A DNA stretch of 64,000 nucleotides, from contig NZ_CP102282.1 of assembly GCF_025150745.1 (NCBI RefSeq), positions 1,685,501 through 1,749,500 on the forward strand, in the 5' to 3' direction. Every line of letters begins with the position of its first letter. The first letter of the stretch is position 1. The stretch comes from Eubacterium ventriosum. GTDB taxonomy: Bacteria > Bacillota > Clostridia > Lachnospirales > Lachnospiraceae. The position numbers were made by a program, and so were the translations under genes. The notes below the pieces were generated by a model, which ran no database searches, had not been told where the DNA came from, and was given only the letters and a program-made list of their open reading frames with translations. Positions 1-64,000 of the stretch are shown here, one piece after another.

Positions 1-237
1 GTAAAATCAGACAAAACATTAGTAGTAGTAAAGAACGGCGATGAGCAGATTGAAACAGGACTTAAAAAGTTCGGTGCAATGCTTGGAGACTATGTAGAAG
101 TTGGTTGTAATTCAGTATTAAATCCGGGAACAGTAATCGGAAGACACTGTAATGTTTATCCATTATCAAGTGTTCGTGGAGTTATTCCTGAAGGACATAT
201 TTTTAAAGACAAAAACAACATCATAAAGAAAAAATAA
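1..237 (+). CDS. C-terminal fragment of a left-handed beta-helix sugar-nucleotide enzyme (partial)
   Basis: Only the last 78 codons are in the window; the reading frame is open from base 1 to the TAA at 235-237. The peptide has hexapeptide-repeat texture (GDYVEVGCNSVLNPGTVIG, then RHCNVYPLSSVRG), which is typical of the left-handed beta-helix of GlmU-like or other nucleotidyl/acyltransferases. It ends in a short lysine-rich tail. The family is recognisable, but the substrate cannot be fixed without the N-terminal catalytic half. A UDP-N-acetylglucosamine pyrophosphorylase-related protein is my best guess. It is followed by the 6S RNA promoter. Confidence 0.6.
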   Translation, partial: VKSDKTLVVVKNGDEQIETGLKKFGAMLGDYVEVGCNSVLNPGTVIGRHCNVYPLSSVRGVIPEGHIFKDKNNIIKKK

Positions 238-261
238 TCATAAAATGTAAACGAAAAGTGA

Positions 262-290
262 TTGCAAAAATTGCAATGATAAACTATAAT
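262..290 (+). promoter_or_regulatory. Sigma-A-type promoter ahead of the 6S RNA
   Basis: TTGCAA at 262-267 and a perfect TATAAT at 285-290 are separated by 17 bases, so transcription should begin near 297. Just downstream, bases 301-326 form a perfect 11-bp A/T-only hairpin. That hairpin would sit at the 5' end of a precursor transcript, or could end the upstream gene. Confidence 0.6.
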
Positions 291-324
291 TACATTATCA
301 AAATAATTAATATTTATTAATTAT

Positions 325-500
325 TTTGACCTGAAATGTTCGTGAATCCTGCCTATTTTGAACCTACAGTTTGAATAAAGGGATTCCTAATCTCTAAAGG
401 GATGTCAAGCCTCATTATCAGGTGGAAGGCAGAACTTTAGATGCGGTTGCCCACCTGGCGTTTGCTAGGACTCAAAACGCAGGCCGGCATTTCAGGTACA
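325..500 (+). ncRNA. ssrS: 6S RNA
   Basis: The region folds as one long irregular rod. A perfect 10-bp closing stem joins acctgaaatg (329-338) and catttcaggt (488-497). The flanks of the stem match the conserved 6S pattern: GTTCGTGAA-CCTGCC follows the left arm and GCCGGCAT precedes the right arm, much like GTTCGCAAGCGGGCC and GGCGGCAT in E. coli 6S RNA. The length of about 170 nt is usual, and no open reading frame is present. 6S RNA mimics an open promoter, binds the housekeeping RNA polymerase holoenzyme and reduces its activity in stationary phase. The exact ends are inferred. Confidence 0.82.
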
Positions 501-512
501 TATTTTATAACC

Positions 513-578
513 AATCACGAAGTGATTGATTATGATTTCGAGCACCTTATGCGAAGCATGACTTGAATGTGCGAGAAA
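513..578 (+). repeat. Small hairpin unit with GAGCA/TGCGA shoulders
   Basis: Two hairpins follow the 6S RNA: aatcac-gaa-gtgatt at 513-527, then a larger one at 536-578. The larger one runs tttcGAGCAC ... GTGCGAgaaa, with an inner atgc-gaa-gcat stem. The shoulder arrangement GAGCA...TGCGA is the same as in the two elements near 18.0 and 18.1 kb. It is probably part of the 6S precursor tail or a REP-like repeat. Confidence 0.4.
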
Positions 579-595
579 CGATTATAACAGATGAG

Positions 596-631
596 AAACG
601 TAGTATATTTTTTTATACTACGTTTTTTTTC
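596..631 (+). terminator. Intrinsic terminator after 6S RNA
   Basis: A perfect 10-bp stem, acgtagtata (598-607) with tatactacgt (614-623), is followed by an unbroken T run to 630. It ends the 6S transcript before the SpoIID-like gene. Confidence 0.8.
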
Positions 632-666
632 TGAGAAATCTTATCAGAAGAAATAATGGGGGAAGT

Positions 667-2049
667 ATGAAATTAAAACTAGCAGTATGTATTTTTGTGG
701 CAGTGTTTTTGTCAGCGGTTATTTTTAAAGTTAATCAGGTAGAGTATATTCCTGAATATGATTCAGGAGAAAAGTCCCTGCAGGCGGTCAATAGCGAAAA
801 TATTACTGAAATAAAAACAGAAGCAGAGACCACAACAAATGACGAAAGCAAAAAAGATAACACAGTTAGAATTGTTATTTTAAATAATAATTATATCACA
901 ATGCACTATTCAAAATTTGTAGCCAAGGCATCAGTACTAAACATATATTTTGGAGAGAATTTTAAAAATAAAAAGAGCATAAAGAAGCAGATTGATATTG
1001 GAACAGGCAGTAAATATTTTAAACAAAGCAATGTTATAAAAGTGGAGCCTAAAGGTGAAATGTCAATACTGAAAGATGAAAAGAATATGCAAAGTTATAA
1101 GGGGATTTTCTACATATATAAAGAAAGCAGTGGTCTTGTGTTAGTTAATCAGGTTGGCATGGAAGATTATGTTGCAGCGGTAATTTCCAGCGAAATAGGG
1201 GAAGAATCGCCAAAAGAAGCCCTTAAGGCACAGGCAGTTTGTGCCAGAACATATATTATGAAAAGTCAGGGCAAAAAATATAAAAAATACAATGCCAAGG
1301 GAGACGACAGCGTAAGTTATCAGGTGTACAACAAAAACGTTCCCGGAGAAAACAGCATAAAAGCAGCAAATGAAACAAAAGGCACGGTAATGAAGTATAA
1401 AGGAAAATTAATAAATGCATATTATTTTTCTACGTCATGGGGATATACAACAGACTATAGAATATGGGGGATAAAGAAACAGAAATATTTAAAGGAAACC
1501 AATCTTACAACAATCACGGAAAACATATCAGATGAAAAAATCTTTGATAAATATATAAAAGAAAAACCTAAATCAGTAGAGAAAAAATCGCCTTTTTATA
1601 GATGGACAACATATCTGACAACTAAGCAGATAGAAAATTCCATATACAAAAATATGGCAGTAAATGTAGGCACAATTAACCGAATGGAAATAAACAAAAG
1701 AGGGGCAGGGGGAATAGTTGCCCAAATGACTATTTATGGAGATAAGAGACAAATATCCATTGTAAATCAAAATCAGATTAGAAAAATACTAAGCTCATAT
1801 TACTCAACAATAAAACTAAGCGATAAAACCAAGAGAACAAAATTAAGCATGCTTCCAAGTGCGTTTATTTCAATAAAAAGTGTTTACAAAAACAACAAAT
1901 TGGATGGAATAAAAATATACGGAGGTGGATTTGGACACGGAAGTGGAATGAGCCAAAGTGCTGCCTGCCAAATGGCAAAAAAAGGAAAAGGTTACAAGGA
2001 AATACTTGCAACCTTTTATAATGACGTTGAAATTACATCTTTACAGTAA
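667..2049 (+). CDS. SpoIID/LytB-domain protein
   Basis: This 460-residue membrane-anchored protein has one N-terminal hydrophobic helix (about residues 4-22) and a long linker. The SpoIID domain starts near residue 163 with VGMEDYVAAVISSEIGEESP followed by EALKAQAVCARTY, the region that holds the catalytic glutamate of SpoIID lytic transglycosylases. The C-terminus has the family motif GGGFGHGSGMSQSAA. SpoIID degrades peptidoglycan during engulfment in sporulation; paralogues act elsewhere in the envelope. The protein is longer than B. subtilis SpoIID because of inserted Lys-rich stretches, so I call it family member rather than spoIID itself. A GGGGGAAG ribosome site precedes the ATG. It converges with and overlaps the YihY gene by 17 bases. 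Confidence 0.8.
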   Translation: MKLKLAVCIFVAVFLSAVIFKVNQVEYIPEYDSGEKSLQAVNSENITEIKTEAETTTNDESKKDNTVRIVILNNNYITMHYSKFVAKASVLNIYFGENFKNKKSIKKQIDIGTGSKYFKQSNVIKVEPKGEMSILKDEKNMQSYKGIFYIYKESSGLVLVNQVGMEDYVAAVISSEIGEESPKEALKAQAVCARTYIMKSQGKKYKKYNAKGDDSVSYQVYNKNVPGENSIKAANETKGTVMKYKGKLINAYYFSTSWGYTTDYRIWGIKKQKYLKETNLTTITENISDEKIFDKYIKEKPKSVEKKSPFYRWTTYLTTKQIENSIYKNMAVNVGTINRMEINKRGAGGIVAQMTIYGDKRQISIVNQNQIRKILSSYYSTIKLSDKTKRTKLSMLPSAFISIKSVYKNNKLDGIKIYGGGFGHGSGMSQSAACQMAKKGKGYKEILATFYNDVEITSLQ

Positions 2050-2881
2050 CTGTAGCTTCAGTTTCAGGGAAGAGAAGCTTATTAATTTCCGCACCAATAA
2101 ACATTATATAAATCAAAAAATAAATCCATAACATAAATACGATTACAGCGGTAAAACTTCCATACATATAAGACATTCCTGAAAAGCTGTCTACATAAAT
2201 AGAAAAGATATAGGAAAAAACAACCCAGCCAAGTGCTGAGAAAAAAGCACCCGGAAATACTTTTCCAAAAGTAGCAAGCTTAAAATTGGCAAGTCTGTAT
2301 ATTAATGAGAAGAAAAGCACCAGAAGTAAGAATACCAAAAGATATCTAAGCATTAATGTAACAATAGATATCTGTCTTAACCATGGAGCCAGTGATATGG
2401 CAAGGTTAAAGAGCTTATTACCAAAAACAAGTAGTACCATTGTAGAAGCCAATGCAACAGTAAATATTATTGTATAAAGCATTGATACAAATCTTGATAT
2501 GAAATAATTACGTTTCTGGTGAATTTTTGCTATTTCGTACAAGCCAAACATTACAGACAACACGCCTTTAGATGCTGACCATATTGCAGCAATGGCTGTA
2601 ATGGACACAGCAGTGCTTGATACATGTTCATATATTTCACTAACAACCTGAATAAATAAAGGCTTAAGAGAATCAGGTGCATATGAATGAATCAAATAAA
2701 TAATAGTATTCTGATTAATTGAAGCATGACCTATTAAATTAAAAAACAAAAGTATAAATGGAAAAATGGACAAAATAATAAAGAAAGAAGCCTGAGCTGT
2801 ATAGATACCTACTTTGTCCTGCCCAATAGTGTCAATAAAGTCATATGCTTTTTTTATAAAATTAAATAATTTATGTTTCAT
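2033..2881 (-). CDS. YihY/virulence factor BrkB family membrane protein
   Basis: The 282-residue protein has about six hydrophobic segments. Its N-terminal region includes GIYTAQASFFIILSIFPFIL, the typical YihY (formerly tRNase BN) motif of a polar alanine/serine pair before a long hydrophobic stretch. A later WSASKGV...GLYEIAKIHQKRNYF matches the family core. The function of the family is not established; it is an inner-membrane protein of unknown transport or structural role. Its 3' end overlaps the convergent SpoIID-like gene, and no dedicated terminator is visible between them. Confidence 0.82.
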   Translation of the reverse strand: MKHKLFNFIKKAYDFIDTIGQDKVGIYTAQASFFIILSIFPFILLFFNLIGHASINQNTIIYLIHSYAPDSLKPLFIQVVSEIYEHVSSTAVSITAIAAIWSASKGVLSVMFGLYEIAKIHQKRNYFISRFVSMLYTIIFTVALASTMVLLVFGNKLFNLAISLAPWLRQISIVTLMLRYLLVFLLLVLFFSLIYRLANFKLATFGKVFPGAFFSALGWVVFSYIFSIYVDSFSGMSYMYGSFTAVIVFMLWIYFLIYIMFIGAEINKLLFPETEATVTVKM

Positions 2882-2966
2882 AATAAAATCCTTTACTTAA
2901 TCATATGAGTTAGTATAGCATTTTTTACTATTATCAACAATAAATAAAAATATAAAAGTGTAAGCA

Positions 2967-2993
2967 ACATTATGAGTAATACGGCATAAAATA
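2967..2993 (+). promoter_or_regulatory. Candidate late-sporulation (sigma-K-like) promoter
   Basis: The sequence CATAAAATA at 2985-2993 fits the sigma-K -10 pattern CATAnnnTA. An AC dinucleotide at 2967-2968 lies 16 bases upstream, as the sigma-K -35 pattern requires. No good TTGACA box is present. The match is to a short consensus and so is only suggestive. Confidence 0.35.
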
Positions 2994-3018
2994 TAATAAA
3001 CAAAAAGAGGAGATAAAA

Positions 3019-3993
3019 ATGTCAGATTATAAAATGATGTCGTGCAATCAGTGTTGCCATACCGGAAAAGATTGTGATGTATGTGTAAGCCCCGGATGTG
3101 GTGAACCTGAAAACTTGTCTATATATTCCCCTATAATATATGATGAGGTAGGAATAAATCTGTGTAGAACAATAACCATACCTGAGAATATTTTAACACT
3201 TTATCCAACAACAACTTACGTTCAGCTTTTGGTGGCGGATATAAAAATATATTCAGGAAAAGGCTATTTTACAGGTGAAGAAGAAACAGTTGAATATACT
3301 GAAGAGGAATTGGCAGAAATGGGAAATCCACCTACTTTTTCAACAGTATCAACCATACCGGGAAGAGCAAACTGCCTGCGTGTAAAACTTACAAACCTAA
3401 GAGTAGTATTTAAAATCAGACTATACGATAATTGTAAGAAATACATTACAACAGTTTCATTAGAAGCAGTATATTTGCCGGCAGTTGGAACAACAAACTA
3501 CAATCCGGACACAAATCCAAGAAGTGTAACCGTTGACATGTATGCACCTTATGGAGCATCAACAGTTTACAATTCATACGAAGAATACTATATCAACTAC
3601 GTAGGCTTTAATATGTATGACAATACGGTAGAAAATGGTTTAAATATGAATGCAGTTGCGAAAGTTATGGAATTTAATCCAACAACGGGAACAATGTCTG
3701 CCGGAATAACATTATACCTTAGAACAGTTTATTATCAGGCATACAAATTCAACTCATTAGGAAAAACAATGCCACCGAAAATGAACACCCACGAAGCAGA
3801 AAGCAATCCTTGCCTTAAATTCGTAGAGGGAGACTTGTTATTAAACGATGTAAAACCACTGGAACTGGAACCGCCAATGTGTGAGGGAGAAACTAAAAGA
3901 GAAATAAAAGACAATAACGAAATAAACCAGTGTTTAAAAGAAATATTAAATACATGCAACAGCGAAGATGAAGAAGTAGATGACAAAATATAA
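3019..3993 (+). CDS. Unknown protein with Cys-rich N-terminus, possible spore-surface protein
   Basis: I do not recognise the family of this 324-residue protein. It has no signal peptide. The first 33 residues contain seven cysteines in close CxxCC / CDVC / C patterns. A long middle region is rich in Thr, Tyr, Val and Asn, suggesting beta-structure, and includes a repeated theme of VDMYAPYGAS- and YINYVGFNMY-like strands. The C-terminal tail is acidic. A strong GAGGAG ribosome site sits 8 bases before the ATG. With the sigma-K-like promoter upstream and the SpoIID-like gene nearby, a coat or exosporium role is plausible, but this is inference. A virion-like or other beta-rich structural protein is the alternative. 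Confidence 0.6.
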   Translation: MSDYKMMSCNQCCHTGKDCDVCVSPGCGEPENLSIYSPIIYDEVGINLCRTITIPENILTLYPTTTYVQLLVADIKIYSGKGYFTGEEETVEYTEEELAEMGNPPTFSTVSTIPGRANCLRVKLTNLRVVFKIRLYDNCKKYITTVSLEAVYLPAVGTTNYNPDTNPRSVTVDMYAPYGASTVYNSYEEYYINYVGFNMYDNTVENGLNMNAVAKVMEFNPTTGTMSAGITLYLRTVYYQAYKFNSLGKTMPPKMNTHEAESNPCLKFVEGDLLLNDVKPLELEPPMCEGETKREIKDNNEINQCLKEILNTCNSEDEEVDDKI

Positions 3994-3995
3994 AA

Positions 3996-4028
3996 AACAG
4001 GTCTGCCATGAAAGTGGCAGACCTGAAA
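3996..4028. terminator. Bidirectional hairpin terminator
   Basis: A perfect 11-bp stem joins caggtctgcca (3998-4008) and tggcagacctg (4015-4025). An A-run just before it becomes a T-run on the minus strand, so it should end the minus-strand array. It may also close the upstream plus-strand gene. Confidence 0.7.
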
Positions 4029-4045
4029 TAAGTAAGGGAAAAATA

Positions 4046-4858
4046 TTAGTAGCGTTTCCAATCATCTGTTAATACAAATGAGACGTTAGTGTTTGGGAAT
4101 ATTTGATTCTTTTTATCAAGATATATTTGCCAAACTACATCAATATATTTATGTTCAGAGGCATAATAAGTTTTGCAACAGATAAAATCTAAAAATTTAG
4201 AATTAGAATCGTAATTGTAATATTTTACGCCTAATTTTCTTAAGAAAATTTTAAAATTGGTAGCTTTATTTATATTAATCAAATTTTTTAGCTTACAGTT
4301 TAAACTAGAAAAACCATAATCATATAAAAAGTTACCATTATCATCTAGGGCATTAACATTGCTGGTAACATAAAAATAATCTTGCTTTTCATTAATCAAA
4401 GTATAATCATAGGAATAAGAGCCTTTTTTCTTCTTTAGTATTTTTAAAGTCCCCCAATAGGGTTCATAATCAGATAAATTAGGATAAGTTGTACCTAACG
4501 GTATAAAGTATTTATTATTGACTTTATATTTCTTTAACCAATGAGAATAAAGTTTTTGATTCTTTGTAATAATGGTAGAAGCTGAATATTTCTTACCCCC
4601 TTTTTTCTTGGTGTACCAGCCATCAAAAGTATATCCATCACGTCTGATAGCAGGAGCATAACCACGCTTTTTGTTTATTTTATTTTTGATAGTAATTTTG
4701 CTCTTGCTACGGTTAGATTTTGCTTTGAAGTAACCGTTATTTGCATAATATGTAATATTAACCTTTGATGCTGCATTAGTCTGAAAGGTAGGGATAAAGG
4801 TTAGTGATAAAATAATTGTAAATATAATAGTTAATTTGATTAGTTTTTTCATTTTCAA
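4046..4858 (-). CDS. Array protein 11: secreted Flg_new-repeat protein (mosaic copy)
   Basis: Last gene of the minus-strand array and a 270-residue member of its family. Each member has a signal peptide ending near TNAA (about residue 28). One Listeria-Bacteroides (Flg_new, PF09479-like) repeat follows, with GYAPAIRRDGYTFDGWYT and a closing LYSHW or LYPHW. The rest is a lysine-rich C-terminal domain of about 160 residues that I do not recognise. This copy joins a B-type leader (MKMKKLIKLT) to an A-type C-terminus (YEPYWGTLKI, ending TDDWKRY). GGAG lies 8 bases before the ATG. Nine bases separate it from the preceding gene. Flg_new repeats are known from surface adhesin-like proteins; the job of this family is unknown. 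Confidence 0.8.
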   Translation of the reverse strand: MKMKKLIKLTIIFTIILSLTFIPTFQTNAASKVNITYYANNGYFKAKSNRSKSKITIKNKINKKRGYAPAIRRDGYTFDGWYTKKKGGKKYSASTIITKNQKLYSHWLKKYKVNNKYFIPLGTTYPNLSDYEPYWGTLKILKKKKGSYSYDYTLINEKQDYFYVTSNVNALDDNGNFLYDYGFSSLNCKLKNLININKATNFKIFLRKLGVKYYNYDSNSKFLDFICCKTYYASEHKYIDVVWQIYLDKKNQIFPNTNVSFVLTDDWKRY

Positions 4859-4867
4859 TTCTCCATT

Positions 4868-5674
4868 TTAATATTGTTCCCAATCATCATTTGCATCAAA
4901 AGAAACAATGGTGTCAGGAGTTACTTGATTTTTGCTGTTGAGATTTATTTGCCAAATGATATCAGTGTCGTATGTTTCATCGGCAAATCGTGTTGAACCA
5001 CATACAAAATCAATATAGTGTTCAGATGCATCGAAATCATAACGTTTAATACCTAATTTTTTTAGAAAGTTTTTGACATAAGTTGATTTCTTTATGTTAA
5101 TTAGGTTTTTTAGTCGGCAATTGATAGAGTAACAGGAATAATCGTATATATAATCACCGTTGTTATCTATCGCTTTAACAATACCACTGATAGAAAAAGT
5201 ATCTTTTTGAGTATTAGTTAAAATATAGCTACAAGAATATGCTTTTGTTTTCTTATTTAATATTTTTAAAGTTCCCCAGTAAGGTTCATACTCGGGTAAA
5301 CTACTAAATTTCATACCAATAGGAACAAAGTATTTAGTATTAATTTTGTATTTTTTAATCCAATGAGGATATAGCTTCTGTTTCTTTGTAATAATAGTGG
5401 AGGCTGAATATTTCTTGCCACCTTTTTTCTTGGAGTACCAGCCATCAAAAATATATCCTTCACGTCTGATGGCAGGAGCGTAGCCACGCTTTTTGTTTAC
5501 TTTGTTTTTTATTGTGATTTTTCGCTTGCTACGATTGAGCTTTGCTTTGAAATAGCCATTGCTTGAATAATATGTAATGTTAACCTTTGAAGCTGCATTA
5601 GTTGGAATGGCAGGAATAAAGGATAGTGATAGTATAATTGTTGAAAGAATAGTTAGATTAATTATTTTTTTCAT
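4868..5674 (-). CDS. Array protein 10: secreted Flg_new-repeat protein, A type
   Basis: This is a 268-residue A-type member, defined here by leader MKKIINLTILSTIIL, the segment YEPYWGTLKIL and the ending NDDWEQY. The signal peptide is cleaved near residue 28, the Flg_new repeat covers about 30-105 (GYIFDGWYSKKKGGKKY), and the C-terminal domain holds DFVCGSTRFADE and IIWQINLNSKNQ. It differs from the other A-type copies in the middle of that domain (SCSYILTNTQKD), so it is an older copy. AGGAGAAATATAAC precedes the ATG. It is the first gene of an A-then-second-gene pair with the 4046-4858 gene. Confidence 0.8.
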   Translation of the reverse strand: MKKIINLTILSTIILSLSFIPAIPTNAASKVNITYYSSNGYFKAKLNRSKRKITIKNKVNKKRGYAPAIRREGYIFDGWYSKKKGGKKYSASTIITKKQKLYPHWIKKYKINTKYFVPIGMKFSSLPEYEPYWGTLKILNKKTKAYSCSYILTNTQKDTFSISGIVKAIDNNGDYIYDYSCYSINCRLKNLINIKKSTYVKNFLKKLGIKRYDFDASEHYIDFVCGSTRFADETYDTDIIWQINLNSKNQVTPDTIVSFDANDDWEQY

Positions 5675-5699
5675 ATGTTATATTTCTCCTATAATGCAA

Positions 5700-5731
5700 C
5701 AAATTAGATACAATAAATTGCATCTAATTTG
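5700..5731 (-). repeat. Array spacer palindrome (degenerate copy)
   Basis: The stem caaattagat / atctaatttg encloses a 12-nt loop. It lies between one array gene's stop and the next gene's AGGAGAAA ribosome site. Similar copies are at 7413-7444, 8048-8079, 9766-9797 and 11484-11515; a perfect copy is at 12379-12410. In the minus-strand mRNA it would be an A/U hairpin between units. Without a T-run it may act in mRNA processing or stability more than in termination. Confidence 0.75.
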
Positions 5732-5756
5732 TTTAAAGTATTAAGTTAAAAGATGA

Positions 5757-6575
5757 CTACCATATTTGCCAGTCAGTTATAAGTTCAAATTTTACAACTG
5801 TACTAGGCATAATTTGATTTTTATTATTCATTTTTATTGTCCACCATACATCTTCGTATTCGGCATCGTCATCGTCATCGACATTAGAAATGCAATAACA
5901 TTTTCCACATATGAAATCTAAAGTATGAGTTTTTGAATTATAATTGTACTGTTTTACACCTAGTTTTTTTAAAAACATACCCATAGAAGTTGTTTTTTTT
6001 ATGTTAATAACGTTTTTTAGTTTGCATTTTGTATAATCAATAAAGTAAGCATCGGAATCTGATGTGGGCCAACTAGATATATAAATCAAATCTTTTTTGT
6101 GGGTTTTGCATATATAATTACCAGGATAAACATCTTCTTCAACATTTTTATTGATTAAAGTAAGTTTACCAAAGTATTTTTGAAAGCTTTCTATATCGGG
6201 TAAACCTAATCCCATAGGAACAAAATAATTAGTATTAATTTTGTATTTTTTAATCCAACGTGGGTAAAGTTTAAGCTTTTTTTTGATGATGGTGGAAGCT
6301 GAATACTTCTTGCCTCCTTTTTTCTTGGTATACCAACCAGTAAAAGTATATCCGTTGCGTCTAATGGAAGGAGCATAGCCACGTTTTTTATTTAATTTAT
6401 TTTTGAGAGTAATTTTATTTTTGCTACGGTTAGGTTTTGATTTAAAGTAACCATTACCTGCATAATATGTAATATTAACCTTTGATGCTGCATTGGTTTG
6501 AACAGCATGAATAAAGGTTATTGATAAAATAATTGTAAATAGAATAGTTAAGTTAAGTAGTTTTTTCATTTTCAA
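5757..6575 (-). CDS. Array protein 9: secreted Flg_new-repeat protein, B type
   Basis: This is a 272-residue B-type member: leader MKMKKLLNLTILFT, Flg_new repeat with GYTFTGWYTKKKGGKKY, and a C-terminal domain with LPDIESFQKYFGKL, CGKCYC, a run of five aspartates, YEDVWWTIKMNNK and the ending ITDWQIW. The CxxCxC and acidic run could bind a metal; this is a guess. The DNA is nearly identical to 8105-8927, the signature of a recent tandem duplication. Its 3' end is the intact version of the frameshifted copy there. Confidence 0.82.
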   Translation of the reverse strand: MKMKKLLNLTILFTIILSITFIHAVQTNAASKVNITYYAGNGYFKSKPNRSKNKITLKNKLNKKRGYAPSIRRNGYTFTGWYTKKKGGKKYSASTIIKKKLKLYPRWIKKYKINTNYFVPMGLGLPDIESFQKYFGKLTLINKNVEEDVYPGNYICKTHKKDLIYISSWPTSDSDAYFIDYTKCKLKNVINIKKTTSMGMFLKKLGVKQYNYNSKTHTLDFICGKCYCISNVDDDDDAEYEDVWWTIKMNNKNQIMPSTVVKFELITDWQIW

Positions 6576-6584
6576 TTCTCCGTT

Positions 6585-7387
6585 TTAATATTGTTCCCAA
6601 TCATCGTTGGCTTCAAAAGAAACAACAGTGTTAGGAGTTACTTGATTTTTGTTGTTTAGAGTTAATTGCCAGACAATATCTGTTTCGTCGGTTTCGTCAG
6701 CATAGTGTGTAGAACCACAAACAAATTCTAAATACCTGTATGAAGAATCATAATTATAGTGTTTTATGGCTAATTTTTTTAAAAGGTTTTTAGAATGGTT
6801 ATTTTTGTTATATTTATTATATTTTTTAATTTACAATTCATATTAGCATAAAAGCAACGATAAGAAGAATTATTCACATCTAGAGAATTGCTGCGGCTAC
6901 CAATATAAAAATAATCATTTTTAAAATTTGTTAAGGTGTAGTTATAATAATAAGAGCCTTTCTTTTTATTGACAACTTTTAAATCTCCCCAGTAAGGTTC
7001 ATAGTCAGATAAACTATAACAAGTCATACCAACAGGAACAAAGTAGTTAGTATTAATTTTGTATTTTTTAATCCAATGAGGATATAGCTTCTGTTTCTTT
7101 GTAATAATAGTGGAGGCTGAATATTTCTTGCCACCTTTTTTCTTGGAGTACCAGCCATCAAAAGTATATCCTTCACGTCTGATGGCAGGAGCGTAGCCAC
7201 GCTTTTTGTTTACTTTGTTTTTTATTGTGATTTTTCGCTTGCTACGATTGAGCTTTGTTTTGAAATAGCCATTGCTTGAATAATATGTAATGTTAACCTT
7301 CGAAGCTGCATTAGTTGGAATGGCAGGAATAAAGGATAGTGATAGTATAATTGTTGAAAGAATAGTTAGATTAATTATTTTTTTCAT
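6585..7387 (-). pseudogene. Array copy 8: A-type gene broken by a one-base deletion
   Basis: The segment matches the intact A-type gene at 8937-9740 almost base for base. It has four instead of five A residues in the run next to base 6780 (plus strand TTTTTTTAAAAGG against TTTTTTTAAAAAGG). The frame shifts after about residue 201, so translation stops at 6779 and loses the final 66 residues, including the conserved DW ending. The signal peptide and Flg_new repeat remain intact, so a shortened secreted product is still possible. The indel is in a homopolymer next to a T-run, so a sequencing error must be considered. Confidence 0.75.
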
Positions 7388-7461
7388 ACGTTATATTTCT
7401 CCTATAATGCAACAAATTAGATACAATAAATTGCATCTAATTTGCTGTTTTAATATATTAT

Positions 7462-8024
7462 TTACCATACTTCCCAATCTGTTATACGTTGAAAATTAAC
7501 AATGGTATCAGGAGTAAGTTGATTTTTATCATTCATTTTGATTGTCCACCAAATATCTTCGTATTCGGCATCGTCATCGTCATTATCAAACTTACAATAA
7601 CATTTTCCACATATAAAATCTATTGTATGCTTTTTTGAATTGTAATTATATTGTTTTACACCAAGTTTTTTAGAAAAACATTCATAGAAGTTGTTTTTTT
7701 GATATTAATTACATTTTTTAATTTACAATTAGCATATTGAATTGAATAAGAAAAAGGTTTATCTTTATCTTCATCAGAGGATTCCATTACTAAAAAGTTG
7801 AGAATATCTTCAGATGATGTTTTGCATTTTACGATGCCGAAAAACATGCTTTTTTTTAATTTTTTTTTAATACAGTCATAGAACCATAATAGCTTTTTTG
7901 AAATAGCCATTCTTAAATAATATGTAATGTTAACCTTTGAAGCTGCATTAGTTGGAATGGCAGGAATAAAGGATAGTGATAGTATAATTGTTGAAAGAAT
8001 AGTTAGATTAATTATTTTTTTCAT
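7462..8024 (-). pseudogene. Array copy 7: recombinant remnant lacking the Flg_new repeat
   Basis: The 5' end is an A-type leader (MKKIINLTIL ... ASKVNITYY). The sequence then jumps, near 7890-7910, into the middle of a B-type gene like that at 9815-10645. The join falls where both parents share a short TTTGAAAT-like stretch, so short-homology recombination removed the whole Flg_new repeat. Further 3', a T-run has six instead of seven T residues (near 7665), which shifts frame and truncates the product to 122 residues. The unread remainder down to the stop at 7462-7464 is still clearly homologous, ending in TDWEVW when read in its old frame. Confidence 0.75.
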
Positions 8025-8150
8025 ATTTTATTTCTCCTATAATGCAACAAATTAGATACAATAAATTGCATCTAATTTGTTTAAAGTATTAAGTTAAAAG
8101 ATGACTACCATATTTGCCAGTCAGTTATAAGTTCAAATTTTACAACTGTA

Positions 8151-8927
8151 CTAGGCATAATTTGATAGTTTTTTATTATTCATTTTTATTGTCCACCATA
8201 CATCTTCGTATTCGGCATCGTCATCGTCATCGACATTAGAAATGCAATAACATTTTCCACATATGAAATCTAAAGTATGAGTTTTTGAATTATAATTGTA
8301 CTGTTTTACACCTAGTTTTTTTAAAAACATACCCATAGAAGTTGTTTTTTTTATGTTAATAACGTTTTTTAGTTTGCATTTTGTATAATCAATAAAGTAA
8401 GCATCGGAATCTGATGTGGGCCAACTAGATATATAAATCAAATCTTTTTTGTGGGTTTTGCATATATAATTACCAGGATAAACATCTTCTTCAACATTTT
8501 TATTGATTAAAGTAAGTTTACCAAAGTATTTTTGAAAGCTTTCTATATCGGGTAAACCTAATCCCATAGGAACAAAATAATTAGTATTAATTTTGTATTT
8601 TTTAATCCAACGTGGGTAAAGTTTAAGCTTTTTTTTGATGATGGTGGAAGCTGAATACTTCTTGCCTCCTTTTTTCTTGGTATACCAACCAGTAAAAGTA
8701 TATCCGTTGCGTCTAATGGAAGGAGCATAGCCACGTTTTTTATTTAATTTATTTTTGAGAGTAATTTTATTTTTGCTACGGTTAGGTTTTGATTTAAAGT
8801 AACCATTACCTGCATAATATGTAATATTAACCTTTGATGCTGCATTGGTTTGAACAGCATGAATAAAGGTTATTGATAAAATAATTGTAAATAGAATAGT
8901 TAAGTTAAGTAGTTTTTTCATTTTCAA
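8151..8927 (-). CDS. Array protein 6: B-type copy with a frameshifted C-terminus
   Basis: The first 252 or so residues are the same as the B-type protein at 5757-6575. At about 8165 four extra bases (AGTT in plus-strand sense) change the frame, so the protein ends KKLSNYA and not NKNQIMPSTVV...TDWQIW. The original stop is still recognisable at 8105-8107. The lost tail is conserved in every other full-length member, so this product is probably impaired. The spacing to the A-type gene upstream (9 bases) matches the other pairs. Confidence 0.7.
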   Translation of the reverse strand: MKMKKLLNLTILFTIILSITFIHAVQTNAASKVNITYYAGNGYFKSKPNRSKNKITLKNKLNKKRGYAPSIRRNGYTFTGWYTKKKGGKKYSASTIIKKKLKLYPRWIKKYKINTNYFVPMGLGLPDIESFQKYFGKLTLINKNVEEDVYPGNYICKTHKKDLIYISSWPTSDSDAYFIDYTKCKLKNVINIKKTTSMGMFLKKLGVKQYNYNSKTHTLDFICGKCYCISNVDDDDDAEYEDVWWTIKMNNKKLSNYA

Positions 8928-8936
8928 TTCTCCGTT

Positions 8937-9740
8937 TTAATATTGTTCCCAATCATCGTTGGCTTCAAAAGAAACAACAGTGTTAGGAGTTACTTGATTT
9001 TTGTTGTTTAGAGTTAATTGCCAGACAATATCTGTTTCGTCGGTTTCGTCAGCATAGTGTGTAGAACCACAAACAAATTCTAAATACCTGTATGAAGAAT
9101 CATAATTATAGTGTTTTATGGCTAATTTTTTTAAAAAGGTTTTTAGAATGGTTATTTTTGTTATATTTATTATATTTTTTAATTTACAATTCATATTAGC
9201 ATAAAAGCAACGATAAGAAGAATTATTCACATCTAGAGAATTGCTGCGGCTACCAATATAAAAATAATCATTTTTAAAATTTGTTAAGGTGTAGTTATAA
9301 TAATAAGAGCCTTTCTTTTTATTGACAACTTTTAAATCTCCCCAGTAAGGTTCATAGTCAGATAAACTATAACAAGTCATACCAACAGGAACAAAGTAGT
9401 TAGTATTAATTTTGTATTTTTTAATCCAATGAGGATATAGCTTCTGTTTCTTTGTAATAATAGTGGAGGCTGAATATTTCTTGCCACCTTTTTTCTTGGA
9501 GTACCAGCCATCAAAAGTATATCCTTCACGTCTGATGGCAGGAGCGTAGCCACGCTTTTTGTTTACTTTGTTTTTTATTGTGATTTTTCGCTTGCTACGA
9601 TTGAGCTTTGTTTTGAAATAGCCATTGCTTGAATAATATGTAATGTTAACCTTCGAAGCTGCATTAGTTGGAATGGCAGGAATAAAGGATAGTGATAGTA
9701 TAATTGTTGAAAGAATAGTTAGATTAATTATTTTTTTCAT
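8937..9740 (-). CDS. Array protein 5: secreted Flg_new-repeat protein, A type
   Basis: The 267-residue A-type protein is intact: signal peptide, Flg_new repeat (GYTFDGWYSKKKGGKKY), and C-terminal domain with YEPYWGDLKVV, FVCGSTHYADET and the ending NDDWEQY. It is almost identical to the 10655-11458 protein and to the broken copy at 6585-7387, showing at least two recent duplications. It is the first gene of a pair with the frameshifted B-type gene. Confidence 0.82.
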   Translation of the reverse strand: MKKIINLTILSTIILSLSFIPAIPTNAASKVNITYYSSNGYFKTKLNRSKRKITIKNKVNKKRGYAPAIRREGYTFDGWYSKKKGGKKYSASTIITKKQKLYPHWIKKYKINTNYFVPVGMTCYSLSDYEPYWGDLKVVNKKKGSYYYNYTLTNFKNDYFYIGSRSNSLDVNNSSYRCFYANMNCKLKNIINITKITILKTFLKKLAIKHYNYDSSYRYLEFVCGSTHYADETDETDIVWQLTLNNKNQVTPNTVVSFEANDDWEQY

Positions 9741-9814
9741 ACGTTATATTTCTCCTATAATGCAACAAATTAGATACAATAAATTGCATCTAATTTGCTG
9801 TTTTAATATATTAT

Positions 9815-10645
9815 TTACCATACTTCCCAATCTGTTATACGTTGAAAATTAACAATGGTATCAGGAGTAAGTTGATTTTTATCATTCATTTTGATTGTCC
9901 ACCAAATATCTTCATATTCTGCATCGTCATCATCATTATCAAACTTACAATAACATTTTCCACATATAAAATCTATTGTATGCTTTTTTGAATTGTAATT
10001 ATATTGTTTTACACCAAGTTTTTTTAGAAAAACATTCATAGAAGTTGTTTTTTTGATATTAATTACATTTTTTAATTTACAATTAGCATATTGAATTGAA
10101 TAAGAAAAAGGTTTATCTTTATCTTCATCAGAGGATTCCATTACTAAAAAGTTGAGAATATCTTCAGATGATGTTTTGCATTTTACGATGCCAGGAAAAA
10201 CATGTTTTTTAATATTTTTCTTTAATACAGTCATAGAACCATAATATTTTTGAAATTCGTCTAAATTATCAAAACTTAATCCCATAGGAACAAAGTAATT
10301 AGTATTAATTTTGTATTTTTTAATCCAATGAGGATATAGTTTCTGTTTCTTGGTAATTATAGTAGAGGCTGAATATTTTTTTCCACCTTTTTTCTTGGTA
10401 TACCAACCATCAAAAGTATATCCGTCACGTCTGATGGCGGGAGAATAACCACGCTTTTTATTTAATTTATTTTTGATAGTAATTTTATTTTTGCTACGGT
10501 TAGGTTTTGCTTTGAAGTGACCTTTACCCGCATAATATGTAATGTTAACCTTTGATGCTGCATTAGTCTGAAAGGTAGGGATAAAGGTTAGTGATAAAAT
10601 AATTGTAAATATAATTGTTAAGTTAAGTAGTTTTTTCATTTTCAA
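9815..10645 (-). CDS. Array protein 4: secreted Flg_new-repeat protein, B type (variant)
   Basis: This 276-residue member has a B-type leader (MKMKKLLNLTIIFT), a Flg_new repeat (GYSPAIRRDGYTFDGWY) and a B-type C-terminus with CGKCYC, a DDDD run, YEDIWWTIKMND and the ending ITDWEVW. An inserted acidic segment (SSDEDKDKPFSYS) distinguishes it from the 5757 protein. It is the likely parent of the 3' part of the remnant at 7462-8024. Nine bases separate it from the A-type gene before it. Confidence 0.82.
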   Translation of the reverse strand: MKMKKLLNLTIIFTIILSLTFIPTFQTNAASKVNITYYAGKGHFKAKPNRSKNKITIKNKLNKKRGYSPAIRRDGYTFDGWYTKKKGGKKYSASTIITKKQKLYPHWIKKYKINTNYFVPMGLSFDNLDEFQKYYGSMTVLKKNIKKHVFPGIVKCKTSSEDILNFLVMESSDEDKDKPFSYSIQYANCKLKNVINIKKTTSMNVFLKKLGVKQYNYNSKKHTIDFICGKCYCKFDNDDDDAEYEDIWWTIKMNDKNQLTPDTIVNFQRITDWEVW

Positions 10646-10654
10646 ATCTCCATT

Positions 10655-11458
10655 TTAATATTGTTCCCAATCATCGTTGGCTTCAAAAGAAACAACAGTG
10701 TTAGGAGTTACTTGATTTTTGCTGTTTAGAGTTAATTGCCAGACAATATCTGTTTCGTCGGTTTCGTCAGCATAGTGTGTAGAACCACAAACAAATTCTA
10801 AATACCTGTATGAAGAATCATAATTATAGTGTTTTATGGCTAATTTTTTTAAAAAGGTTTTTAGAATGGTTATTTTTGTTATATTTATTATATTTTTTAA
10901 TTTACAATTCATATTAGCATAAAAGCAACGATAAGAAGAATTATTCACATCTAGAGAATTGCTGCGGCTACCAATATAAAAATAATCATTTTTAAAATTT
11001 GTTAAGGTGTAGTTATAATAATAAGAGCCTTTCTTTTTATTGACAACTTTTAAATCTCCCCAGTAAGGTTCATAGTCAGATAAACTATAACAAGTCATAC
11101 CAACAGGAACAAAGTAATTAGTATTAATTTTGTATTTTTTAATCCAATGAGGATATAGCTTCTGTTTCTTTGTAATAATAGTGGAGGCTGAATATTTCTT
11201 GCCACCTTTTTTCTTGGAGTACCAGCCATCAAAAATATATCCTTCACGTCTGATGGCAGGAGCGTAGCCACGCTTTTTGTTTACTTTGTTTTTTATTGTG
11301 ATTTTTCGCTTGCTACGATTGAGCTTTGCTTTGAAATAGCCATTGCTTGAATAATATGTAATGTTAACCTTTGAAGCTGCATTAGTTGGAATGGCAGGAA
11401 TAAAGGATAGTGATAGTATAATTGTTGAAAGAATAGTTAGATTAATTATTTTTTTCAT
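10655..11458 (-). CDS. Array protein 3: secreted Flg_new-repeat protein, A type
   Basis: This 267-residue A-type protein is nearly identical to the 8937-9740 product, differing at a handful of residues (for example GYIFDGWY against GYTFDGWY). AGGAGAAATATAAC gives a good ribosome site. The A-then-B pairing with 9815-10645 looks like the duplication unit from which the downstream pairs arose. Confidence 0.82.
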   Translation of the reverse strand: MKKIINLTILSTIILSLSFIPAIPTNAASKVNITYYSSNGYFKAKLNRSKRKITIKNKVNKKRGYAPAIRREGYIFDGWYSKKKGGKKYSASTIITKKQKLYPHWIKKYKINTNYFVPVGMTCYSLSDYEPYWGDLKVVNKKKGSYYYNYTLTNFKNDYFYIGSRSNSLDVNNSSYRCFYANMNCKLKNIINITKITILKTFLKKLAIKHYNYDSSYRYLEFVCGSTHYADETDETDIVWQLTLNSKNQVTPNTVVSFEANDDWEQY

Positions 11459-11540
11459 AAGTTATATTTCTCCTATAATGCAACAAATTAGATACAATAA
11501 ATTGCATCTAATTTGTTTAAAGTATTAAGTTAAAAGATGA

Positions 11541-12353
11541 CTACCATATTTGCCAGTCAGTTATAAGTTCAAATTTTACAACCGTACTAGGCATAATTTG
11601 ATTTTTATTATTCATTTTTATTGTCCACCATACATCTTCGTATTCGGCATCGTCATCGTCATCGACATTAGAAATGCAATAACATTTTCCACATATGAAA
11701 TCTAAAGTATGAGTTTTTGAATTATAATTGTACTGTTTTACACCTAGTTTTTTTAAAAACATACCCATAGAAGTTGTTTTTTTTATGTTAATAACGTTTT
11801 TTAGTTTGCATTTTGTATAATCAATAAAGTAAGCATCGGAATCTGATGTGGGCCAACTAGACATATAAATCAAATCTTTTTTGTGGGTTTTGCATATATA
11901 ATTACCAGGATAAACATCTTCTTCAACATTTTTATTGATTAAAGTAAGTTTACCAAAGTATTTTTGAAAGCTTTCTATATCGGGTAAACCTAATCCCATA
12001 GGAACAAAATAATTAGTGTCAATTTTGTATTTTTTTATCCAATGTGGGTAAAGCTTAAGTTTTTTTGTGACAATGGTAGAAGCTGAATATTTTTTCCCAC
12101 CTTTTTTCTTCGTATACCAACCGTTAAAAGCATATCCTTCACGTCTGATGGCTGGAGCGTAGCCACGCTTTTTATTTATTTTGTTTTTTATTGTGATTTT
12201 TCGCTTGCTACGATTGAGCTTTGCTTTGAAATAGCCATTACTTGAATAATATGTAATATTAACCTTTGTTGCTGCATTGGTTGGAATGGCAGGGATAAAG
12301 GTTAGTGATAATATAATTATTGAAAGCATAGTTAGATTAATTATTTTTTTCAT
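11541..12353 (-). CDS. Array protein 2: mosaic A-leader/B-tail Flg_new protein
   Basis: This 270-residue protein combines an A-type leader and repeat region (MKKIINLTMLSII, then GYAFNGWYTKKKGGKKY) with a B-type C-terminus. From LPDIESFQKYFGKL to TDWQIW that C-terminus matches the 5757-6575 protein in all but about one residue. The sharp switch in similarity suggests gene conversion or unequal crossover between array members. It stands alone between two palindromic spacers, not in a pair. Confidence 0.8.
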   Translation of the reverse strand: MKKIINLTMLSIIILSLTFIPAIPTNAATKVNITYYSSNGYFKAKLNRSKRKITIKNKINKKRGYAPAIRREGYAFNGWYTKKKGGKKYSASTIVTKKLKLYPHWIKKYKIDTNYFVPMGLGLPDIESFQKYFGKLTLINKNVEEDVYPGNYICKTHKKDLIYMSSWPTSDSDAYFIDYTKCKLKNVINIKKTTSMGMFLKKLGVKQYNYNSKTHTLDFICGKCYCISNVDDDDDAEYEDVWWTIKMNNKNQIMPSTVVKFELITDWQIW

Positions 12354-12378
12354 ACGTTATATTTCTCCTATAATGCGA

Positions 12379-12410
12379 CAAATTAGATGCAATCTATTGC
12401 ATCTAATTTG
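12379..12410 (-). repeat. Array spacer palindrome (perfect copy)
   Basis: Perfect 15-bp arms, caaattagatgcaat and attgcatctaatttg, flank a 2-nt centre. This is the most complete of six related spacers; the other five have lost pairing in the inner part of one arm, so this copy is closest to the ancestral form. It lies between the first and second array genes. Confidence 0.8.
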
Positions 12411-12427
12411 CTGTTTTAATATATTAT

Positions 12428-13231
12428 TTACCATACTTCCCAATCTGTTATAAGTTGAAAATTAACAATGGTATCAGGAGTAAGTTGATTTTTATCATTC
12501 ATTTTGATTGTCCACCAAATATCTTCATATTCTGCATCATCATTGTGGAAATTGCAATAACACTTTTTACATATAAAATCTATAGTGTGTGTTTTTGAAT
12601 TGTAGTTATATTTCTTTACACCTAATTTTTTGAAAAATGTGCTCATAGAAGTTGGCTTTTTTATATTAATGACATTTTTTAATTTACAATTTAGGTAGTC
12701 AATTTGGTAGGAATCAGAATCGTATCCGTACCAGGATGATATATATATCAAATCTCCTTTTTCATTTTTGCAATTAAACTTACCAGGATAAACACGCTTT
12801 TTCACACTTTGGCTAGTGATTGTAAGTTTGCCATAATACTTCTGAAAATCGTCAACCCCAGTCAAACTTAATCCCATAGGAACAAAATAATTAGTATTAA
12901 TTTTGTATTTTTTTATCCAATGTGGGTAAAGTTTTTGTCTTTTAGTTACAATTTTAGAAGATGTATATTTTACACCACCGCTTTTCTTTGAATACCAACC
13001 GATAAATGTGTAACCATTACGTCTTATAGCAGGAGCATAACCTCTTTTTTTATTAGTCATATTTTTTATGACAATTTTATGTTTGTTACGATTAGTTTTA
13101 GCTTTAAAATAACCTTTACCAGAATAGTAAGTAAGATTAACTCTGTTAGAAGCGTAAATACTTGAAACTGGAATAAAAGCAAGTGAAAGTATTACTGCAA
13201 ATAAAGTTAAAATATTAATTGTTTTTTTCAT
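12428..13231 (-). CDS. Array protein 1: secreted Flg_new-repeat protein, most divergent member
   Basis: This promoter-proximal 267-residue member has its own leader (MKKTINILTLFAVILSLAF), a variant repeat (GYTFIGWYSKKSGGVKY) and a B-type C-terminus (CKKCYC, YEDIWWTIKMND, ITDWEVW). It lacks the DDDD run of other B-type members. GGGAGG lies 7 bases before the ATG. Its divergence suggests it is the oldest copy and that later copies spread downstream of it. No membrane anchor or sortase motif is present, so it is probably released or held on the surface by charge. Confidence 0.8.
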   Translation of the reverse strand: MKKTINILTLFAVILSLAFIPVSSIYASNRVNLTYYSGKGYFKAKTNRNKHKIVIKNMTNKKRGYAPAIRRNGYTFIGWYSKKSGGVKYTSSKIVTKRQKLYPHWIKKYKINTNYFVPMGLSLTGVDDFQKYYGKLTITSQSVKKRVYPGKFNCKNEKGDLIYISSWYGYDSDSYQIDYLNCKLKNVINIKKPTSMSTFFKKLGVKKYNYNSKTHTIDFICKKCYCNFHNDDAEYEDIWWTIKMNDKNQLTPDTIVNFQLITDWEVW

Positions 13232-13253
13232 GTTTAGACCTCCCTTTTAGAAA

Positions 13254-13282
13254 ATTATAAAAAAAAGAAGGATATATGTCAA
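13254..13282 (-). promoter_or_regulatory. Consensus sigma-A promoter of the Flg_new array
   Basis: Read on the minus strand, TTGACA (13282-13277) and TATAAT (13259-13254) are separated by exactly 17 bases, 23 bases upstream of the first array ATG. This is the only strong promoter seen for the array. Confidence 0.75.
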
Positions 13283-13309
13283 ATTTGGTAGTAAAAAAAG
13301 TAAAAAGCA

Positions 13310-13318
13310 TGTTATAAT
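13310..13318 (+). promoter_or_regulatory. Extended -10 promoter for the 13.3-17.5 kb operon
   Basis: TGTTATAAT gives an extended -10 element 36 bases before the ATG. No good -35 box lies at the right distance. It is divergent from the array promoter. Confidence 0.4.
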
Positions 13319-13353
13319 GCAACAGATGTTAAAAAGAGAAGGAGAAAAATAGA

Positions 13354-14493
13354 ATGAAAAATGGGACAATTAAAAGAATGATTATTTTTATGGTACTTTG
13401 TATTATTATGTTAGCCAATGATAATAGTGTTGAGGCAAAGGAGAGAAAAGTAGAATCGATTAGAATTAAGGAAATAAAACAAGATATTGATGGAAGAGAG
13501 GTATACATAAAATGTGGTGTGGAAGATTGCCCAGCAAGTCATAATAAGAAATTTATTGATAAACCTTGTGCAGGTGGGTCAGATTTGAGGCAAATATATG
13601 CAAAAACAAAGAAGGGTAAGTGGAGAACATTAGAACAGTTAAATTTTAAAAATATGCAAGGCGGATGCATAAATGGTAATAAAATGATTATTGCATTTGT
13701 AGATAAGAATAGACATAAAAAGGGTGATTTGACAGCGTTTGTCGAAATCGATTTAGTGAAAAACAAAGTAATAAAGGTTACTATGGTACAGGGAGCCAAA
13801 GATTTGAATATAAAAGCTTTTGGTCATTCCAATGACTTTACGTATCTTAATGGAAAATATTATGGAAGTTGGTATCAAAAAAATGGAAAGAAAAATTATA
13901 CAAGCAGAATAGGAAAAATAAATACAGAGTTATCAGGAAAAGGCACAAGTAGCGATTTTTCTGAAAATAATAAGGGAAAGGCAGCCTTTGGCATTACTTC
14001 GTACATAAAAGAAAATCAATTAGCATTGGGCATTCGCGAGGATGTAAAGGTGGGTAAAAGTTCTCATTTAGAAAGGTACGTTAGCACCTGCAGTGTGAAA
14101 AATACAAAAAAAGGAAAAGCTAAATATAAGCTAGATAAAAAATTGTTTAACATTAACAGAAATACTAAATATTCGGTTCCACAATGTATGGAACAATTTA
14201 ATAAAAAATTTTACATTGTAAGGTTTAATAAAAAAATAAATAAAGATAATAATTGCATTGAAGTTATTAATAGTAATGGAAAGAAAGAAAAACAATATAT
14301 AATAAAAAATCCAAAAAAAATATCAATATATGAAAAAGATGGGAAAAAGAGTACTATTGAATTTGAAAATACAAATTGGGAAATTGAAAGTTTATCACAT
14401 TATAAAAAGAAGATTTTTTACTACACAATGTATAAACCGTCTAGTAAGAATATAGGCAAACAGGCTTATTTATACAAAGTTAATTTAAAATAA
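13354..14493 (+). CDS. Secreted Lys-rich protein of unknown function
   Basis: This 379-residue protein has an N-terminal hydrophobic signal (KRMIIFMVLCIIMLA, cleavage probably near VEA-KE). It has no recognised catalytic motif. The sequence GHSNDFTYLNGKYYGSWY near residues 156-173 and evenly spaced strand-like segments suggest a beta-propeller fold. Helveticin-J-type proteins carry similar GH-ND motifs, but I cannot confirm that link. Two close cysteine pairs occur near residues 53-71. An AGAAGGAGAAA ribosome site precedes the ATG, and the gene is co-oriented with two further secreted-protein genes at gaps of about 14 bases, so it is the first gene of a three-gene operon. Confidence 0.6.
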   Translation: MKNGTIKRMIIFMVLCIIMLANDNSVEAKERKVESIRIKEIKQDIDGREVYIKCGVEDCPASHNKKFIDKPCAGGSDLRQIYAKTKKGKWRTLEQLNFKNMQGGCINGNKMIIAFVDKNRHKKGDLTAFVEIDLVKNKVIKVTMVQGAKDLNIKAFGHSNDFTYLNGKYYGSWYQKNGKKNYTSRIGKINTELSGKGTSSDFSENNKGKAAFGITSYIKENQLALGIREDVKVGKSSHLERYVSTCSVKNTKKGKAKYKLDKKLFNINRNTKYSVPQCMEQFNKKFYIVRFNKKINKDNNCIEVINSNGKKEKQYIIKNPKKISIYEKDGKKSTIEFENTNWEIESLSHYKKKIFYYTMYKPSSKNIGKQAYLYKVNLK

Positions 14494-14507
14494 CAGGGGA
14501 GGTTACA

Positions 14508-16430
14508 ATGAAAAAGTTTACAGCAAATTTATTACTTATTTTATTAAGTATACTTATTGGATTTAGCGTACATAGCAGCGTGTATGCAGCAGATGATGCT
14601 AAAGTGGAAATTTGGAGTTATAGTTTAAATGAGAGAATAGAGCACAGGTCTATTGAGGTTGGAAAGAGTAATCCAAATTTCGGAATTATGTTTACGCCAT
14701 CAGATATAGTGGCTAATAAGATTAAGTGGTCTATTGATGATACATCAATTGCAACAGTTACAGGAAATAATGATACGGCGACAGTTAATGCAGTAAAAGA
14801 GGGAATGACAACATTAAGATTGAATGTTTCAACAGAGTCTAATGGTAAATTATCACATTCATCAGTTATTTCTGTTTATACGGCAATAGACAATGTTTAT
14901 GGTAAAGTTAATGGGAAAGCATGTACTTTTTATAGAGGAGCAACGAAAAATTCATGGATTAGGTCAGAAAAAGTAAAACAAGGACAGGAACTTACTATAA
15001 TTGGTAGTTGTGGTAGCTTTTATTATGTTGAGTTACCGGATGATTACACATTTGATGATGGAAGAGATACTAGAAAAGCTTATGTTGAAAAATCAAAGGT
15101 ATATGTTCCGGTTACTGATGTTAAGGCATGGAGAAATTCTAATGATGTAAAAGTGGGAGAAACAACTACTGTAACAAGTGTTGTTTATCCACAAATAGCT
15201 ACAGTTAACAAAGCTACATACACCACTGACAATAGTTCAATTTCAACATGTGATGGAAATGGTAATGTTCAGGGAAAAGGTGAAGGTTATACAAGAATAA
15301 GTGCAACAGCGGAGAACAAAAAAGCAATTTGTGGTTTATCTGTTTATTCACAATGTAGTGACGTGTCAGGCAGCTTAAAGGAAGAAGCAGATTTTCTTAT
15401 AGGAGCAGACTCGGGAGAAAATATAAGAAAGGCAAAAGTTCCTAAAAATCAAAAAGTTACAGTGATTGGCAGTTGTGGAAATTACTTTAGAATAAAGATG
15501 CCAACAGATTTTAATTTTGATGATGGTGACAATAGTAGAATAGCATATGTACTGAAATCAAAAGTTTATGTACCTGTTACTGAAATAAAAATTAACAAAT
15601 CAGAATTAAACTTAGGTGAGAAAGATGTGGATCAGTTGAAAGCTGAGGTTATTCCTGCACAGGCTACAAATAAGACGATAGTTTGGTCTGTAGCTAAGAA
15701 GGGAGTAGTTGAAGTAGATCAAAATGGAAAGATTAAAGTAGTTGGCACAGGTAACACTACTGTTATTGCAAAGTCTCCGGAAGGACCATCAGCAGCATGC
15801 AAGATTACTGTATTTAAAGACCTTGATACAGCTAAGATGGGTGATTTTACACTTAGACTTGTAAAAACAACAGCAGGTTGTAATACATTAGAATATTCAA
15901 GATGCAAGGGCGCTACTCAGTGTGAGGTATATTCAGGAGTTAAGAGACCGGATGGTACATTTAAGTGGACCTTTTTGGAAGGGGAGTATGGACAGCTTTG
16001 TGAGGGAGGCGAGTTCGATGAGGAAGTAGACCTTGGTTCAACTCATTATTATAAAGTTGTAGCAACGAAAGAGTATGTAAGAGATTCATTTGATTTTGTT
16101 ACTCTTGATGAAAAGACTAGCAATATAGTCAAAGTTACTAATGGTACGCTAACACTTTCAGGAAAACAGAAAAACAAGAAAAGAAATACCCTGTCATGGA
16201 ACAAACTTAAGAGAGAAGATACAAAGAAGCAGGGGTACGTAATTTACAGAAAAACAAATAATGACAAAAAATACAAGAAATTAAAGGAAGTAACAAAAAA
16301 TTCATACACTGATAAGAGTATTAAGAAAAAGAAAAAATATTCTTACAAAGTGAGAATGTTCTATGTTAACGAAGACGGCAAGAGAGAATATTCTCCATAC
16401 AGCAATGGAATTACAATTAAGGTAAAATAG
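14508..16430 (+). CDS. Secreted multi-domain protein: BIG_2, SH3-like and Fn3 repeats
   Basis: This 640-residue protein has a signal peptide (residues 1-27, ending VYAAD). Bacterial Ig-like (BIG_2) segments carry the typical IKWSIDDTSIATVTG and IVWSVAKKGVVEVDQNGKI patterns. Two similar modules (about 130-200 and 290-360) share VIGSCG..Y, FDDGxxxRxAYV.KSKVYVPVT and look like bacterial SH3-type modules. The C-terminus is a lysine-rich Fn3-like domain (NTLSWNKLKRED ... YVIYRKTNNDKKY). Such proteins act at the cell surface in adhesion or wall binding. The repeated SH3-like modules are the distinctive point. It is translated right after the 13354 gene with a GGGGAGG site. Confidence 0.72.
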   Translation: MKKFTANLLLILLSILIGFSVHSSVYAADDAKVEIWSYSLNERIEHRSIEVGKSNPNFGIMFTPSDIVANKIKWSIDDTSIATVTGNNDTATVNAVKEGMTTLRLNVSTESNGKLSHSSVISVYTAIDNVYGKVNGKACTFYRGATKNSWIRSEKVKQGQELTIIGSCGSFYYVELPDDYTFDDGRDTRKAYVEKSKVYVPVTDVKAWRNSNDVKVGETTTVTSVVYPQIATVNKATYTTDNSSISTCDGNGNVQGKGEGYTRISATAENKKAICGLSVYSQCSDVSGSLKEEADFLIGADSGENIRKAKVPKNQKVTVIGSCGNYFRIKMPTDFNFDDGDNSRIAYVLKSKVYVPVTEIKINKSELNLGEKDVDQLKAEVIPAQATNKTIVWSVAKKGVVEVDQNGKIKVVGTGNTTVIAKSPEGPSAACKITVFKDLDTAKMGDFTLRLVKTTAGCNTLEYSRCKGATQCEVYSGVKRPDGTFKWTFLEGEYGQLCEGGEFDEEVDLGSTHYYKVVATKEYVRDSFDFVTLDEKTSNIVKVTNGTLTLSGKQKNKKRNTLSWNKLKREDTKKQGYVIYRKTNNDKKYKKLKEVTKNSYTDKSIKKKKKYSYKVRMFYVNEDGKREYSPYSNGITIKVK

Positions 16431-16443
16431 GGAGCGAAGGATT

Positions 16444-17541
16444 ATGAAAAAAGCAAGTAAGATTATAGCAATTTTTATATTTGCGATGAGTGTTTTTGTA
16501 GGCGTTGGTACCGTTGGAGTTTTTGCAGATACAGCATCTCAGACCAACACGGTTAATGAACCGGTGAAATTCATTGCAAAACAAAAAGGAAAAAAGGTTG
16601 TTTTAAAGTGGAACAAGTCTAAGAATGTGAAAGGCTACATTATATATAAGAACGGAAAGAAGTTTAAAACATTAAAGAAAAACAAACTTACTGACAAAAA
16701 GGTAAAGAAGAACAAAGTGTATAGCTACAAAATAAAGGCTTATACTTTTGCTAATGGTAAGAAAGTATTTAGCAATTCAGGTCAGACTGTTTCAATAATT
16801 GTAACTGATAAAAAATCAAAAAAGGTAAACGCAGGAAGATTTAAATACATAAAGAATCAGTACACAATAAGTCTTAACGGAAAAGTTAAACTACAGGGCG
16901 AAGCATATCCGTCTAAGAAATTAAAAAAGAAAAAAGTACTGAGCAGAAAACTTACATGGAGTTCTTCAGACACAAGCCTTGCAACGGTAAATGCAAGAGG
17001 CGTTGTTAAAGCTAACAACAATATGAAGACCGGTACTGTAATAATATACGCAAAGGCTCACAATGGTTTAACAAAGAAAGTTAAAATTAATATTGAAAAC
17101 TATGCATATCCGTCAAAGATTAAAAAAATGTACATGTTAAGCGATGATATTAAACCACTTGTAACAGAGCATATGGCTGAAATGACAAAAATAGTTTCCT
17201 ATTTTGAATTTGAAAATAAAAATAACGAAACAACATTTGACATTGACGAAAAGGGAAATCTTTCAATGAGCAAAAAGATTGCCATAAGCAGCGAAATGGA
17301 AAAAACAATATTTAATCTTATTTCAAGCATGCCTATAACTGTAGAAGTGCATAAGGGATATGTGGCATTCAACAGAATAGACTTTACAGTTTACGACACT
17401 GGAATAATCAACTCAATTGCTTACGTATTCCAAGGCATGGAAAATGTTGATACAGGATATGAAAGAATAGAAATAGCACCTAACTGGTATTATCAGTATG
17501 GAGAATTTTCAAAGGGATACTTTGAAGAAGAACAGGAATAA
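16444..17541 (+). CDS. Secreted Fn3/BIG_2 surface protein
   Basis: This 365-residue protein has a signal peptide (cleavage near FADTAS), an Fn3-like module (VVLKWNKSKNVKGYIIYKNG) and a BIG_2 module (LTWSSSDTSLATVNARGVV). A C-terminal domain of about 140 residues carries NWYYQYGEFSKGYFEEE at its end. It is a clear paralogue of the 53267-54385 protein, which has the same domain order and a matching terminal region (RWYYSEERKY). No sortase motif is seen. It is last in the three-gene operon, 13 bases after the previous stop. Confidence 0.75.
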   Translation: MKKASKIIAIFIFAMSVFVGVGTVGVFADTASQTNTVNEPVKFIAKQKGKKVVLKWNKSKNVKGYIIYKNGKKFKTLKKNKLTDKKVKKNKVYSYKIKAYTFANGKKVFSNSGQTVSIIVTDKKSKKVNAGRFKYIKNQYTISLNGKVKLQGEAYPSKKLKKKKVLSRKLTWSSSDTSLATVNARGVVKANNNMKTGTVIIYAKAHNGLTKKVKINIENYAYPSKIKKMYMLSDDIKPLVTEHMAEMTKIVSYFEFENKNNETTFDIDEKGNLSMSKKIAISSEMEKTIFNLISSMPITVEVHKGYVAFNRIDFTVYDTGIINSIAYVFQGMENVDTGYERIEIAPNWYYQYGEFSKGYFEEEQE

Positions 17542-17562
17542 TTGACATATAATGAACTTGCA

Positions 17563-17606
17563 AATGCACAGAAAAGCAGAAAAAATGCTAATCTGTGCAT
17601 TATTGT
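17563..17606 (+). terminator. Terminator of the secreted-protein operon
   Basis: A 10-bp stem, aatgcacaga (17563-17572) with tctgtgcatt (17592-17601), is followed by a short T-rich tail (ATTGTTT). It overlaps the start of the next promoter. Confidence 0.6.
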
Positions 17607-17635
17607 TTGACACTGTTTTTTTTGTGTGTTAGAAT
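17607..17635 (+). promoter_or_regulatory. Sigma-A promoter of the pheST leader
   Basis: TTGACA at 17607-17612 and TAGAAT at 17630-17635 are spaced by 17 bases, just upstream of the T-box leader. Confidence 0.75.
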
Positions 17636-17644
17636 TGTCGTATT

Positions 17645-17926
17645 GTAAAAGGCGATGAGTGTGTAAGTAGATATATATTTTCCGTCAGAGAGAAAGACTC
17701 ACAGGCTGGAAGGTCTTTCAGGTTCAGATATATATTGAAATTCCCACAGGAGCTGCATTCACCAACAGATTATAAGTATGAATAATACTAAAGAAGGAAA
17801 CTAATCTAAGTAATGAATGACGTGTGTAGCGCGTTAAGCAGATAGAGTGTTCGTGATAATGATTACGGAAACTAGGGTGGTACCGCGGAGCAATCCGTCC
17901 CTATGGAACAGGTGCTTTTTTTTATT
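17645..17926 (+). promoter_or_regulatory. T-box leader (phenylalanine type) of pheST
   Basis: The T-box core AGGGTGGTACCGCGG is at 17874-17888. It is followed by ATCCGTCCCT and GGTGC plus a run of eight T residues, the usual antiterminator/terminator arrangement. Upstream, about 230 nt form the stem I region, with a long symmetric stem from agatatatat (near 17668) to atatatatt (near 17725-17740). The specifier is probably the TTC in GAAATTCCC near 17743; I infer this partly from the downstream genes. Uncharged tRNA-Phe would bind and allow read-through into pheS. Confidence 0.85.
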
Positions 17927-17930
17927 TTTA

Positions 17931-17991
17931 GTGTAGAAAAGTCTTAATCCACATATGCTTGCATAAATGTGGATTTAAGACCTTTCTACAC
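17931..17991. repeat. Long inverted repeat after the T-box terminator
   Basis: About 23 bp pair between the arms GTGTAGAAA-AGTCTTAATCCACAT (17931-17954) and ATGTGGATTTAAGAC-TTTCTACAC (17967-17991), with a short loop. It has no T-run and lies directly before two hairpin repeats. It could be an RNA processing site or a small insertion element. Confidence 0.65.
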
Positions 17992-17993
17992 GC

Positions 17994-18083
17994 TCCCATA
18001 ATGAGCATAAAAGTGAAGCGAAAGCTTCACGATATGCGAATGATGGGAAAAGGATTGCGAGAGTGCGAAGCACGTAGCAATCC
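17994..18083. repeat. REP-like double-hairpin repeat, copy 1
   Basis: The unit runs GAGCAT-aaaa-gtgaagc-gaaa-gcttcac-gat-ATGCGA, enclosed by an outer stem tcccat/atggga. A second hairpin follows, ggattgc...gcaatcc, with an inner gtgc-gaa-gcac stem. Copy 2 at 18125-18213 has the same inner sequence but different, still complementary, outer stems. Confidence 0.75.
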
Positions 18084-18124
18084 AAAAAATAAAATATGAA
18101 AAAGTGTGAGAGTTGTTTTTGCGT

Positions 18125-18213
18125 ACTTCAATGAGCATAAAAGTGAAGCGAAAGCTTCACGATATGCGAATTGAAGTTAACGGATTGCGAGAGCACGCAG
18201 TGCGTAGCAATCC
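18125..18213. repeat. REP-like double-hairpin repeat, copy 2
   Basis: The core is identical to copy 1 for 40 bases (from 18131). The outer stem here is acttcaat/attgaagt, and the inner stem of the second hairpin is gcac/gtgc, the reverse of copy 1. These paired changes keep the fold and support a structured element. It lies 66 bases before pheS. Confidence 0.75.
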
Positions 18214-18279
18214 GTTAGGAAAACAAAAAATTGACTCACAAACCTGTTATTTTAAAATCTATAAAGAGAGGAATTTATC

Positions 18280-19299
18280 ATGAAAGAAAAGTTACAGGCA
18301 ATTAGGGAAGATGCCATTTCCAAAATTACAGCCTCAGACAATTTGGACAAACTTAACCAGATTAGAGTTGAAGTTTTGGGCAAAAAAGGTCAGTTAACAG
18401 AAGTTCTTAAGGGCATGAAAGATGTTGCTCCTGAAGACAGACCTAAAGTTGGTCAGTTAGTTAATGACACAAGAAAGATTATTGAAGAAAAAATGGAAGA
18501 AGTTAAGGCAGAACTTCAGGCTAAGGCTAGAGAAGCTAAGTTGAAAGCAGAAGTTATTGACGTTACTCTTCCGGCTAAGAAGAATAAAATCGGACATAAG
18601 CATCCTAATACATTAGCTCTTGAAGAATTAGAGAGAATTTTTACAGGTATGGGATACGAAGTTGTAGAAGGTCCTGAAGTAGAATATGACCATTATAACT
18701 TTGAAGCTTTAAATATTCCTGACAATCATCCTGCAAAAGATGAACAGGATACTTTCTATATAAATAAGAACATTGTACTTAGAACACAGACTTCTTCAGT
18801 ACAGGCAAGAGTAATGGAAAAAACTCAGCCACCTATCAGAATTATTTCTCCGGGTAGAGTTTTCCGTTCAGACCAGGTAGATGCAACACATTCACCTTCA
18901 TTCCATCAGGTTGAAGGTCTTGCAATCGACAAGAACATTAATTTCTCAGACTTAAAGGGAACATTGGCAGAATTTGCCAAGGAACTTTTTGGACCTGAAA
19001 CAAAGACTAAATTCAGACCTCATCATTTCCCATTTACTGAGCCAAGTGCAGAAATGGACGTTTCATGCTTTAAGTGTGGTGGAAAAGGATGTAGATTCTG
19101 TAAGGGTGAAGGCTGGATTGAAATTCTTGGTTGTGGTATGGTTCATCCACACGTACTTGAAATGTGCGGTATTGATCCTAAGGAATATCAGGGATTTGCC
19201 TTCGGTGTAGGTCTTGAAAGAATTGCATTATTAAAATATGAAATAGATGATATGAGACTGTTATACGAAAACGATGATCGTTTCCTGAACCAGTTCTAG
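18280..19299 (+). CDS. pheS: Phenylalanyl-tRNA synthetase alpha subunit
   Basis: This 339-residue subunit forms the alpha2-beta2 enzyme that charges tRNA-Phe. An N-terminal coiled coil (about 1-90, tRNA-binding) precedes the class II core. Visible motifs are RTQTSSVQAR, motif 2 PGRVFRSDQVDATHSP, the cysteine cluster CFKCGGKGCRFCKGEGW, and motif 3 GFAFGVGLERIALLKY. The length is normal. GAGAGGAA precedes the ATG. pheT follows after 22 bases, and expression should be controlled by the T-box leader. Confidence 0.97.
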   Translation: MKEKLQAIREDAISKITASDNLDKLNQIRVEVLGKKGQLTEVLKGMKDVAPEDRPKVGQLVNDTRKIIEEKMEEVKAELQAKAREAKLKAEVIDVTLPAKKNKIGHKHPNTLALEELERIFTGMGYEVVEGPEVEYDHYNFEALNIPDNHPAKDEQDTFYINKNIVLRTQTSSVQARVMEKTQPPIRIISPGRVFRSDQVDATHSPSFHQVEGLAIDKNINFSDLKGTLAEFAKELFGPETKTKFRPHHFPFTEPSAEMDVSCFKCGGKGCRFCKGEGWIEILGCGMVHPHVLEMCGIDPKEYQGFAFGVGLERIALLKYEIDDMRLLYENDDRFLNQF

Positions 19300-19321
19300 T
19301 TAGCAGGAAGGAGAAATAAAA

Positions 19322-21739
19322 ATGAATACACCATTATCTTGGATTAAAGCATACGTTCCTGAACTTGAATGTACTGATCAGGAATACATGGATGCAATGA
19401 CATTGTCAGGTACAAAATGTGAAGGCTTTGAAAGACTTGATGCAGACCTTGACAAAATCGTTGTTGGACAGATTGAAAAAATAGAAAAACACCCTGACGC
19501 AGATAAGCTTGTTATTTGTCAGGTTAATATTGGAACAGAAACAATTCAGATTGTTACAGGAGCACCTAATGTTAAGGAAGGACAGAAAGTACCTGTAGTA
19601 CTTGACGGTGGTCGTGTTGCCGGAGGTCATGACGGTTCAAAGACAGAAGGCGGAATTAAGATTAAAAAAGGAAAACTTAGAGGAGTTCCTTCAGATGGAA
19701 TGATGTGTTCTATTGAAGAACTCGGCTCAACAAGAGAATTTTATCCTGAAGCACCTGAATACGGAATTTATATTTTCGATGACAGCGTTCAGGTAGGAGC
19801 AGATGCAATTGAAGTTTTAGGACTTCACGATTCAGTTTTTGAATATGAGATCACATCTAACAGAGTAGACTGTTACAGTGTTATCGGTATTGCAAGAGAA
19901 GCAGCTGCAACATTTAAGAAGCCATTTAAGGCACCTGTTACAGGACCAGTTGGAACAGACGGAGATGTTAATGATTACATTTCAGTTGAAGTAAAGGATA
20001 ACGACTTATGTAAGCGTTATTGTGCAAAGGTTGTTAAGAATGTTAAGATTGCACCATCACCTGAATGGATGCAGAGAAGACTTTCAGCCTGTGGTATCAG
20101 ACCTATCAATAACTTAGTAGATATTACAAACTATGTTATGGAAGAATTTGGTCAGCCAATGCATGCTTATGATCTTGATACTATTGCAGACCATAAGATT
20201 GTAGTAAGAAGAGCAGAAGACGGTGAGAACTTCGTTACTCTTGACGGACAGGAAAGAGAATTAGACAGTGGAATGCTTATGATTTGCGATGGTGAAAAGC
20301 CTGTAGGTCTTGCCGGAATTATGGGTGGCGAAAACTCAATGATTACTGATGATGTTAAGGATATGCTTTTTGAAGCAGCTTGTTTTGACGGAACTAACAT
20401 TCGTCTTTCATCTAAGAGAGTTGGTCTTAGAACAGACGCTTCAGGTAAGTTTGAAAAAGGACTTGATCCTAACAATGCAGAATCAGCTATTAACAGAGCA
20501 TGTCAGTTAATCGAAGAATTAGGAGCAGGTGAAGTTGTTGCAGGTATGGTTGATGTTTATCCTGAAAAGAAGACAGAAACAACAATTAAGTTTGATCCTG
20601 ACTATGTAAATAAATTAATCGGATTTAATTTAACAGAAGAGCAGATGGTAAGTTACTTCCCTGCTTTAGAGTTAAAATATGATCCTGAAACAAAACTTAT
20701 TACAATCCCAACATTTAGACAGGATTTAGTTGGTATGTGTGATATTGCTGAAGAAGTTGCAAGATTCTATGGATATGATAACATTCCTACAACTCTTCCA
20801 AGTGGAGAAGCTACATCAGGAAAATTATCATACAAATTAAGAATTGATGAAATCGCAAGAAGGGTAGCTTTATACAGCGGATTTTCACAGGGAATGTCAT
20901 ATTCATTTGAAAGTCCAAAGGTTTATGATAAGTTATTACTTCCAAAAGATTCAAAATACAGACAGTCAATAGTTATTTCAAATCCTTTAGGAGAAGACTT
21001 TAGTGTTATGAGAACTACACCTTTAGGTGGAATGCTTACATCACTTGCTACTAACTATAATAGAAGAAACAAAGATGTAAGACTTTTTGAAATGGGTAAT
21101 GTTTATCTTCCAAAGGAATTACCACTTAAGGAACTTCCTGATGAAAGAATGCAGCTAATATTAGGTTTCTATGGCGAAGGTGATTTCTTTACAATGAAGG
21201 GTGTTGTAGAAGAATTATTGGAACAGGTTGGAATGAAGAAGAGAGTTCATTATGATGCTAAGGCGGGAAAGACTTTCCTTCATCCGGGACGTCAGGCTAA
21301 CATCGTTTATGATGGAACAGTTATCGGTTATTTAGGTGAAGTTCATCCAACAGTTTGCGAAAACTACAATATGAAGACTAGAGCATACATTGCAGTAATT
21401 GATATGCCATATGTATACGAAATGTCTTCATTTGATAAGAAGTACGAAGGAATTGCTAAGTTCCCTGCTGTATCAAGAGATATTTCAATGGTTGTACCTA
21501 AGGATATTCCTGTTGGTAAGATTGAAGAAGCTATTGAAAGCAAGGCAGGAAAGAACCTTGAAAGCTACAGCTTATTTGACATCTATGAAGGTGATCAGAT
21601 TGAAGACGGCTTTAAGTCAGTAGCATATTCAATTGTATTTAGAGCTAAGGACAGAACATTGGAAGATAGTGATATTCAGTCAGCTATGAATAAGATTTTG
21701 AAAGAACTTGAATCAATGGGTATTGAATTAAGAGCATAA
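19322..21739 (+). CDS. pheT: Phenylalanyl-tRNA synthetase beta subunit
   Basis: The 805-residue length is standard. The order is an N-terminal tRNA-binding OB domain (about 40-150; KIEKHPDADKLVICQVNIG), B3/B4 editing domain (RPINNLVDITNYVM), B5 domain, catalytic-like core, and C-terminal anticodon-binding FDX-ACB domain (about 710-805; KFPAVSRDISMVV). It makes the holoenzyme with PheS. An AGGAGA site lies before the ATG, and a hairpin terminator follows the stop. Confidence 0.97.
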   Translation: MNTPLSWIKAYVPELECTDQEYMDAMTLSGTKCEGFERLDADLDKIVVGQIEKIEKHPDADKLVICQVNIGTETIQIVTGAPNVKEGQKVPVVLDGGRVAGGHDGSKTEGGIKIKKGKLRGVPSDGMMCSIEELGSTREFYPEAPEYGIYIFDDSVQVGADAIEVLGLHDSVFEYEITSNRVDCYSVIGIAREAAATFKKPFKAPVTGPVGTDGDVNDYISVEVKDNDLCKRYCAKVVKNVKIAPSPEWMQRRLSACGIRPINNLVDITNYVMEEFGQPMHAYDLDTIADHKIVVRRAEDGENFVTLDGQERELDSGMLMICDGEKPVGLAGIMGGENSMITDDVKDMLFEAACFDGTNIRLSSKRVGLRTDASGKFEKGLDPNNAESAINRACQLIEELGAGEVVAGMVDVYPEKKTETTIKFDPDYVNKLIGFNLTEEQMVSYFPALELKYDPETKLITIPTFRQDLVGMCDIAEEVARFYGYDNIPTTLPSGEATSGKLSYKLRIDEIARRVALYSGFSQGMSYSFESPKVYDKLLLPKDSKYRQSIVISNPLGEDFSVMRTTPLGGMLTSLATNYNRRNKDVRLFEMGNVYLPKELPLKELPDERMQLILGFYGEGDFFTMKGVVEELLEQVGMKKRVHYDAKAGKTFLHPGRQANIVYDGTVIGYLGEVHPTVCENYNMKTRAYIAVIDMPYVYEMSSFDKKYEGIAKFPAVSRDISMVVPKDIPVGKIEEAIESKAGKNLESYSLFDIYEGDQIEDGFKSVAYSIVFRAKDRTLEDSDIQSAMNKILKELESMGIELRA

Positions 21740-21748
21740 AAACATTAA

Positions 21749-21796
21749 ACCACCCGCTTTGGAATAAATCTATGTTTCAAGGCGGGTGGTGTTTTG
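21749..21796 (+). terminator. Terminator of pheST
   Basis: The stem accacccgcttt (21749-21760) pairs with aaggcgggtggt (21779-21790), followed by GTTTTG. The loop is 18 nt. Confidence 0.75.
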
Positions 21797-21815
21797 ATGA
21801 AAAGAGAGGAAAGTT

Positions 21816-22268
21816 ATGCGTTTTGTAATACAGAGAGTAAATGAAGCTTCCGTAAAGGTTGATAATAAAGAGATAGGTTCAATTAACAAGGGATTTCTTG
21901 TTTTAATTGGTGTGTCTAATGAAGACACTAAAGAGATTGCCGACAAGATGATTAAGAAAATGATTAATCTTAGAATATTTGATGATGCTGATGGAAAAAC
22001 TAATCTTGCACTTAAGGATGTTAACGGAGAGTTGTTATTGGTATCCCAGTTTACTCTTTATGCTGATTGCAAAAAGGGTAACAGGCCATCATTTATTAAT
22101 GCTGGAAAACCTGATATGGCAAATGAAATGTATGAATACATTATTTCAAAGTGCAAGGAAGAAATAGAGGTTGTTGAGCAGGGTGAGTTTGGAGCAGATA
22201 TGAAAGTAAGTCTTTTAAATGACGGACCTTTCACTATTGTTCTTGACAGTTCTGAAATATGCAAATAA
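21816..22268 (+). CDS. dtd: D-aminoacyl-tRNA deacylase
   Basis: This 150-residue protein is of standard length. It starts [21 protein letters not shown] and has the conserved active-site segment [21 protein letters not shown] and the later [12 protein letters not shown] (NGP-like cis-proline motif, here NDGP). DTD removes D-amino acids and glycine mischarged onto tRNAs in the cytosol. GAGAGGAAAG precedes the ATG. It sits between pheST and queA in a tRNA-quality neighbourhood. Confidence 0.95.
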
Positions 22269-22317
22269 TATAGATTACAGTGTAAAAAAAGTATTATACA
22301 GAAAAGAGATAAAAGTT

Positions 22318-23361
22318 ATGTTAAAAAAAGAAATGAGTTTACATGATTATTATTATGATTTGCCTGAAGAATTAATAGCACAGGATCCTTTAGAGGACAG
22401 AAGCAGTTCAAGATTAATGGTTCTTGATAAGGACACAGGCGAAATAGAACATCATATATTTAAGGATATTATAGATTATTTGAATCCAAATGATTGTTTG
22501 GTAATTAATGATACAAAGGTTATTCCTGCAAGATTATATGGAAGCAAGGTTGGCACTGATGCAAAGATTGAAGTGTTGCTTCTAAAGAGAAAGGAAAACG
22601 ATGTTTGGGAAACATTAGTTAAGCCGGGAAAGAAATGCAAGCCGGGTACTGTTATAAGTTTTGGTGACGGAATTTTAACGGGCGAGGTTATTGATGTTGT
22701 TGAAGAAGGCAACAGATTAATTAAGTTTACTTATGAAGGTATTTTTGAAGAAGTGTTGGATAAGCTTGGAGAAATGCCACTTCCACCATATATAACACAT
22801 AAACTTGAAGACAAAAACAGATATCAGACAGTTTATGCAAAATACGAAGGTTCAGCGGCTGCACCAACAGCAGGTCTTCATTTTACAAAAGAGTTATTAG
22901 AAAAGATTAAAGAAAAAGGTATTAAAATAGCTCACGTTACATTACATGTTGGTCTTGGAACTTTCAGACCGGTTAAGGTTGAAAATATTCTTGAACACCA
23001 TATGCATTCTGAATTTTATATGGTTGACGAGGAAGATGCAAATATGATTAATGAGTGCAGGGCTAATGGCGGCAGAGTTATTGCTGTTGGAACTACAAGC
23101 ACAAGAACATTGGAAACTGTAACAGACGAAAATGGTATTGTACATTCTGGAAGTGGATGGACACAGATATTTATTTATCCTGGATATCAGTTTAAGGCTA
23201 TTGATTGCCTTATTACTAATTTCCATTTGCCTGAATCAACATTATTAATGCTTGTTTCAGCGTTGGCCGGAAGAGAGAACGTTCTTAATGCATACAATAA
23301 GGCTGTAGAAGAAAAATACAGATTTTTTAGTTTTGGCGATGCAATGTTTATAAAGGAATAG
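22318..23361 (+). CDS. queA: S-adenosylmethionine:tRNA ribosyltransferase-isomerase
   Basis: This 347-residue enzyme converts preQ1 in tRNA to epoxyqueuosine using the ribosyl group of SAM. Family motifs are [15 protein letters not shown] at the start, [14 protein letters not shown] in the middle and [18 protein letters not shown] near the end. I chose the ATG at 22318, preceded by GAAAAGAGATAAAAG; the frame stays open upstream into dtd, but that part has no homology. aroA follows after 6 bases. Confidence 0.95.
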
Positions 23362-23367
23362 CATCCT

Positions 23368-24660
23368 ATGGAAAAATATACAGTAAAGAAATTAAACAAA
23401 AAAAATAATATAAATGTGTCAGTGCCGGGCTCTAAAAGTATCACTAACAGAGCTTTAATGCTGGCGGCTATGTCAGATGGCATATGCACACTTAACGGTG
23501 TATTGTTTAGCAGTGATTCAAGAGCTTTTCTTGACTGTCTTATTTCATTAGGTTTTAGTGTTCAGATAGATGAAGAAAGTGCTAATGTAGTGATTAAGGG
23601 TGAAAATGGAAGAATCCCTAACAGGAAGGCTACAATTAATGTTCAAAGTGCAGGAACAGCAGCAAGATTCATGACTGTTTTTCTTGCTGTGGCAGGTGGT
23701 GACTATACTCTTCAATCTTCAGAACAGATGAAGAAGCGTCCAATGAGTGAGCTTCTAGGTAGCCTGACAGCTAAGGGTGTAGAGATTAAGTGCTTAGAAG
23801 AAGAAGGACATTTTCCTTTTGAAATTCATTCTAAGGGAATTAAGTCAGGTAATATTAAAATCGACACGACTACCAGCAGTCAGTATGCCAGCGCATTGCT
23901 TATGGCATCTGTAATGAATGGCATGAATGTGGAACTTACGGGTTCAAGAGTGGACGGTGCCTATATTAAGATTACAACAAATATGCTTAAGCAGTTTGAC
24001 ATTGATTTTGATAGAGAAGGCAATACATATATAATAAAGAAGCAAAGCTATATTTGTAATGTATATAATGTTGAACCGGATATGTCTGCTGCATGTTATT
24101 TTTATGCTATGGCAGCTATTCTTGGTGTTAAATCTATTGTTAAGGGAATACATAAAGATTCAATGCAGGGGGATATTAAGTTTATTTATGCTCTTGAAAG
24201 AATCGGTTGTGTAATAACAGATAAGCCGGAAGGTCTTGAAGTGGATGGAATAAGTGCTGTAGGATATGAAGGCATTGATATAGATATGTCTGATTTTTCA
24301 GACCAGGCACTTACAATGGCTGTTGTGGCAGCTTTTGGAAAGACTGAGACAAGAATCAGAAATATTGGTCATATAAGAGGTCAGGAATCAGACCGTGTTC
24401 AGGTTATTGTTAACGAACTTAACAGAATGGGATGTGATGCTAAGATTGTAGAAGAAGGCGGTAGTACAGATGTAATTATAACGCCGGGCAAACTTCACGG
24501 AGCAGAAATTGAAACTTATGATGACCACCGTGTGGCAATGAGTTTTGCAGTGGCAGGTCTTGCAGTTGATGGAATTGTAATAAAGAATCCAATGTGCTGC
24601 AGAAAGACTTTTGAAAACTACTTTGATGTTCTGGAAACAATTGAAAAGGAAGACGAATAG
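23368..24660 (+). CDS. aroA: 3-phosphoshikimate 1-carboxyvinyltransferase (EPSP synthase)
   Basis: This 430-residue shikimate-pathway enzyme joins PEP and shikimate-3-phosphate. It shows the N-terminal VPGSKSITNRALMLAA lysine/serine motif, VQSAGTAARFMTVFLA, and the C-terminal DDHRVAMSFAVAGL catalytic segment. The length is normal. With tyrA at 37 kb it shows that chorismate and tyrosine synthesis are at least partly kept although the trp pathway is reduced. It lies close behind queA and is probably co-transcribed. Confidence 0.95.
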   Translation: MEKYTVKKLNKKNNINVSVPGSKSITNRALMLAAMSDGICTLNGVLFSSDSRAFLDCLISLGFSVQIDEESANVVIKGENGRIPNRKATINVQSAGTAARFMTVFLAVAGGDYTLQSSEQMKKRPMSELLGSLTAKGVEIKCLEEEGHFPFEIHSKGIKSGNIKIDTTTSSQYASALLMASVMNGMNVELTGSRVDGAYIKITTNMLKQFDIDFDREGNTYIIKKQSYICNVYNVEPDMSAACYFYAMAAILGVKSIVKGIHKDSMQGDIKFIYALERIGCVITDKPEGLEVDGISAVGYEGIDIDMSDFSDQALTMAVVAAFGKTETRIRNIGHIRGQESDRVQVIVNELNRMGCDAKIVEEGGSTDVIITPGKLHGAEIETYDDHRVAMSFAVAGLAVDGIVIKNPMCCRKTFENYFDVLETIEKEDE

Positions 24661-24699
24661 ATTTTAGTCAAATGGATTGTAATATAAAATAAATATTTG

Positions 24700-24728
24700 T
24701 TGCATATTTGCTATTTTTATAATAGAAT
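24700..24728 (+). promoter_or_regulatory. Sigma-A promoter of the carrier protein gene
   Basis: TTGCAT (24700-24705) and TAGAAT (24723-24728) are spaced by 17 bases. It lies 87 bases before the carrier ATG. Confidence 0.5.
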
Positions 24729-24815
24729 GAAAAAAGTTATGAGTAGTAAGTAATTCATAATGAGTTAAATTATAAAATTAAAGAACGTGTAACAAACGAA
24801 AAAGGAGAATTACAA

Positions 24816-25040
24816 ATGAAAGATAAGATTAAAGAAATTATTTTAAGTGTAAATCCCGGCATGGATGTTGAAGATGAGGATTTTAACATTGCAGAAGATA
24901 TGGACTCAATGGATATTCTTGCATTAATGGAAGAATTAGAGGACGCTTTTGATATTGAAATTACAATGGAAGAAAAGAATGAAGAGAACTTTAGCAGCAT
25001 TGATGCATTAGCAGAAATGATTGAAAGACTTCAGCAATAA
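24816..25040 (+). CDS. Acyl carrier protein-like protein (DltC-like)
   Basis: This 74-residue, strongly acidic protein has the phosphopantetheine site DMDSMDILAL, with the attachment serine at residue 31. Length and helix pattern fit a free-standing carrier protein. It lacks the usual fatty-acid ACP sequence DSLDxVEL. Together with the nearby MBOAT acyltransferase and AMP-forming ligase, a DltC-type role in surface acylation is likely. It has its own promoter and is followed by a hairpin terminator, so it may be expressed partly separately from the genes at 25275 onward. Confidence 0.8.
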   Translation: MKDKIKEIILSVNPGMDVEDEDFNIAEDMDSMDILALMEELEDAFDIEITMEEKNEENFSSIDALAEMIERLQQ

Positions 25041-25058
25041 TATGACAAATATGATTAT

Positions 25059-25093
25059 AGGGCTCTTAAGTTAACTTAGGGGCCTAATTTTTT
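25059..25093 (+). terminator. Terminator after the carrier protein gene
   Basis: AGGGCTCTTAAG and CTTAGGGGCCT form an imperfect stem with G-U pairs, followed by AATTTTTTG. A second A/T hairpin (25120-25164, aaaagtttca/tgaaactttt) lies further on, before the next gene. No clear sigma-A promoter was found in 25094-25274. Confidence 0.6.
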
Positions 25094-25274
25094 GCCAAAG
25101 AAAGTAGAAAAAGAGAAACAAAAGTTTCATTTTGTAAAAAACATAAAATCTTTGTGAAACTTTTTGGTTATCACAATTATATAAAAATTATTATATATTA
25201 TATTTTTGTTTTTGAGTGTAAAGGGGACTAATGTGTGTGAAAAAACAATAAAAGATTAAGCAGTGGAGTTTATT

Positions 25275-26834
25275 ATGAAATTAAAATTAGTTCGTATTAC
25301 AAAAATCATATGTTTTTGCATGGTGGCAGTTTTAATGGTTGGAGGGTTAACAGACCTTTTAAAGCCTAAGTGGTTAGAAAACAGATGGGTATCGGCGAAA
25401 ACAAACAAAAGTTTTTATGAATTGCAGGATAACAGCGCAGAGGTTGTCTTTTTTGGAGCAAGTATTATTTCAGCAGCAATGGATCCGTTCCAGCTATATG
25501 AGGAGCAGGGAATTTCTTCATATAATCTAGGTGTTATGTCTCAGCCAATGATTGGAACTTATTATTGGTTTAAGGAAGCACTAAAAACTCAGAATATGAA
25601 ATTAGCAGTAATAGAGATTAAGTCTGCCGGACGTTCTTCTGAAAAAGCAGAAGAAAAGGCAAGAAAGTCTTATGATTATATGAAATGGGGTAAGAACAAG
25701 ATTCAATATGCCTTGGATTACAAGGACTTCCATAAGGAAGCTGATGGCACAGACGAAGAAGTTGATTTGTGGTCATATCTTTTCCCATTATCTTTGTATC
25801 ACACAAGATGGTCTGAACTGTCTTATGATGACTATGATTTCTTCTTAGGAAAAAACAATAGTAATACTAAGGGATTTTCAGTACTTTCAACACAGTTTAA
25901 AAATTCAACAAGTTTTGACGCTGAAAAAGAAGCAAAAGGAAAGTATGATGGATTTGAAGTTAAGTCTAATGATAAGGAAACACCAAATCCTATTAATGAA
26001 GAATATGCTCTTAAGCTTATTAAGGAAGCAAAACAACAGGGTGTGGAATTATTATTTGTAAGAACACCTGACACAACATGGCATGAAGACCAACACAATT
26101 ATATACAGGAACTTGCCGACAAGAATAATATTAAATTTCTTGATTTGAATTTGAAATCAAATATGGACAAGATGCAGTTTGATTATTCAGAGGATGCGGC
26201 AGATACGGTTCACGTAAATATTTTAGGGGCAAAGAAGATTACTAAGTTCGTAGGTCAGTATATTGCTGATAATTACAAACTTACAGATTATAGAAAAACA
26301 GATAATAGTATAAAGAAGGATTTTGAGTCACAGAAATCAAACTATCAGGCCGCTTTAAATGAAGGAAAGTTAAGTCTTATAACTAACTTTGATGAATACC
26401 TTAAGGCTATTAATACTGATGAATATTCAGTAATTATTACTTCTGGTTCAAATGTTAGGAATATTACATTTACTGACAGTCAGAAGAAGACTTTGATTAG
26501 TATGGGAGCTGATGAAGCGTTATTTACAGACAGTACTTATGGAAATAATGTTATTTGTGTTCTTGATGGAGATAACTCTAAGAATAAAGTAAAGAAACAG
26601 CTTGAAGATAACTCAAAAGTTACAACCCTTGGAGGAACACTTACCTGTGGTACTGATTATGATATAACAGCTAATTCCAAAGGTGGAACAATGAGATTAA
26701 ACAATAGTAAATACACAGGATTAATTTCATGGGGAATGAACATTATTGTTTATGACAAGAAACTAAAAGAGGTTGCAGATACAGCATTTCTTCATTTTGA
26801 AAACAATGCAACTGTAATGCACAGAGGAGAGTAG
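25275..26834 (+). CDS. DltD-like SGNH protein with a C-terminal ILEI-like domain
   Basis: This 519-residue protein is anchored by one N-terminal membrane helix (about 8-28) and otherwise lies outside the cell. An SGNH/DltD-like hydrolase core begins with FFGASIISAAMDP (Ser near 62) and ends with DTVHVNILGAKKI (Asp/His pair near 310). The C-terminal 140 residues (DEYSVIITSGSN ... SWGMNIIVYDKKLKEV) resemble the interleukin-like EMT inducer (ILEI) fold, a carbohydrate-binding-like module. I chose the ATG at 25275 because GTGGAG precedes it. The MBOAT gene follows after 4 bases, so the two are translationally linked. DltD-like proteins pass acyl groups to wall polymers. Confidence 0.78.
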   Translation: MKLKLVRITKIICFCMVAVLMVGGLTDLLKPKWLENRWVSAKTNKSFYELQDNSAEVVFFGASIISAAMDPFQLYEEQGISSYNLGVMSQPMIGTYYWFKEALKTQNMKLAVIEIKSAGRSSEKAEEKARKSYDYMKWGKNKIQYALDYKDFHKEADGTDEEVDLWSYLFPLSLYHTRWSELSYDDYDFFLGKNNSNTKGFSVLSTQFKNSTSFDAEKEAKGKYDGFEVKSNDKETPNPINEEYALKLIKEAKQQGVELLFVRTPDTTWHEDQHNYIQELADKNNIKFLDLNLKSNMDKMQFDYSEDAADTVHVNILGAKKITKFVGQYIADNYKLTDYRKTDNSIKKDFESQKSNYQAALNEGKLSLITNFDEYLKAINTDEYSVIITSGSNVRNITFTDSQKKTLISMGADEALFTDSTYGNNVICVLDGDNSKNKVKKQLEDNSKVTTLGGTLTCGTDYDITANSKGGTMRLNNSKYTGLISWGMNIIVYDKKLKEVADTAFLHFENNATVMHRGE

Positions 26835-26838
26835 TAAG

Positions 26839-28452
26839 ATGGGTTTTAACACATTATCATTTATCCCTTTTCTATTAATTGTTATACTATTATATTTTAC
26901 AATATTTAGAAAATGTCAGTGGGTATTTTTACTTTTGGCAAGTATAGCATTTTATTTATTTGCCGGACCAAAATACATAATATTTATTTTTATTTCATCA
27001 CTTAGCACATATACATTGGCAAGAAAGATTCAGAAGTTACACGACGATGAAAGCAGAATTACAAAGACAAGAGAGTTTTCTTCAAAGGAAGCTAAGAAGG
27101 CTTTTAAGAAAAGATTTACTAAGAGAAGAAAAAGAATTTTACTTCTTGACTTTGCAATAAATCTTGGAATTTTATGTGTAATTAAATATACTGATTTTAT
27201 TTTGTCAGGAGTTTCTTCAGTTCTTGGAAAATTTGGACTTGACTGGAGTAAGGAGTTTAATTTTGTATTACCTTTAGGAATATCTTTCTATACATTTATG
27301 GTAGTTGGATATATTCTTGATATTTATTGGAAAAGATATAGAGCAGAGACTAATTATTTGAAACTGGCATTGTTTACAATGTATTTTCCACATATAGTAC
27401 AGGGACCTATTGGTCGTTATAATAAGTTGGCACCACAGTTTTTTGCAGATCATCCATTTGATTATGACAGAGTAACTAAGGGATTCCAGTTAATTCTCTG
27501 GGGTTACTTTGAAAAAATGGTTATTTCTGACAGATTGCAGACTTTTACTAATGGTGCTCTTGCAAAATGGGACCAGATTACAGGTTTCCCACTTATTCTT
27601 GCAATATCATTGTTCTCAATTCAGATGTATTTGGATTGGATGGGATGTATGGATATTGCTCATGGCGTATCGGAAATATTTGGCATTAATTTGGACAAGA
27701 ACTTCTGGCATCCGTTCTTCTCAAAGAATATGCCGGAATTCTGGAGAAGATGGCATATTTCACTTGGTGCATGGTTTAAGGATTATTTATTATATCCTGT
27801 ATCAATGTCAGCATTGTGTAAGAAGATTAATAAATTCACAAGAAAGAAATGGGGCAATCAGGTTTCACGTTCACTTTCAGTTGTAATCCCTGCATCATGT
27901 GTATGGATTGTTACAGGTGTTTGGCACGGAGCGGCAAGTTGTTTTGTACTTTGGGGCATTTACCACGGTATTTTAATCGTATCAAGTGGATTGTTTGAAA
28001 TTCCAATTCAAAAATTATGCAAGTTCTTGCATATGGATACAGAATGTTTCAGCTTTAATCTTTTCAGAATGGCAAGAACATTTATGTTATCAACTATTGG
28101 ACGTATATTCTTTGCAGTTTCTGCAGGATTTACAACATTCTTTGAATTTTTAAAGAGAATGTTTAATTTCAGACAGTTTGGACTTCATACTCTTTTGGAT
28201 GAAAGCTTGTATTCTTATGGACTTGACCAGCATAATTTCACATTGGCAATGCTTTTAGTTGCATTAGTTTGGGGTGTAAGTATGTTGCAGGAAAAATTTA
28301 ACAAGGACGGAATGACAATAAGAGATGTTATTGCAAAACAGAATATTTTATTCAGATGGTTATTGTACTTAGCTCTTATTGCAGGTATTCTTGTATTTGG
28401 AATGTACGGTTCAGGATATAATGCAGGTGCATTTTTCTATGGTAAGTTCTAA
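26839..28452 (+). CDS. MBOAT-family O-acyltransferase (DltB/AlgI-like)
   Basis: This 537-residue polytopic membrane protein has about 11 hydrophobic segments. It shows the family signatures IVQGPIGRYNKL, EFWRRWHISLGAWFKDYL (near 295-315) and the catalytic-histidine motif VTGVWHGAASCFVLWGIYHG (His near 361). Proteins of this type accept an acyl group from a cytosolic carrier and move it across the membrane onto an extracytoplasmic polymer. A basic cytosolic insertion (RKIQKL...KKRFTKRRKR, about 60-95) follows the second helix. The pairing with an SGNH protein is typical of DltB-DltD and AlgI-AlgJ/X systems. Confidence 0.88.
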   Translation: MGFNTLSFIPFLLIVILLYFTIFRKCQWVFLLLASIAFYLFAGPKYIIFIFISSLSTYTLARKIQKLHDDESRITKTREFSSKEAKKAFKKRFTKRRKRILLLDFAINLGILCVIKYTDFILSGVSSVLGKFGLDWSKEFNFVLPLGISFYTFMVVGYILDIYWKRYRAETNYLKLALFTMYFPHIVQGPIGRYNKLAPQFFADHPFDYDRVTKGFQLILWGYFEKMVISDRLQTFTNGALAKWDQITGFPLILAISLFSIQMYLDWMGCMDIAHGVSEIFGINLDKNFWHPFFSKNMPEFWRRWHISLGAWFKDYLLYPVSMSALCKKINKFTRKKWGNQVSRSLSVVIPASCVWIVTGVWHGAASCFVLWGIYHGILIVSSGLFEIPIQKLCKFLHMDTECFSFNLFRMARTFMLSTIGRIFFAVSAGFTTFFEFLKRMFNFRQFGLHTLLDESLYSYGLDQHNFTLAMLLVALVWGVSMLQEKFNKDGMTIRDVIAKQNILFRWLLYLALIAGILVFGMYGSGYNAGAFFYGKF

Positions 28453-28537
28453 GGTATGTAGAGTTTTGAAATACAATTGTTGTAATGAATAGTTTTGTGA
28501 TATAGAACTTTGAAATACATGGTTTTAGGAGGTTGTA

Positions 28538-30022
28538 ATGAGTTACAGTTCAATTTTGGAAGCTATAAAGAGTGCTTCAGAAATAACTCCTGACAAAATA
28601 TGCTTAGGAGACAAAAAAAATAAAGTTACATATAAACAGTTTTGGAAAATGATTAACAAAGGGGCTTCATTTTTGGAAGAAAATGGAGTGAAAAAAGGAG
28701 ACGTTGTTGTTTTAAAGGGAGCCCAGAAGGTTGAGTATCTTTTTGCAATGTTTTCAATTCAGCTTTTAGGTGCAGTTGCATGCCCACTTGAAAAAGCAGT
28801 TAAGGAAGACAGGATTCTTGAAATTATGGATTTTGTTGAAACAGATTATTTCCTTGATAAGAAGAAATTAAAGAATGAAAACAAGAAATCAATTAGCTTA
28901 AAAGATATGTTTAATGAAGCAATTGATTTTGATAGCTATGAGGTTGAATATAAGTTTGATTTGCCTAAGGAAGATGATTTGTCAGAGATTCTTTTTACAA
29001 CAGGAACAACAGGTAAGTCAAAGGGAATTAAGATTGTTTATAGAAATAATGTTGCCATAGCACAGAATGTTAGCGAAGCAATTGGCATAACAAATGATGA
29101 TGTGGAAATGGTTACAGCACCAATGAATCATTCTATGGCACTTAGAAGAACTTATACAGTTTTCTACAAAGGTGGAACTGTAGTTTTAACAGACGGAGTT
29201 AAGTTTATTGAAGATTTCTTTAAACTTCTTGATATGTATAATGTTACAGGTCTTACATTTGCACCTGCTATACTTGAACAGTTACTTAAGTTCGCAAAGG
29301 ACAGATTTGGAACATATAGTGACAGACTTAGATATATTCAGTTAGGTTCAGCACCGTTAAGTGAAAAAGCTAAGGAAACTTTAAAAGAGATGTTCCCTAA
29401 TACTAAGTTGTTTAATATCTATGGTGCAACAGAATCAGGATGTACAGTAAGTCTTGAGTTTAGTAAGTATGGAGATAAGAAGGGCAGTATTGGTAAGCCT
29501 AATGTTAATGCTGAAATTATTTTCGTTGACGATAATAGAAATATTGTTAAGGCTTCAGCACAGAATCCGGGCAATCTTGCTTTTAAGGGAGCAATGAATA
29601 TGCCGGGATATTTGAAAGAGCCTGAGATTACAAAAGAAGTAATGGATGATGAAGGAACTCTTTACACTAACGATTTAGGTTATATGGGTGAAGACGGATT
29701 TGTTTATTTGCTTGGAAGAAAAGGCGATGTAATTAATATGGGGGGAATTAAGATTGCACCATCTGAAATAGAAGAAGTTGTAGCACAGAATGAAATGATT
29801 AAGGAATGTGCATGTATTCCAATTCCTGATGAAATTACAGGGGAAGCACCTAAGCTTTTCATTGTAATTAATGAAGGTTTTGAATATGACGAAAAATCTT
29901 TACATAGATTTATGCTTGAAAAGCTTGAAGCTATCAGAGTTCCAAAGGTAGTACAGGTTATTGATGCATTACCAAGAACTTTTAATGGAAAAGTTATCAA
30001 GCGTATGCTTAAGGAAATGTAG
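28538..30022 (+). CDS. AMP-forming acyl ligase (ANL superfamily)
   Basis: This 494-residue adenylating enzyme has the P-loop LFTTGTTGKSKGIKI (near 153), the A5-like motif NIYGATESG, the hinge region GRKGDVINMGGIKIAPSEIE and a C-terminal catalytic lysine in FNGKVIKRML. It activates a carboxylic acid as acyl-AMP and loads it on CoA or a carrier protein. It looks more like acyl-CoA ligases than like D-alanine-specific DltA, so the transferred acid may not be D-alanine. TTAGGAGG precedes the ATG. It lies 85 bases after the MBOAT gene and 60 bases before the DASS transporter. Confidence 0.85.
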   Translation: MSYSSILEAIKSASEITPDKICLGDKKNKVTYKQFWKMINKGASFLEENGVKKGDVVVLKGAQKVEYLFAMFSIQLLGAVACPLEKAVKEDRILEIMDFVETDYFLDKKKLKNENKKSISLKDMFNEAIDFDSYEVEYKFDLPKEDDLSEILFTTGTTGKSKGIKIVYRNNVAIAQNVSEAIGITNDDVEMVTAPMNHSMALRRTYTVFYKGGTVVLTDGVKFIEDFFKLLDMYNVTGLTFAPAILEQLLKFAKDRFGTYSDRLRYIQLGSAPLSEKAKETLKEMFPNTKLFNIYGATESGCTVSLEFSKYGDKKGSIGKPNVNAEIIFVDDNRNIVKASAQNPGNLAFKGAMNMPGYLKEPEITKEVMDDEGTLYTNDLGYMGEDGFVYLLGRKGDVINMGGIKIAPSEIEEVVAQNEMIKECACIPIPDEITGEAPKLFIVINEGFEYDEKSLHRFMLEKLEAIRVPKVVQVIDALPRTFNGKVIKRMLKEM

Positions 30023-30082
30023 AGGATAGAAAACAGAGATTAAATAAAAGACGTAAATGTATACTTAAAAAAGGAGAAAAAT

Positions 30083-31504
30083 ATGTCAAAAACAAAACAG
30101 CGAATTTATTTAATAATAGGACCAGTCATATTTGTATTATGTTGTCTTGCAATACCTAAAAGTGCTTTTCCGGTGTTAGCGGAAAGAGCGGCAATAGGTA
30201 CTGTTGCATGGATGGCATTTTGGTGGGTAACAGCACCTATAGATTATGCAGTAACAGCATTTCTTCCAATAGCGATTAATGCTTTAGTGACAATGTGTGA
30301 CATGTCTGCAGTAATATCAAATTATGCTTCAGAAACTATCTTGTTATTATTAGGAGCATCAATTCTTACTGTTTCATGGGAAGAAACAGGACTTGATAAG
30401 AGAATAGCAGCATCTTTACTGGGATTAATCGGTGATAATTTAAGAATTCAGTTAATATTCTGGTTTATGCTTTCAACTTTATTGTCGGCAATTTTGCCTA
30501 ACGCAGTTGTATGTGCAACAATTACACCAATTGCAGTGTCAATGTTAAAATATATCGGTGAAGGAGATATTGCAAATAGCCGTATAGGTTCAAAGTTATT
30601 GTTATATATTGCATATGGTGCAGGTCTTGGAGGACTTACATCACCACTTGGCGGTGCAATGAATCTTGTGACAGTTGATTATTTACAACAGTTAACAGGT
30701 AAGGAATATATGTATGCATCATGGGTTGTAAGATTCCTTCCTATTATGATTGTTCTTTTATTAATAAATATTATATTTATGATAAGAGATGTTAAAAAAG
30801 GAGAAAGCCTTGGTGGTTCAAGAGAGTATTTTAAGAAAGAGTACAAGAAGTTTCCACCAACAACTATAGAGGAAAAAATCTCTTTGGCTTTATTTATAAT
30901 TGCTACAGTATTGGCATTTACAAGACAGTTCTATCAGAATTTATTGCCGGGACTTAAGCCTGCATATGTATTTATTATATGTGCAATTTTATCATTTTTA
31001 ATAACACGTTCTGATGGAGAAAGGCTTATGCTTTGGAAGTCAGTTCAGACAAAAATTATTTGGGAAATGATTTATATCTTCGCAGGGGGTCTTGCAGTTG
31101 GTACATTAATTAATGAATCAGGGGCAGCAGAAAGAATTGGTGAATTAGTATCAGGCATGGGACTTACAGGTGGTCTTACAACAGTATTTGTTATTGTTAC
31201 AGTTACATTATTAATGTCAGACGTAACATCTAATACTGCAACAGCGGCAGTTGCAATTCCTATTGTAATCTCAATTGTAAAAGGTATGGGACTGAATCCT
31301 ATTCCATATGTATATGTTGCATCAGTTGGTGTAAACTTATCATATATGCTTCCAACATCTATTAGAGCAATTCCTGTTGGATACGGATTACAGCCTAAGT
31401 ATATGCTTAAGGAAGGTTGGAAGATGACAGTATTTATTATTGTATCAATGACAATCGTATGTACATTATTACTTAAATTCTGGCCTGCATTTAGTACAGT
31501 TTAA
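30083..31504 (+). CDS. DASS/SLC13-family anion transporter
   Basis: This 473-residue membrane protein has about 11-12 hydrophobic segments. The two family signature repeats are visible: GGLTSPLGGAMNLV in the first half (SPxGGxxN type) and DVTSNTATAAVAIPIV in the second (SNT motif). DASS carriers move di- and tricarboxylates or sulfate with sodium. AAAAAGGAGAAA precedes the ATG. Its position inside an acylation locus suggests that it supplies, or recovers, the acid that the ligase activates; this is inference. An unrelated carboxylate transporter that simply neighbours the locus is the alternative. Confidence 0.85.
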   Translation: MSKTKQRIYLIIGPVIFVLCCLAIPKSAFPVLAERAAIGTVAWMAFWWVTAPIDYAVTAFLPIAINALVTMCDMSAVISNYASETILLLLGASILTVSWEETGLDKRIAASLLGLIGDNLRIQLIFWFMLSTLLSAILPNAVVCATITPIAVSMLKYIGEGDIANSRIGSKLLLYIAYGAGLGGLTSPLGGAMNLVTVDYLQQLTGKEYMYASWVVRFLPIMIVLLLINIIFMIRDVKKGESLGGSREYFKKEYKKFPPTTIEEKISLALFIIATVLAFTRQFYQNLLPGLKPAYVFIICAILSFLITRSDGERLMLWKSVQTKIIWEMIYIFAGGLAVGTLINESGAAERIGELVSGMGLTGGLTTVFVIVTVTLLMSDVTSNTATAAVAIPIVISIVKGMGLNPIPYVYVASVGVNLSYMLPTSIRAIPVGYGLQPKYMLKEGWKMTVFIIVSMTIVCTLLLKFWPAFSTV

Positions 31505-31559
31505 AAGAAAAATAGTGAAACTAAGGGGATGAAAAACAGTTGAGAGGAGTTATGTAAAG

Positions 31560-33161
31560 ATGAAGAATAAGTATGGATTTTGTAAAGGATTGGCAGCTTT
31601 AGTACTTTTGATGTTATGTGCTTTAACAATAAAAGACAATGCATATGCACAGACAGCAAAGACATACAAGATACTATTTATTGGAAACAGTCATACATAT
31701 TATAACGATATGCCAAATATTTTTAAGGGAATAGCCAAGGCAGATGGCATTGATTGTGAGGTGTCATCAATTACTTCTGCAGGATACAAACTTAGTCAGT
31801 TTGCAGACACAACAGACACATATGGAGCACTGGTATACGAAGCTCTTACAAAGAATACATGGGATTATGTTGTTGTACAGGAGAACCGTGCTGTTTTAGT
31901 TGAAAAAGAGTATAAAACAGAGTCAGCAGTAAATACTCTTCATTCTTTAATTAAAAAAGCAGGTGCAAAGATGATTATTTATGCTACACAGCCTAATAAT
32001 ATCGGCAGTACTTTTAGTGTTAATTCAACATCTTTTTATTTAACTGATTTGCAGATTGAACAGATTCTTACAAGAAATAACTTTAAAATAGCTAATAACT
32101 ATGAAGGTCTTGTTGCTGCATCAGGAACAAACTTTATGAGAGTAATGGCTGATTATCCTGACATAACTTTGTATCGTACAGATAATCTTCATCCTACAGT
32201 TGCAGGAAGTTATTTGGCAGCCTGCACAATTTACTATAGAATGTTTAACAAGAGTCCTTATGGAAATAAGTTTTTGCCGGGAAGCGAATATGACACTGAC
32301 AAGTTAATATCAAAGTTAGCAATGGATGATGCTTTAATTTTGCAGCAGATTGCTGATGGCAGATTATTAATTAACACTCATTATACAACCATTAATAAAG
32401 GTCAAAGTTCAAAGCTTACAGCAACATTTACAGCTAATGCTAAGAATGAAACATTGACAGATTATAAGAATAACATTATATGGGATAGCACTGATTTAGC
32501 AGGCGTATCCATTAATAAGTTGACAGGTGAATTTACAGCTCTTAAAACAGGAAAATATCAGGTTATGGCAACTACAGATAGTGGTCTTATCTGTTATTCA
32601 ACAATTGATGTAAAGCAGCCTGCCACATCTTTAACTATTAAAGAAGACAAAATCCTTAAAGTAGTAAAAGGTTATAGTGGTCACTATACTACAGAAATGG
32701 GACCTAGTGATACAACAGATAAGATAACATGGAAAAGTGACTTGCCAAGCGTTGTAAGCGTAAACAGCAATGGGAACATTACCGCAAAAAAAGTAGGAAT
32801 TGCAAAAATTACAGCAACAACAACCAGTGGCATTAAAGTTGTTCATTATGTTCGTGTAAAATTAAAAACACCTACAGGTGTTAAGCTTACAAAGAAATCT
32901 AAGAAGATTACAAAGAAGAAAAAATCCTATAGTGTTACAGTTAAATGGACTAAAAATACAAATGCTGTTAAGTATTATGTATATAGAAGACTTTCAACTA
33001 GGAGCTCATATACAAGAATTGCAACAACTACTAAACCTAAGTACATAGACACAAAGGTTAAGAAGAATAAAAAGTATTATTACAAGATTAAAGCAATCTA
33101 TTCAAATACAAAACTTAACAGTGATAAGACACCGGCATATGCCATTGAAATAGGAAAATAA
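31560..33161 (+). CDS. Secreted SGNH hydrolase with two BIG_2 domains and an Fn3 domain
   Basis: This 533-residue protein has a signal peptide (cut near AYAQTA) and an SGNH/GDSL-like hydrolase of about 230 residues. Block I is LFIGNSHTYYNDM (nucleophile Ser), there is an internal VVVQENR block, and DNLHPTVAGSYLAA carries the Asp-His pair. Two BIG_2 modules follow (IIWDSTDLAGV... and ITWKSDLPSVVSVNSNG...), then a Lys-rich Fn3-like module (VKWTKNTNAVKYYVYRR). Enzymes of this type remove ester-linked acyl groups, so here it may trim the decoration made by the upstream genes. The gene ends at a strong terminator and so closes the transcript. Confidence 0.82.
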   Translation: MKNKYGFCKGLAALVLLMLCALTIKDNAYAQTAKTYKILFIGNSHTYYNDMPNIFKGIAKADGIDCEVSSITSAGYKLSQFADTTDTYGALVYEALTKNTWDYVVVQENRAVLVEKEYKTESAVNTLHSLIKKAGAKMIIYATQPNNIGSTFSVNSTSFYLTDLQIEQILTRNNFKIANNYEGLVAASGTNFMRVMADYPDITLYRTDNLHPTVAGSYLAACTIYYRMFNKSPYGNKFLPGSEYDTDKLISKLAMDDALILQQIADGRLLINTHYTTINKGQSSKLTATFTANAKNETLTDYKNNIIWDSTDLAGVSINKLTGEFTALKTGKYQVMATTDSGLICYSTIDVKQPATSLTIKEDKILKVVKGYSGHYTTEMGPSDTTDKITWKSDLPSVVSVNSNGNITAKKVGIAKITATTTSGIKVVHYVRVKLKTPTGVKLTKKSKKITKKKKSYSVTVKWTKNTNAVKYYVYRRLSTRSSYTRIATTTKPKYIDTKVKKNKKYYYKIKAIYSNTKLNSDKTPAYAIEIGK

Positions 33162-33170
33162 AAGATTGTG

Positions 33171-33226
33171 AATATCCCACAATTCTAAGTGTAAATAGCA
33201 CAAAGAATTGTGGGATATTTTTTTTG
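33171..33226 (+). terminator. Strong intrinsic terminator closing the acylation locus
   Basis: A perfect 16-bp stem, aatatcccacaattct (33171-33186) with agaattgtgggatatt (33204-33219), is followed by a T-run. The T-run merges into the next promoter's -35 box. Confidence 0.9.
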
Positions 33227-33252
33227 ACAAAAAATAATAACGGTGCTATATT
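33224..33252 (+). promoter_or_regulatory. Sigma-A promoter of the ABC/FtsX operon
   Basis: A perfect TTGACA (33224-33229) and TATATT (33247-33252) are separated by 17 bases. Confidence 0.75.
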
Positions 33253-33259
33253 TTATGTA

Positions 33260-33275
33260 GTTAGTAAATACTAAC
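33260..33275. promoter_or_regulatory. Palindromic operator candidate
   Basis: gttagta-aa-tactaac is a perfect 7-bp inverted repeat with a 2-nt centre, 7 bases after the -10 box and so over the start site. A bound dimeric repressor, for example of the TetR or MarR type, would block transcription. No such regulator gene is adjacent. Confidence 0.6.
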
Positions 33276-33364
33276 ACGAATAAGACATATATAATTTCTA
33301 AAAGGGCAATCTAATTTGCAAAAGATATATCTAAAAAACATATTTAATTTGAAGGGAGAAGAAT

Positions 33365-34063
33365 ATGTATCTGGAACTAAAGGATATTAAAAAGTCATTT
33401 GGAACAGGGGAGAACATAACTCAGGTTTTAAAGGGGATTAGTTGTGGTATAGAAAAAGGGAAGATATGTGTGTTACTTGGACCATCAGGTTCAGGTAAAT
33501 CAACACTTCTTAATATCATAGGTGGAATTGAAAAGGCAGACGGGGGAAGTATTTCAATTGATGGCGAGCTAATGGAGTCAATGAATGAAAAGAAACTTTC
33601 TCTTTATAGAAGAAAGCATTTGGGATATGTATTTCAGTCTTACAACTTGATTCCAAATCTTACAGTTAGGGAAAATATTGAAGTTGGAGCTTATTTAAGC
33701 AGTAATCCATTACCTATTGATGATATGATTAAAACTTTAGGTTTATGGGAACACCAGAATAAGACTCCAAATCAGTTATCAGGTGGACAGCAGCAGAGAA
33801 CTGCCATTGGTCGTGCGATTATAAAGAATCCGGGCATTCTTCTCTGTGATGAACCAACAGGAGCCCTTGATTACAACACTTCAAAAGAGATATTAAAGTT
33901 AATTGAAGATGTAAATAAGAAATATGGAAACACTGTAATTCTTGTTACGCATAATGATGCCATAAAGAATATGGCTGATTATGTAATTAAGTTAAAAGAC
34001 GGTCAGATTAGAAAGACAGACATTAATGAAAATAAAATACCTGCAATGGAATTAGAATGGTAA
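33365..34063 (+). CDS. ABC transporter ATP-binding protein (MacB/LolD-type)
   Basis: This 232-residue ATPase shows Walker A GPSGSGKST, the FQSYNLIPNLTVRENI Q-loop region typical of the MacB/LolD group, signature LSGGQQQR and Walker B LLCDEPTGAL with the following H-loop (LVTHND). It pairs with the FtsX-type permease 10 bases downstream. Systems of this class in Firmicutes often export or expel peptides and antibiotics, or act on envelope substrates; the substrate is unknown here. The leader carries a consensus promoter and an operator-like palindrome. GGGAGAAGAAT precedes the ATG. Confidence 0.92.
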   Translation: MYLELKDIKKSFGTGENITQVLKGISCGIEKGKICVLLGPSGSGKSTLLNIIGGIEKADGGSISIDGELMESMNEKKLSLYRRKHLGYVFQSYNLIPNLTVRENIEVGAYLSSNPLPIDDMIKTLGLWEHQNKTPNQLSGGQQQRTAIGRAIIKNPGILLCDEPTGALDYNTSKEILKLIEDVNKKYGNTVILVTHNDAIKNMADYVIKLKDGQIRKTDINENKIPAMELEW

Positions 34064-34073
34064 GGAGGCAGAC

Positions 34074-36323
34074 ATGAAAAATCCTCTTAATAAAAGATAT
34101 TTCAGAGAATTAAAAAATGATTTTGGCAAGTATATAGCACTGTGCCTCTTTCTTATAGTTACCATTGGATTTTGTTCAGGATTTTTAGTTGCCGATGGAA
34201 GTATAAAGGGCGCATATGATGAAAGCTTCGAGAAGTACAATATAGAAGACGGTCATTTTATTCTTGCAAAAGAAGCAGACAGCAGCCTTATAGATAAGCT
34301 TGAAAAAGAAAATCTTTCAATAGGTCAGTTGTTCTATAAGGATGTGGACAGAAAGAATAATCACACAATCAGATTATACAAGAATCGTACTAAGGTTAAT
34401 AAAGCATGTTTAATGGATGGCAATATGCCAAAGGCAGATGATGAAATTGCAATTGACAGACTTTATGGAGAAAATAATAATATTGTAATTGGCGATAAAA
34501 TCGATATAGGTAATAAAGACTACAAAGTTACTGCCTATATTGCATTATCAGATTACAGTGCATTATTTAAAAACAATACTGATATGATGTTTGATGCAAA
34601 TAAGTTCTCAGTTGCTATTGTAACAGACAAGGCTTTTGATGATGTAGAAACAGAGGCGAAGTATTGTTATACATGGAATTATACTAGTGATTCAGAAAAG
34701 AATATGTCAGACAAGCAACTTACAAAAAAATCTGAAAAGATTCAGGATATTCTTACAGAATCAGGTCTTTTGACAGATTATGTTTTACAAAGAGATAATC
34801 AGGCAATTAATTTTACAGGTGAAGATATGGGTGGCGATATGGTAATGGTTATGGTATTACTTTATATCGTTATGGCAATTATAGCTTTTGTATTTGGTAT
34901 AACAACAAGAAATACAATTGAACAGGAAGCAGGAGCAATCGGAACACTTAGAGCTTCAGGTTACACAAAACAGGAAATGGTAAGACATTACTTCGTATTG
35001 CCGGCACTTATTACTTTTATTGCGGCAGTAATCGGTAACATCCTTGGCTATACAGTAATGAAATTTTATGTTGCTTCAATGTATTACGGAAGTTATTCAC
35101 TTCCAACTTATGTAACAAAATGGAACGCAGACGCTTTCATTCTTACAACTGTAATACCTTGCATAATTGTATTTGTTGTAACATTAATTGTACTTAATGT
35201 TTCACTTAGAATTTCACCGTTACAGTTTTTACGTCACGACTTAAAGAAAAACAAGAAGAGCAAAGTAGTAAAACTTCCAAACTTTAAGTTCAAAACAAGA
35301 TTTAGATTAAGAATAATTTTTCAAAATACATCAACGTATATAACATTATTCTTAGGAATATTGTTTGCCAGCGTCCTTCTTATGTTTGGTATGATGATGT
35401 CACCTTTACTTACAAACTTTAAGGATAGAGTATTGGATTCAAAAATTGCAAACTACCAATATATTTTGAAAGCACCAATTGAAGTAGATGACAAAGATAC
35501 TGAAAAGTATGCAGTATCAGCACTTAATACAACAGACAGCGAAGAAGAAATAACAATATATGGTGTTAACGAAGATTCTAAATATATTAACACTAAGAAC
35601 ATTCCTGACACAAGGAATCAGGTACTTGTATCTAAAGGATATATGGAGAAGTATGGTTTAAAAGAAAACCAGACAATAGAGCTTAAAGAAAAATTTGGCA
35701 GTAAAAAATACAAATTTACAATAAAAGGAACTTACGTTTATCCGGCATCATTATGTATCTTTATGACAAGAGAGAACTTTAACAAAGTATTCGATAAGGA
35801 TAAAGATTATTTCTGTGGATATTTTTCAAATAAGAAGCTGGATATAGATGATATGTATGTGGCATCAATTATTACTGAAAAAGACTTAACAGTTATGTCA
35901 GACCAGTTAGAAGACTCAATGGGGCAGGCATTTTATTTGTTCTGGGGATTTGCCACATTAATCTATATCATAGTAATCTACATCCTTGCAAAGATGATTA
36001 TAGAAAAGAACAAACAGTCAATTTCAATGATAAAAATTCTTGGATACACAGACAAAGAAGTAAGCTCACTTTACAACATTGCCACAGCAATAATAGTTAT
36101 TGCATCAATGATTATATGCGTGCCAATGTCAGCATATATAATTAAATATATATATTATGTAATGATGAAAGATTTTAATGGATGGCTTGATTACTATATT
36201 GCACCATGGATATATCCGGGTATGGTATTAATAGGCGTTGTATGTTACTTTGTGGTTCATATAATTCAGATGAAGAAAATCAAGAAAATACCAATGGAAC
36301 AGGCACTAAAGAATGTGGAATAG
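34074..36323 (+). CDS. FtsX-domain ABC transporter permease
   Basis: This 749-residue protein has an N-terminal helix (about 17-40), a large extracellular region (about 40-250), three central helices (about 255-375) forming the first FtsX domain, a further helix near 420, a second extracellular region and three C-terminal helices (about 620-740) forming the second FtsX domain. The arrangement matches the long permeases that partner MacB-like ATPases. GGAGGCAG precedes the ATG, and a 10-base gap ties it to the ATPase gene. It is followed by a hairpin. Confidence 0.88.
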   Translation: MKNPLNKRYFRELKNDFGKYIALCLFLIVTIGFCSGFLVADGSIKGAYDESFEKYNIEDGHFILAKEADSSLIDKLEKENLSIGQLFYKDVDRKNNHTIRLYKNRTKVNKACLMDGNMPKADDEIAIDRLYGENNNIVIGDKIDIGNKDYKVTAYIALSDYSALFKNNTDMMFDANKFSVAIVTDKAFDDVETEAKYCYTWNYTSDSEKNMSDKQLTKKSEKIQDILTESGLLTDYVLQRDNQAINFTGEDMGGDMVMVMVLLYIVMAIIAFVFGITTRNTIEQEAGAIGTLRASGYTKQEMVRHYFVLPALITFIAAVIGNILGYTVMKFYVASMYYGSYSLPTYVTKWNADAFILTTVIPCIIVFVVTLIVLNVSLRISPLQFLRHDLKKNKKSKVVKLPNFKFKTRFRLRIIFQNTSTYITLFLGILFASVLLMFGMMMSPLLTNFKDRVLDSKIANYQYILKAPIEVDDKDTEKYAVSALNTTDSEEEITIYGVNEDSKYINTKNIPDTRNQVLVSKGYMEKYGLKENQTIELKEKFGSKKYKFTIKGTYVYPASLCIFMTRENFNKVFDKDKDYFCGYFSNKKLDIDDMYVASIITEKDLTVMSDQLEDSMGQAFYLFWGFATLIYIIVIYILAKMIIEKNKQSISMIKILGYTDKEVSSLYNIATAIIVIASMIICVPMSAYIIKYIYYVMMKDFNGWLDYYIAPWIYPGMVLIGVVCYFVVHIIQMKKIKKIPMEQALKNVE

Positions 36324-36332
36324 AAAGGAAGC

Positions 36333-36362
36333 AAATGCCCCCTCAAAACGAGGGGGCAAAAT
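36333..36362. terminator. Convergent-gene hairpin terminator
   Basis: A perfect G/C-rich stem, tgccccctc (36336-36344) with gagggggca (36350-36358), separates the FtsX gene from the oppositely oriented tyrA. T content follows on the plus strand only loosely; it may serve both strands. Confidence 0.7.
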
Positions 36363-36369
36363 TATAACT

Positions 36370-37473
36370 CTATTTTCTTTTTATTACATTATATCTATGG
36401 CGTTCAAGTTGTTCCACAGCTTTGTTGGCTGATGTTTCATCATAGAATGAAATCTTTAATACGCCATCTTCAAATTCTCTATTATGTATAATGCCGATGT
36501 TTTTGATGCTGACTCCGTTTGTTGCAAGTATTGTGGCAATTGTAGCTATTGCACCGGATTCATCTATAATGTTGCAGTAAACATTGTAGCTTCTTGAAAT
36601 AAGACTGTTGTTACGGTCTTCAATGCTGTCGCGGTAGTCACGGCTTTCTGAAATTAAATCAAAAATGCCCTGTCCCTTATGCTGGTCAAGGTCTTCTTTA
36701 ATTTCAAGAAGGCTGTCAATATATTTCTGTAACATGTCACTAATATTAGTATTGTTTGTCATACAAATCTGTTCCCACATTTCAGGTGAAGAAGAAGCAA
36801 TTCTTGTAATATCCTTAAAACCACCGGCTGCCATAGTTTTCATATATTCATTTTTTGAATCATTATGCTTAACCAGATTAACAAGGCTGGCAGCAATAAG
36901 ATGTGGCAGGTGACTGATTGTAGCAACTACCTTATCATGTTCTTCATATGATATATTAATTGGAATAGCCCCAATACCCTGAACGATTTCAGTAAACTCT
37001 TCAACACGCTCTTCACTAACAGCGTCAGTAGGAGTAATGGCATAGTATGCATTTTCAACCAGACGGTCATTAGCATAAGTGTAGCTTGTTTTTTCAGAAC
37101 CGGCCATTGGATGTCCGCCAATAAAATTTTTCTCCAGCCCAAGTTCTTCAACAGCCTTATGGATATTGCCTTTAACACTTCCCACGTCAGTGATAATGCA
37201 ATCATCTTTTATAATATCTTTAAGAATCTTTAAATATTCAACATTTTTTTCAACAGGAGTGCAAAGAAAAATATAATCACACTCATTAAAAGTTTCATTA
37301 ACTTGTGGAACAGCAATATTGGCAGTTCCGTCATTGATAGCCATAACTCTAGGCTCAGCGCTTCGATTGTATACAATAATCTTACAACTTGGGTAAACAC
37401 GTCTAAGTGCCTTGGCAATTGAACCCCCTATTAAACCAATTCCTACAAATCCAAAAGTAATATGTTCTCTCAT
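36370..37473 (-). CDS. tyrA: Prephenate dehydrogenase with ACT domain
   Basis: This 367-residue NAD(P)-dependent enzyme makes 4-hydroxyphenylpyruvate for tyrosine. The Rossmann motif VGIGLIGGSIAKALR lies near the N-terminus, with ITDVGSVKGNI and the catalytic GGHPMAGSEKTSY region following. ISHLPHLIAASLV is the conserved helix of the C-terminal dimer domain. A C-terminal ACT domain (about 295-365) fits feedback control by tyrosine. The only in-frame start is at 37473, whose near ribosome site is weak. A strong GGAGGAGG lies about 35 bases upstream, separated by a small tctga-ttta-tcaga hairpin. Confidence 0.92.
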   Translation of the reverse strand: MREHITFGFVGIGLIGGSIAKALRRVYPSCKIIVYNRSAEPRVMAINDGTANIAVPQVNETFNECDYIFLCTPVEKNVEYLKILKDIIKDDCIITDVGSVKGNIHKAVEELGLEKNFIGGHPMAGSEKTSYTYANDRLVENAYYAITPTDAVSEERVEEFTEIVQGIGAIPINISYEEHDKVVATISHLPHLIAASLVNLVKHNDSKNEYMKTMAAGGFKDITRIASSSPEMWEQICMTNNTNISDMLQKYIDSLLEIKEDLDQHKGQGIFDLISESRDYRDSIEDRNNSLISRSYNVYCNIIDESGAIATIATILATNGVSIKNIGIIHNREFEDGVLKISFYDETSANKAVEQLERHRYNVIKRK

Positions 37474-37802
37474 AACTCTATTAAACTCTGATAAATCAGA
37501 TTTCCTCCTCCTTTAACTTTAACGCTTTAAAGTTTAACACTTTAAAGTCAAAACTGCAAGCATAAATTTAGAATTATCTAAAATTATTAAAAAAATATAT
37601 TCTAAAATATAAAAACTAAAAAACAAAGTTATAAATATATAATAAAAACAGTAGATACAAATTAAAAAATTAGAGAACCCCAAAAATTTGCTTACACGGC
37701 TTGTTAAAGATTTAACTTTGTTGTAAAGAACCGGCATATAGAGTAAAATATATTACATAGAATTGTAACGGATTTTAAAAATTAAATAAGGAGGCCGGAT
37801 TT
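37474..37802. other. Divergent intergenic region between tyrA and the EF-G paralogue
   Basis: I see no gene here. The tyrA side holds the displaced GGAGGAGG (about 37503-37512) and four CTTTAA motifs at 37511-37548, two of them full ctttaaag palindromes (37525-37532, 37540-37547). The middle is very A/T-rich. The right side holds the promoter of the EF-G paralogue. An open frame of 67 codons on the minus strand has no ribosome site and an improbable composition. Confidence 0.5.
37721..37749 (+). promoter_or_regulatory. Probable promoter of the EF-G paralogue
   Basis: TTGTAA (37721-37726) and TAAAAT (37744-37749) are spaced by 17 bases, 53 bases before the ATG. Confidence 0.45.
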
Positions 37803-39878
37803 ATGAACGTATATGAAACATCCAGTATTAGAAATGTTGTTTTTCTTGGTCACGGAGGATCAGGAAAGACTACTTTGGCAGAAGCCATTTCTTATTCTAC
37901 AGGAGTAATTACCAGAATGGGACGGGTGCAGGACGGTAATACTATCAGTGATTATGATAAGGAGGAGATTAAACGAAAGTTTTCCATAAATGCTTCAGTT
38001 ATACCGGTAGAGTGGAATGGTTTGAAGATTAACATTCTTGACGCACCGGGATATTTTGATTTTGTGGGTCAGATGGAAGATGCAATGAGTGTTGCTGATG
38101 CAGCAGTTATTGTTGTAAATGGCAAGGCGGGAATCGAAGTTGGAACAATTAAGGCTTGGGAGATTTGTGAGAGAAGACAGATTCCAAGAATATTCTTTAT
38201 TACCAACATGGATGATCCTAATGCTAAATATATGGAAATCGTGGAGCAGTTGAAAGAAAGATTTGGAAAGAAAGTGGCTCCATTCCATTTGCCTATTATT
38301 GAAGATGGAAAGTTAACAGGATATGTTAACGTGGTAAAAATGGGAGGCAGAAAGTTTACCGACGACCTTGGAAGCTATACGGAAAGAGATATTCCTGAGG
38401 ATTTAACACCAGAACTTGAACCTTGTAGGGAACAGTTAATGGAAGCAGTGGCAGAATCAGACGAAGATCTTATGGATAAATATTTTTCAGGGGAAGAATT
38501 TACATACGAGGAGATTTCAATGGCTCTTAGAAGAAGTGTTATCAAGTGTGACATTGTTCCGGTACAGATTGGCTCAGGAGTAAATTGTCAGGGCGTTAAC
38601 AGCTTTCTTCAGACTTGCGAGAAATATTTTCCATCAGCAGATAAAGCTGAAGTAATGAAGATTGCCATAAACTTAGAAACAGGAGAAGAAGTTATAGGTG
38701 ATTTTGATTGGAACAAACCTGTTTCAGCATATGTATTTAAAACTATAATGGATCCTTTTGTTGGTAAGTATTCTCTTGTAAAAGTTAGAACCGGAGTGTT
38801 GTGTGCAGGGGATACAGTTTACAACGCCACAAAAGATGTAGAAGAAAAACTAAGTAAGCTTTACGTAATGCGTGGCAAGAATGTAATAGAGGTTCAAAAA
38901 CTATACGCAGGAGATATTGGAGCAATTGGCAAGCTTGCCAGCACAAGAACAGGAGATACCTTATCAACTAAGGAATGGCCTATAGAATATCATCCAACAA
39001 CAATGTCAAAGCCTTATACATATGTAAGATATAAAGCAGTTAACAAGGGTGAAGAAGAAAAAATAGCCCAGGCTTTAAACAAGCTTACAATTGAAGATTT
39101 AACATTGAAGGTGGTTGTAGATGATGAAAATAAGCAGACATTACTTTATGGAATAGGTGAACAGCAGTTAGAAGTTGCAGCATCTAAGCTTGAAGAAAGA
39201 TATAAGGTTAAGATTACATTAGAGAAACCTAGAATTGCTTTTAGAGAAACAATAAAGAAGAAAGTTCAGGTTCAGGGCAAACACAAGAAACAGTCAGGTG
39301 GTCATGGTCAGTATGGAGATGTTGTAATGGAATTTGAGCCGTCAGGAGATTTGTCGAAACCTTATGAGTTTGAGGAGAAGATTTTTGGTGGAGCAGTTCC
39401 AAGAAATTATTTCCCTGCTGTAGAAAAAGGTATTCAGGAATGTGTTAAAGCAGGTCCACTTGCGGGGTACCCTGTAGTTGGAATTAAGGCTACTTTAATT
39501 GATGGCTCATATCACCCTGTTGATTCATCTGAAATGGCATTTAAGATGGCTACAGTATTAGCATTTAAGAAAGGTTTTATGGAAGCTAACCCGATATTGC
39601 TTGAGCCTATTGCACTTTTAAGCGTTACAGCACCTGATAAATATTCAGGAGACATAATGGGCGATTTAAATAAGAGAAGAGGAAGAATAACTAACATGAT
39701 TCCAACAGATACAGGAAAGCAGATTATAGAGGCTGAAGTCCCAATGTTAGAATTGTCGGGTTATTCAACTTCACTACGTTCAATTACCGGAGGAAGTGGA
39801 GATTTTGAATATGTAGTATCAAAATACGAGCAGGCACCGGCAGATGTTCAAAACAGAGTGATTGAAGAGCAGAAATAA
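37803..39878 (+). CDS. Elongation factor G-like GTPase (EF-G paralogue)
   Basis: This 691-residue protein has the EF-G domain order: G domain with P-loop GHGGSGKTT (about 16-24) and G3 DAPGYFDF, then domains II, III (IEDLTLKVVVDD...LYGIGEQQLEV), IV (HKKQSGGHGQYGDVVMEFEP) and V (EVPMLELSGYSTSLRSITGG). It lacks the long G' insertion expected of a main EF-G, and the G4 position reads TNMD in place of NKMD (about 133-136). It therefore belongs to the FusA2/EF-G-like branch and not to the housekeeping factor. Its role is uncertain (ribosome recycling, stress or translational control). GGAGG precedes the ATG. Confidence 0.85.
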   Translation: MNVYETSSIRNVVFLGHGGSGKTTLAEAISYSTGVITRMGRVQDGNTISDYDKEEIKRKFSINASVIPVEWNGLKINILDAPGYFDFVGQMEDAMSVADAAVIVVNGKAGIEVGTIKAWEICERRQIPRIFFITNMDDPNAKYMEIVEQLKERFGKKVAPFHLPIIEDGKLTGYVNVVKMGGRKFTDDLGSYTERDIPEDLTPELEPCREQLMEAVAESDEDLMDKYFSGEEFTYEEISMALRRSVIKCDIVPVQIGSGVNCQGVNSFLQTCEKYFPSADKAEVMKIAINLETGEEVIGDFDWNKPVSAYVFKTIMDPFVGKYSLVKVRTGVLCAGDTVYNATKDVEEKLSKLYVMRGKNVIEVQKLYAGDIGAIGKLASTRTGDTLSTKEWPIEYHPTTMSKPYTYVRYKAVNKGEEEKIAQALNKLTIEDLTLKVVVDDENKQTLLYGIGEQQLEVAASKLEERYKVKITLEKPRIAFRETIKKKVQVQGKHKKQSGGHGQYGDVVMEFEPSGDLSKPYEFEEKIFGGAVPRNYFPAVEKGIQECVKAGPLAGYPVVGIKATLIDGSYHPVDSSEMAFKMATVLAFKKGFMEANPILLEPIALLSVTAPDKYSGDIMGDLNKRRGRITNMIPTDTGKQIIEAEVPMLELSGYSTSLRSITGGSGDFEYVVSKYEQAPADVQNRVIEEQK

Positions 39879-39992
39879 TCAAACTTAAAAAACAAAAGAC
39901 TACGATGTCTAATTAAGTAATGCAATGAAATCAAAATAAAGTAAAAATAGTGAAATAATAAAAATAATCAATTGATTAGATAAAAATAGTCA

Positions 39993-40021
39993 TTGATTTT
40001 TAGAAAAAAACAATATAGAAT
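39993..40021 (+). promoter_or_regulatory. Promoter of the trp leader
   Basis: TTGATT (39993-39998) and TAGAAT (40016-40021) are spaced by 17 bases, directly before the T-box leader. The preceding 39879-39992 stretch is A/T-rich without a clear terminator. Confidence 0.55.
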
Positions 40022-40027
40022 TGTCCC

Positions 40028-40327
40028 AACAGTGATTAAACCGTTGATCGGGAGTAAGTAGTTACAAGAGATGTTTTTCAGAGAGTTGTCGGTTGGTGTG
40101 AGACAATAAACTATCAGTAATGAATGGACCTGAGAGGGCAGCTTGAAACCAATATGATAATCATAGGAAGTAGACGCTGACGGATCCTTACCGTTATAGA
40201 AGGTAGCATATGATGGTATGCAATGAGTGAATGTGTTATACATTAATTTGGGTGGCACCGCAGAAGTTTATTATAGCTTTTGTCCCTTTACGAGAAGTAG
40301 AGGGATGAAAGCTTTTTCTTTTGTCCC
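40028..40327 (+). promoter_or_regulatory. T-box leader (tryptophan type)
   Basis: The T-box core TGGGTGGCACCGCAG is at 40249-40263. The terminator that competes with it is AGCTTTTGTCCCT paired with AGGGATGAAAGCT (about 40275-40312), with a T-rich tail TTTTTCTTTTG. In stem I, the specifier loop reads GAA-TGG-ACC near 40126-40134, giving the tryptophan codon TGG followed by a purine. Low charged tRNA-Trp should release transcription of the genes downstream. It now controls only the scar and trpBA. Confidence 0.88.
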
Positions 40328-40350
40328 AAAATAAAAATAAGGAGGACAAC

Positions 40351-40502
40351 ATGAAAACACAATCGTTTAACGAAATCGAAAATTTGACTAAAGAGTACAG
40401 TATGATTCCAATATGCAAGGAGATTTATGCAGCGGAGTTGAAACTGACGGAATTAAGGACAAAGAAAAAATCAAAAAAGTAATAGAAATTGTAAGGCAAT
40501 AA
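40351..40502 (+). pseudogene. trpE'-'trpF deletion scar
   Basis: After a GGAGGACAAC ribosome site, an ATG opens a frame reading SFNEIENLTKEYSMIPICKE, then IYA. This is the recognisable N-terminus of anthranilate synthase component I (TrpE). Right after IYA, at about 40427-40433, the sequence changes in a different frame to SGVETDGIKDKEKIKKVIE and IVRQ, stop at 40500-40502. That is the C-terminal end of phosphoribosylanthranilate isomerase (TrpF), whose SGVE-DG-KD motif is highly conserved. In the trpE frame the product is a 43-residue nonsense peptide ending at 40482. The genes normally between them (trpE body, trpG, trpD, trpC, trpF body) are missing, with trpB starting 18 bases later. Confidence 0.85.
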
Positions 40503-40520
40503 TTGCAGATAGGAGATAAA

Positions 40521-41726
40521 ATGAGCGATACAAATAATACAAACTCAAAAGGACGATTTGGAAGATATGGCGGACAGTATGTTCCGGAAACATTAATGAA
40601 CGCAGTAAATGAATTGGAAGAAGCATATAATCATTACAAGGACGATCCTGAATTTAATAAGGAATTAACAGACCTTTTAAATAACTATGTAGGCAGACCA
40701 TCTTTGCTTTATTATGCAGAAAAAATGACAAAGGATTTAGGTGGCGCAAAGGTTTATTTAAAGAGAGAAGATTTAAACCATACAGGTTCTCACAAACTTA
40801 ACAATGCCATGGGTCAGGTTTTACTTGCAAAGAAAATGGGAAAAACAAGAGTTATAGCTGAAACAGGTGCAGGACAGCATGGTGTGGCAACAGCAACGGC
40901 AGCAGCTTTAATGGGAATGGAATGTGAAGTCTTCATGGGAAAAGAAGACTGCCAAAGACAGGCACTTAACGTATTTAGAATGCAACTTTTAGGAGCAAAA
41001 GTTCATCCTGTAACAAGTGGAACAATGACATTAAAAGATGCAGTAAACGAAACTATGAAGGAATGGACTAACAGAATTGATGACACACATTATGTTTTAG
41101 GTTCAGTAATGGGACCACACCCTTTCCCGACTATTGTACGTGATTTTCAGGCAATAATCAGCAAGGAAATAAAAGAACAGTTAATGGAAAAAGAAGGCAA
41201 ATTACCTGATGCAGTAATCGCCTGTGTAGGCGGCGGTTCAAACGCAATCGGTGCTTTCTACAATTTCATTGAAGATAAAGACGTTAAATTAATCGGTTGT
41301 GAGGCAGCAGGACTTGGAGTTGATAATCCAAAGAACGCAGCAACAATGGCTAACGGTTCAGAAGCTATTTTCCACGGAATGAAGTCTTTATTCTGCCAGA
41401 ATGAATATGGTCAGATTGCCCCTGTTTATTCAATTTCAGCAGGACTTGATTATCCGGGAATCGGACCTGAACATGCAATGCTTCAGGCAGAAAAAAGAGC
41501 AGAATATGTGGCAATTACAGATGAAGAAGCAGTTGATGCTTTTGAATATTTGTCAAAAACAGAAGGAATTATTCCTGCAATTGAAAGTTCTCACGCAATT
41601 GCATATGCAATGAAGTATGTGCCAACTTTGGACAAAGATAAAATCGTAGTAGTTAACGTGTCAGGTCGTGGTGACAAGGACGTGGCAGCAATAGCAAGAT
41701 ATAGAGGAGTACAGATTTATGAGTAA
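40521..41726 (+). CDS. trpB: Tryptophan synthase beta chain
   Basis: This 401-residue PLP enzyme condenses indole with serine. The start [17 protein letters not shown], the PLP lysine in [31 protein letters not shown] and the phosphate-binding [12 protein letters not shown] are all intact. I chose the ATG at 40521, preceded by AGGAGATAAA; an upstream TTG in frame has no good ribosome site. It overlaps trpA by 8 bases, so the two are translationally coupled. With the rest of the pathway deleted upstream, it probably works from scavenged or exogenous indole, unless trpEGDCF lies elsewhere. Confidence 0.97.
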
Positions 41727-42492
41727 AATAAAAGAAGCATTTAAGAATGGAAAAGCATTTATACCTTTTATAACAGGAGGAGATCCTGACCTTGAAACAA
41801 CAAAGAAACTTATTATTGAAATGCAGAATGCAGGGGCAGATATAATTGAAGTGGGAATACCTTTTTCAGACCCAATCGCAGAAGGACAGGTTATTCAGAA
41901 GGCAGATTTAAGATCATTGGAAGCAGGCTGTACAACAGATAAGTTAATGGATGCTTTAATTGAAATAAAAGACCGGATTCATATTCCATTAGTTTTTATG
42001 ACATACATAAATGTTATTTACAAATATGGGAAAAAGAAATTTATGGACAGGTGTAGTGAATGTGGAATTTGTGGAATAATTGTTCCGGATTGTCCTTATG
42101 AAGAAAAAAATGAACTTTTGCCTGAATGTACAGAGGCAGGAATTGAATTGATTTCTATGATAGCTCCAACATCTCACGACAGAATAAAAATGATTGCAAA
42201 GGAAGCTCAGGGATTTCTTTACTGCGTATCTTCACTTGGAGTTACAGGTGTTAGAAAAGAAATAAAAACAGACATTAACGGAATGATTGAACTTGTTAAG
42301 GAAGTTTCAGATGTACCTTGTGCAGTAGGTTTTGGAATTTCCACACCAAAGCAGGCAGAAGATGTATGCAAATATGCCGACGGAGCAATTGTTGGCAGTG
42401 CTATTGTAAGAATTGTGGCAGAACATGGAAAAGACAGTGTACAATATGTTTCACAGTATGTAAAAGAAATGAAAGAGGCTGTAAGAAAATAG
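41719..42492 (+). CDS. trpA: Tryptophan synthase alpha chain
   Basis: This 257-residue TIM-barrel subunit cleaves indole-3-glycerol phosphate to indole for TrpB. It has [12 protein letters not shown], the catalytic glutamate and aspartate region [19 protein letters not shown], and the phosphate loops [10 protein letters not shown] and [11 protein letters not shown]. No damage is seen. Its natural substrate is made by TrpC, whose gene is missing from this operon, so its retention is notable: it may act mainly as the allosteric partner of TrpB. Confidence 0.97.
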
Positions 42493-42594
42493 AATTAATC
42501 AATAGAATTAGGTGTCAAAAAGCCAGAAGTTTATTATACGGATTAATATAAGCTTTGCACTCCCACAATTCTTCCATATAATAATAAATATCTA

Positions 42595-42623
42595 TTGAAT
42601 TATTTTCCAATAGGTTATAAAAT
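42595..42623 (+). promoter_or_regulatory. Probable promoter of the thiamin operon
   Basis: TTGAAT (42595-42600) and TAAAAT (42618-42623) are 17 bases apart, 55 bases before the riboswitch. The 42493-42594 stretch behind trpA has no gene. Confidence 0.45.
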
Positions 42624-42677
42624 ATACTCTGTAAAGTGCTTATGGACACAGAGAAAAAGGAAAATTTAATAATTATA

Positions 42678-42768
42678 ACAGGGGAGCTTGTAGGCAGGCT
42701 GAGAGGAAGTAATCAACTTCGACCCATGAACCTGATTTGGATAATGCCAACGTAGGAAGAAATCAATT
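42678..42768 (+). promoter_or_regulatory. TPP riboswitch (THI element)
   Basis: The conserved core elements appear in order: ACAGGGGAGC, the pyrimidine-sensing GGCTGAGAGG (42697-42706), CGACCC at 42720-42725, then ATGAACCTGAT, TTGGATAATGCCA and CGTAGGAAGA. Thiamin pyrophosphate binding should favour the terminator just downstream and shut off thiM-cytX. Confidence 0.95.
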
Positions 42769-42782
42769 TTAAGATTCATTGC

Positions 42783-42816
42783 GGACAGACCAAATAGGTT
42801 TGTCCTTTTTCTTTTG
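42783..42816 (+). terminator. Riboswitch-controlled terminator
   Basis: ggacagacc (42783-42791) pairs with ggtttgtcc (42797-42805), followed by TTTTTCTTTT. It is the expression platform of the TPP riboswitch. Confidence 0.88.
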
Positions 42817-42843
42817 TGAAAAATTAAATTCAGGAGGACAAAG

Positions 42844-43665
42844 ATGTTTAAAGAATGTTTAGAAAATGTTAGAAAGAATGTGCCATTAGTACACAATATT
42901 ACAAATTATGTAACAGTAAATGATGTTGCAAATGTTTTACTTGCCTGTGGAGGAAGCCCTATTATGTCTGATGACATTGATGATGTGGTAGATATTACAT
43001 CTATTTGTGGTGGACTTAACATTAATATTGGAACATTAAACAAGAACACTATTCCTTCAATGTTTGCAGCAGGAAAGAAAGCAAACGAATTAGGTCATGT
43101 TGTTTTACTTGACCCTGTTGGAGCAGGAGCAAGTGCCTTAAGAACTAACACAGCTAACGAACTTATGAAAAAAATAAAGTTTGATGTTGTTAGAGGAAAT
43201 ATTTCAGAAGTTAAGACTTTAATGGTTGGAAGTGGAAGTACTAAAGGTGTTGACGCTGACGTAGCCGATAAAGTTACAGATGAAAATCTTGAAGAAACTA
43301 TTTCTAAATTAAAAGCTTTTTCAAAAGCAACAGGAAGCATTATTGCCGTAACAGGAGCAATTGACTTAGTTTGCAATAGTGAAAAATGCTATGTAATAAG
43401 AAATGGTAAGCCACAGATGAGTTCAATTACAGGAACAGGTTGTCAGCTTTCAGGACTTATGACAGCATATTTAGTAGCTAACTCTGAAAACAAGTTAGAA
43501 GCAGCCGCAGCTGCAGTTTGCTTAATGGGACTTGCAGGAGAGATTGCTTATGACAGAATGCAGGATGGTGATGGCAACTCAACATACAGAAACAGAATTA
43601 TTGATGCTATCTACAACATGGATGGAGAAACATTGGAAAAAGGAGCAAAATATGAAATCAAGTAA
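42844..43665 (+). CDS. thiM: Hydroxyethylthiazole kinase
   Basis: This 273-residue kinase phosphorylates 4-methyl-5-hydroxyethylthiazole, the thiazole half of thiamin. Motifs: PLVHNITNYVTVNDVANVLL at the start, LLDPVGAGASALR, VRGNISEVKTL, and the catalytic TGTGCQLSGLMTAY. The length is normal. CAGGAGGACAAAG precedes the ATG. It overlaps thiE by 14 bases, which points to translational coupling under the TPP riboswitch. Confidence 0.96.
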   Translation: MFKECLENVRKNVPLVHNITNYVTVNDVANVLLACGGSPIMSDDIDDVVDITSICGGLNINIGTLNKNTIPSMFAAGKKANELGHVVLLDPVGAGASALRTNTANELMKKIKFDVVRGNISEVKTLMVGSGSTKGVDADVADKVTDENLEETISKLKAFSKATGSIIAVTGAIDLVCNSEKCYVIRNGKPQMSSITGTGCQLSGLMTAYLVANSENKLEAAAAAVCLMGLAGEIAYDRMQDGDGNSTYRNRIIDAIYNMDGETLEKGAKYEIK

Positions 43666-44299
43666 TACTACAACAGATGAGTTATTACTATATGCAGTAA
43701 CAGACAGAGCCTGGCTTGGAAACGAAACACTTTATGAACAGGTTGAAAAATCATTAAAGGGTGGAGTAACTTTTGTACAGCTTAGAGAGAAAAAACTTGA
43801 TGAAGAAAGTTTTTTACAGGAAGCCATTGAAATAAAAGAGTTATGCAAAAAGTATAACGTTCCATTTGTAATAAATGATAATGTAGACATTGCCATAAAA
43901 ATGGATGCAGACGGAGTACACGTTGGACAAAGCGATATGGAAGCAGGAGACGTTAGAAAGAAACTTGGTCCTGACAAAATTATTGGCGTTTCAGCCCAGA
44001 CAGTCGAACAGGCAATTTTAGCTGAAAAACACGGAGCTGACTACTTAGGAGTTGGAGCAGTATTTCCAACAGGCTCAAAAGATGATGCAGAAGATGTACC
44101 TTTTGAAACATTAAAAGCCATATGTGAAGCGGTAAGCATACCAGTAATCGCAATTGGCGGAATAACAAAGGACAACGTAAAAGAACTTGCAGGAAGCGGT
44201 ATTTGCGGAATCGCAGTAATAAGTGCCATATTTGCAAGCAAAGACATAGAAACTGCAACAAAAGAACTAAAAGTCAACACAATAAAAGCTGTAAAGTAG
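43652..44299 (+). CDS. thiE: Thiamin-phosphate synthase
   Basis: This 215-residue TIM-barrel enzyme joins HMP pyrophosphate and thiazole phosphate to thiamin monophosphate. It shows YAVTDRAWLG, VTFVQLREKKLDEESF, FVINDNVDIAIKMDADGVHVGQ-type DGVHVGQ, and GADYLGVGAVFPTGSKDDA. I place the start at 43652, inside the end of thiM, because AAGGAGCAAAAT lies just before it and homology begins there; the open frame continues upstream without meaning. The HAD phosphatase gene begins 8 bases after its stop. Confidence 0.96.
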   Translation: MKSSNTTTDELLLYAVTDRAWLGNETLYEQVEKSLKGGVTFVQLREKKLDEESFLQEAIEIKELCKKYNVPFVINDNVDIAIKMDADGVHVGQSDMEAGDVRKKLGPDKIIGVSAQTVEQAILAEKHGADYLGVGAVFPTGSKDDAEDVPFETLKAICEAVSIPVIAIGGITKDNVKELAGSGICGIAVISAIFASKDIETATKELKVNTIKAVK

Positions 44300-44307
44300 G
44301 AGAACAA

Positions 44308-44973
44308 ATGTCAACAGGATTTATATTTGATGTAGATGGAACAATACTAGACTCAATGGGAATATGGATGAACGTAGGAGAACTATATCTAAAAGATATG
44401 GGAATAAAGGCGGAACCAAATCTTGGAGAAATTCTATTCGAAATGACAATGAATGAAGGTGCAGAATACATACAAAAAAAGTATAATCTAAACCTTACAA
44501 CAGAAGAAATATGCACCGGAATAAACAACCGTGTATACAAATTCTACGAAAAAGAAGCAATGCCAAAACCAAAAGTTATCGACTTTATAGAACAAGCCTA
44601 CGAGAACAAAATCCCAATGACAATAGCAACGTCAACAGACAGACCAATGATAGAAGCAGCTTTCAAAAGACTGCACATAGACAAATATTTTAAAAAAATA
44701 TTTACCACGACAGAGGTTGGGTATGGAAAAGACAAACCGGACATCTTCATAAAAGCAATGGAAGAAATGGGAACAACACCAAAGCAAACATGGCTATTTG
44801 AAGATGGAGCATACTCAATAGAAACAGCCAAACAACTAGGCATAAAAACAATAGGAATCTACGATCCTGCAAGCGAAAAAGACCAGGAAAAAATAAGAAA
44901 CCTAACAAACATCTACATAAAAAATTGGACAGAACACAAAACCCTACTTAACCAAATACAAAACAACAAGTAG
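44308..44973 (+). CDS. HAD-superfamily phosphatase in the thiamin operon
   Basis: This 221-residue protein has the HAD nucleophile motif FDVDGTILDSMG (Asp8, Asp10), motif II TIATSTDRP, a lysine in GYGKDKPDIF, and an acidic motif FEDGAYSIETAKQLG. The helical cap between residues 15 and 85 fits beta-phosphoglucomutase-like phosphatases. TAGGAGAACAA precedes the ATG. Placement between thiE and thiD suggests dephosphorylation of thiamin phosphate or a pathway phosphate ester, but a general sugar-phosphatase is possible. Confidence 0.85.
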   Translation: MSTGFIFDVDGTILDSMGIWMNVGELYLKDMGIKAEPNLGEILFEMTMNEGAEYIQKKYNLNLTTEEICTGINNRVYKFYEKEAMPKPKVIDFIEQAYENKIPMTIATSTDRPMIEAAFKRLHIDKYFKKIFTTTEVGYGKDKPDIFIKAMEEMGTTPKQTWLFEDGAYSIETAKQLGIKTIGIYDPASEKDQEKIRNLTNIYIKNWTEHKTLLNQIQNNK

Positions 44974-45027
44974 AAACAACCTAAACAAAAAACAACAGGG
45001 AAAAACTATTTAATCAAAAACAAACAA

Positions 45028-45104
45028 CAGGGTTTCCTATTATTCAAACAAACAATAATAAACCCTGACAAAGCGATAAATTGGGGGCACCACCTTATAT
45101 CGCT
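45028..45104. repeat. Two hairpins in the thiE-phosphatase/thiD gap
   Basis: The first hairpin pairs cagggttt-tattatt with aataata-aaaccctg (45028-45067). Read on the minus strand it is followed by T-rich sequence. The second pairs agcgata with tatcgct (45072-45104). Neither is a standard plus-strand terminator. The stretch 44974-45166 has no gene. Confidence 0.5.
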
Positions 45105-45166
45105 ATACAAAACACAAGCCAACCTAAAAGGAACAACTTGTGAACCACAAAAACTAAAAACTTACA

Positions 45167-45406
45167 GGCAAAACATTATATAGTGAAAGTACTATTATCA
45201 CCGGCGGAAGAAAATTTTGAAAACAAACAATAGGCAGATTTTGGCAATTTTGCGAGCATAGTGTAAAGCGAGAAACCTACTGTTTGAGCCGTAGGCGAGT
45301 TTAGGTTTTCGCTTTACAATAGACGGCGGAGCAAAATAACAAAATCAACGTGTTTGTGACAAAATTTTCTTTCGCCGGTGAGGAAAACTATCAGTAAAGT
45401 TTTGCC
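45167..45406. repeat. Long imperfect palindrome, MITE-like or structured RNA, directly before thiD
   Basis: The outer arms are 45198-45219 (tcaccggcggaagaaaattt...) and 45360-45381, pairing 21 of 22 bases. Weaker pairing extends outward to GGCAAAAC (45167-45174) and GTTTTGCC (45399-45406). Inside, GTAAAGCGAGAAACCT pairs with AGGTTTTCGCTTTAC, and CCTAC pairs with GTAGG around a 10-nt loop. Almost the whole 184-240 nt can fold as one rod. No coding frame is present. Its right end reaches the thiD ribosome site. It could be a non-autonomous mobile element or a cis-acting RNA. Confidence 0.7.
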
Positions 45407-45422
45407 GGAAAAGGAGAAAAGA

Positions 45423-46211
45423 ATGAACACAGCATTAACAATTGCAGGAAGTGATTCTTGTGGAGGCGCCGGAATACAAGCAGACATAAAGACAATGACA
45501 GCTAATGGAGTTTATGCCATGAGTGCTATTACAGCCTTAACTGCTCAAAATACAACCGGCGTATCAGACATCTATGAAGTAAGCCCTGAATTTTTACAGG
45601 CACAGCTAAAAGCTATATTTGAAGACATAACACCGGATGCCATAAAAATAGGAATGGTATCATCAAGTGACTTAATCAAAACAATAGCTAAAAGCCTAAA
45701 AGAATACAATGGAAAGAACATAGTTCTTGATCCCGTTATGGTTGCAACAAGCGGAGCAAAATTAATAAGCGATGATGCCATAAGCACTTTAAAGGAATAC
45801 TTAATTCCTTTGGCAACAGTAATAACACCAAATATTCCGGAGGCAGAAGTATTATCCAATATGGAAATACATAACGAAGAGGAAATGATAAAGGCAGCAG
45901 CAGTTATTAGCGAAAAATATGACTGCGCCGTATTATGCAAGGGCGGTCACAGCATAAATGATGCCAACGACCTTCTTTACAGAAACGGTGAATACAAGTG
46001 GTTCTATGGTAAGAGAATTAACAATCCTAATACACATGGAACAGGATGTACACTTTCCAGTGCCATAGCTTCAAATCTTGCAAAAGGCAGAGATTTGGAT
46101 ACATCAGTGGAAAAGGCAAAAAAATATATTTCAGGAGCATTATCAGCAATGCTTGATTTAGGAAAAGGCAGTGGTCCTATGAATCATGCATTTGCAATTA
46201 AGTGCGACTAA
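45423..46211 (+). CDS. thiD: Hydroxymethylpyrimidine/phosphomethylpyrimidine kinase
   Basis: This 262-residue ribokinase-fold enzyme phosphorylates HMP twice to make HMP-PP for ThiE. It starts MNTALTIAGSDSCGGAGIQA and has AMSAITALTAQNT, KIGMVSS, LDPVMVATSGAKL, and the C-terminal NTHGTGCTLSSAIASNLA active-site loop. I chose the ATG at 45423, which has GGAAAAGGAGAAAAG before it; the frame open upstream lies within the palindromic element. cytX follows after 21 bases. Confidence 0.95.
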   Translation: MNTALTIAGSDSCGGAGIQADIKTMTANGVYAMSAITALTAQNTTGVSDIYEVSPEFLQAQLKAIFEDITPDAIKIGMVSSSDLIKTIAKSLKEYNGKNIVLDPVMVATSGAKLISDDAISTLKEYLIPLATVITPNIPEAEVLSNMEIHNEEEMIKAAAVISEKYDCAVLCKGGHSINDANDLLYRNGEYKWFYGKRINNPNTHGTGCTLSSAIASNLAKGRDLDTSVEKAKKYISGALSAMLDLGKGSGPMNHAFAIKCD

Positions 46212-46232
46212 AAAAGGAAAGAGGTACATAAA

Positions 46233-47402
46233 ATGGATAAAAAAGGGACATCAATATTTAGTAATAGTTTAATTTGGTTTGGAGCAGGTGTATCAATTGC
46301 AGAAATTGTAACAGGTACATATCTTGCTTCACTTGGAATGGAAAAAGGCATTCTTGCGATTATTATCGGACACTTAATTGGCTGCTCACTTTTATTCCTT
46401 GCAGGAGTAATCGGTGCAAAGACAAAGAAAAGTGCAATGGAAACAGTAAAGATAAGTTTCGGTCAGAAAGGAAGTATTCTGTTTTCAGTATTAAATGTTA
46501 TTCAATTGGCAGGATGGACAGCCATTATGATTTATGACGGCGCACTTTCAGCCAACGGAATTTTTAATACAGGAAACTGGGTGTGGTGCATTGTAATCGG
46601 TGTACTTATTATTATTTGGATTTTTATTGGAATAAAAAACATCGAAAAAGTAAATGTTGTTGCAATGACAGCTTTATTTATTCTAACAATTATTTTGTGT
46701 AAAGTTGTTTTCTTTGACAACGGTGTGGCAACAAGTATTCCTGATGATGGATTAACGTTTGGTGCGGCAGTAGAACTTGCAGTAGCAATGCCACTTTCCT
46801 GGCTTCCATTAATCAGTGATTACACAAGAGAAGCAGAAAAGCCAATTAAGGCAACAGCAGCAAGTGCCATTGTTTACGGAGTTGTAAGCTGTTGGATGTA
46901 TATAATTGGAATGGGTGCAGCTATTTTTGCACAGAATGCAGGAATCGACCAGATAATGTTAAAGGCAGGTCTTGGAATAGCAGGACTTCTTATAATTGTT
47001 TTTTCAACAGTTACAACAACATATTTGGATGCATATTCAGCAGGTGTTTCAAGTGAAACAATCTTTAGCAAAATTAATGGAAAGTATATGGCAATTGCAG
47101 TAACAATCGTTGGTACAATAGCAGCAATTATTTACCCAATGGACGATATTACTGATTTCCTTTATTTAATAGGTTCAGTGTTTGCACCTATGATTGCAAT
47201 TCAAATTGCAGACTTCTTCATTATCAAAAACAATAGCGAAGATAAAAACGTTGAAATTACAAATATTATAATCTGGGTTATTGGATTTATTCTATACAGA
47301 TATCTTATGACAGTTGATATAATTGTTGGAAATACATTGCCTGATATGGCAGTTACTGTTATTATATGTATTATAGTCAGTAAATTTAAAAAGGCTAAAT
47401 AA
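46233..47402 (+). CDS. cytX: CytX-type hydroxymethylpyrimidine transporter
   Basis: This 389-residue NCS1-family membrane protein has about 12 hydrophobic segments. The N-terminal WFGAGVSIAEIVTGTYLASL and the conserved PLSWLPLISDYTREA are the typical marks of CytX/CodB-like carriers. Genomic clustering with thiM, thiE and thiD behind a TPP riboswitch makes HMP uptake the likely job. AAAGAGGTAC precedes the ATG. Confidence 0.88.
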   Translation: MDKKGTSIFSNSLIWFGAGVSIAEIVTGTYLASLGMEKGILAIIIGHLIGCSLLFLAGVIGAKTKKSAMETVKISFGQKGSILFSVLNVIQLAGWTAIMIYDGALSANGIFNTGNWVWCIVIGVLIIIWIFIGIKNIEKVNVVAMTALFILTIILCKVVFFDNGVATSIPDDGLTFGAAVELAVAMPLSWLPLISDYTREAEKPIKATAASAIVYGVVSCWMYIIGMGAAIFAQNAGIDQIMLKAGLGIAGLLIIVFSTVTTTYLDAYSAGVSSETIFSKINGKYMAIAVTIVGTIAAIIYPMDDITDFLYLIGSVFAPMIAIQIADFFIIKNNSEDKNVEITNIIIWVIGFILYRYLMTVDIIVGNTLPDMAVTVIICIIVSKFKKAK

Positions 47403-47472
47403 GTAGCGCAGATTATTTTGACTTAAAGAACAATCATATATAATCTGTGCCAAATGGGAAATGGAGAAATGT

Positions 47473-49143
47473 ATGATTAATTATGGATTTTCAATAAAAG
47501 GAAAGTCCCACAGTACCAGAAATATGGCCTGTCAGGACGCTAATAAAGTAATACAACTTAATAATGGATGCTCAGTAGGTTTAGTAGCTGACGGTGTAGG
47601 AAGTGCAAAATCTTCCGATATAGGAGCAAAGATTGCAGTAGAAAAAGCAGGAGAATATTGTAGTGAAAATATTAATTCCGGTATGAATTTAGACCAACAA
47701 TTGCAGGTATTAAAGGATTCTTTTTCTTATGCATTAAATAGCATTAACCAGTATGCAACAGAGAACAATGCACAGATTGAAGATTTCGATACAACTCTTA
47801 GCGGAGCGATTTATGATGGACAAAGCATTGCTTATGGACACGCCGGGGATGGTGGCATAGTTGTAAAAAAGAATGACGGAACTATGGATATCATAACTGA
47901 ACAGCAACAGGGTGAGAACAAGCAGTATGTTAAGCCATTGAGAGCAGGAGAAGGCAGTTGGAGCTTTGGAAAGTTAGATAACAACATTGCTTCAGTTATG
48001 CTTGTTACAGATGGTATTCTTAATGAACTTATTTCACCATTTTTGTTAAATGCCACAGACAGTGTTGCAAAAGCAACAGGTCAGAAGAAAGTTTACAATT
48101 CAGCAGCAGAATTTCTTATGAATCCTGACTGTGTTATGAATAATAAGTCATTTAACAATCCTAAGAACATTCTTGAAAGTTTCTTAGACGGAGATATGGA
48201 CAGAAATGTTTTTTCTAATTGCTTGAAGAATGGATATAGTAAGTTTTTCGACGAAAATCTTACAAAAAGATTGTGCGACGGAATGGCTAAGTATAGCTAT
48301 CCTGTTTGGGCAATAGACCAGATTACAGACGACAAAACTGTTGTATGTATGATGAATGAACAGGCAAAGGTTTCATGCCAGCCACCTGCATTTTACAGCG
48401 AACCGGATTGGCAGGGATTAAAAACCACATATGAGAAAATGGTTCATCCTGAAAAATTTGCTAATGAACAGCCTAAGAAAGATTTGGAAAGTACACAGCA
48501 GATTAATACAGACAACAATGCCAAAAAGCAAAGTCAGAACAAACCTAAGTCAGAAGACAATGCTAAGAAGCAGTCTGACAATAATAAAAACAAAACAAAA
48601 AAGACAAAGAAAACTAAGACTAAAAAGACCAGAGGCAGAAGCAAAAAGTCAAGAGGAGGCATAAGCACTCCAAGCTTAGGTCGCAGGGAGAGAAGAGGAA
48701 GAAGAGGCAGACGTCAGAGAAAGCAGCATCATTTCTTCACTAACCTGTTATTATTCTTAATTCTTATTTGTATGGCTGCAGCAGTTGCAGTGGGAGGTTT
48801 GTTTGTATATAAACGTTATTACCAGAATAGAAATAATAATGATAGCCAGACTGAAAGTGTAAATAAGAATAGCAAGTCAGATACAAACAGTGGAGATTCA
48901 AACGGAAGCGATGATGTAGGTTCTGATAATGGTTCAGATAGTTCAACTGGAAGTGATTCAGGAAGTTCAGATGACAGTTCCAGTGGAAGTTCAGAAAAGT
49001 CAGATAGCGATTCTAGTGGAAGTTCTGATTCAGGAAGTTCAAGCTCAGATTCATCTAATAACGGAAGTAGTAGCGATTCATCAGATTCAGGTGACAGTTC
49101 ATCAAGCGATGGCACTGATTCACAGGCAGTTGATGGAGAATAA
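47473..49143 (+). CDS. Membrane-anchored PP2C-type phosphatase with a Ser/Asp-rich outer tail
   Basis: This 556-residue protein starts with a PP2C domain: QDANK (about 22-26), LVADGVGSAKSSD (about 38-50), YGHAGDGGIVVKK, LVTDGILNE and DDKTVVCMM give the metal-binding aspartates. A long Lys/Arg-rich linker follows (about 335-418), then one membrane helix (about 420-445). About 105 residues made almost wholly of Ser, Asp, Gly and Asn end the protein. The topology puts the phosphatase inside and the tail outside. I chose the ATG at 47473 because GGAG lies 6 bases before it; an in-frame ATG at 47461 is the alternative. No kinase gene is adjacent. Confidence 0.75.
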   Translation: MINYGFSIKGKSHSTRNMACQDANKVIQLNNGCSVGLVADGVGSAKSSDIGAKIAVEKAGEYCSENINSGMNLDQQLQVLKDSFSYALNSINQYATENNAQIEDFDTTLSGAIYDGQSIAYGHAGDGGIVVKKNDGTMDIITEQQQGENKQYVKPLRAGEGSWSFGKLDNNIASVMLVTDGILNELISPFLLNATDSVAKATGQKKVYNSAAEFLMNPDCVMNNKSFNNPKNILESFLDGDMDRNVFSNCLKNGYSKFFDENLTKRLCDGMAKYSYPVWAIDQITDDKTVVCMMNEQAKVSCQPPAFYSEPDWQGLKTTYEKMVHPEKFANEQPKKDLESTQQINTDNNAKKQSQNKPKSEDNAKKQSDNNKNKTKKTKKTKTKKTRGRSKKSRGGISTPSLGRRERRGRRGRRQRKQHHFFTNLLLFLILICMAAAVAVGGLFVYKRYYQNRNNNDSQTESVNKNSKSDTNSGDSNGSDDVGSDNGSDSSTGSDSGSSDDSSSGSSEKSDSDSSGSSDSGSSSSDSSNNGSSSDSSDSGDSSSSDGTDSQAVDGE

Positions 49144-49167
49144 TATCCTACAAAAATAATATAAAAT

Positions 49168-49249
49168 AAAAAGGTTTCTTGAAAAATGCTCACAATGATG
49201 TATAATATTGTGGTATGCGTAGGCATTTTTTTAGAAGCCTTTTTCTTTT
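49168..49249 (+). terminator. Long hairpin terminator after the phosphatase gene
   Basis: aaaaaggtttctt-gaaaaatgc pairs with gcatttttttagaa-gccttttt across a loop that holds its own cacaat/attgtg stem. The end is T-rich (TTTTTCTTTT). The length leaves room for a small structured RNA. Confidence 0.65.
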
Positions 49250-49284
49250 AATAACAAAATACCTACAGATTTAGGGGTACTAAG

Positions 49285-50697
49285 TTGAATATTAAAGATT
49301 TATTAAAAAGTAAAAAGTTTAAAAATATACTGATAACAATAGTAGAAATTCTTGTTGTGGCAGGAATAATATTTGCAGCGTTAATGTATATGCAAAGCAA
49401 GATTAACAAAGATGCAGATAAGACCAGCGGTGTTGGAAATAATATCGCCAAAGATGAAGAAGAGGAAACAGTACAGAAACAAGCAGATGAATTTTATTTG
49501 CAGATTAATATGGCAAAGAATGTTATGGTAGTCTACAGATATGATGCTGACAAGAAGAACAAGACAGCCTATAAGATTTTTCCATGCACATTGGGAGAGA
49601 ATGTTAAAAAGGGCAAATACAAAACTGAAAAGAGCTATTCATGGGTTAAAAACAATGGATGGCACAGGTACAATACTTTATATACTTATTCAGCATGGAT
49701 TCAGTCAGCAGAATATAGCGACAGATATCCTGATACTTTAGTTAAGAAATCTTATGATTCAGTAGGTAAGAATAAGAAAGTTGACAAGTCAATTATTTTG
49801 TATGCATCAGATGCAGCTTGGGTTTACAATAACTGTAAGAACAAGACAGTGCTTGAAATAGTGAAAGGTTCAAAGAAAGACCAACTTCCACTACAGGTTG
49901 GAAAAAAGACTGAAACAAACAAGTATTGTGGATGGGATCCTACAGATCCTGATAAAAGCAATCCATACTTGAAGAAAGCTAATGGCACAATAGCAACAGG
50001 ATACACACCTGTTAATGTTGAAAAAGGTGAAAAGATAGATTATTTTAGTAACCTGTTAGCATTAGATGAAACAGGAAAGAATATTACAGGAAAGCTTAAG
50101 TATAATAAGATTGATTCTTCCAAAACAGGAACATCTAAAGTGACATATACTTACAAGCTTAAATCAGGTAAGAAGATAACAGCTTCATTATCATACAAGG
50201 TAGTTGATACAACAAAGCCTAAGGTTACATGTTCTAAGACTCAGTTTACTTATGAAGTAAAAAGCAAAGACCAAAAGGATATGAACAAGGAATCTAACGC
50301 TAAGGCTATTAAAGAAATGGTTAGAAAGTATGTATCCTGTAATGAAAGTGACGTAACAATCACAATAACAACAGTTGATCCATTGGAATTAAAGGAAGGC
50401 AACTTCCCGGTTTCAATTAAGGCACAGGACAAGGCAGGAAACGTTGGCTCATGTCAGGTAATGTGTGAAATAAAAGTAAAAGAATCTGAGGGTAATAAGC
50501 GATTTGAACCGTCAAAGGCTCAAAAGAAGAAACTTAAGCTTCCTAAGGAGACTACAAAGAAGTCTGAAAAAACAACAAAGGAAAAAAAGACTAAGGAGAA
50601 AGCAACAAAGAAGGAAAGCGAAACAACAAAAAATGTTAAGCAGCCTGAAACAACTAAGTCTTCTAAGAAAGACACAACAACAATAGCTAAAGATTAA
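49285..50697 (+). CDS. L,D-transpeptidase-like surface protein without the catalytic motif
   Basis: This 470-residue protein has one membrane helix (about 15-37). A YkuD-like beta domain follows (about 65-205): LQINMAKNVMVVYRYD is the usual opening strand, KGKYKTEKSYSW matches the PxGxF region, and ILYASDAAWVYNNCKNKT aligns with the conserved helix after the active site. The segment that should read S/T-H-G-C-x-R-L instead reads VDKSIILYA, so the catalytic Cys and His are absent. An Ig-like or DUF5011-type domain (about 310-395) and a Lys/Glu/Thr-rich tail complete it. The start is TTG with AGGGGT 6 bases upstream. It could bind peptidoglycan without cutting it. Confidence 0.65.
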   Translation: MNIKDLLKSKKFKNILITIVEILVVAGIIFAALMYMQSKINKDADKTSGVGNNIAKDEEEETVQKQADEFYLQINMAKNVMVVYRYDADKKNKTAYKIFPCTLGENVKKGKYKTEKSYSWVKNNGWHRYNTLYTYSAWIQSAEYSDRYPDTLVKKSYDSVGKNKKVDKSIILYASDAAWVYNNCKNKTVLEIVKGSKKDQLPLQVGKKTETNKYCGWDPTDPDKSNPYLKKANGTIATGYTPVNVEKGEKIDYFSNLLALDETGKNITGKLKYNKIDSSKTGTSKVTYTYKLKSGKKITASLSYKVVDTTKPKVTCSKTQFTYEVKSKDQKDMNKESNAKAIKEMVRKYVSCNESDVTITITTVDPLELKEGNFPVSIKAQDKAGNVGSCQVMCEIKVKESEGNKRFEPSKAQKKKLKLPKETTKKSEKTTKEKKTKEKATKKESETTKNVKQPETTKSSKKDTTTIAKD

Positions 50698-50730
50698 ATT
50701 TTTATACATATTTTTAGGAGGAAATAAATT

Positions 50731-53145
50731 ATGGCAACACCTTATAATCATAAGGAAATTGAAAAAAAGTGGCGTCACAATTGGGATGTAACCCCTATTA
50801 ATAAAGACACTACAAAACCCAAATATTATTGTCTTGATATGTTCCCTTATCCATCAGGATCAGGACTTCATGTAGGACATTGGAGAGGATATGTTATTAG
50901 TGATGTATGGAGTAGATATAAGATGCTTCATGGTTATCATATTATTCATCCTATGGGATGGGATGCTTTTGGTCTTCCGGCAGAAAACTATGCTATTAAG
51001 ATGAAGACACATCCAGCTATTTCAACAGCAGCTAATATTGCAAACATTAAGAGACAGATTAATGAAATTGCTTCTCTTTATGACTGGGATATGGAAGTTA
51101 ACACAACAGATCCTAAGTTCTATAAATGGACTCAGTGGATTTTTGTTCAGATGTTTAAGAAAGGACTTGCTTACGAGAAAGAAATGCCAATTAACTGGTG
51201 TCCATCATGTAAGACAGGTCTTGCTAACGAAGAAGTTGTTAACGGATGCTGTGAAAGATGTGGAGCAGAAGTTACAAAGAAGAACCTTAAGCAGTGGATG
51301 TTAAAAATCACAGCTTATGCTGACAGACTTCTTGCAGATTTAGACAAGCTTGACTGGCCTGAAAAAGTTAAAAAAATGCAGGCAGATTGGATTGGAAAAT
51401 CATATGGTGCAGAAGTTGACTTTAAATTAGAAAACTCAGATGAGAAGATTACAGTATATACAACAAGACCTGATACACTTTACGGTGCAACATTTATGGT
51501 ACTTGCTCCTGAACATACTATGGCAAAATCTCTTGCAACAGATGAGACAAGAGCAGATGTTGAAGCATACATTCAGATGGCAGCTAATAAGTCATCTGTA
51601 GACAGACTTCAGGGAAAAGAAAAAACAGGTGTATTTACAGGAAGTTATGCAATTAACCCATTAAACGGTGCAAAGGTTCCAATCTGGCTTTCAGATTATG
51701 TACTTGCTGACTATGGTACAGGTGCAATTATGTGTGTTCCTGCACATGATGACAGAGACTTTGCTTTTGCAACTAAGTTTAACATTCCAATTATTCAGGT
51801 TATTGCAAAAGATGGTAAAGAAATCGAAAATATGACAGAAGCTTACACAGAAGCTGTAGGTACTATGATTAACTCAGGTGAGTGGAATGGTATGGAATCT
51901 TCTGTTCTTAAAAAAGAAGCTCCTCACATTATTGAAGAAAAAGGATTTGGTAGAGCTACAGTTAACTATAAATTACGTGACTGGGTATTCTCAAGACAGA
52001 GATATTGGGGTGAACCTATTCCAATCGTACATTGTCCTGACTGTGGAGCAGTTCCGGTTCCTGAAGATCAGTTGCCATTATTATTACCTGACGTAGAATC
52101 ATATGAACCAACAGGTACAGGTGAATCACCACTTGCAGCAATAGATGAATGGGTTAACACAACTTGTCCTTGCTGTGGAAAACCTGCAAAGCGTGAAACA
52201 AATACAATGCCACAGTGGGCAGGATCATCATGGTATTTCTTAAGATATATTGATAATAAGAATGACAAAGAACTTGTTTCAAGAGAAAAAGCTGACAAGT
52301 ATCTTCCTGTAGATATGTACATCGGTGGTGTTGAACATGCAGTTCTTCACTTACTCTATTCAAGATTCTATACTAAGTTCTTACATGATATCGGAGTAGT
52401 TGATTTTGACGAACCATTTAAGAAATTATTTAACCAGGGTATGATTACAGGTAAAAATGGTATTAAGATGAGTAAATCAAAGGGTAACGTTGTTTCACCT
52501 GATGATTTGGTAAGAGATTACGGATGTGACTCATTAAGACTTTATGAAATGTTTGTAGGACCACCTGAACTTGATTCAGAATGGGATGAAAGAGGAATTG
52601 ATGGTGTATATAGATTTATCACAAGATTCTGGAAGTTAGCAGTAGATAGTATTGAAGCTAATGTTGAGCCAACTAAGGAAATGATAAAACTTCGTCACCA
52701 GATGGTTCATACAATTACAAGACGTCTTGAAGACTTTAGTTTAAATACAGTAGTTTCAGGTTTTATGGAATTTAATAACAAGTTTATTGAATTAGCTAAG
52801 AAAGAAGGCGGAATTGACAAAGAAACAATTCAGACTTTCGTTACATTATTAGCTCCATTTGCACCACATATCGGTGAAGAATTGTGGGAAAGACTTGGAA
52901 ACACAGGTAGCGTATTTGAAAACAACAAGTGGCCTGAAGCTGACGAAGAACTTATGAAGGATGATGAAATCCAGGTTCCTGTTCAGATTAACGGTAAGAC
53001 AAAAGTTGTAATCAGTGTACCTGCTGACATCTCAAAGGATGACGCTATTGCTCAGGGTAAGGAAGCATTAGGCGACAAGTTAACAGGAAACATTATTAAG
53101 GAAATTTATGTTCCGGGAAGAATTATAAATATAGTTGCTAAATAA
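50731..53145 (+). CDS. leuS: Leucyl-tRNA synthetase
   Basis: This 804-residue class I synthetase has the HIGH-type motif PYPSGSGLHVGHWRGY, zinc-like cysteine sets (CPSCKTG...CCERCG), the CP1 editing domain (TTRPDTLYGATFMVLAPEH) and KMSKSKGNVVSPDDLV. The anticodon and C-terminal domains are full length. GGAGGAAATAAATT precedes the ATG. No T-box leader is present in the 33 bases before it, so it is expressed from upstream or from a promoter inside the preceding gene. Confidence 0.97.
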   Translation: MATPYNHKEIEKKWRHNWDVTPINKDTTKPKYYCLDMFPYPSGSGLHVGHWRGYVISDVWSRYKMLHGYHIIHPMGWDAFGLPAENYAIKMKTHPAISTAANIANIKRQINEIASLYDWDMEVNTTDPKFYKWTQWIFVQMFKKGLAYEKEMPINWCPSCKTGLANEEVVNGCCERCGAEVTKKNLKQWMLKITAYADRLLADLDKLDWPEKVKKMQADWIGKSYGAEVDFKLENSDEKITVYTTRPDTLYGATFMVLAPEHTMAKSLATDETRADVEAYIQMAANKSSVDRLQGKEKTGVFTGSYAINPLNGAKVPIWLSDYVLADYGTGAIMCVPAHDDRDFAFATKFNIPIIQVIAKDGKEIENMTEAYTEAVGTMINSGEWNGMESSVLKKEAPHIIEEKGFGRATVNYKLRDWVFSRQRYWGEPIPIVHCPDCGAVPVPEDQLPLLLPDVESYEPTGTGESPLAAIDEWVNTTCPCCGKPAKRETNTMPQWAGSSWYFLRYIDNKNDKELVSREKADKYLPVDMYIGGVEHAVLHLLYSRFYTKFLHDIGVVDFDEPFKKLFNQGMITGKNGIKMSKSKGNVVSPDDLVRDYGCDSLRLYEMFVGPPELDSEWDERGIDGVYRFITRFWKLAVDSIEANVEPTKEMIKLRHQMVHTITRRLEDFSLNTVVSGFMEFNNKFIELAKKEGGIDKETIQTFVTLLAPFAPHIGEELWERLGNTGSVFENNKWPEADEELMKDDEIQVPVQINGKTKVVISVPADISKDDAIAQGKEALGDKLTGNIIKEIYVPGRIINIVAK

Positions 53146-53160
53146 TTAAGTATTTAGTTG

Positions 53161-53207
53161 AAAAGCTGTTGTTAGGTTGTGATGACCTGATGGCAGCTTT
53201 TATCTTT
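53161..53207 (+). terminator. Terminator of leuS
   Basis: AAAAGCTG-TTAGGT pairs with ACCTGA-CAGCTTTT around a short loop, with the T-rich end TTTTATCTTTAT. Confidence 0.8.
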
Positions 53208-53266
53208 ATAGACAAGAAATACCAAGTGTGATAAAATTTTGAAAAAGATAACGTTTAGGGGGCAAT

Positions 53267-54385
53267 ATGAAACAGATAAAACATAATCTAAAATTCATCA
53301 TATCAATAGCAATCTTAATAATGGTTACATTTATAACTAATTGTTATTTGGTAAAAGCAGATGAAACAAAAAATCCAAGTATAAATTCAACAATTACTTT
53401 TTATGGAAATATGTCAAACGAAAAGGGCATAATTTTGAAATGGTCTAAAGTACCAAAGTCAAAGGGTTATGTTATTTACAGAAATAATAAAAAAATAGCT
53501 ACAATAAAAAGTAATAAAATAAAAAACTATACTGACAAAAAAGTTAAGGCAAGAAAAAAGTATACATACGAAATCGCTCCTTATACGGAAGTTAAGGGAA
53601 AGAAAGTCTTAGGTGTAAAAAGCTATAAAATAAGAGTGAAAGCAACTAAAAGAAACGCTAAAAAAATCAACCCGGCAAGAGTGGTAATTCCTGATCTTTA
53701 TTATGAAGATAATTACTATGTAGGTTTGTATGAAAGTATAAAATTACATGCAAAAGCAAGAGTAAATAAAGGATTAAAAAAGAAGAAAGTATATAACAGT
53801 AATCTTGTTTGGAGTAGCTCAGATGAAAGTTTGGCAACAGTAGATCAAAAAGGTGTCGTTACGGCTAATGATAATAGGAAAACAGGAACGGTCTATATTA
53901 CAGCCAGAGCAGTAAACGGAGTGAAAAAGATTATAAAAGTGGATGTGATGAATTATTATAATCCTGTCAAATTTAAAAATTATAAAGTTGTTCCAGAAGA
54001 ATTAGCACCTTTATTTGGAAAGTACAAGAATGAAATGTGCGATATAGCTACATATTTTGCTTTTGATAATAAAATTAGTAATGTGAAAATTGACTTAGAA
54101 GAAGATGGATTGTCGGTAAAAACACAACCTGAAATAAAATTAAATGAAAAGATAGAAAAGTCATTATACACTGTTATGAATGATTTGTGCCTTCATTTTG
54201 AAATTAAAGATGGTTATTTAAAAGTAACTTACAACGATTACTTTTCAGATGGAAGTATTTTTAAATATAATATTATTTGTTGTATTGACAAGGCATCAGA
54301 AGAAAAATTTAAATATCAAATTGGTTATGCAAAACTATGTGAGCGTTGGTATTATAGCGAAGAGAGAAAATATAATATGGAGTAA
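53267..54385 (+). CDS. Secreted Fn3/BIG_2 surface protein, paralogue of the 16.4 kb gene
   Basis: This 372-residue protein has a signal peptide (1-31, ending VKADET), an Fn3-like module (IILKWSKVPKSKGYVIYRNN), a BIG_2 module (LVWSSSDESLATVDQKGVV) and the same C-terminal domain as the 16444-17541 protein (ELAPLFGKYKNEMCDIATYF against IKPLVTEHMAEMTKIVSYF). No anchor motif was seen. The sequence GGGGGCAAT precedes the ATG. A short regulator remnant follows 6 bases after the stop. Confidence 0.75.
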   Translation: MKQIKHNLKFIISIAILIMVTFITNCYLVKADETKNPSINSTITFYGNMSNEKGIILKWSKVPKSKGYVIYRNNKKIATIKSNKIKNYTDKKVKARKKYTYEIAPYTEVKGKKVLGVKSYKIRVKATKRNAKKINPARVVIPDLYYEDNYYVGLYESIKLHAKARVNKGLKKKKVYNSNLVWSSSDESLATVDQKGVVTANDNRKTGTVYITARAVNGVKKIIKVDVMNYYNPVKFKNYKVVPEELAPLFGKYKNEMCDIATYFAFDNKISNVKIDLEEDGLSVKTQPEIKLNEKIEKSLYTVMNDLCLHFEIKDGYLKVTYNDYFSDGSIFKYNIICCIDKASEEKFKYQIGYAKLCERWYYSEERKYNME

Positions 54386-54391
54386 GAGGTT

Positions 54392-54709
54392 ATGGAATTA
54401 CAGGACAAAAAATATAGGATTTTAGATATTTTCTTTAGACTTCTTAAAGGCGAGTTTGTGTCTGTGAGACAGTTGGCGGATGAATATTCTGTTTCAGGCA
54501 AAACGGTTTCCAGAGATATAAATGAAATAAGGGCATATTTATCTGAGAACGAATATAGAAACGGAAACGCCCAGATTGAATATTCCCATAGGGAGAAGGC
54601 ATATTATTTGTCTATGGATGATTTTTTGTCCAGTAAGGAATTGCTGGTGCTTATAGAAATTTTAATAGCAAGCCGTTCTTTGCCGAAAGACAGTATGGAA
54701 GAAATATGA
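54392..54709 (+). pseudogene. Truncated HTH/WYL-type transcriptional regulator
   Basis: The 105-residue product starts with a clear DeoR/HTH_11-type winged helix (SVRQLADEYSVSGKTVSRDI, about residues 26-45), continues into the beginning of a WYL-family linker (FLSSKELLVLIEILI) and stops. WYL regulators are usually about 300 residues, so the WYL ligand domain is missing. A 15-bp inverted repeat begins 11 bases after the stop. A short DNA-binding protein could still be made; GTAAGAGGTT precedes the ATG. Confidence 0.65.
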
Positions 54710-54719
54710 TTACAGTGTA

Positions 54720-54769
54720 CAAAGTCATTCATCCACTTGTGATGAAACAAAAGAGGATGAGTGACTTTG
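54720..54769. repeat. 15-bp inverted repeat behind the regulator remnant
   Basis: caaagtcattcatcc (54720-54734) and ggatgagtgactttg (54755-54769) pair over 15 bases with one G-U. No T-run follows on either strand. It could be a transcription barrier between convergent genes or an insertion scar linked to the truncation. Confidence 0.6.
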
Positions 54770-54778
54770 GGACACACA

Positions 54779-55072
54779 TCAATTCATTTTCTTTCGTTTC
54801 CCAAGCATGCTTACCATCCTTTTTATGGTATCAATTCTTTTGATTTCCTCAGGCGACATATCAGCTTTTAGAACTTCAAGTATGGCATCTGTTTCTTTGT
54901 CGGTGAAGTTTATGCCATTTTTGGATGCCTGATTAGTTTCTTTAATAAAATATGTAAGCATTTGCTTTGCATCCATATCTCCTGCACCATTTAATATTTT
55001 AGTTAGAACTTCCATTTTTTCAGTAGAAATATCTGAAAGTATAGGATTTTCCATCCATTTGTTATTAATCAT
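54779..55072 (-). CDS. Small unknown cytosolic protein
   Basis: I do not recognise this 97-residue protein. It is helical in character and mixed in charge, with no signal or membrane segment; segments such as MEVLTKILNGAGDMDAKQML and EILEVL-like DAILEVLKADMSPEEIKRI suggest a compact helical bundle. AGGAGGTTCT before the ATG gives a strong ribosome site. It lies 14 bases after the 55087-55443 gene on the same strand, so the pair is an operon. Confidence 0.6.
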   Translation of the reverse strand: MINNKWMENPILSDISTEKMEVLTKILNGAGDMDAKQMLTYFIKETNQASKNGINFTDKETDAILEVLKADMSPEEIKRIDTIKRMVSMLGKRKKMN

Positions 55073-55086
55073 AGAACCTCCTTAAA

Positions 55087-55443
55087 TCACATACCAAACA
55101 TATCCATGTATCCGCTTAAAATATCCTGCTTTGCCCCGTCATCCATATTCATCATTTCTATAACAGTCATTAAAGTTTCAAGAGTTTCCTTGTCCCCGTC
55201 ATTTAAAAATTCCTTAATATCTTCAAGCATACTTTCAAGCCCTTTATGATTGGCATTCATAGTTGCAATGGAAACATTTTGGTTAACACGAAAGGTATTT
55301 TCAAGCTCTATAAACTTGATATAAACCCCGAGAACAGTTGCAAGATTATTATCAATATAAGGGATTATGGCTTTTACTAACTGCATAGTCTGATTAGTTA
55401 CCATGGAATCGAATTTTGTTTGCATAAAACGGTTGTTTTCCAT
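55087..55443 (-). CDS. Small unknown helical protein
   Basis: This 118-residue protein has no recognised domain. It is Met- and Asn-rich, mostly helical, without signal peptide (MVTNQTMQLVKAIIPYIDNN; later LEDIKEFLNDGDKETLETLM). A GGGGGGATTATGGTTAT run lies before the ATG. It forms a two-gene unit with 54779-55072. Nothing visible ties the pair to the neighbouring genes, though the Cys/Gly-rich peptide upstream may indicate a sporulation neighbourhood. Confidence 0.6.
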   Translation of the reverse strand: MENNRFMQTKFDSMVTNQTMQLVKAIIPYIDNNLATVLGVYIKFIELENTFRVNQNVSIATMNANHKGLESMLEDIKEFLNDGDKETLETLMTVIEMMNMDDGAKQDILSGYMDMFGM

Positions 55444-55646
55444 ATAACCATAATCCCCCCGGATAATATTGTGTTGTCTGTTTTATTAAGTTTATGCTGT
55501 AAAAACAAATAAAATACTAAATTAAAAATATGCGCACATAATACTTGTAAGTAAAACAAACAGGTTTGTGTCTTCTATATTATTGTATAAAAGAGCGTTT
55601 TTGGTCAGACATAGAAAGTCGTATTGGTAAAAGTCGTTGTCATCAA

Positions 55647-55880
55647 CTAGCAGCCGCAACCACAGCCGTTTCCATTACCAAAGAATGAACCACAACCGCC
55701 ACAGCAGCTAAGAAGCAAAATAATCCAGATAATGCTTGAGCAGTCATTACCGCCACAACCACAGCCTGAGCCGTTGCCACAACCTCCACAACACAAAAGT
55801 ATAAGGATAAGGAGTAAACAGTTGTTGTTTCCACCGTCTCCGCAACCACATCCACAGTTTGTTGCTGCTAAATCACTCAT
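55647..55880 (-). CDS. Cys/Gly-rich small membrane-like peptide
   Basis: This 77-residue protein consists of CGCG- and GNG-type repeats broken by two hydrophobic stretches (NCLLLILILLCC, about 20-31, and SIIWIILLLSCC, about 48-59). It has more than fifteen cysteines. Both hydrophobic stretches are followed by the same CCGGCG element, so it is an internal duplication. TTAGGAGATTCAAA before the ATG is a good ribosome site. Such chorion-like, cysteine-dense peptides in Firmicutes are often spore-coat or exosporium components; that is inference. A frame on the same strand shifted by one is a shadow. Confidence 0.7.
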   Translation of the reverse strand: MSDLAATNCGCGCGDGGNNNCLLLILILLCCGGCGNGSGCGCGGNDCSSIIWIILLLSCCGGCGSFFGNGNGCGCGC

Positions 55881-55917
55881 TTTGAATCTCCTAATTTTTG
55901 TTTACACTAAAGTATAT

Positions 55918-55940
55918 GTAACCTGACCTGTTCCGGTTAC
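55918..55940. promoter_or_regulatory. Palindrome between the Cys-rich gene and the subtilisin gene
   Basis: gtaacc (55918-55923) and ggttac (55935-55940) form a perfect inverted repeat around an 11-nt centre, in the gap between divergent genes. It may be an operator for both, or a small hairpin. Confidence 0.4.
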
Positions 55941-55953
55941 AAAAAAATAAAAA

Positions 55954-56940
55954 ATGTTAAAAAGCTACAAGGACAAAAGCAAAAATAAGCCATATATTAT
56001 AGTAGAAATATCAGATAAAATAATGGTAAATATAATGAAGAAGGTAAGACAAATTCTAAACATAGATAGTTTGCACAAAAATAATATAATGGGAGAAAAT
56101 GTGACAGTTGCAGTCCTTGATACGGGAATATACAATCATCCTGATTTTGGGGAAAGAATAATAAAATATAAGGATTTTGTAAACGGAAAAACAGCCATTT
56201 ATGACGATGAGGGACACGGAACTCATGTAACGGGAATACTGGCAGGAGATGGAAAAATGTCTAACGGCTTTTTTAAAGGAATTGCGCCTAAGTCGGACAT
56301 AGTATCACTGAAGGTTCTTGATAAAAGAGGCATTGGCAAGGAAGATAACGTAATAAGTGGAATTTGGTGGATTATTGATAATGGAAAGAAATATAACATA
56401 AAAGTGGTTAACATATCTTTTGGCACATTTAATAAAGAGGGAAATAATAAGAAATTAATTGAGGCTGTGGAACTTTTATGGGACATGGGATATGTTATTA
56501 TAGCTGCAGCAGGAAATAATGGACCGGAATATGGAACTGTGTCAATTCCCGGAAGCAGTAAGAAGATAATTACAGTTGGGGCATTAGATGATAATATTAA
56601 GATGATAGTAAACGGTAGGATTACAAAGAATTACTCAGGTAGAGGTCCAACAAAAGAGTGCGTTCAAAAACCTGATATTTTGGCTCCGGCCAATGGCATA
56701 TACAGTTGCAGTAATGGCATAAAGTCAGGATACAGCTATGTACCAAAAAGCGGAACATCAATGGCAACACCTATAGTTTCAGGCGTGATTTGTATGATTT
56801 TAGGCATTAATAAGGAAATGTCTAACATACAATGCAAGAAGTTGATAAGGAATACGGCAATTGATTTAAAAATGGAAGGAAACAGGCAGGGCTGGGGAAA
56901 AATCAACCCTGAAAAAATGGTTAATTTTTGTAAGAAATAA
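55954..56940 (+). CDS. Subtilisin-family (S8) serine protease without a signal peptide
   Basis: This 328-residue protease has the full catalytic triad: VAVLDTGIYNHPDFG (Asp), DDEGHGTHVTGILAGDG (His) and KSGTSMATPIVSGVIC (Ser), plus the oxyanion Asn in AAAGNNGPEYG. No signal peptide or long propeptide is visible, so it should act inside the cell, like AprX-type or Csp-type proteases. Csp proteases work in clostridial spore germination, which would fit the neighbours, but nothing here proves it. The ATG at 55954 has no good ribosome site, so the true start may lie a little downstream. Confidence 0.85.
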   Translation: MLKSYKDKSKNKPYIIVEISDKIMVNIMKKVRQILNIDSLHKNNIMGENVTVAVLDTGIYNHPDFGERIIKYKDFVNGKTAIYDDEGHGTHVTGILAGDGKMSNGFFKGIAPKSDIVSLKVLDKRGIGKEDNVISGIWWIIDNGKKYNIKVVNISFGTFNKEGNNKKLIEAVELLWDMGYVIIAAAGNNGPEYGTVSIPGSSKKIITVGALDDNIKMIVNGRITKNYSGRGPTKECVQKPDILAPANGIYSCSNGIKSGYSYVPKSGTSMATPIVSGVICMILGINKEMSNIQCKKLIRNTAIDLKMEGNRQGWGKINPEKMVNFCKK

Positions 56941-56960
56941 AAAAAAAGCAGGGGAATTTG

Positions 56961-56989
56961 TTTACTTTAGCAATGTAATTAGTTATAAT
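56961..56989 (+). promoter_or_regulatory. Sigma-A promoter of icd
   Basis: TTTACT (56961-56966) and a perfect TATAAT (56984-56989) are spaced by 17 bases, 41 bases before the ATG. Confidence 0.65.
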
Positions 56990-57030
56990 CTAGTGGAGTA
57001 GTTTGATAGCTTAATTTAGGAGGAAATATA

Positions 57031-58239
57031 ATGGAAAAGATTAAAATGACAACTCCATTGGTAGAAATGGATGGCGATGAAATGACAAGAATCCTTTGGA
57101 AAATGATCAAAGAAGAATTGTTATTACCTTTTGTTGATTTAAAGACAGAATATTATGATTTAGGACTTGAGTATAGAAATGAGACTAATGACCAAGTTAC
57201 TTTTGATTCTGCAGAAGCAACTAAGAAATACGGTGTAGCTGTAAAATGTGCAACAATCACACCTAACGCAGCAAGAATGCCGGAATACCATCTTAAGGAA
57301 ATGTGGAAGAGTCCTAATGGTACTATTAGAGCTATTCTTGACGGAACAGTATTTAGAGCACCTATCATTGTAAAAGGTATTGAACCATACGTAAAGAACT
57401 GGAAGAAGCCTATTACAATTGCAAGACACGCATATGGTGATGTTTACAAGGGTGTTGAAATGAAGATTCCTGCAGCAGGCAAGACAGAACTTGTTTACAC
57501 TAACGAAGCAGGAGAAGAAACAAGAGAATTAATTCACGATTTTAAGGGTGCAGGAATTATCCAGGGTATGCATAACTTAAATGAATCTATAGAAAGTTTT
57601 GCAAGAAGTTGTTTCAATTTTGCATTAGATACAAAGCAGGATCTTTGGTTTGCAACAAAAGATACAATTTCAAAGAAATATGACCACACATTTAAAGATA
57701 TTTTCGCTGAAATTTTTGAAGCTGAATATAAAGAAAAATTTGATGAAGCAGGAATTGAATATTTCTACACACTTATTGACGATGCAGTAGCACGTGTAAT
57801 GAGATCAGAAGGTGGATATATTTGGGCTTGTAAGAACTATGACGGTGATGTAATGTCAGATATGGTTGCAACAGCATTCGGTTCATTATCAATGATGACA
57901 TCAGTACTTGCTTCACCACAGGGTTACTACGAATATGAAGCAGCTCACGGTACAGTACAGAGACATTATTACAAGTACTTAAAGGGTGAAGAAACATCAA
58001 CTAACCCTATCGCAACAATTTTTGCATGGTCAGGAGCTTTAAGAAAACGTGGAGAACTTGACAAACTTCCTGAACTTATGGAATTTGCAGACAAGCTTGA
58101 AAAGGCATGTATCGACACAATTGAAAATGGCGAAATGACAGGAGATTTATATTTAATTTCAACACTTGAAAACAAGAAGAAATTAAACACAGAAGAGTTC
58201 ATTATGGCTATTAGAAAGACATTAGAAGGATTAATGTAG
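57031..58239 (+). CDS. icd: NADP-dependent isocitrate dehydrogenase
   Basis: This 402-residue enzyme belongs to the dimeric group that also includes eukaryotic cytosolic [23 protein letters not shown] at the start, [38 protein letters not shown] (substrate-binding Ser and Arg), and [17 protein letters not shown] before the C-terminal domain. It oxidises isocitrate to 2-oxoglutarate, supplying glutamate precursor and NADPH. TTAGGAGGAAATATA precedes the ATG. It is monocistronic, with its own promoter. Confidence 0.96.
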
Positions 58240-58265
58240 GGTAATAAATATTAGAACGTGTCCAA

Positions 58266-58316
58266 AGGTTATTTTTCTACCATTGTACAAGCACAGATGG
58301 GAAAGACCTTTTGACA
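58266..58316 (+). terminator. Hairpin after icd, overlapping the next promoter
   Basis: GTGTCcAAAGGT (58257-58268) can pair with ACCTTTtGACAC (58307-58318) around a long loop that includes a tttttc/gaaa-g match. The right arm contains the TTGACA box of the next gene, so terminator and promoter are interleaved. Confidence 0.45.
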
Positions 58317-58339
58317 CTGTGATAATATTTTATTATATA
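58311..58339 (+). promoter_or_regulatory. Sigma-A promoter of the 58.4 kb Fn3 gene
   Basis: A perfect TTGACA (58311-58316) and TATATA (58334-58339) are spaced by 17 bases, 43 bases before the ATG. Confidence 0.7.
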
Positions 58340-58382
58340 GTTTCTATTATTAATAAGGTTAAAAACGAAGGGAGAAGGGAAT

Positions 58383-59579
58383 ATGAAAATTAGTAAGAAG
58401 ATTTCAGTAATTACATTGGCAGCATTGTTTTCATTGTTATTTGCAATGACAGCTTTTGGTGCAACAGGAAAGGTTACAGGATTAAAGCAGGAGAAGGCTT
58501 CAACTACTACTGTAAGTATTGCTTGGGATAACTATTTAGGAACTAATGTGAAATATATAATTGAAACATCTTATGATAATCAGACTTTCACAAGAACAGA
58601 TTCAAGTTATTCAGCATCAGATTTACTTTATGTTAAGGCATTAAAGCCTGTTTATGTAAGAGTAAAGGCTGTAAGTACTACTAATGAGAACACAGTTTAT
58701 GCTATTTCTGATTCAATTCAGGTAGCATCAGTACCTGCTGATGTTAAGGATTTAAGACAGACAACAGCTACAACATCAAGCATAACAATTAGTTGGACAG
58801 CTAGTGAAGGTGCTACATCTTATGAGATTGTCAGATTTGTAAATAATAATGAATATGTAGTAGGTTCAACAACATCAACTACATATACAGTAGACGGTTT
58901 TAACAACAAACTTCAGAACGATACTTGCGTTGGTGTAAGACCTGTTAGAACAGTTAATGGATTTTCTGCAAAGACAACAGGATTCTATAATACGGAATAC
59001 TTGAGTCCATATAAGATTAATCTTGTTCCTGAAAAGGTTCAGGGATTAGCAATTACAAACTATTATAATTCTTTAAAAGAGGTTACATTTGGGTTTACAC
59101 AGCCTGAATACCACGATGGTTATGTATATGAACTTTACACATACAAGAATAAGAAAGTATCTTCAGGTAATATTACAAGTACATCATACAATCTTTTAAA
59201 GAACATTAAGAACCAGTTCTACAAATTACGAGTAAGAGCTTATGTAACAATTGATAACAAGAACTACTATGGTGCATGGTCTGATTACACAGTTTTTGCA
59301 TTACAGCCAAAGGTTGGACTTAAGAAATCAGGTAAGAAGTTAAAGATTACTTGGAAGAAAGTTAGTGGAGCAAAGAACTATACAGTTTACATGTCTACAT
59401 CAAAGACTGGTGGTTACAAGAAACTTACTACAACAAAGAAGCGTGCTTATACAGCTAAAAAATTCAAAAAGAAGAAGCTTAATAAGAAGAAAACATACTA
59501 TGTTTATGTAGTGGCAAACAGAAAAGAAGGCAAGAAAACTTATAAATCAAAAGCAGTTAACTGCTATTATTTATACTAA
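58383..59579 (+). CDS. Secreted fibronectin type III surface protein
   Basis: This 398-residue protein has a signal peptide (1-27, cleaved near AFGATG) and three or four Fn3 modules. The first contains VSIAWDNYLGTNVKYIIETS, the second SITISWTASEGATSYEIVRF, and the last LKITWKKVSGAKNYTVYMST with a Lys-rich end. No enzyme domain or anchor motif is seen. Fn3 modules in bacterial surface proteins act as spacers or binders. A GAAGGGAGAAGGGAAT site lies before the ATG, and a clear terminator follows. Confidence 0.8.
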   Translation: MKISKKISVITLAALFSLLFAMTAFGATGKVTGLKQEKASTTTVSIAWDNYLGTNVKYIIETSYDNQTFTRTDSSYSASDLLYVKALKPVYVRVKAVSTTNENTVYAISDSIQVASVPADVKDLRQTTATTSSITISWTASEGATSYEIVRFVNNNEYVVGSTTSTTYTVDGFNNKLQNDTCVGVRPVRTVNGFSAKTTGFYNTEYLSPYKINLVPEKVQGLAITNYYNSLKEVTFGFTQPEYHDGYVYELYTYKNKKVSSGNITSTSYNLLKNIKNQFYKLRVRAYVTIDNKNYYGAWSDYTVFALQPKVGLKKSGKKLKITWKKVSGAKNYTVYMSTSKTGGYKKLTTTKKRAYTAKKFKKKKLNKKKTYYVYVVANRKEGKKTYKSKAVNCYYLY

Positions 59580-59612
59580 AAGTATTTGCCTGTAACGATT
59601 GCAGGTAGTAAC

Positions 59613-59647
59613 AAAGGGATCGTCGTGGTGGCGGTCCCTTTATGATA
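59613..59647 (+). terminator. Terminator of the Fn3 gene
   Basis: aaaggga-cg pairs with cg-tccctt(t) (59613-59641), followed by TTTATG. A smaller CCTG/CAGG hairpin precedes it. Confidence 0.65.
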
Positions 59648-59717
59648 AAAAATATTCAATAAGATATTGGTATTTTAAAAGAAATTGAGCAAAATATATT
59701 TAAGGCAGGAAGAGAAA

Positions 59718-61451
59718 ATGTTAGAGAATTTAAAGAAACTTGTGTCATATTACAAACCTTATAAGAAAGTTTTTCTGGCAGATATGTTTTTTGCAATAAT
59801 GGCATCATTTATAGCATTGCTAATACCGCTGGTGGTAAGATATGTTACGGCAAAAGTAATATATATGCCAGCAGAACAGGTTGTAAAAACAATGATTATC
59901 ATAGCTATCGTTGTAGGAATTTTGATTTTGTTCCAGTGTTATTGTAATTATTACATTGCCAATTATGGTCACGTAATGGGTGCAAAAATCGAATATGACA
60001 TGAGAGCAGAAATATTTGGACATTTTCAAAAATTATCTTTTTCATTTTATGACGATGAAAAAGTAGGACAGTTAATGTCAAGAATAACATCGGACCTTTT
60101 TGACATTACTGAATTATTACATCATGGCCCGGAAAACGTAACCATATCAGTAATAAAGATTATAGGAGCTTTGGCAATTCTTTTAAGCATAAATGTAAGA
60201 CTTGCTCTTATAGCATTTTTATTAGTTCCATTTATGCTTGTTTACGCATATTTCTTTAATAAGAAAATGAAACAGGCGTTTAGAGTTAACAGAATTAAAA
60301 TAGCGGAAATAAACGCACAAATAGAAGACAATCTTTCAGGAATAAGAGTGGTAAAATCTTTTGCCAACGAAGACTTGGAAAATAAAAAATTTAAAGTGGG
60401 AAACGATGCTTTCCTTGAAGCAAAAAAGAACAACTATAAGTATATGGGTGGATACAACTCAGGACTTACAGCTTTTACAACAATGATTAATCTTCTTGTT
60501 ATAGTTTCAGGGGGATTAATGATAACTAAGGACATGATATCTGTAACAGACCTTGTTACATTTTTATTATATATAAATATTTTTACAGATCCTATTAAAA
60601 CGTTAATTGATTTTACGGAACAGTTTCAGAATGGATATTCAGGATATGAAAGATTTCTACAGATTCTTTCAATTGAACCTGAAATTAAGGATAGTGAAAA
60701 CGCAGTTTCAATAAGTAATGTTAAAGGTGACATTAAACTTGAAGATGTTTCATTTAAGTATAATGACAGCTCTCATAGAGTTTTGAAGCATATTAATCTG
60801 GAAGTTAAGGCAGGCTCTTATGTGGCACTTGTAGGTTCATCAGGAGCAGGTAAGACTACACTTTGCAATCTTATTCCAAGATTTTATGAAGCCACAAGTG
60901 GAAAAATAACTATTGATGGAAAAGACATTAAAGACATAAAATTAAAAGATTTAAGAGATAATATAGGTATAGTGCAGCAGGATGTTTACCTTTTCGTTGG
61001 AACAGTTTATGACAATATCAGATACGGTCGCCCTGATGCTACAAGAGAGGAAGTAATTGCGGCGGCAAAAGAAGCTAATGCGTATGATTTTATAATGTCA
61101 CTTCCAAATGGCTTTGAGACAGATATAGGACAGAGAGGTATTAAGCTGTCAGGCGGACAGAAACAGCGAATTTCAATAGCAAGAGTATTCCTTAAGAATC
61201 CTCCAATATTGATTTTTGATGAGGCAACATCTGCACTTGATAACGAAAGTGAAAAGATAGTACAGGAATCAATGGAAAAACTGGCAAAGAACAGAACAAC
61301 AATGGTAATTGCCCATAGATTGTCTACTATAAGAAATGCAGAAAAGATTCTGGTTTTAACAGACAAGGGAATAGAAGAACAAGGTACACATAAGGAATTA
61401 ATGGACAAACATGGAATATACTATGATTTGTACAATGTGATTGAAAAATAA
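59718..61451 (+). CDS. ABC transporter, fused permease and ATPase (exporter half-transporter)
   Basis: This 577-residue protein has six membrane helices in an ABC-exporter domain (about 10-300), including VGQLMSRITSDLFDITELLH, and an ATPase domain with Walker A GSSGAGKTT, signature KLSGGQKQRISIAR, Walker B ILIFDEATSALD and the H-loop VIAHRLST. It should act as a homodimer or with an unseen partner, since only one half-transporter gene is present. I chose the ATG at 59718 because AGGAAGAG precedes it; a TTG start 33 bases upstream is less likely. Lipid, peptide or drug export is typical; the substrate is unknown. Confidence 0.92.
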   Translation: MLENLKKLVSYYKPYKKVFLADMFFAIMASFIALLIPLVVRYVTAKVIYMPAEQVVKTMIIIAIVVGILILFQCYCNYYIANYGHVMGAKIEYDMRAEIFGHFQKLSFSFYDDEKVGQLMSRITSDLFDITELLHHGPENVTISVIKIIGALAILLSINVRLALIAFLLVPFMLVYAYFFNKKMKQAFRVNRIKIAEINAQIEDNLSGIRVVKSFANEDLENKKFKVGNDAFLEAKKNNYKYMGGYNSGLTAFTTMINLLVIVSGGLMITKDMISVTDLVTFLLYINIFTDPIKTLIDFTEQFQNGYSGYERFLQILSIEPEIKDSENAVSISNVKGDIKLEDVSFKYNDSSHRVLKHINLEVKAGSYVALVGSSGAGKTTLCNLIPRFYEATSGKITIDGKDIKDIKLKDLRDNIGIVQQDVYLFVGTVYDNIRYGRPDATREEVIAAAKEANAYDFIMSLPNGFETDIGQRGIKLSGGQKQRISIARVFLKNPPILIFDEATSALDNESEKIVQESMEKLAKNRTTMVIAHRLSTIRNAEKILVLTDKGIEEQGTHKELMDKHGIYYDLYNVIEK

Positions 61452-61552
61452 AAATGTCACATAAAAAGATATTGCACAATATCATTTAAAAGTGTACTAG
61501 AAAACATATAACAAAGAGACAAAATAATAGAATATTTAACACGGATTTAACC

Positions 61553-61630
61553 AAACCCGGACAGAACATTTACATTGATATAGTAATATTGAAGAGACAT
61601 ATGATTGGAATGTTCTGCCGGGTTTTCTTT
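61553..61630 (+). terminator. Terminator between the ABC exporter and pfk genes
   Basis: AAACCCGG-CAGAACATT pairs with AATGTTCTG-CCGGGTTT around a 38-nt loop, with the tail TTTTCTTTT. The long arms and loop are unusual but the T-tail is good. Confidence 0.75.
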
Positions 61631-61665
61631 TATTATAATAAAACAAAAAATCAGGAGGTGCGGTT

Positions 61666-62742
61666 GTGATTAAAGTCGGAATACTTACAAGTGGTGGAGA
61701 TTGTCAGGGATTAAACGGAGCAATGTATGGATTGGTTAAAGGATTAACTGAAACCAATAAGGATAAGGTTGAAATTTATGGAATTTTGGACGGTTACACA
61801 GGTCTTATTAATGGTGATTATAAGAAAATGAAGCCGGAAGAGTTTGAGAATATTTTAAATTTGGGAGGCTCCATCCTTGGAAATTCAAGACAACCATTTA
61901 AGAAGATTAATGAGCCTGATGAAAAAGGCAGAAACAAAGTAGAGGCAATGATTTCTAATTATAAAAAGATGGAACTTGATTGTCTTGTGGTTTTAGGAGG
62001 AAATGGTTCCCACAAAACAGCAAATCTTTTGTCAGAGAAGGGCTTAAACATTGTAACTCTTCCAAAAACTATAGATAATGATATTAACGGAACAGATATG
62101 ACTTTCGGATTTCAGTCAGCCATTGATATTGCAACAAGAACTCTTGATGAGTTGCATACAACGGCAAAGTCACACGGAAGAATTATGATTGCTGAAATTA
62201 TGGGAAATAAGGCAGGCTGGCTTACGTTATATTCAGGAATAGCAGGAAAGGCAGATGTAATCTTAATACCCGAAATTCCATATAATATTGAGAAAATAAG
62301 CCAATATATAAAAGATAAGCTTAAAAATGGCAGAAAGCATATTATTCTTGCAGTGGCAGAAGGAATTATTTCACAGGAAGAGACAAAGCTTTTAAAGAAA
62401 GAACTTAAGCAGAAAAGAGCAAAAGACGGATATATTTCAGCAGGCTACCGTTTGGAGGCTGAACTTAGTGAAAAAATTGACGGCGAAGTTAGAGTTGTTG
62501 TACCGGGCCATATTCAAAGAGGTGGTAATCCTTGTGCTTTTGATAGAGTTCTTACTTCAAGAATCGGTGTTAAAGGTGCAGAACTGATCCTTAATAAGCA
62601 ATATGGAAGAATGGTGGCCGTACAAAGCAACAATATTACAAGTGTGCCATTAAGTACAGCGGTTGAAAAACCAAAACGTGTAGATCCAAATGATGAAATT
62701 ATAAGACAGGTTAGAATGTTAGGCATATGCTTAGGAGATTAA
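61666..62742 (+). CDS. 6-phosphofructokinase family protein
   Basis: This 358-residue protein has the PFK fold: GILTSGGDCQGLNGAMYGLV, the nucleotide-binding GGNGSHKTANLL (about 111-122), the catalytic LPKTIDNDINGTDMTFGF, MGNKAGWLTLYSGIA, and GHIQRGGNPCAFDRVL. At the donor-specificity site it reads GGNGS: the glycine fits ATP-using enzymes (GGDGS) rather than PPi users (GGDD), but the metal-binding aspartate is an asparagine. It is longer than E. coli PfkA by about 38 residues. The start is GTG with GGAGGTGCGGTT before it. It phosphorylates fructose-6-phosphate in glycolysis or acts on a related sugar phosphate. Confidence 0.85.
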   Translation: MIKVGILTSGGDCQGLNGAMYGLVKGLTETNKDKVEIYGILDGYTGLINGDYKKMKPEEFENILNLGGSILGNSRQPFKKINEPDEKGRNKVEAMISNYKKMELDCLVVLGGNGSHKTANLLSEKGLNIVTLPKTIDNDINGTDMTFGFQSAIDIATRTLDELHTTAKSHGRIMIAEIMGNKAGWLTLYSGIAGKADVILIPEIPYNIEKISQYIKDKLKNGRKHIILAVAEGIISQEETKLLKKELKQKRAKDGYISAGYRLEAELSEKIDGEVRVVVPGHIQRGGNPCAFDRVLTSRIGVKGAELILNKQYGRMVAVQSNNITSVPLSTAVEKPKRVDPNDEIIRQVRMLGICLGD

Positions 62743-62765
62743 TAAGTAAACTCAGGTGGTTTAAA

Positions 62766-64000
62766 ATGGAAATAAATAAGAAAAACGAAATAGACGTAAC
62801 TGAAAATAATCCAATCATAGAGAAGAATAAAGGTCCTCAGCCGGAAATGAAAAGTGGGTTACAGGAAAAGAAAAACTTAAAGGCAGAAGGAACAAAAGCT
62901 GAAAATGTAAAAGAAGTTGTTAGAGGAAAGCACAAAGTTTTGCCTTGCTATGATAACAGGGAATTGTCATGGCTTAAATTTAATGAAAGAGTTTTAGATG
63001 AAGCCAGTGATGAAGATGTTCCGTTGTGTGAAAGATTAACTTTCGTAAGTATTTTTTCAACTAATCTTGACGAATTTTATAGAGTTAGAGTAGGCTCAAT
63101 TTATGATCAGATGATTATTTCTGACAAAAAAAGAGAAAACAAAACTTATATGACATCAAGCGAGCAGTTAGAACATATTTTTAAAAGAACGAAGGAATTG
63201 TTAAAGAAGAAAGAGCATATATATAATGACTTGATGAAAGAAGTTAAGAATTATGGCGTGCAAATTGTAAATTTTGATAAACTTTCAAAAGAAGAAAAAG
63301 ATGGAATGGAGAATTATTTTAAGAATAATGTTATGCCGTTATTATCTCCACAGGTAATTGGAAAGAAGCATCCATTTCCATTCCTAAATAATCAGGAAAT
63401 ATATGCTGTTGCACTTCTTGAGTCCAAAAACAATGATAAGATTTGCATTGTTCCTTGCAGAAGTAGTGTTTTTAACAGGCTTGTTCAAATAGTGCCGGGT
63501 AGTGGCAGATATATGCTTATTGAAGAACTTATACTTCATTATATGCCTATGATTTTTGAAAACTATACAGTAAAAAGCAAGTCTTTAATAAGAATTACAA
63601 GAAACGCAGACATTGATATTGATGAGATTTTTGCAGACGAAGATATTAGCTACAGAGAATCAATGGAAGAAATGATTAGAATGCGTACAAAGCTTTGTCC
63701 AATAAGAATGGAATATTCAAGAGTGTTAGATGAAAAGGTTATTAGAAGTCTTTGTAAAGAATTAAATCTTAAAAAAGAGCAGACTTTCCATCAGGAAACA
63801 CCACTTGATTTTGATTTCGTATTTAAGATTCAGGATATGCTTAGAAACAGAAAAGAATTATTCTTTAAGAGAAGGATTCCGCAGGTTTCTACAGCAATTG
63901 ACAAAACACAACCTATGATTGATCAGATTGAAAAGAAAGACATTCTGTTAAGTTATCCTTTTGAAAGCATGACAAGTTTTATTAATCTTTTAAAGGAAGC
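62766..64000 (+). CDS. ppk1: Polyphosphate kinase 1, N-terminal part (runs off the window)
   Basis: An open frame runs from the ATG at 62766 to the end of the window, 411 codons. After a charged, low-complexity extension of about 55 residues, it reads DNRELSWLKFNERVLDEA and LTFVSIFSTNLDEFYRVRVG, the typical N-terminal domain of PPK1. SYPFESMTSFINLLKEA follows near the window end. PPK1 makes long polyphosphate from ATP at the membrane. The catalytic histidines lie beyond the window. AGGTGGTTTAAA before the ATG is a fair ribosome site, 24 bases after the pfk stop. Confidence 0.92.
   Translation, partial: MEINKKNEIDVTENNPIIEKNKGPQPEMKSGLQEKKNLKAEGTKAENVKEVVRGKHKVLPCYDNRELSWLKFNERVLDEASDEDVPLCERLTFVSIFSTNLDEFYRVRVGSIYDQMIISDKKRENKTYMTSSEQLEHIFKRTKELLKKKEHIYNDLMKEVKNYGVQIVNFDKLSKEEKDGMENYFKNNVMPLLSPQVIGKKHPFPFLNNQEIYAVALLESKNNDKICIVPCRSSVFNRLVQIVPGSGRYMLIEELILHYMPMIFENYTVKSKSLIRITRNADIDIDEIFADEDISYRESMEEMIRMRTKLCPIRMEYSRVLDEKVIRSLCKELNLKKEQTFHQETPLDFDFVFKIQDMLRNRKELFFKRRIPQVSTAIDKTQPMIDQIEKKDILLSYPFESMTSFINLLKE

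Follow-up and report, generated by a model that had tools for sequence, protein, structure and literature searches.

The window analyzed here (the whole stretch of 64,000 nucleotides from the Eubacterium ventriosum genome, numbered from its first base) contains intact tryptophan synthase genes, trpB and trpA, preceded by the remnants of trpE and trpF and by a T-box leader. The leader (40035..40290, + strand) matches RF00230 with 125.4 bits, above the Rfam gathering threshold of 93, contains the T-box core GGTGGCACCGC, and has UGG (Trp) as its specifier. The same aligned column holds UUC in front of pheS (named by Pfam) and CUC in front of a LeuA-like gene (named by eye; one genome). A pattern scan located a terminator-like stem of 17 pairs with a T run (40275..40313, +), recovering one such element versus 0.3 ± 0.6 in shuffled sequences; the corresponding promoter scan was uninformative (2 found versus 2.9 expected). 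A ribosome site, AGGAGG, follows at 40340-40345 (+). The trp leaders of two relatives in the genus are likewise T-boxes (121.7 bits in G015 and 124.1 bits in G005). Hence, the view of the preliminary description that a functional-looking regulator and ribosome site were kept is borne out by the T-box score, the terminator-like stem, and the AGGAGG motif. Other RNAs in the window include a Phe T-box (17646-17905) followed by a tandem pair of Clostridiales-1 RNAs (RF01699), one at 17923-18091 and a shortened one at 18114-18225, and then pheS at 18280, as well as a 6S RNA (325-502; 62.4 bits).

The first gene after the leader is a frame of 43 codons (40351..40482, +). From the ATG at 40351, its first 27 codons (40351-40431; MKTQSFNEIENLTKEYSMIPICKEIYA) align without gaps to the TrpE N termini of relatives in the same genus. 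The remaining codons come from trpF DNA in the wrong register, and the frame ends at a TAA at 40480-40482. Since a Pfam scan of the 43-aa product recovered no family, the assignment of this stub to trpE rests on the alignment with relatives. The trpF tail (40422..40502, +) lies in a different frame with its stop at 40500-40502; it was recognized by alignment with relatives and by the PRAI profile (PF00697), whose one match in the whole genome falls at 40422-40487 and covers profile positions 171 to 192 of 193 (E = 1.9e-4; 22.2 bits, just below the curated cutoff of 22.7). The two gene ends meet at the junction GATTTATGCAG (40422..40432, +), which matches each of the two corresponding sites of G005, the one in trpE and the one in trpF, in 10 of 11 bases. 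The alignment and the PRAI match confirm the earlier proposal that 27 trpE codons are joined, out of frame, to the end of trpF. Its figure of 23 trpF codons stands for the unambiguous part of the tail but not as a full count, which reaches up to 26 when the junction is included.

Downstream, trpB (40521..41726, +; TIGR00263, 655.4 bits against a cutoff of 392.45) is preceded by AGGAG at 40512-40516, and its frame overlaps that of trpA (41719..42492, +; TIGR00262, 284.4 bits against a cutoff of 102.35; PF00290, 290.1 bits). With both scores above the cutoffs, trpBA can be called intact, as had been stated. The acidic residues of the relatives' TrpA proteins, which we take to be catalytic, are kept in the window TrpA. 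The N terminus of TrpB (40521-40545) has about 7 extra residues relative to the trpB frames of loci L003 to L006, which begin MSKGRFG. A prephenate dehydrogenase gene, tyrA (36370..37473, -; PF02153 and PF20463), is a neighbor, and an EPSP synthase gene, aroA (23368..24660, +; PF00275, 334.7 bits), lies elsewhere in the window; by Pfam, genes of both types do remain there, as the preliminary description had it. The region after trpA (42670-49143) holds a TPP riboswitch, thiM-, thiE-, and thiD-like genes, a cytosine/purine/thiamine-type permease gene, and a further frame. Compared with L003, this thiamine block looks like an insertion, because the frame that follows trpA in L003 resembles, by eye, the window frame at 49285. 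Farther off, the window carries ten adjacent paralogous genes (4046-13231, -) of about 200 to 276 codons with signal-peptide-like starts, in which 300-nt blocks recur ten times and some pairs are 98 to 100% identical; the one paralog that was scanned has a Listeria-Bacteroides repeat domain (PF09479, 31.1 bits).

Comparison with the genus places this arrangement in context. Both trpE and an orthologous trpB are found in 15 of 23 genus genomes and neither in 7 (6 of which are <90% complete), so that the window's genome alone has trpB without trpE; the orthologous TrpB proteins of the 15 others are 77 to 88% identical to that of the window. In both G015 and the window, the trp locus lies next to tyrA and an EF-G-like gene, and in G015 it consists of a T-box and trpEGDCBA. 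The order trpEGDCFBA occurs in G005 (where trpA is cut by a contig end), G003, G021, G016 (in two contig pieces), the second operon of G002, and Eubacterium uniforme. This order matches the one implied by the scar. The main trp operon has no trpF between trpC and trpB in 11 of the 15 genomes, and in all 11, trpF is encoded elsewhere (loci L165, L172 to L181, L095 to L098, L100 to L105, and L107 for these observations). The five tails of these nonoperonic TrpF proteins that were read are all unlike the operon type, one of them being 26% identical to E. uniforme TrpF, and it is possible that the nonoperonic trpF represents a gene displacement.

The trpE and trpF sites that correspond to the junction are separated by 4,370 nt in G005, 4,306 nt in G003, 4,297 nt in G021, and 4,520 nt in E. 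uniforme. Together with the presence of both gene ends and the gene order of the relatives, these distances support the proposal that a single internal deletion explains the scar. One deletion of about 4.3 to 4.5 kb in a trpEGDCFBA operon would have taken out trpG, trpD, and trpC together with most of trpE and trpF, leaving trpBA and, upstream, the T-box leader and the first ribosome site. It probably arose when two short stretches of similar sequence, one early in trpE and one late in trpF, mispaired. We infer slipped mispairing rather than observe it, and this step is uncertain because the two 11-nt sites share 9 bases in G005 yet only 4, 6, and 5 in G003, G021, and E. uniforme, respectively. 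Of 19,600 position pairs between the trpE start and the trpF end of G005, 5 reach 9 of 11 and none is higher. After such a deletion, uncharged tRNA-Trp would switch on tryptophan synthase alone.

The missing genes were then sought in the whole genome, which is one contig of 2,856,089 bases and 99.97% complete. Across this genome, neither trpE (TIGR00564) nor trpD (TIGR01245) had a match at E ≤ 1, trpF had nothing beyond the tail described above, and trpC (PF00218) had one partial match of 14.4 bits, below the cutoff. The last lies in a frame that reads by eye as PdxS, with PdxT beside it, and was rejected as a trpC gene. As controls, the trpE, trpD, trpC, and trpF models each matched 14 of 14 genomes, with TIGR00564 scoring above its own cutoff in 5 of them. 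Within the trp locus itself, trpG is absent as well. The genome-wide searches therefore bear out the claimed loss, in that no complete trpE, trpD, trpC, or trpF was detected and the pattern is that of a TrpAB-only pathway. TIGR00564 also picks up a second protein of the chorismate-binding type in G014 (381.9 bits); since the same model found nothing in the present genome, the latter may also be without PabB- and MenF-type enzymes. A search for tryptophanase likewise produced no convincing candidate: genome-wide, Beta_elim_lyase gave eight weak matches at E ≤ 1, with only the best, at 34.2 bits, above the cutoff of 27, and the best two of these eight frames read by eye as NifS-like cysteine desulfurases.

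Outside the window, the same genome has a second T-box with a UGG specifier (G000:C1:1448030-1448347; AAATGGACC), which scores 72.1 bits, below the gathering threshold of 93, and carries ATGGACC. It precedes three consecutive frames for a binding protein, a permease, and an ATPase. The sole NCBIfam match of the binding protein is TrpX (NF041285), at 209.7 bits, which fails the equivalog cutoff of 390. Proteins 70 to 72% identical to it occur in 4 of the 22 other genus genomes, all four of them with trpE and trpB; 3 more genomes have weak matches (E about 6e-4) and 15 have none, and the 7 genomes without trpE and trpB have no strong match either. From this distribution, the importer is older than the deletion and not tied to the loss. 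Since a UGG T-box precedes a TrpX-like ABC importer in this genome, uptake of tryptophan is at least as likely as the use of indole.

To assess the age of the scar, substitutions were counted between the window and G005: 8 changing and 11 silent in the trpE stub and 4 and 8, respectively, in the trpF tail. Free drift would predict about 83.5% (stub) and 80.7% (tail) changing substitutions (P = 5e-5 and 4.5e-4); the test is indirect, since each pair also counts change in the lineage of the relative, where constraint has acted throughout. The share of changing substitutions is about the same in intact pairs (7 changing and 10 silent for G015 versus G005; 6 and 8 for G005 versus G003), the exception being the window-G014 trpE pair (15 and 8), the highest of ten pairs. 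Neither the stub nor the tail has clearly more amino acid changes than intact relatives do, and with moderate support the scar looks young, so the loss is probably recent, as had been suggested. It follows that intact trpBA genes are expected whether or not they are used, and their integrity is poor evidence of use. Along the branch leading to the window, the ratio of nonsynonymous to synonymous change is low for both trpB and trpA, and none of 10 branch comparisons with relatives (5 per gene) gave significant relaxation of selection; the lowest P values were 0.186 for trpB and 0.051 for trpA, the latter in the direction of more change in the window. The trpA alignment comprised 16 of 20 sequences, G005, G016, G017, and G002a having been dropped by the motif filter.

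On these grounds, our favored reading, to which we give a probability of roughly 0.62, is that the deletion is real and left a predicted tryptophan auxotroph that lives mainly by uptake, with TrpBA adding tryptophan made from indole. A shortage of tryptophan would induce the TrpX-like importer and TrpBA together; imported tryptophan would probably be the main supply, uptake being the safer guess, and TrpBA could add to it from serine and indole made by neighbors. The preliminary description had gone further, holding that the cell makes tryptophan from indole. Given the importer behind a UGG T-box and the expectation of intact trpBA in a young scar, we rejected indole as a demonstrated nutrient; from the chemistry of the enzyme, it is only a possible one.

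A possible but rather unlikely alternative is a real deletion in a cell that imports all its tryptophan, trpBA being a leftover that has not yet decayed. The importer behind its UGG T-box would suit such a cell, the low number of changing substitutions in the stub and tail would leave little time for decay, and 7 other genus genomes are without both trpE and orthologous trpB (again noting that 6 are <90% complete). Against this, no break is seen in the T-box, the terminator, the ribosome site, or either gene, and trpBA may be able to persist alone, as suggested by a survey of 395 genomes of the order with a completeness of ≥97%, in which tables of trpA and trpC matches were compared by hand. 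Matches to trpA were found in 329 of the 395 and to trpC in 320, and 11 genomes had trpA without a trpC match. In six of the 11, all of different genera, trpA is strong (the window's genome, G214, G315, G250, G348, and G375); the weak matches (E > 1e-35) in G165, G241, G378, G044, and G068 were set aside. G207 and G355 have trpC matches only at E near 5e-4 and no trpA. The two of the five other strong-trpA genomes that were read, G214 and G315, have trpBA without other trp genes in the stretch, and draft gaps may explain some of these cases. Their 10-kb stretches contained nothing better than E = 0.78 for trpE, trpG, trpD, trpC, and trpF, no T-box, and no Rfam match at E ≤ 0.01. Going beyond the favored reading, one could see in the 6 of 395 genomes an end state reached repeatedly in the order and in the deletion an adaptive step toward a T-box-induced indole-scavenging module, which we consider unlikely.

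Less probable still is that the junction reflects misassembly or a deletion private to one isolate: the species is represented by one genome, but that genome is a single contig, 99.97% complete, in which trpE, trpD, trpC, and a whole trpF are not found elsewhere, and a similarity of 11 nt is too short to mislead the usual assemblers. That unrecognized or unrelated enzymes complete the pathway is scarcely credible, since, despite other TIM-barrel enzymes in the genome such as the one matched by the trpC model, a substitute would be required at each of four steps, and all 15 of the other genus members that have an orthologous trpB also have trpE.

The favored reading can be set beside several known systems. 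In genital Chlamydia trachomatis, an intracellular pathogen in which the TrpR repressor operates, the upstream trp genes have been lost, trpBA has been kept, and indole from neighbors is used. The present locus is similar in having lost the upstream genes and retained trpBA, with indole from neighbors a possible substrate here too; it differs in belonging to a free-living relative within the Lachnospiraceae and in having a T-box. Among human gut genomes, Ashniev et al. (2022; PMC9026213) distinguish a variant A1 with TrpA and TrpB only in 14 of 2,856 genomes. Like that variant, our genome keeps tryptophan synthase alone and is predicted to need indole or tryptophan; unlike the portion of that account available to us, which gives neither a scar nor a leader, the present locus has both. 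In gut Bifidobacterium, labeled indole and a trpB mutant showed that added indole is converted to tryptophan via TrpB (PMC11085991); the enzyme there is a TrpC-TrpB fusion protein, and in the present genome such a conversion is only a possibility. Streptococcus suis is reported to have a T-box-controlled TrpX uptake system (PMC9382623), which resembles the T-box before the TrpX-type importer here, the differences being that the TrpX of E. ventriosum falls below the curated cutoff and that a cut trp operon lies in the same genome.

A literature search, with matches judged mostly without full text, met no description of this trpE-trpF scar. The locus exemplifies a partial pathway loss of a known kind, with an unusually readable scar; the loss has probably been caught early, both gene ends being still legible. 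It offers a clean test case for whether TrpAB-only bacteria live on the indole of their neighbors or on imported tryptophan.
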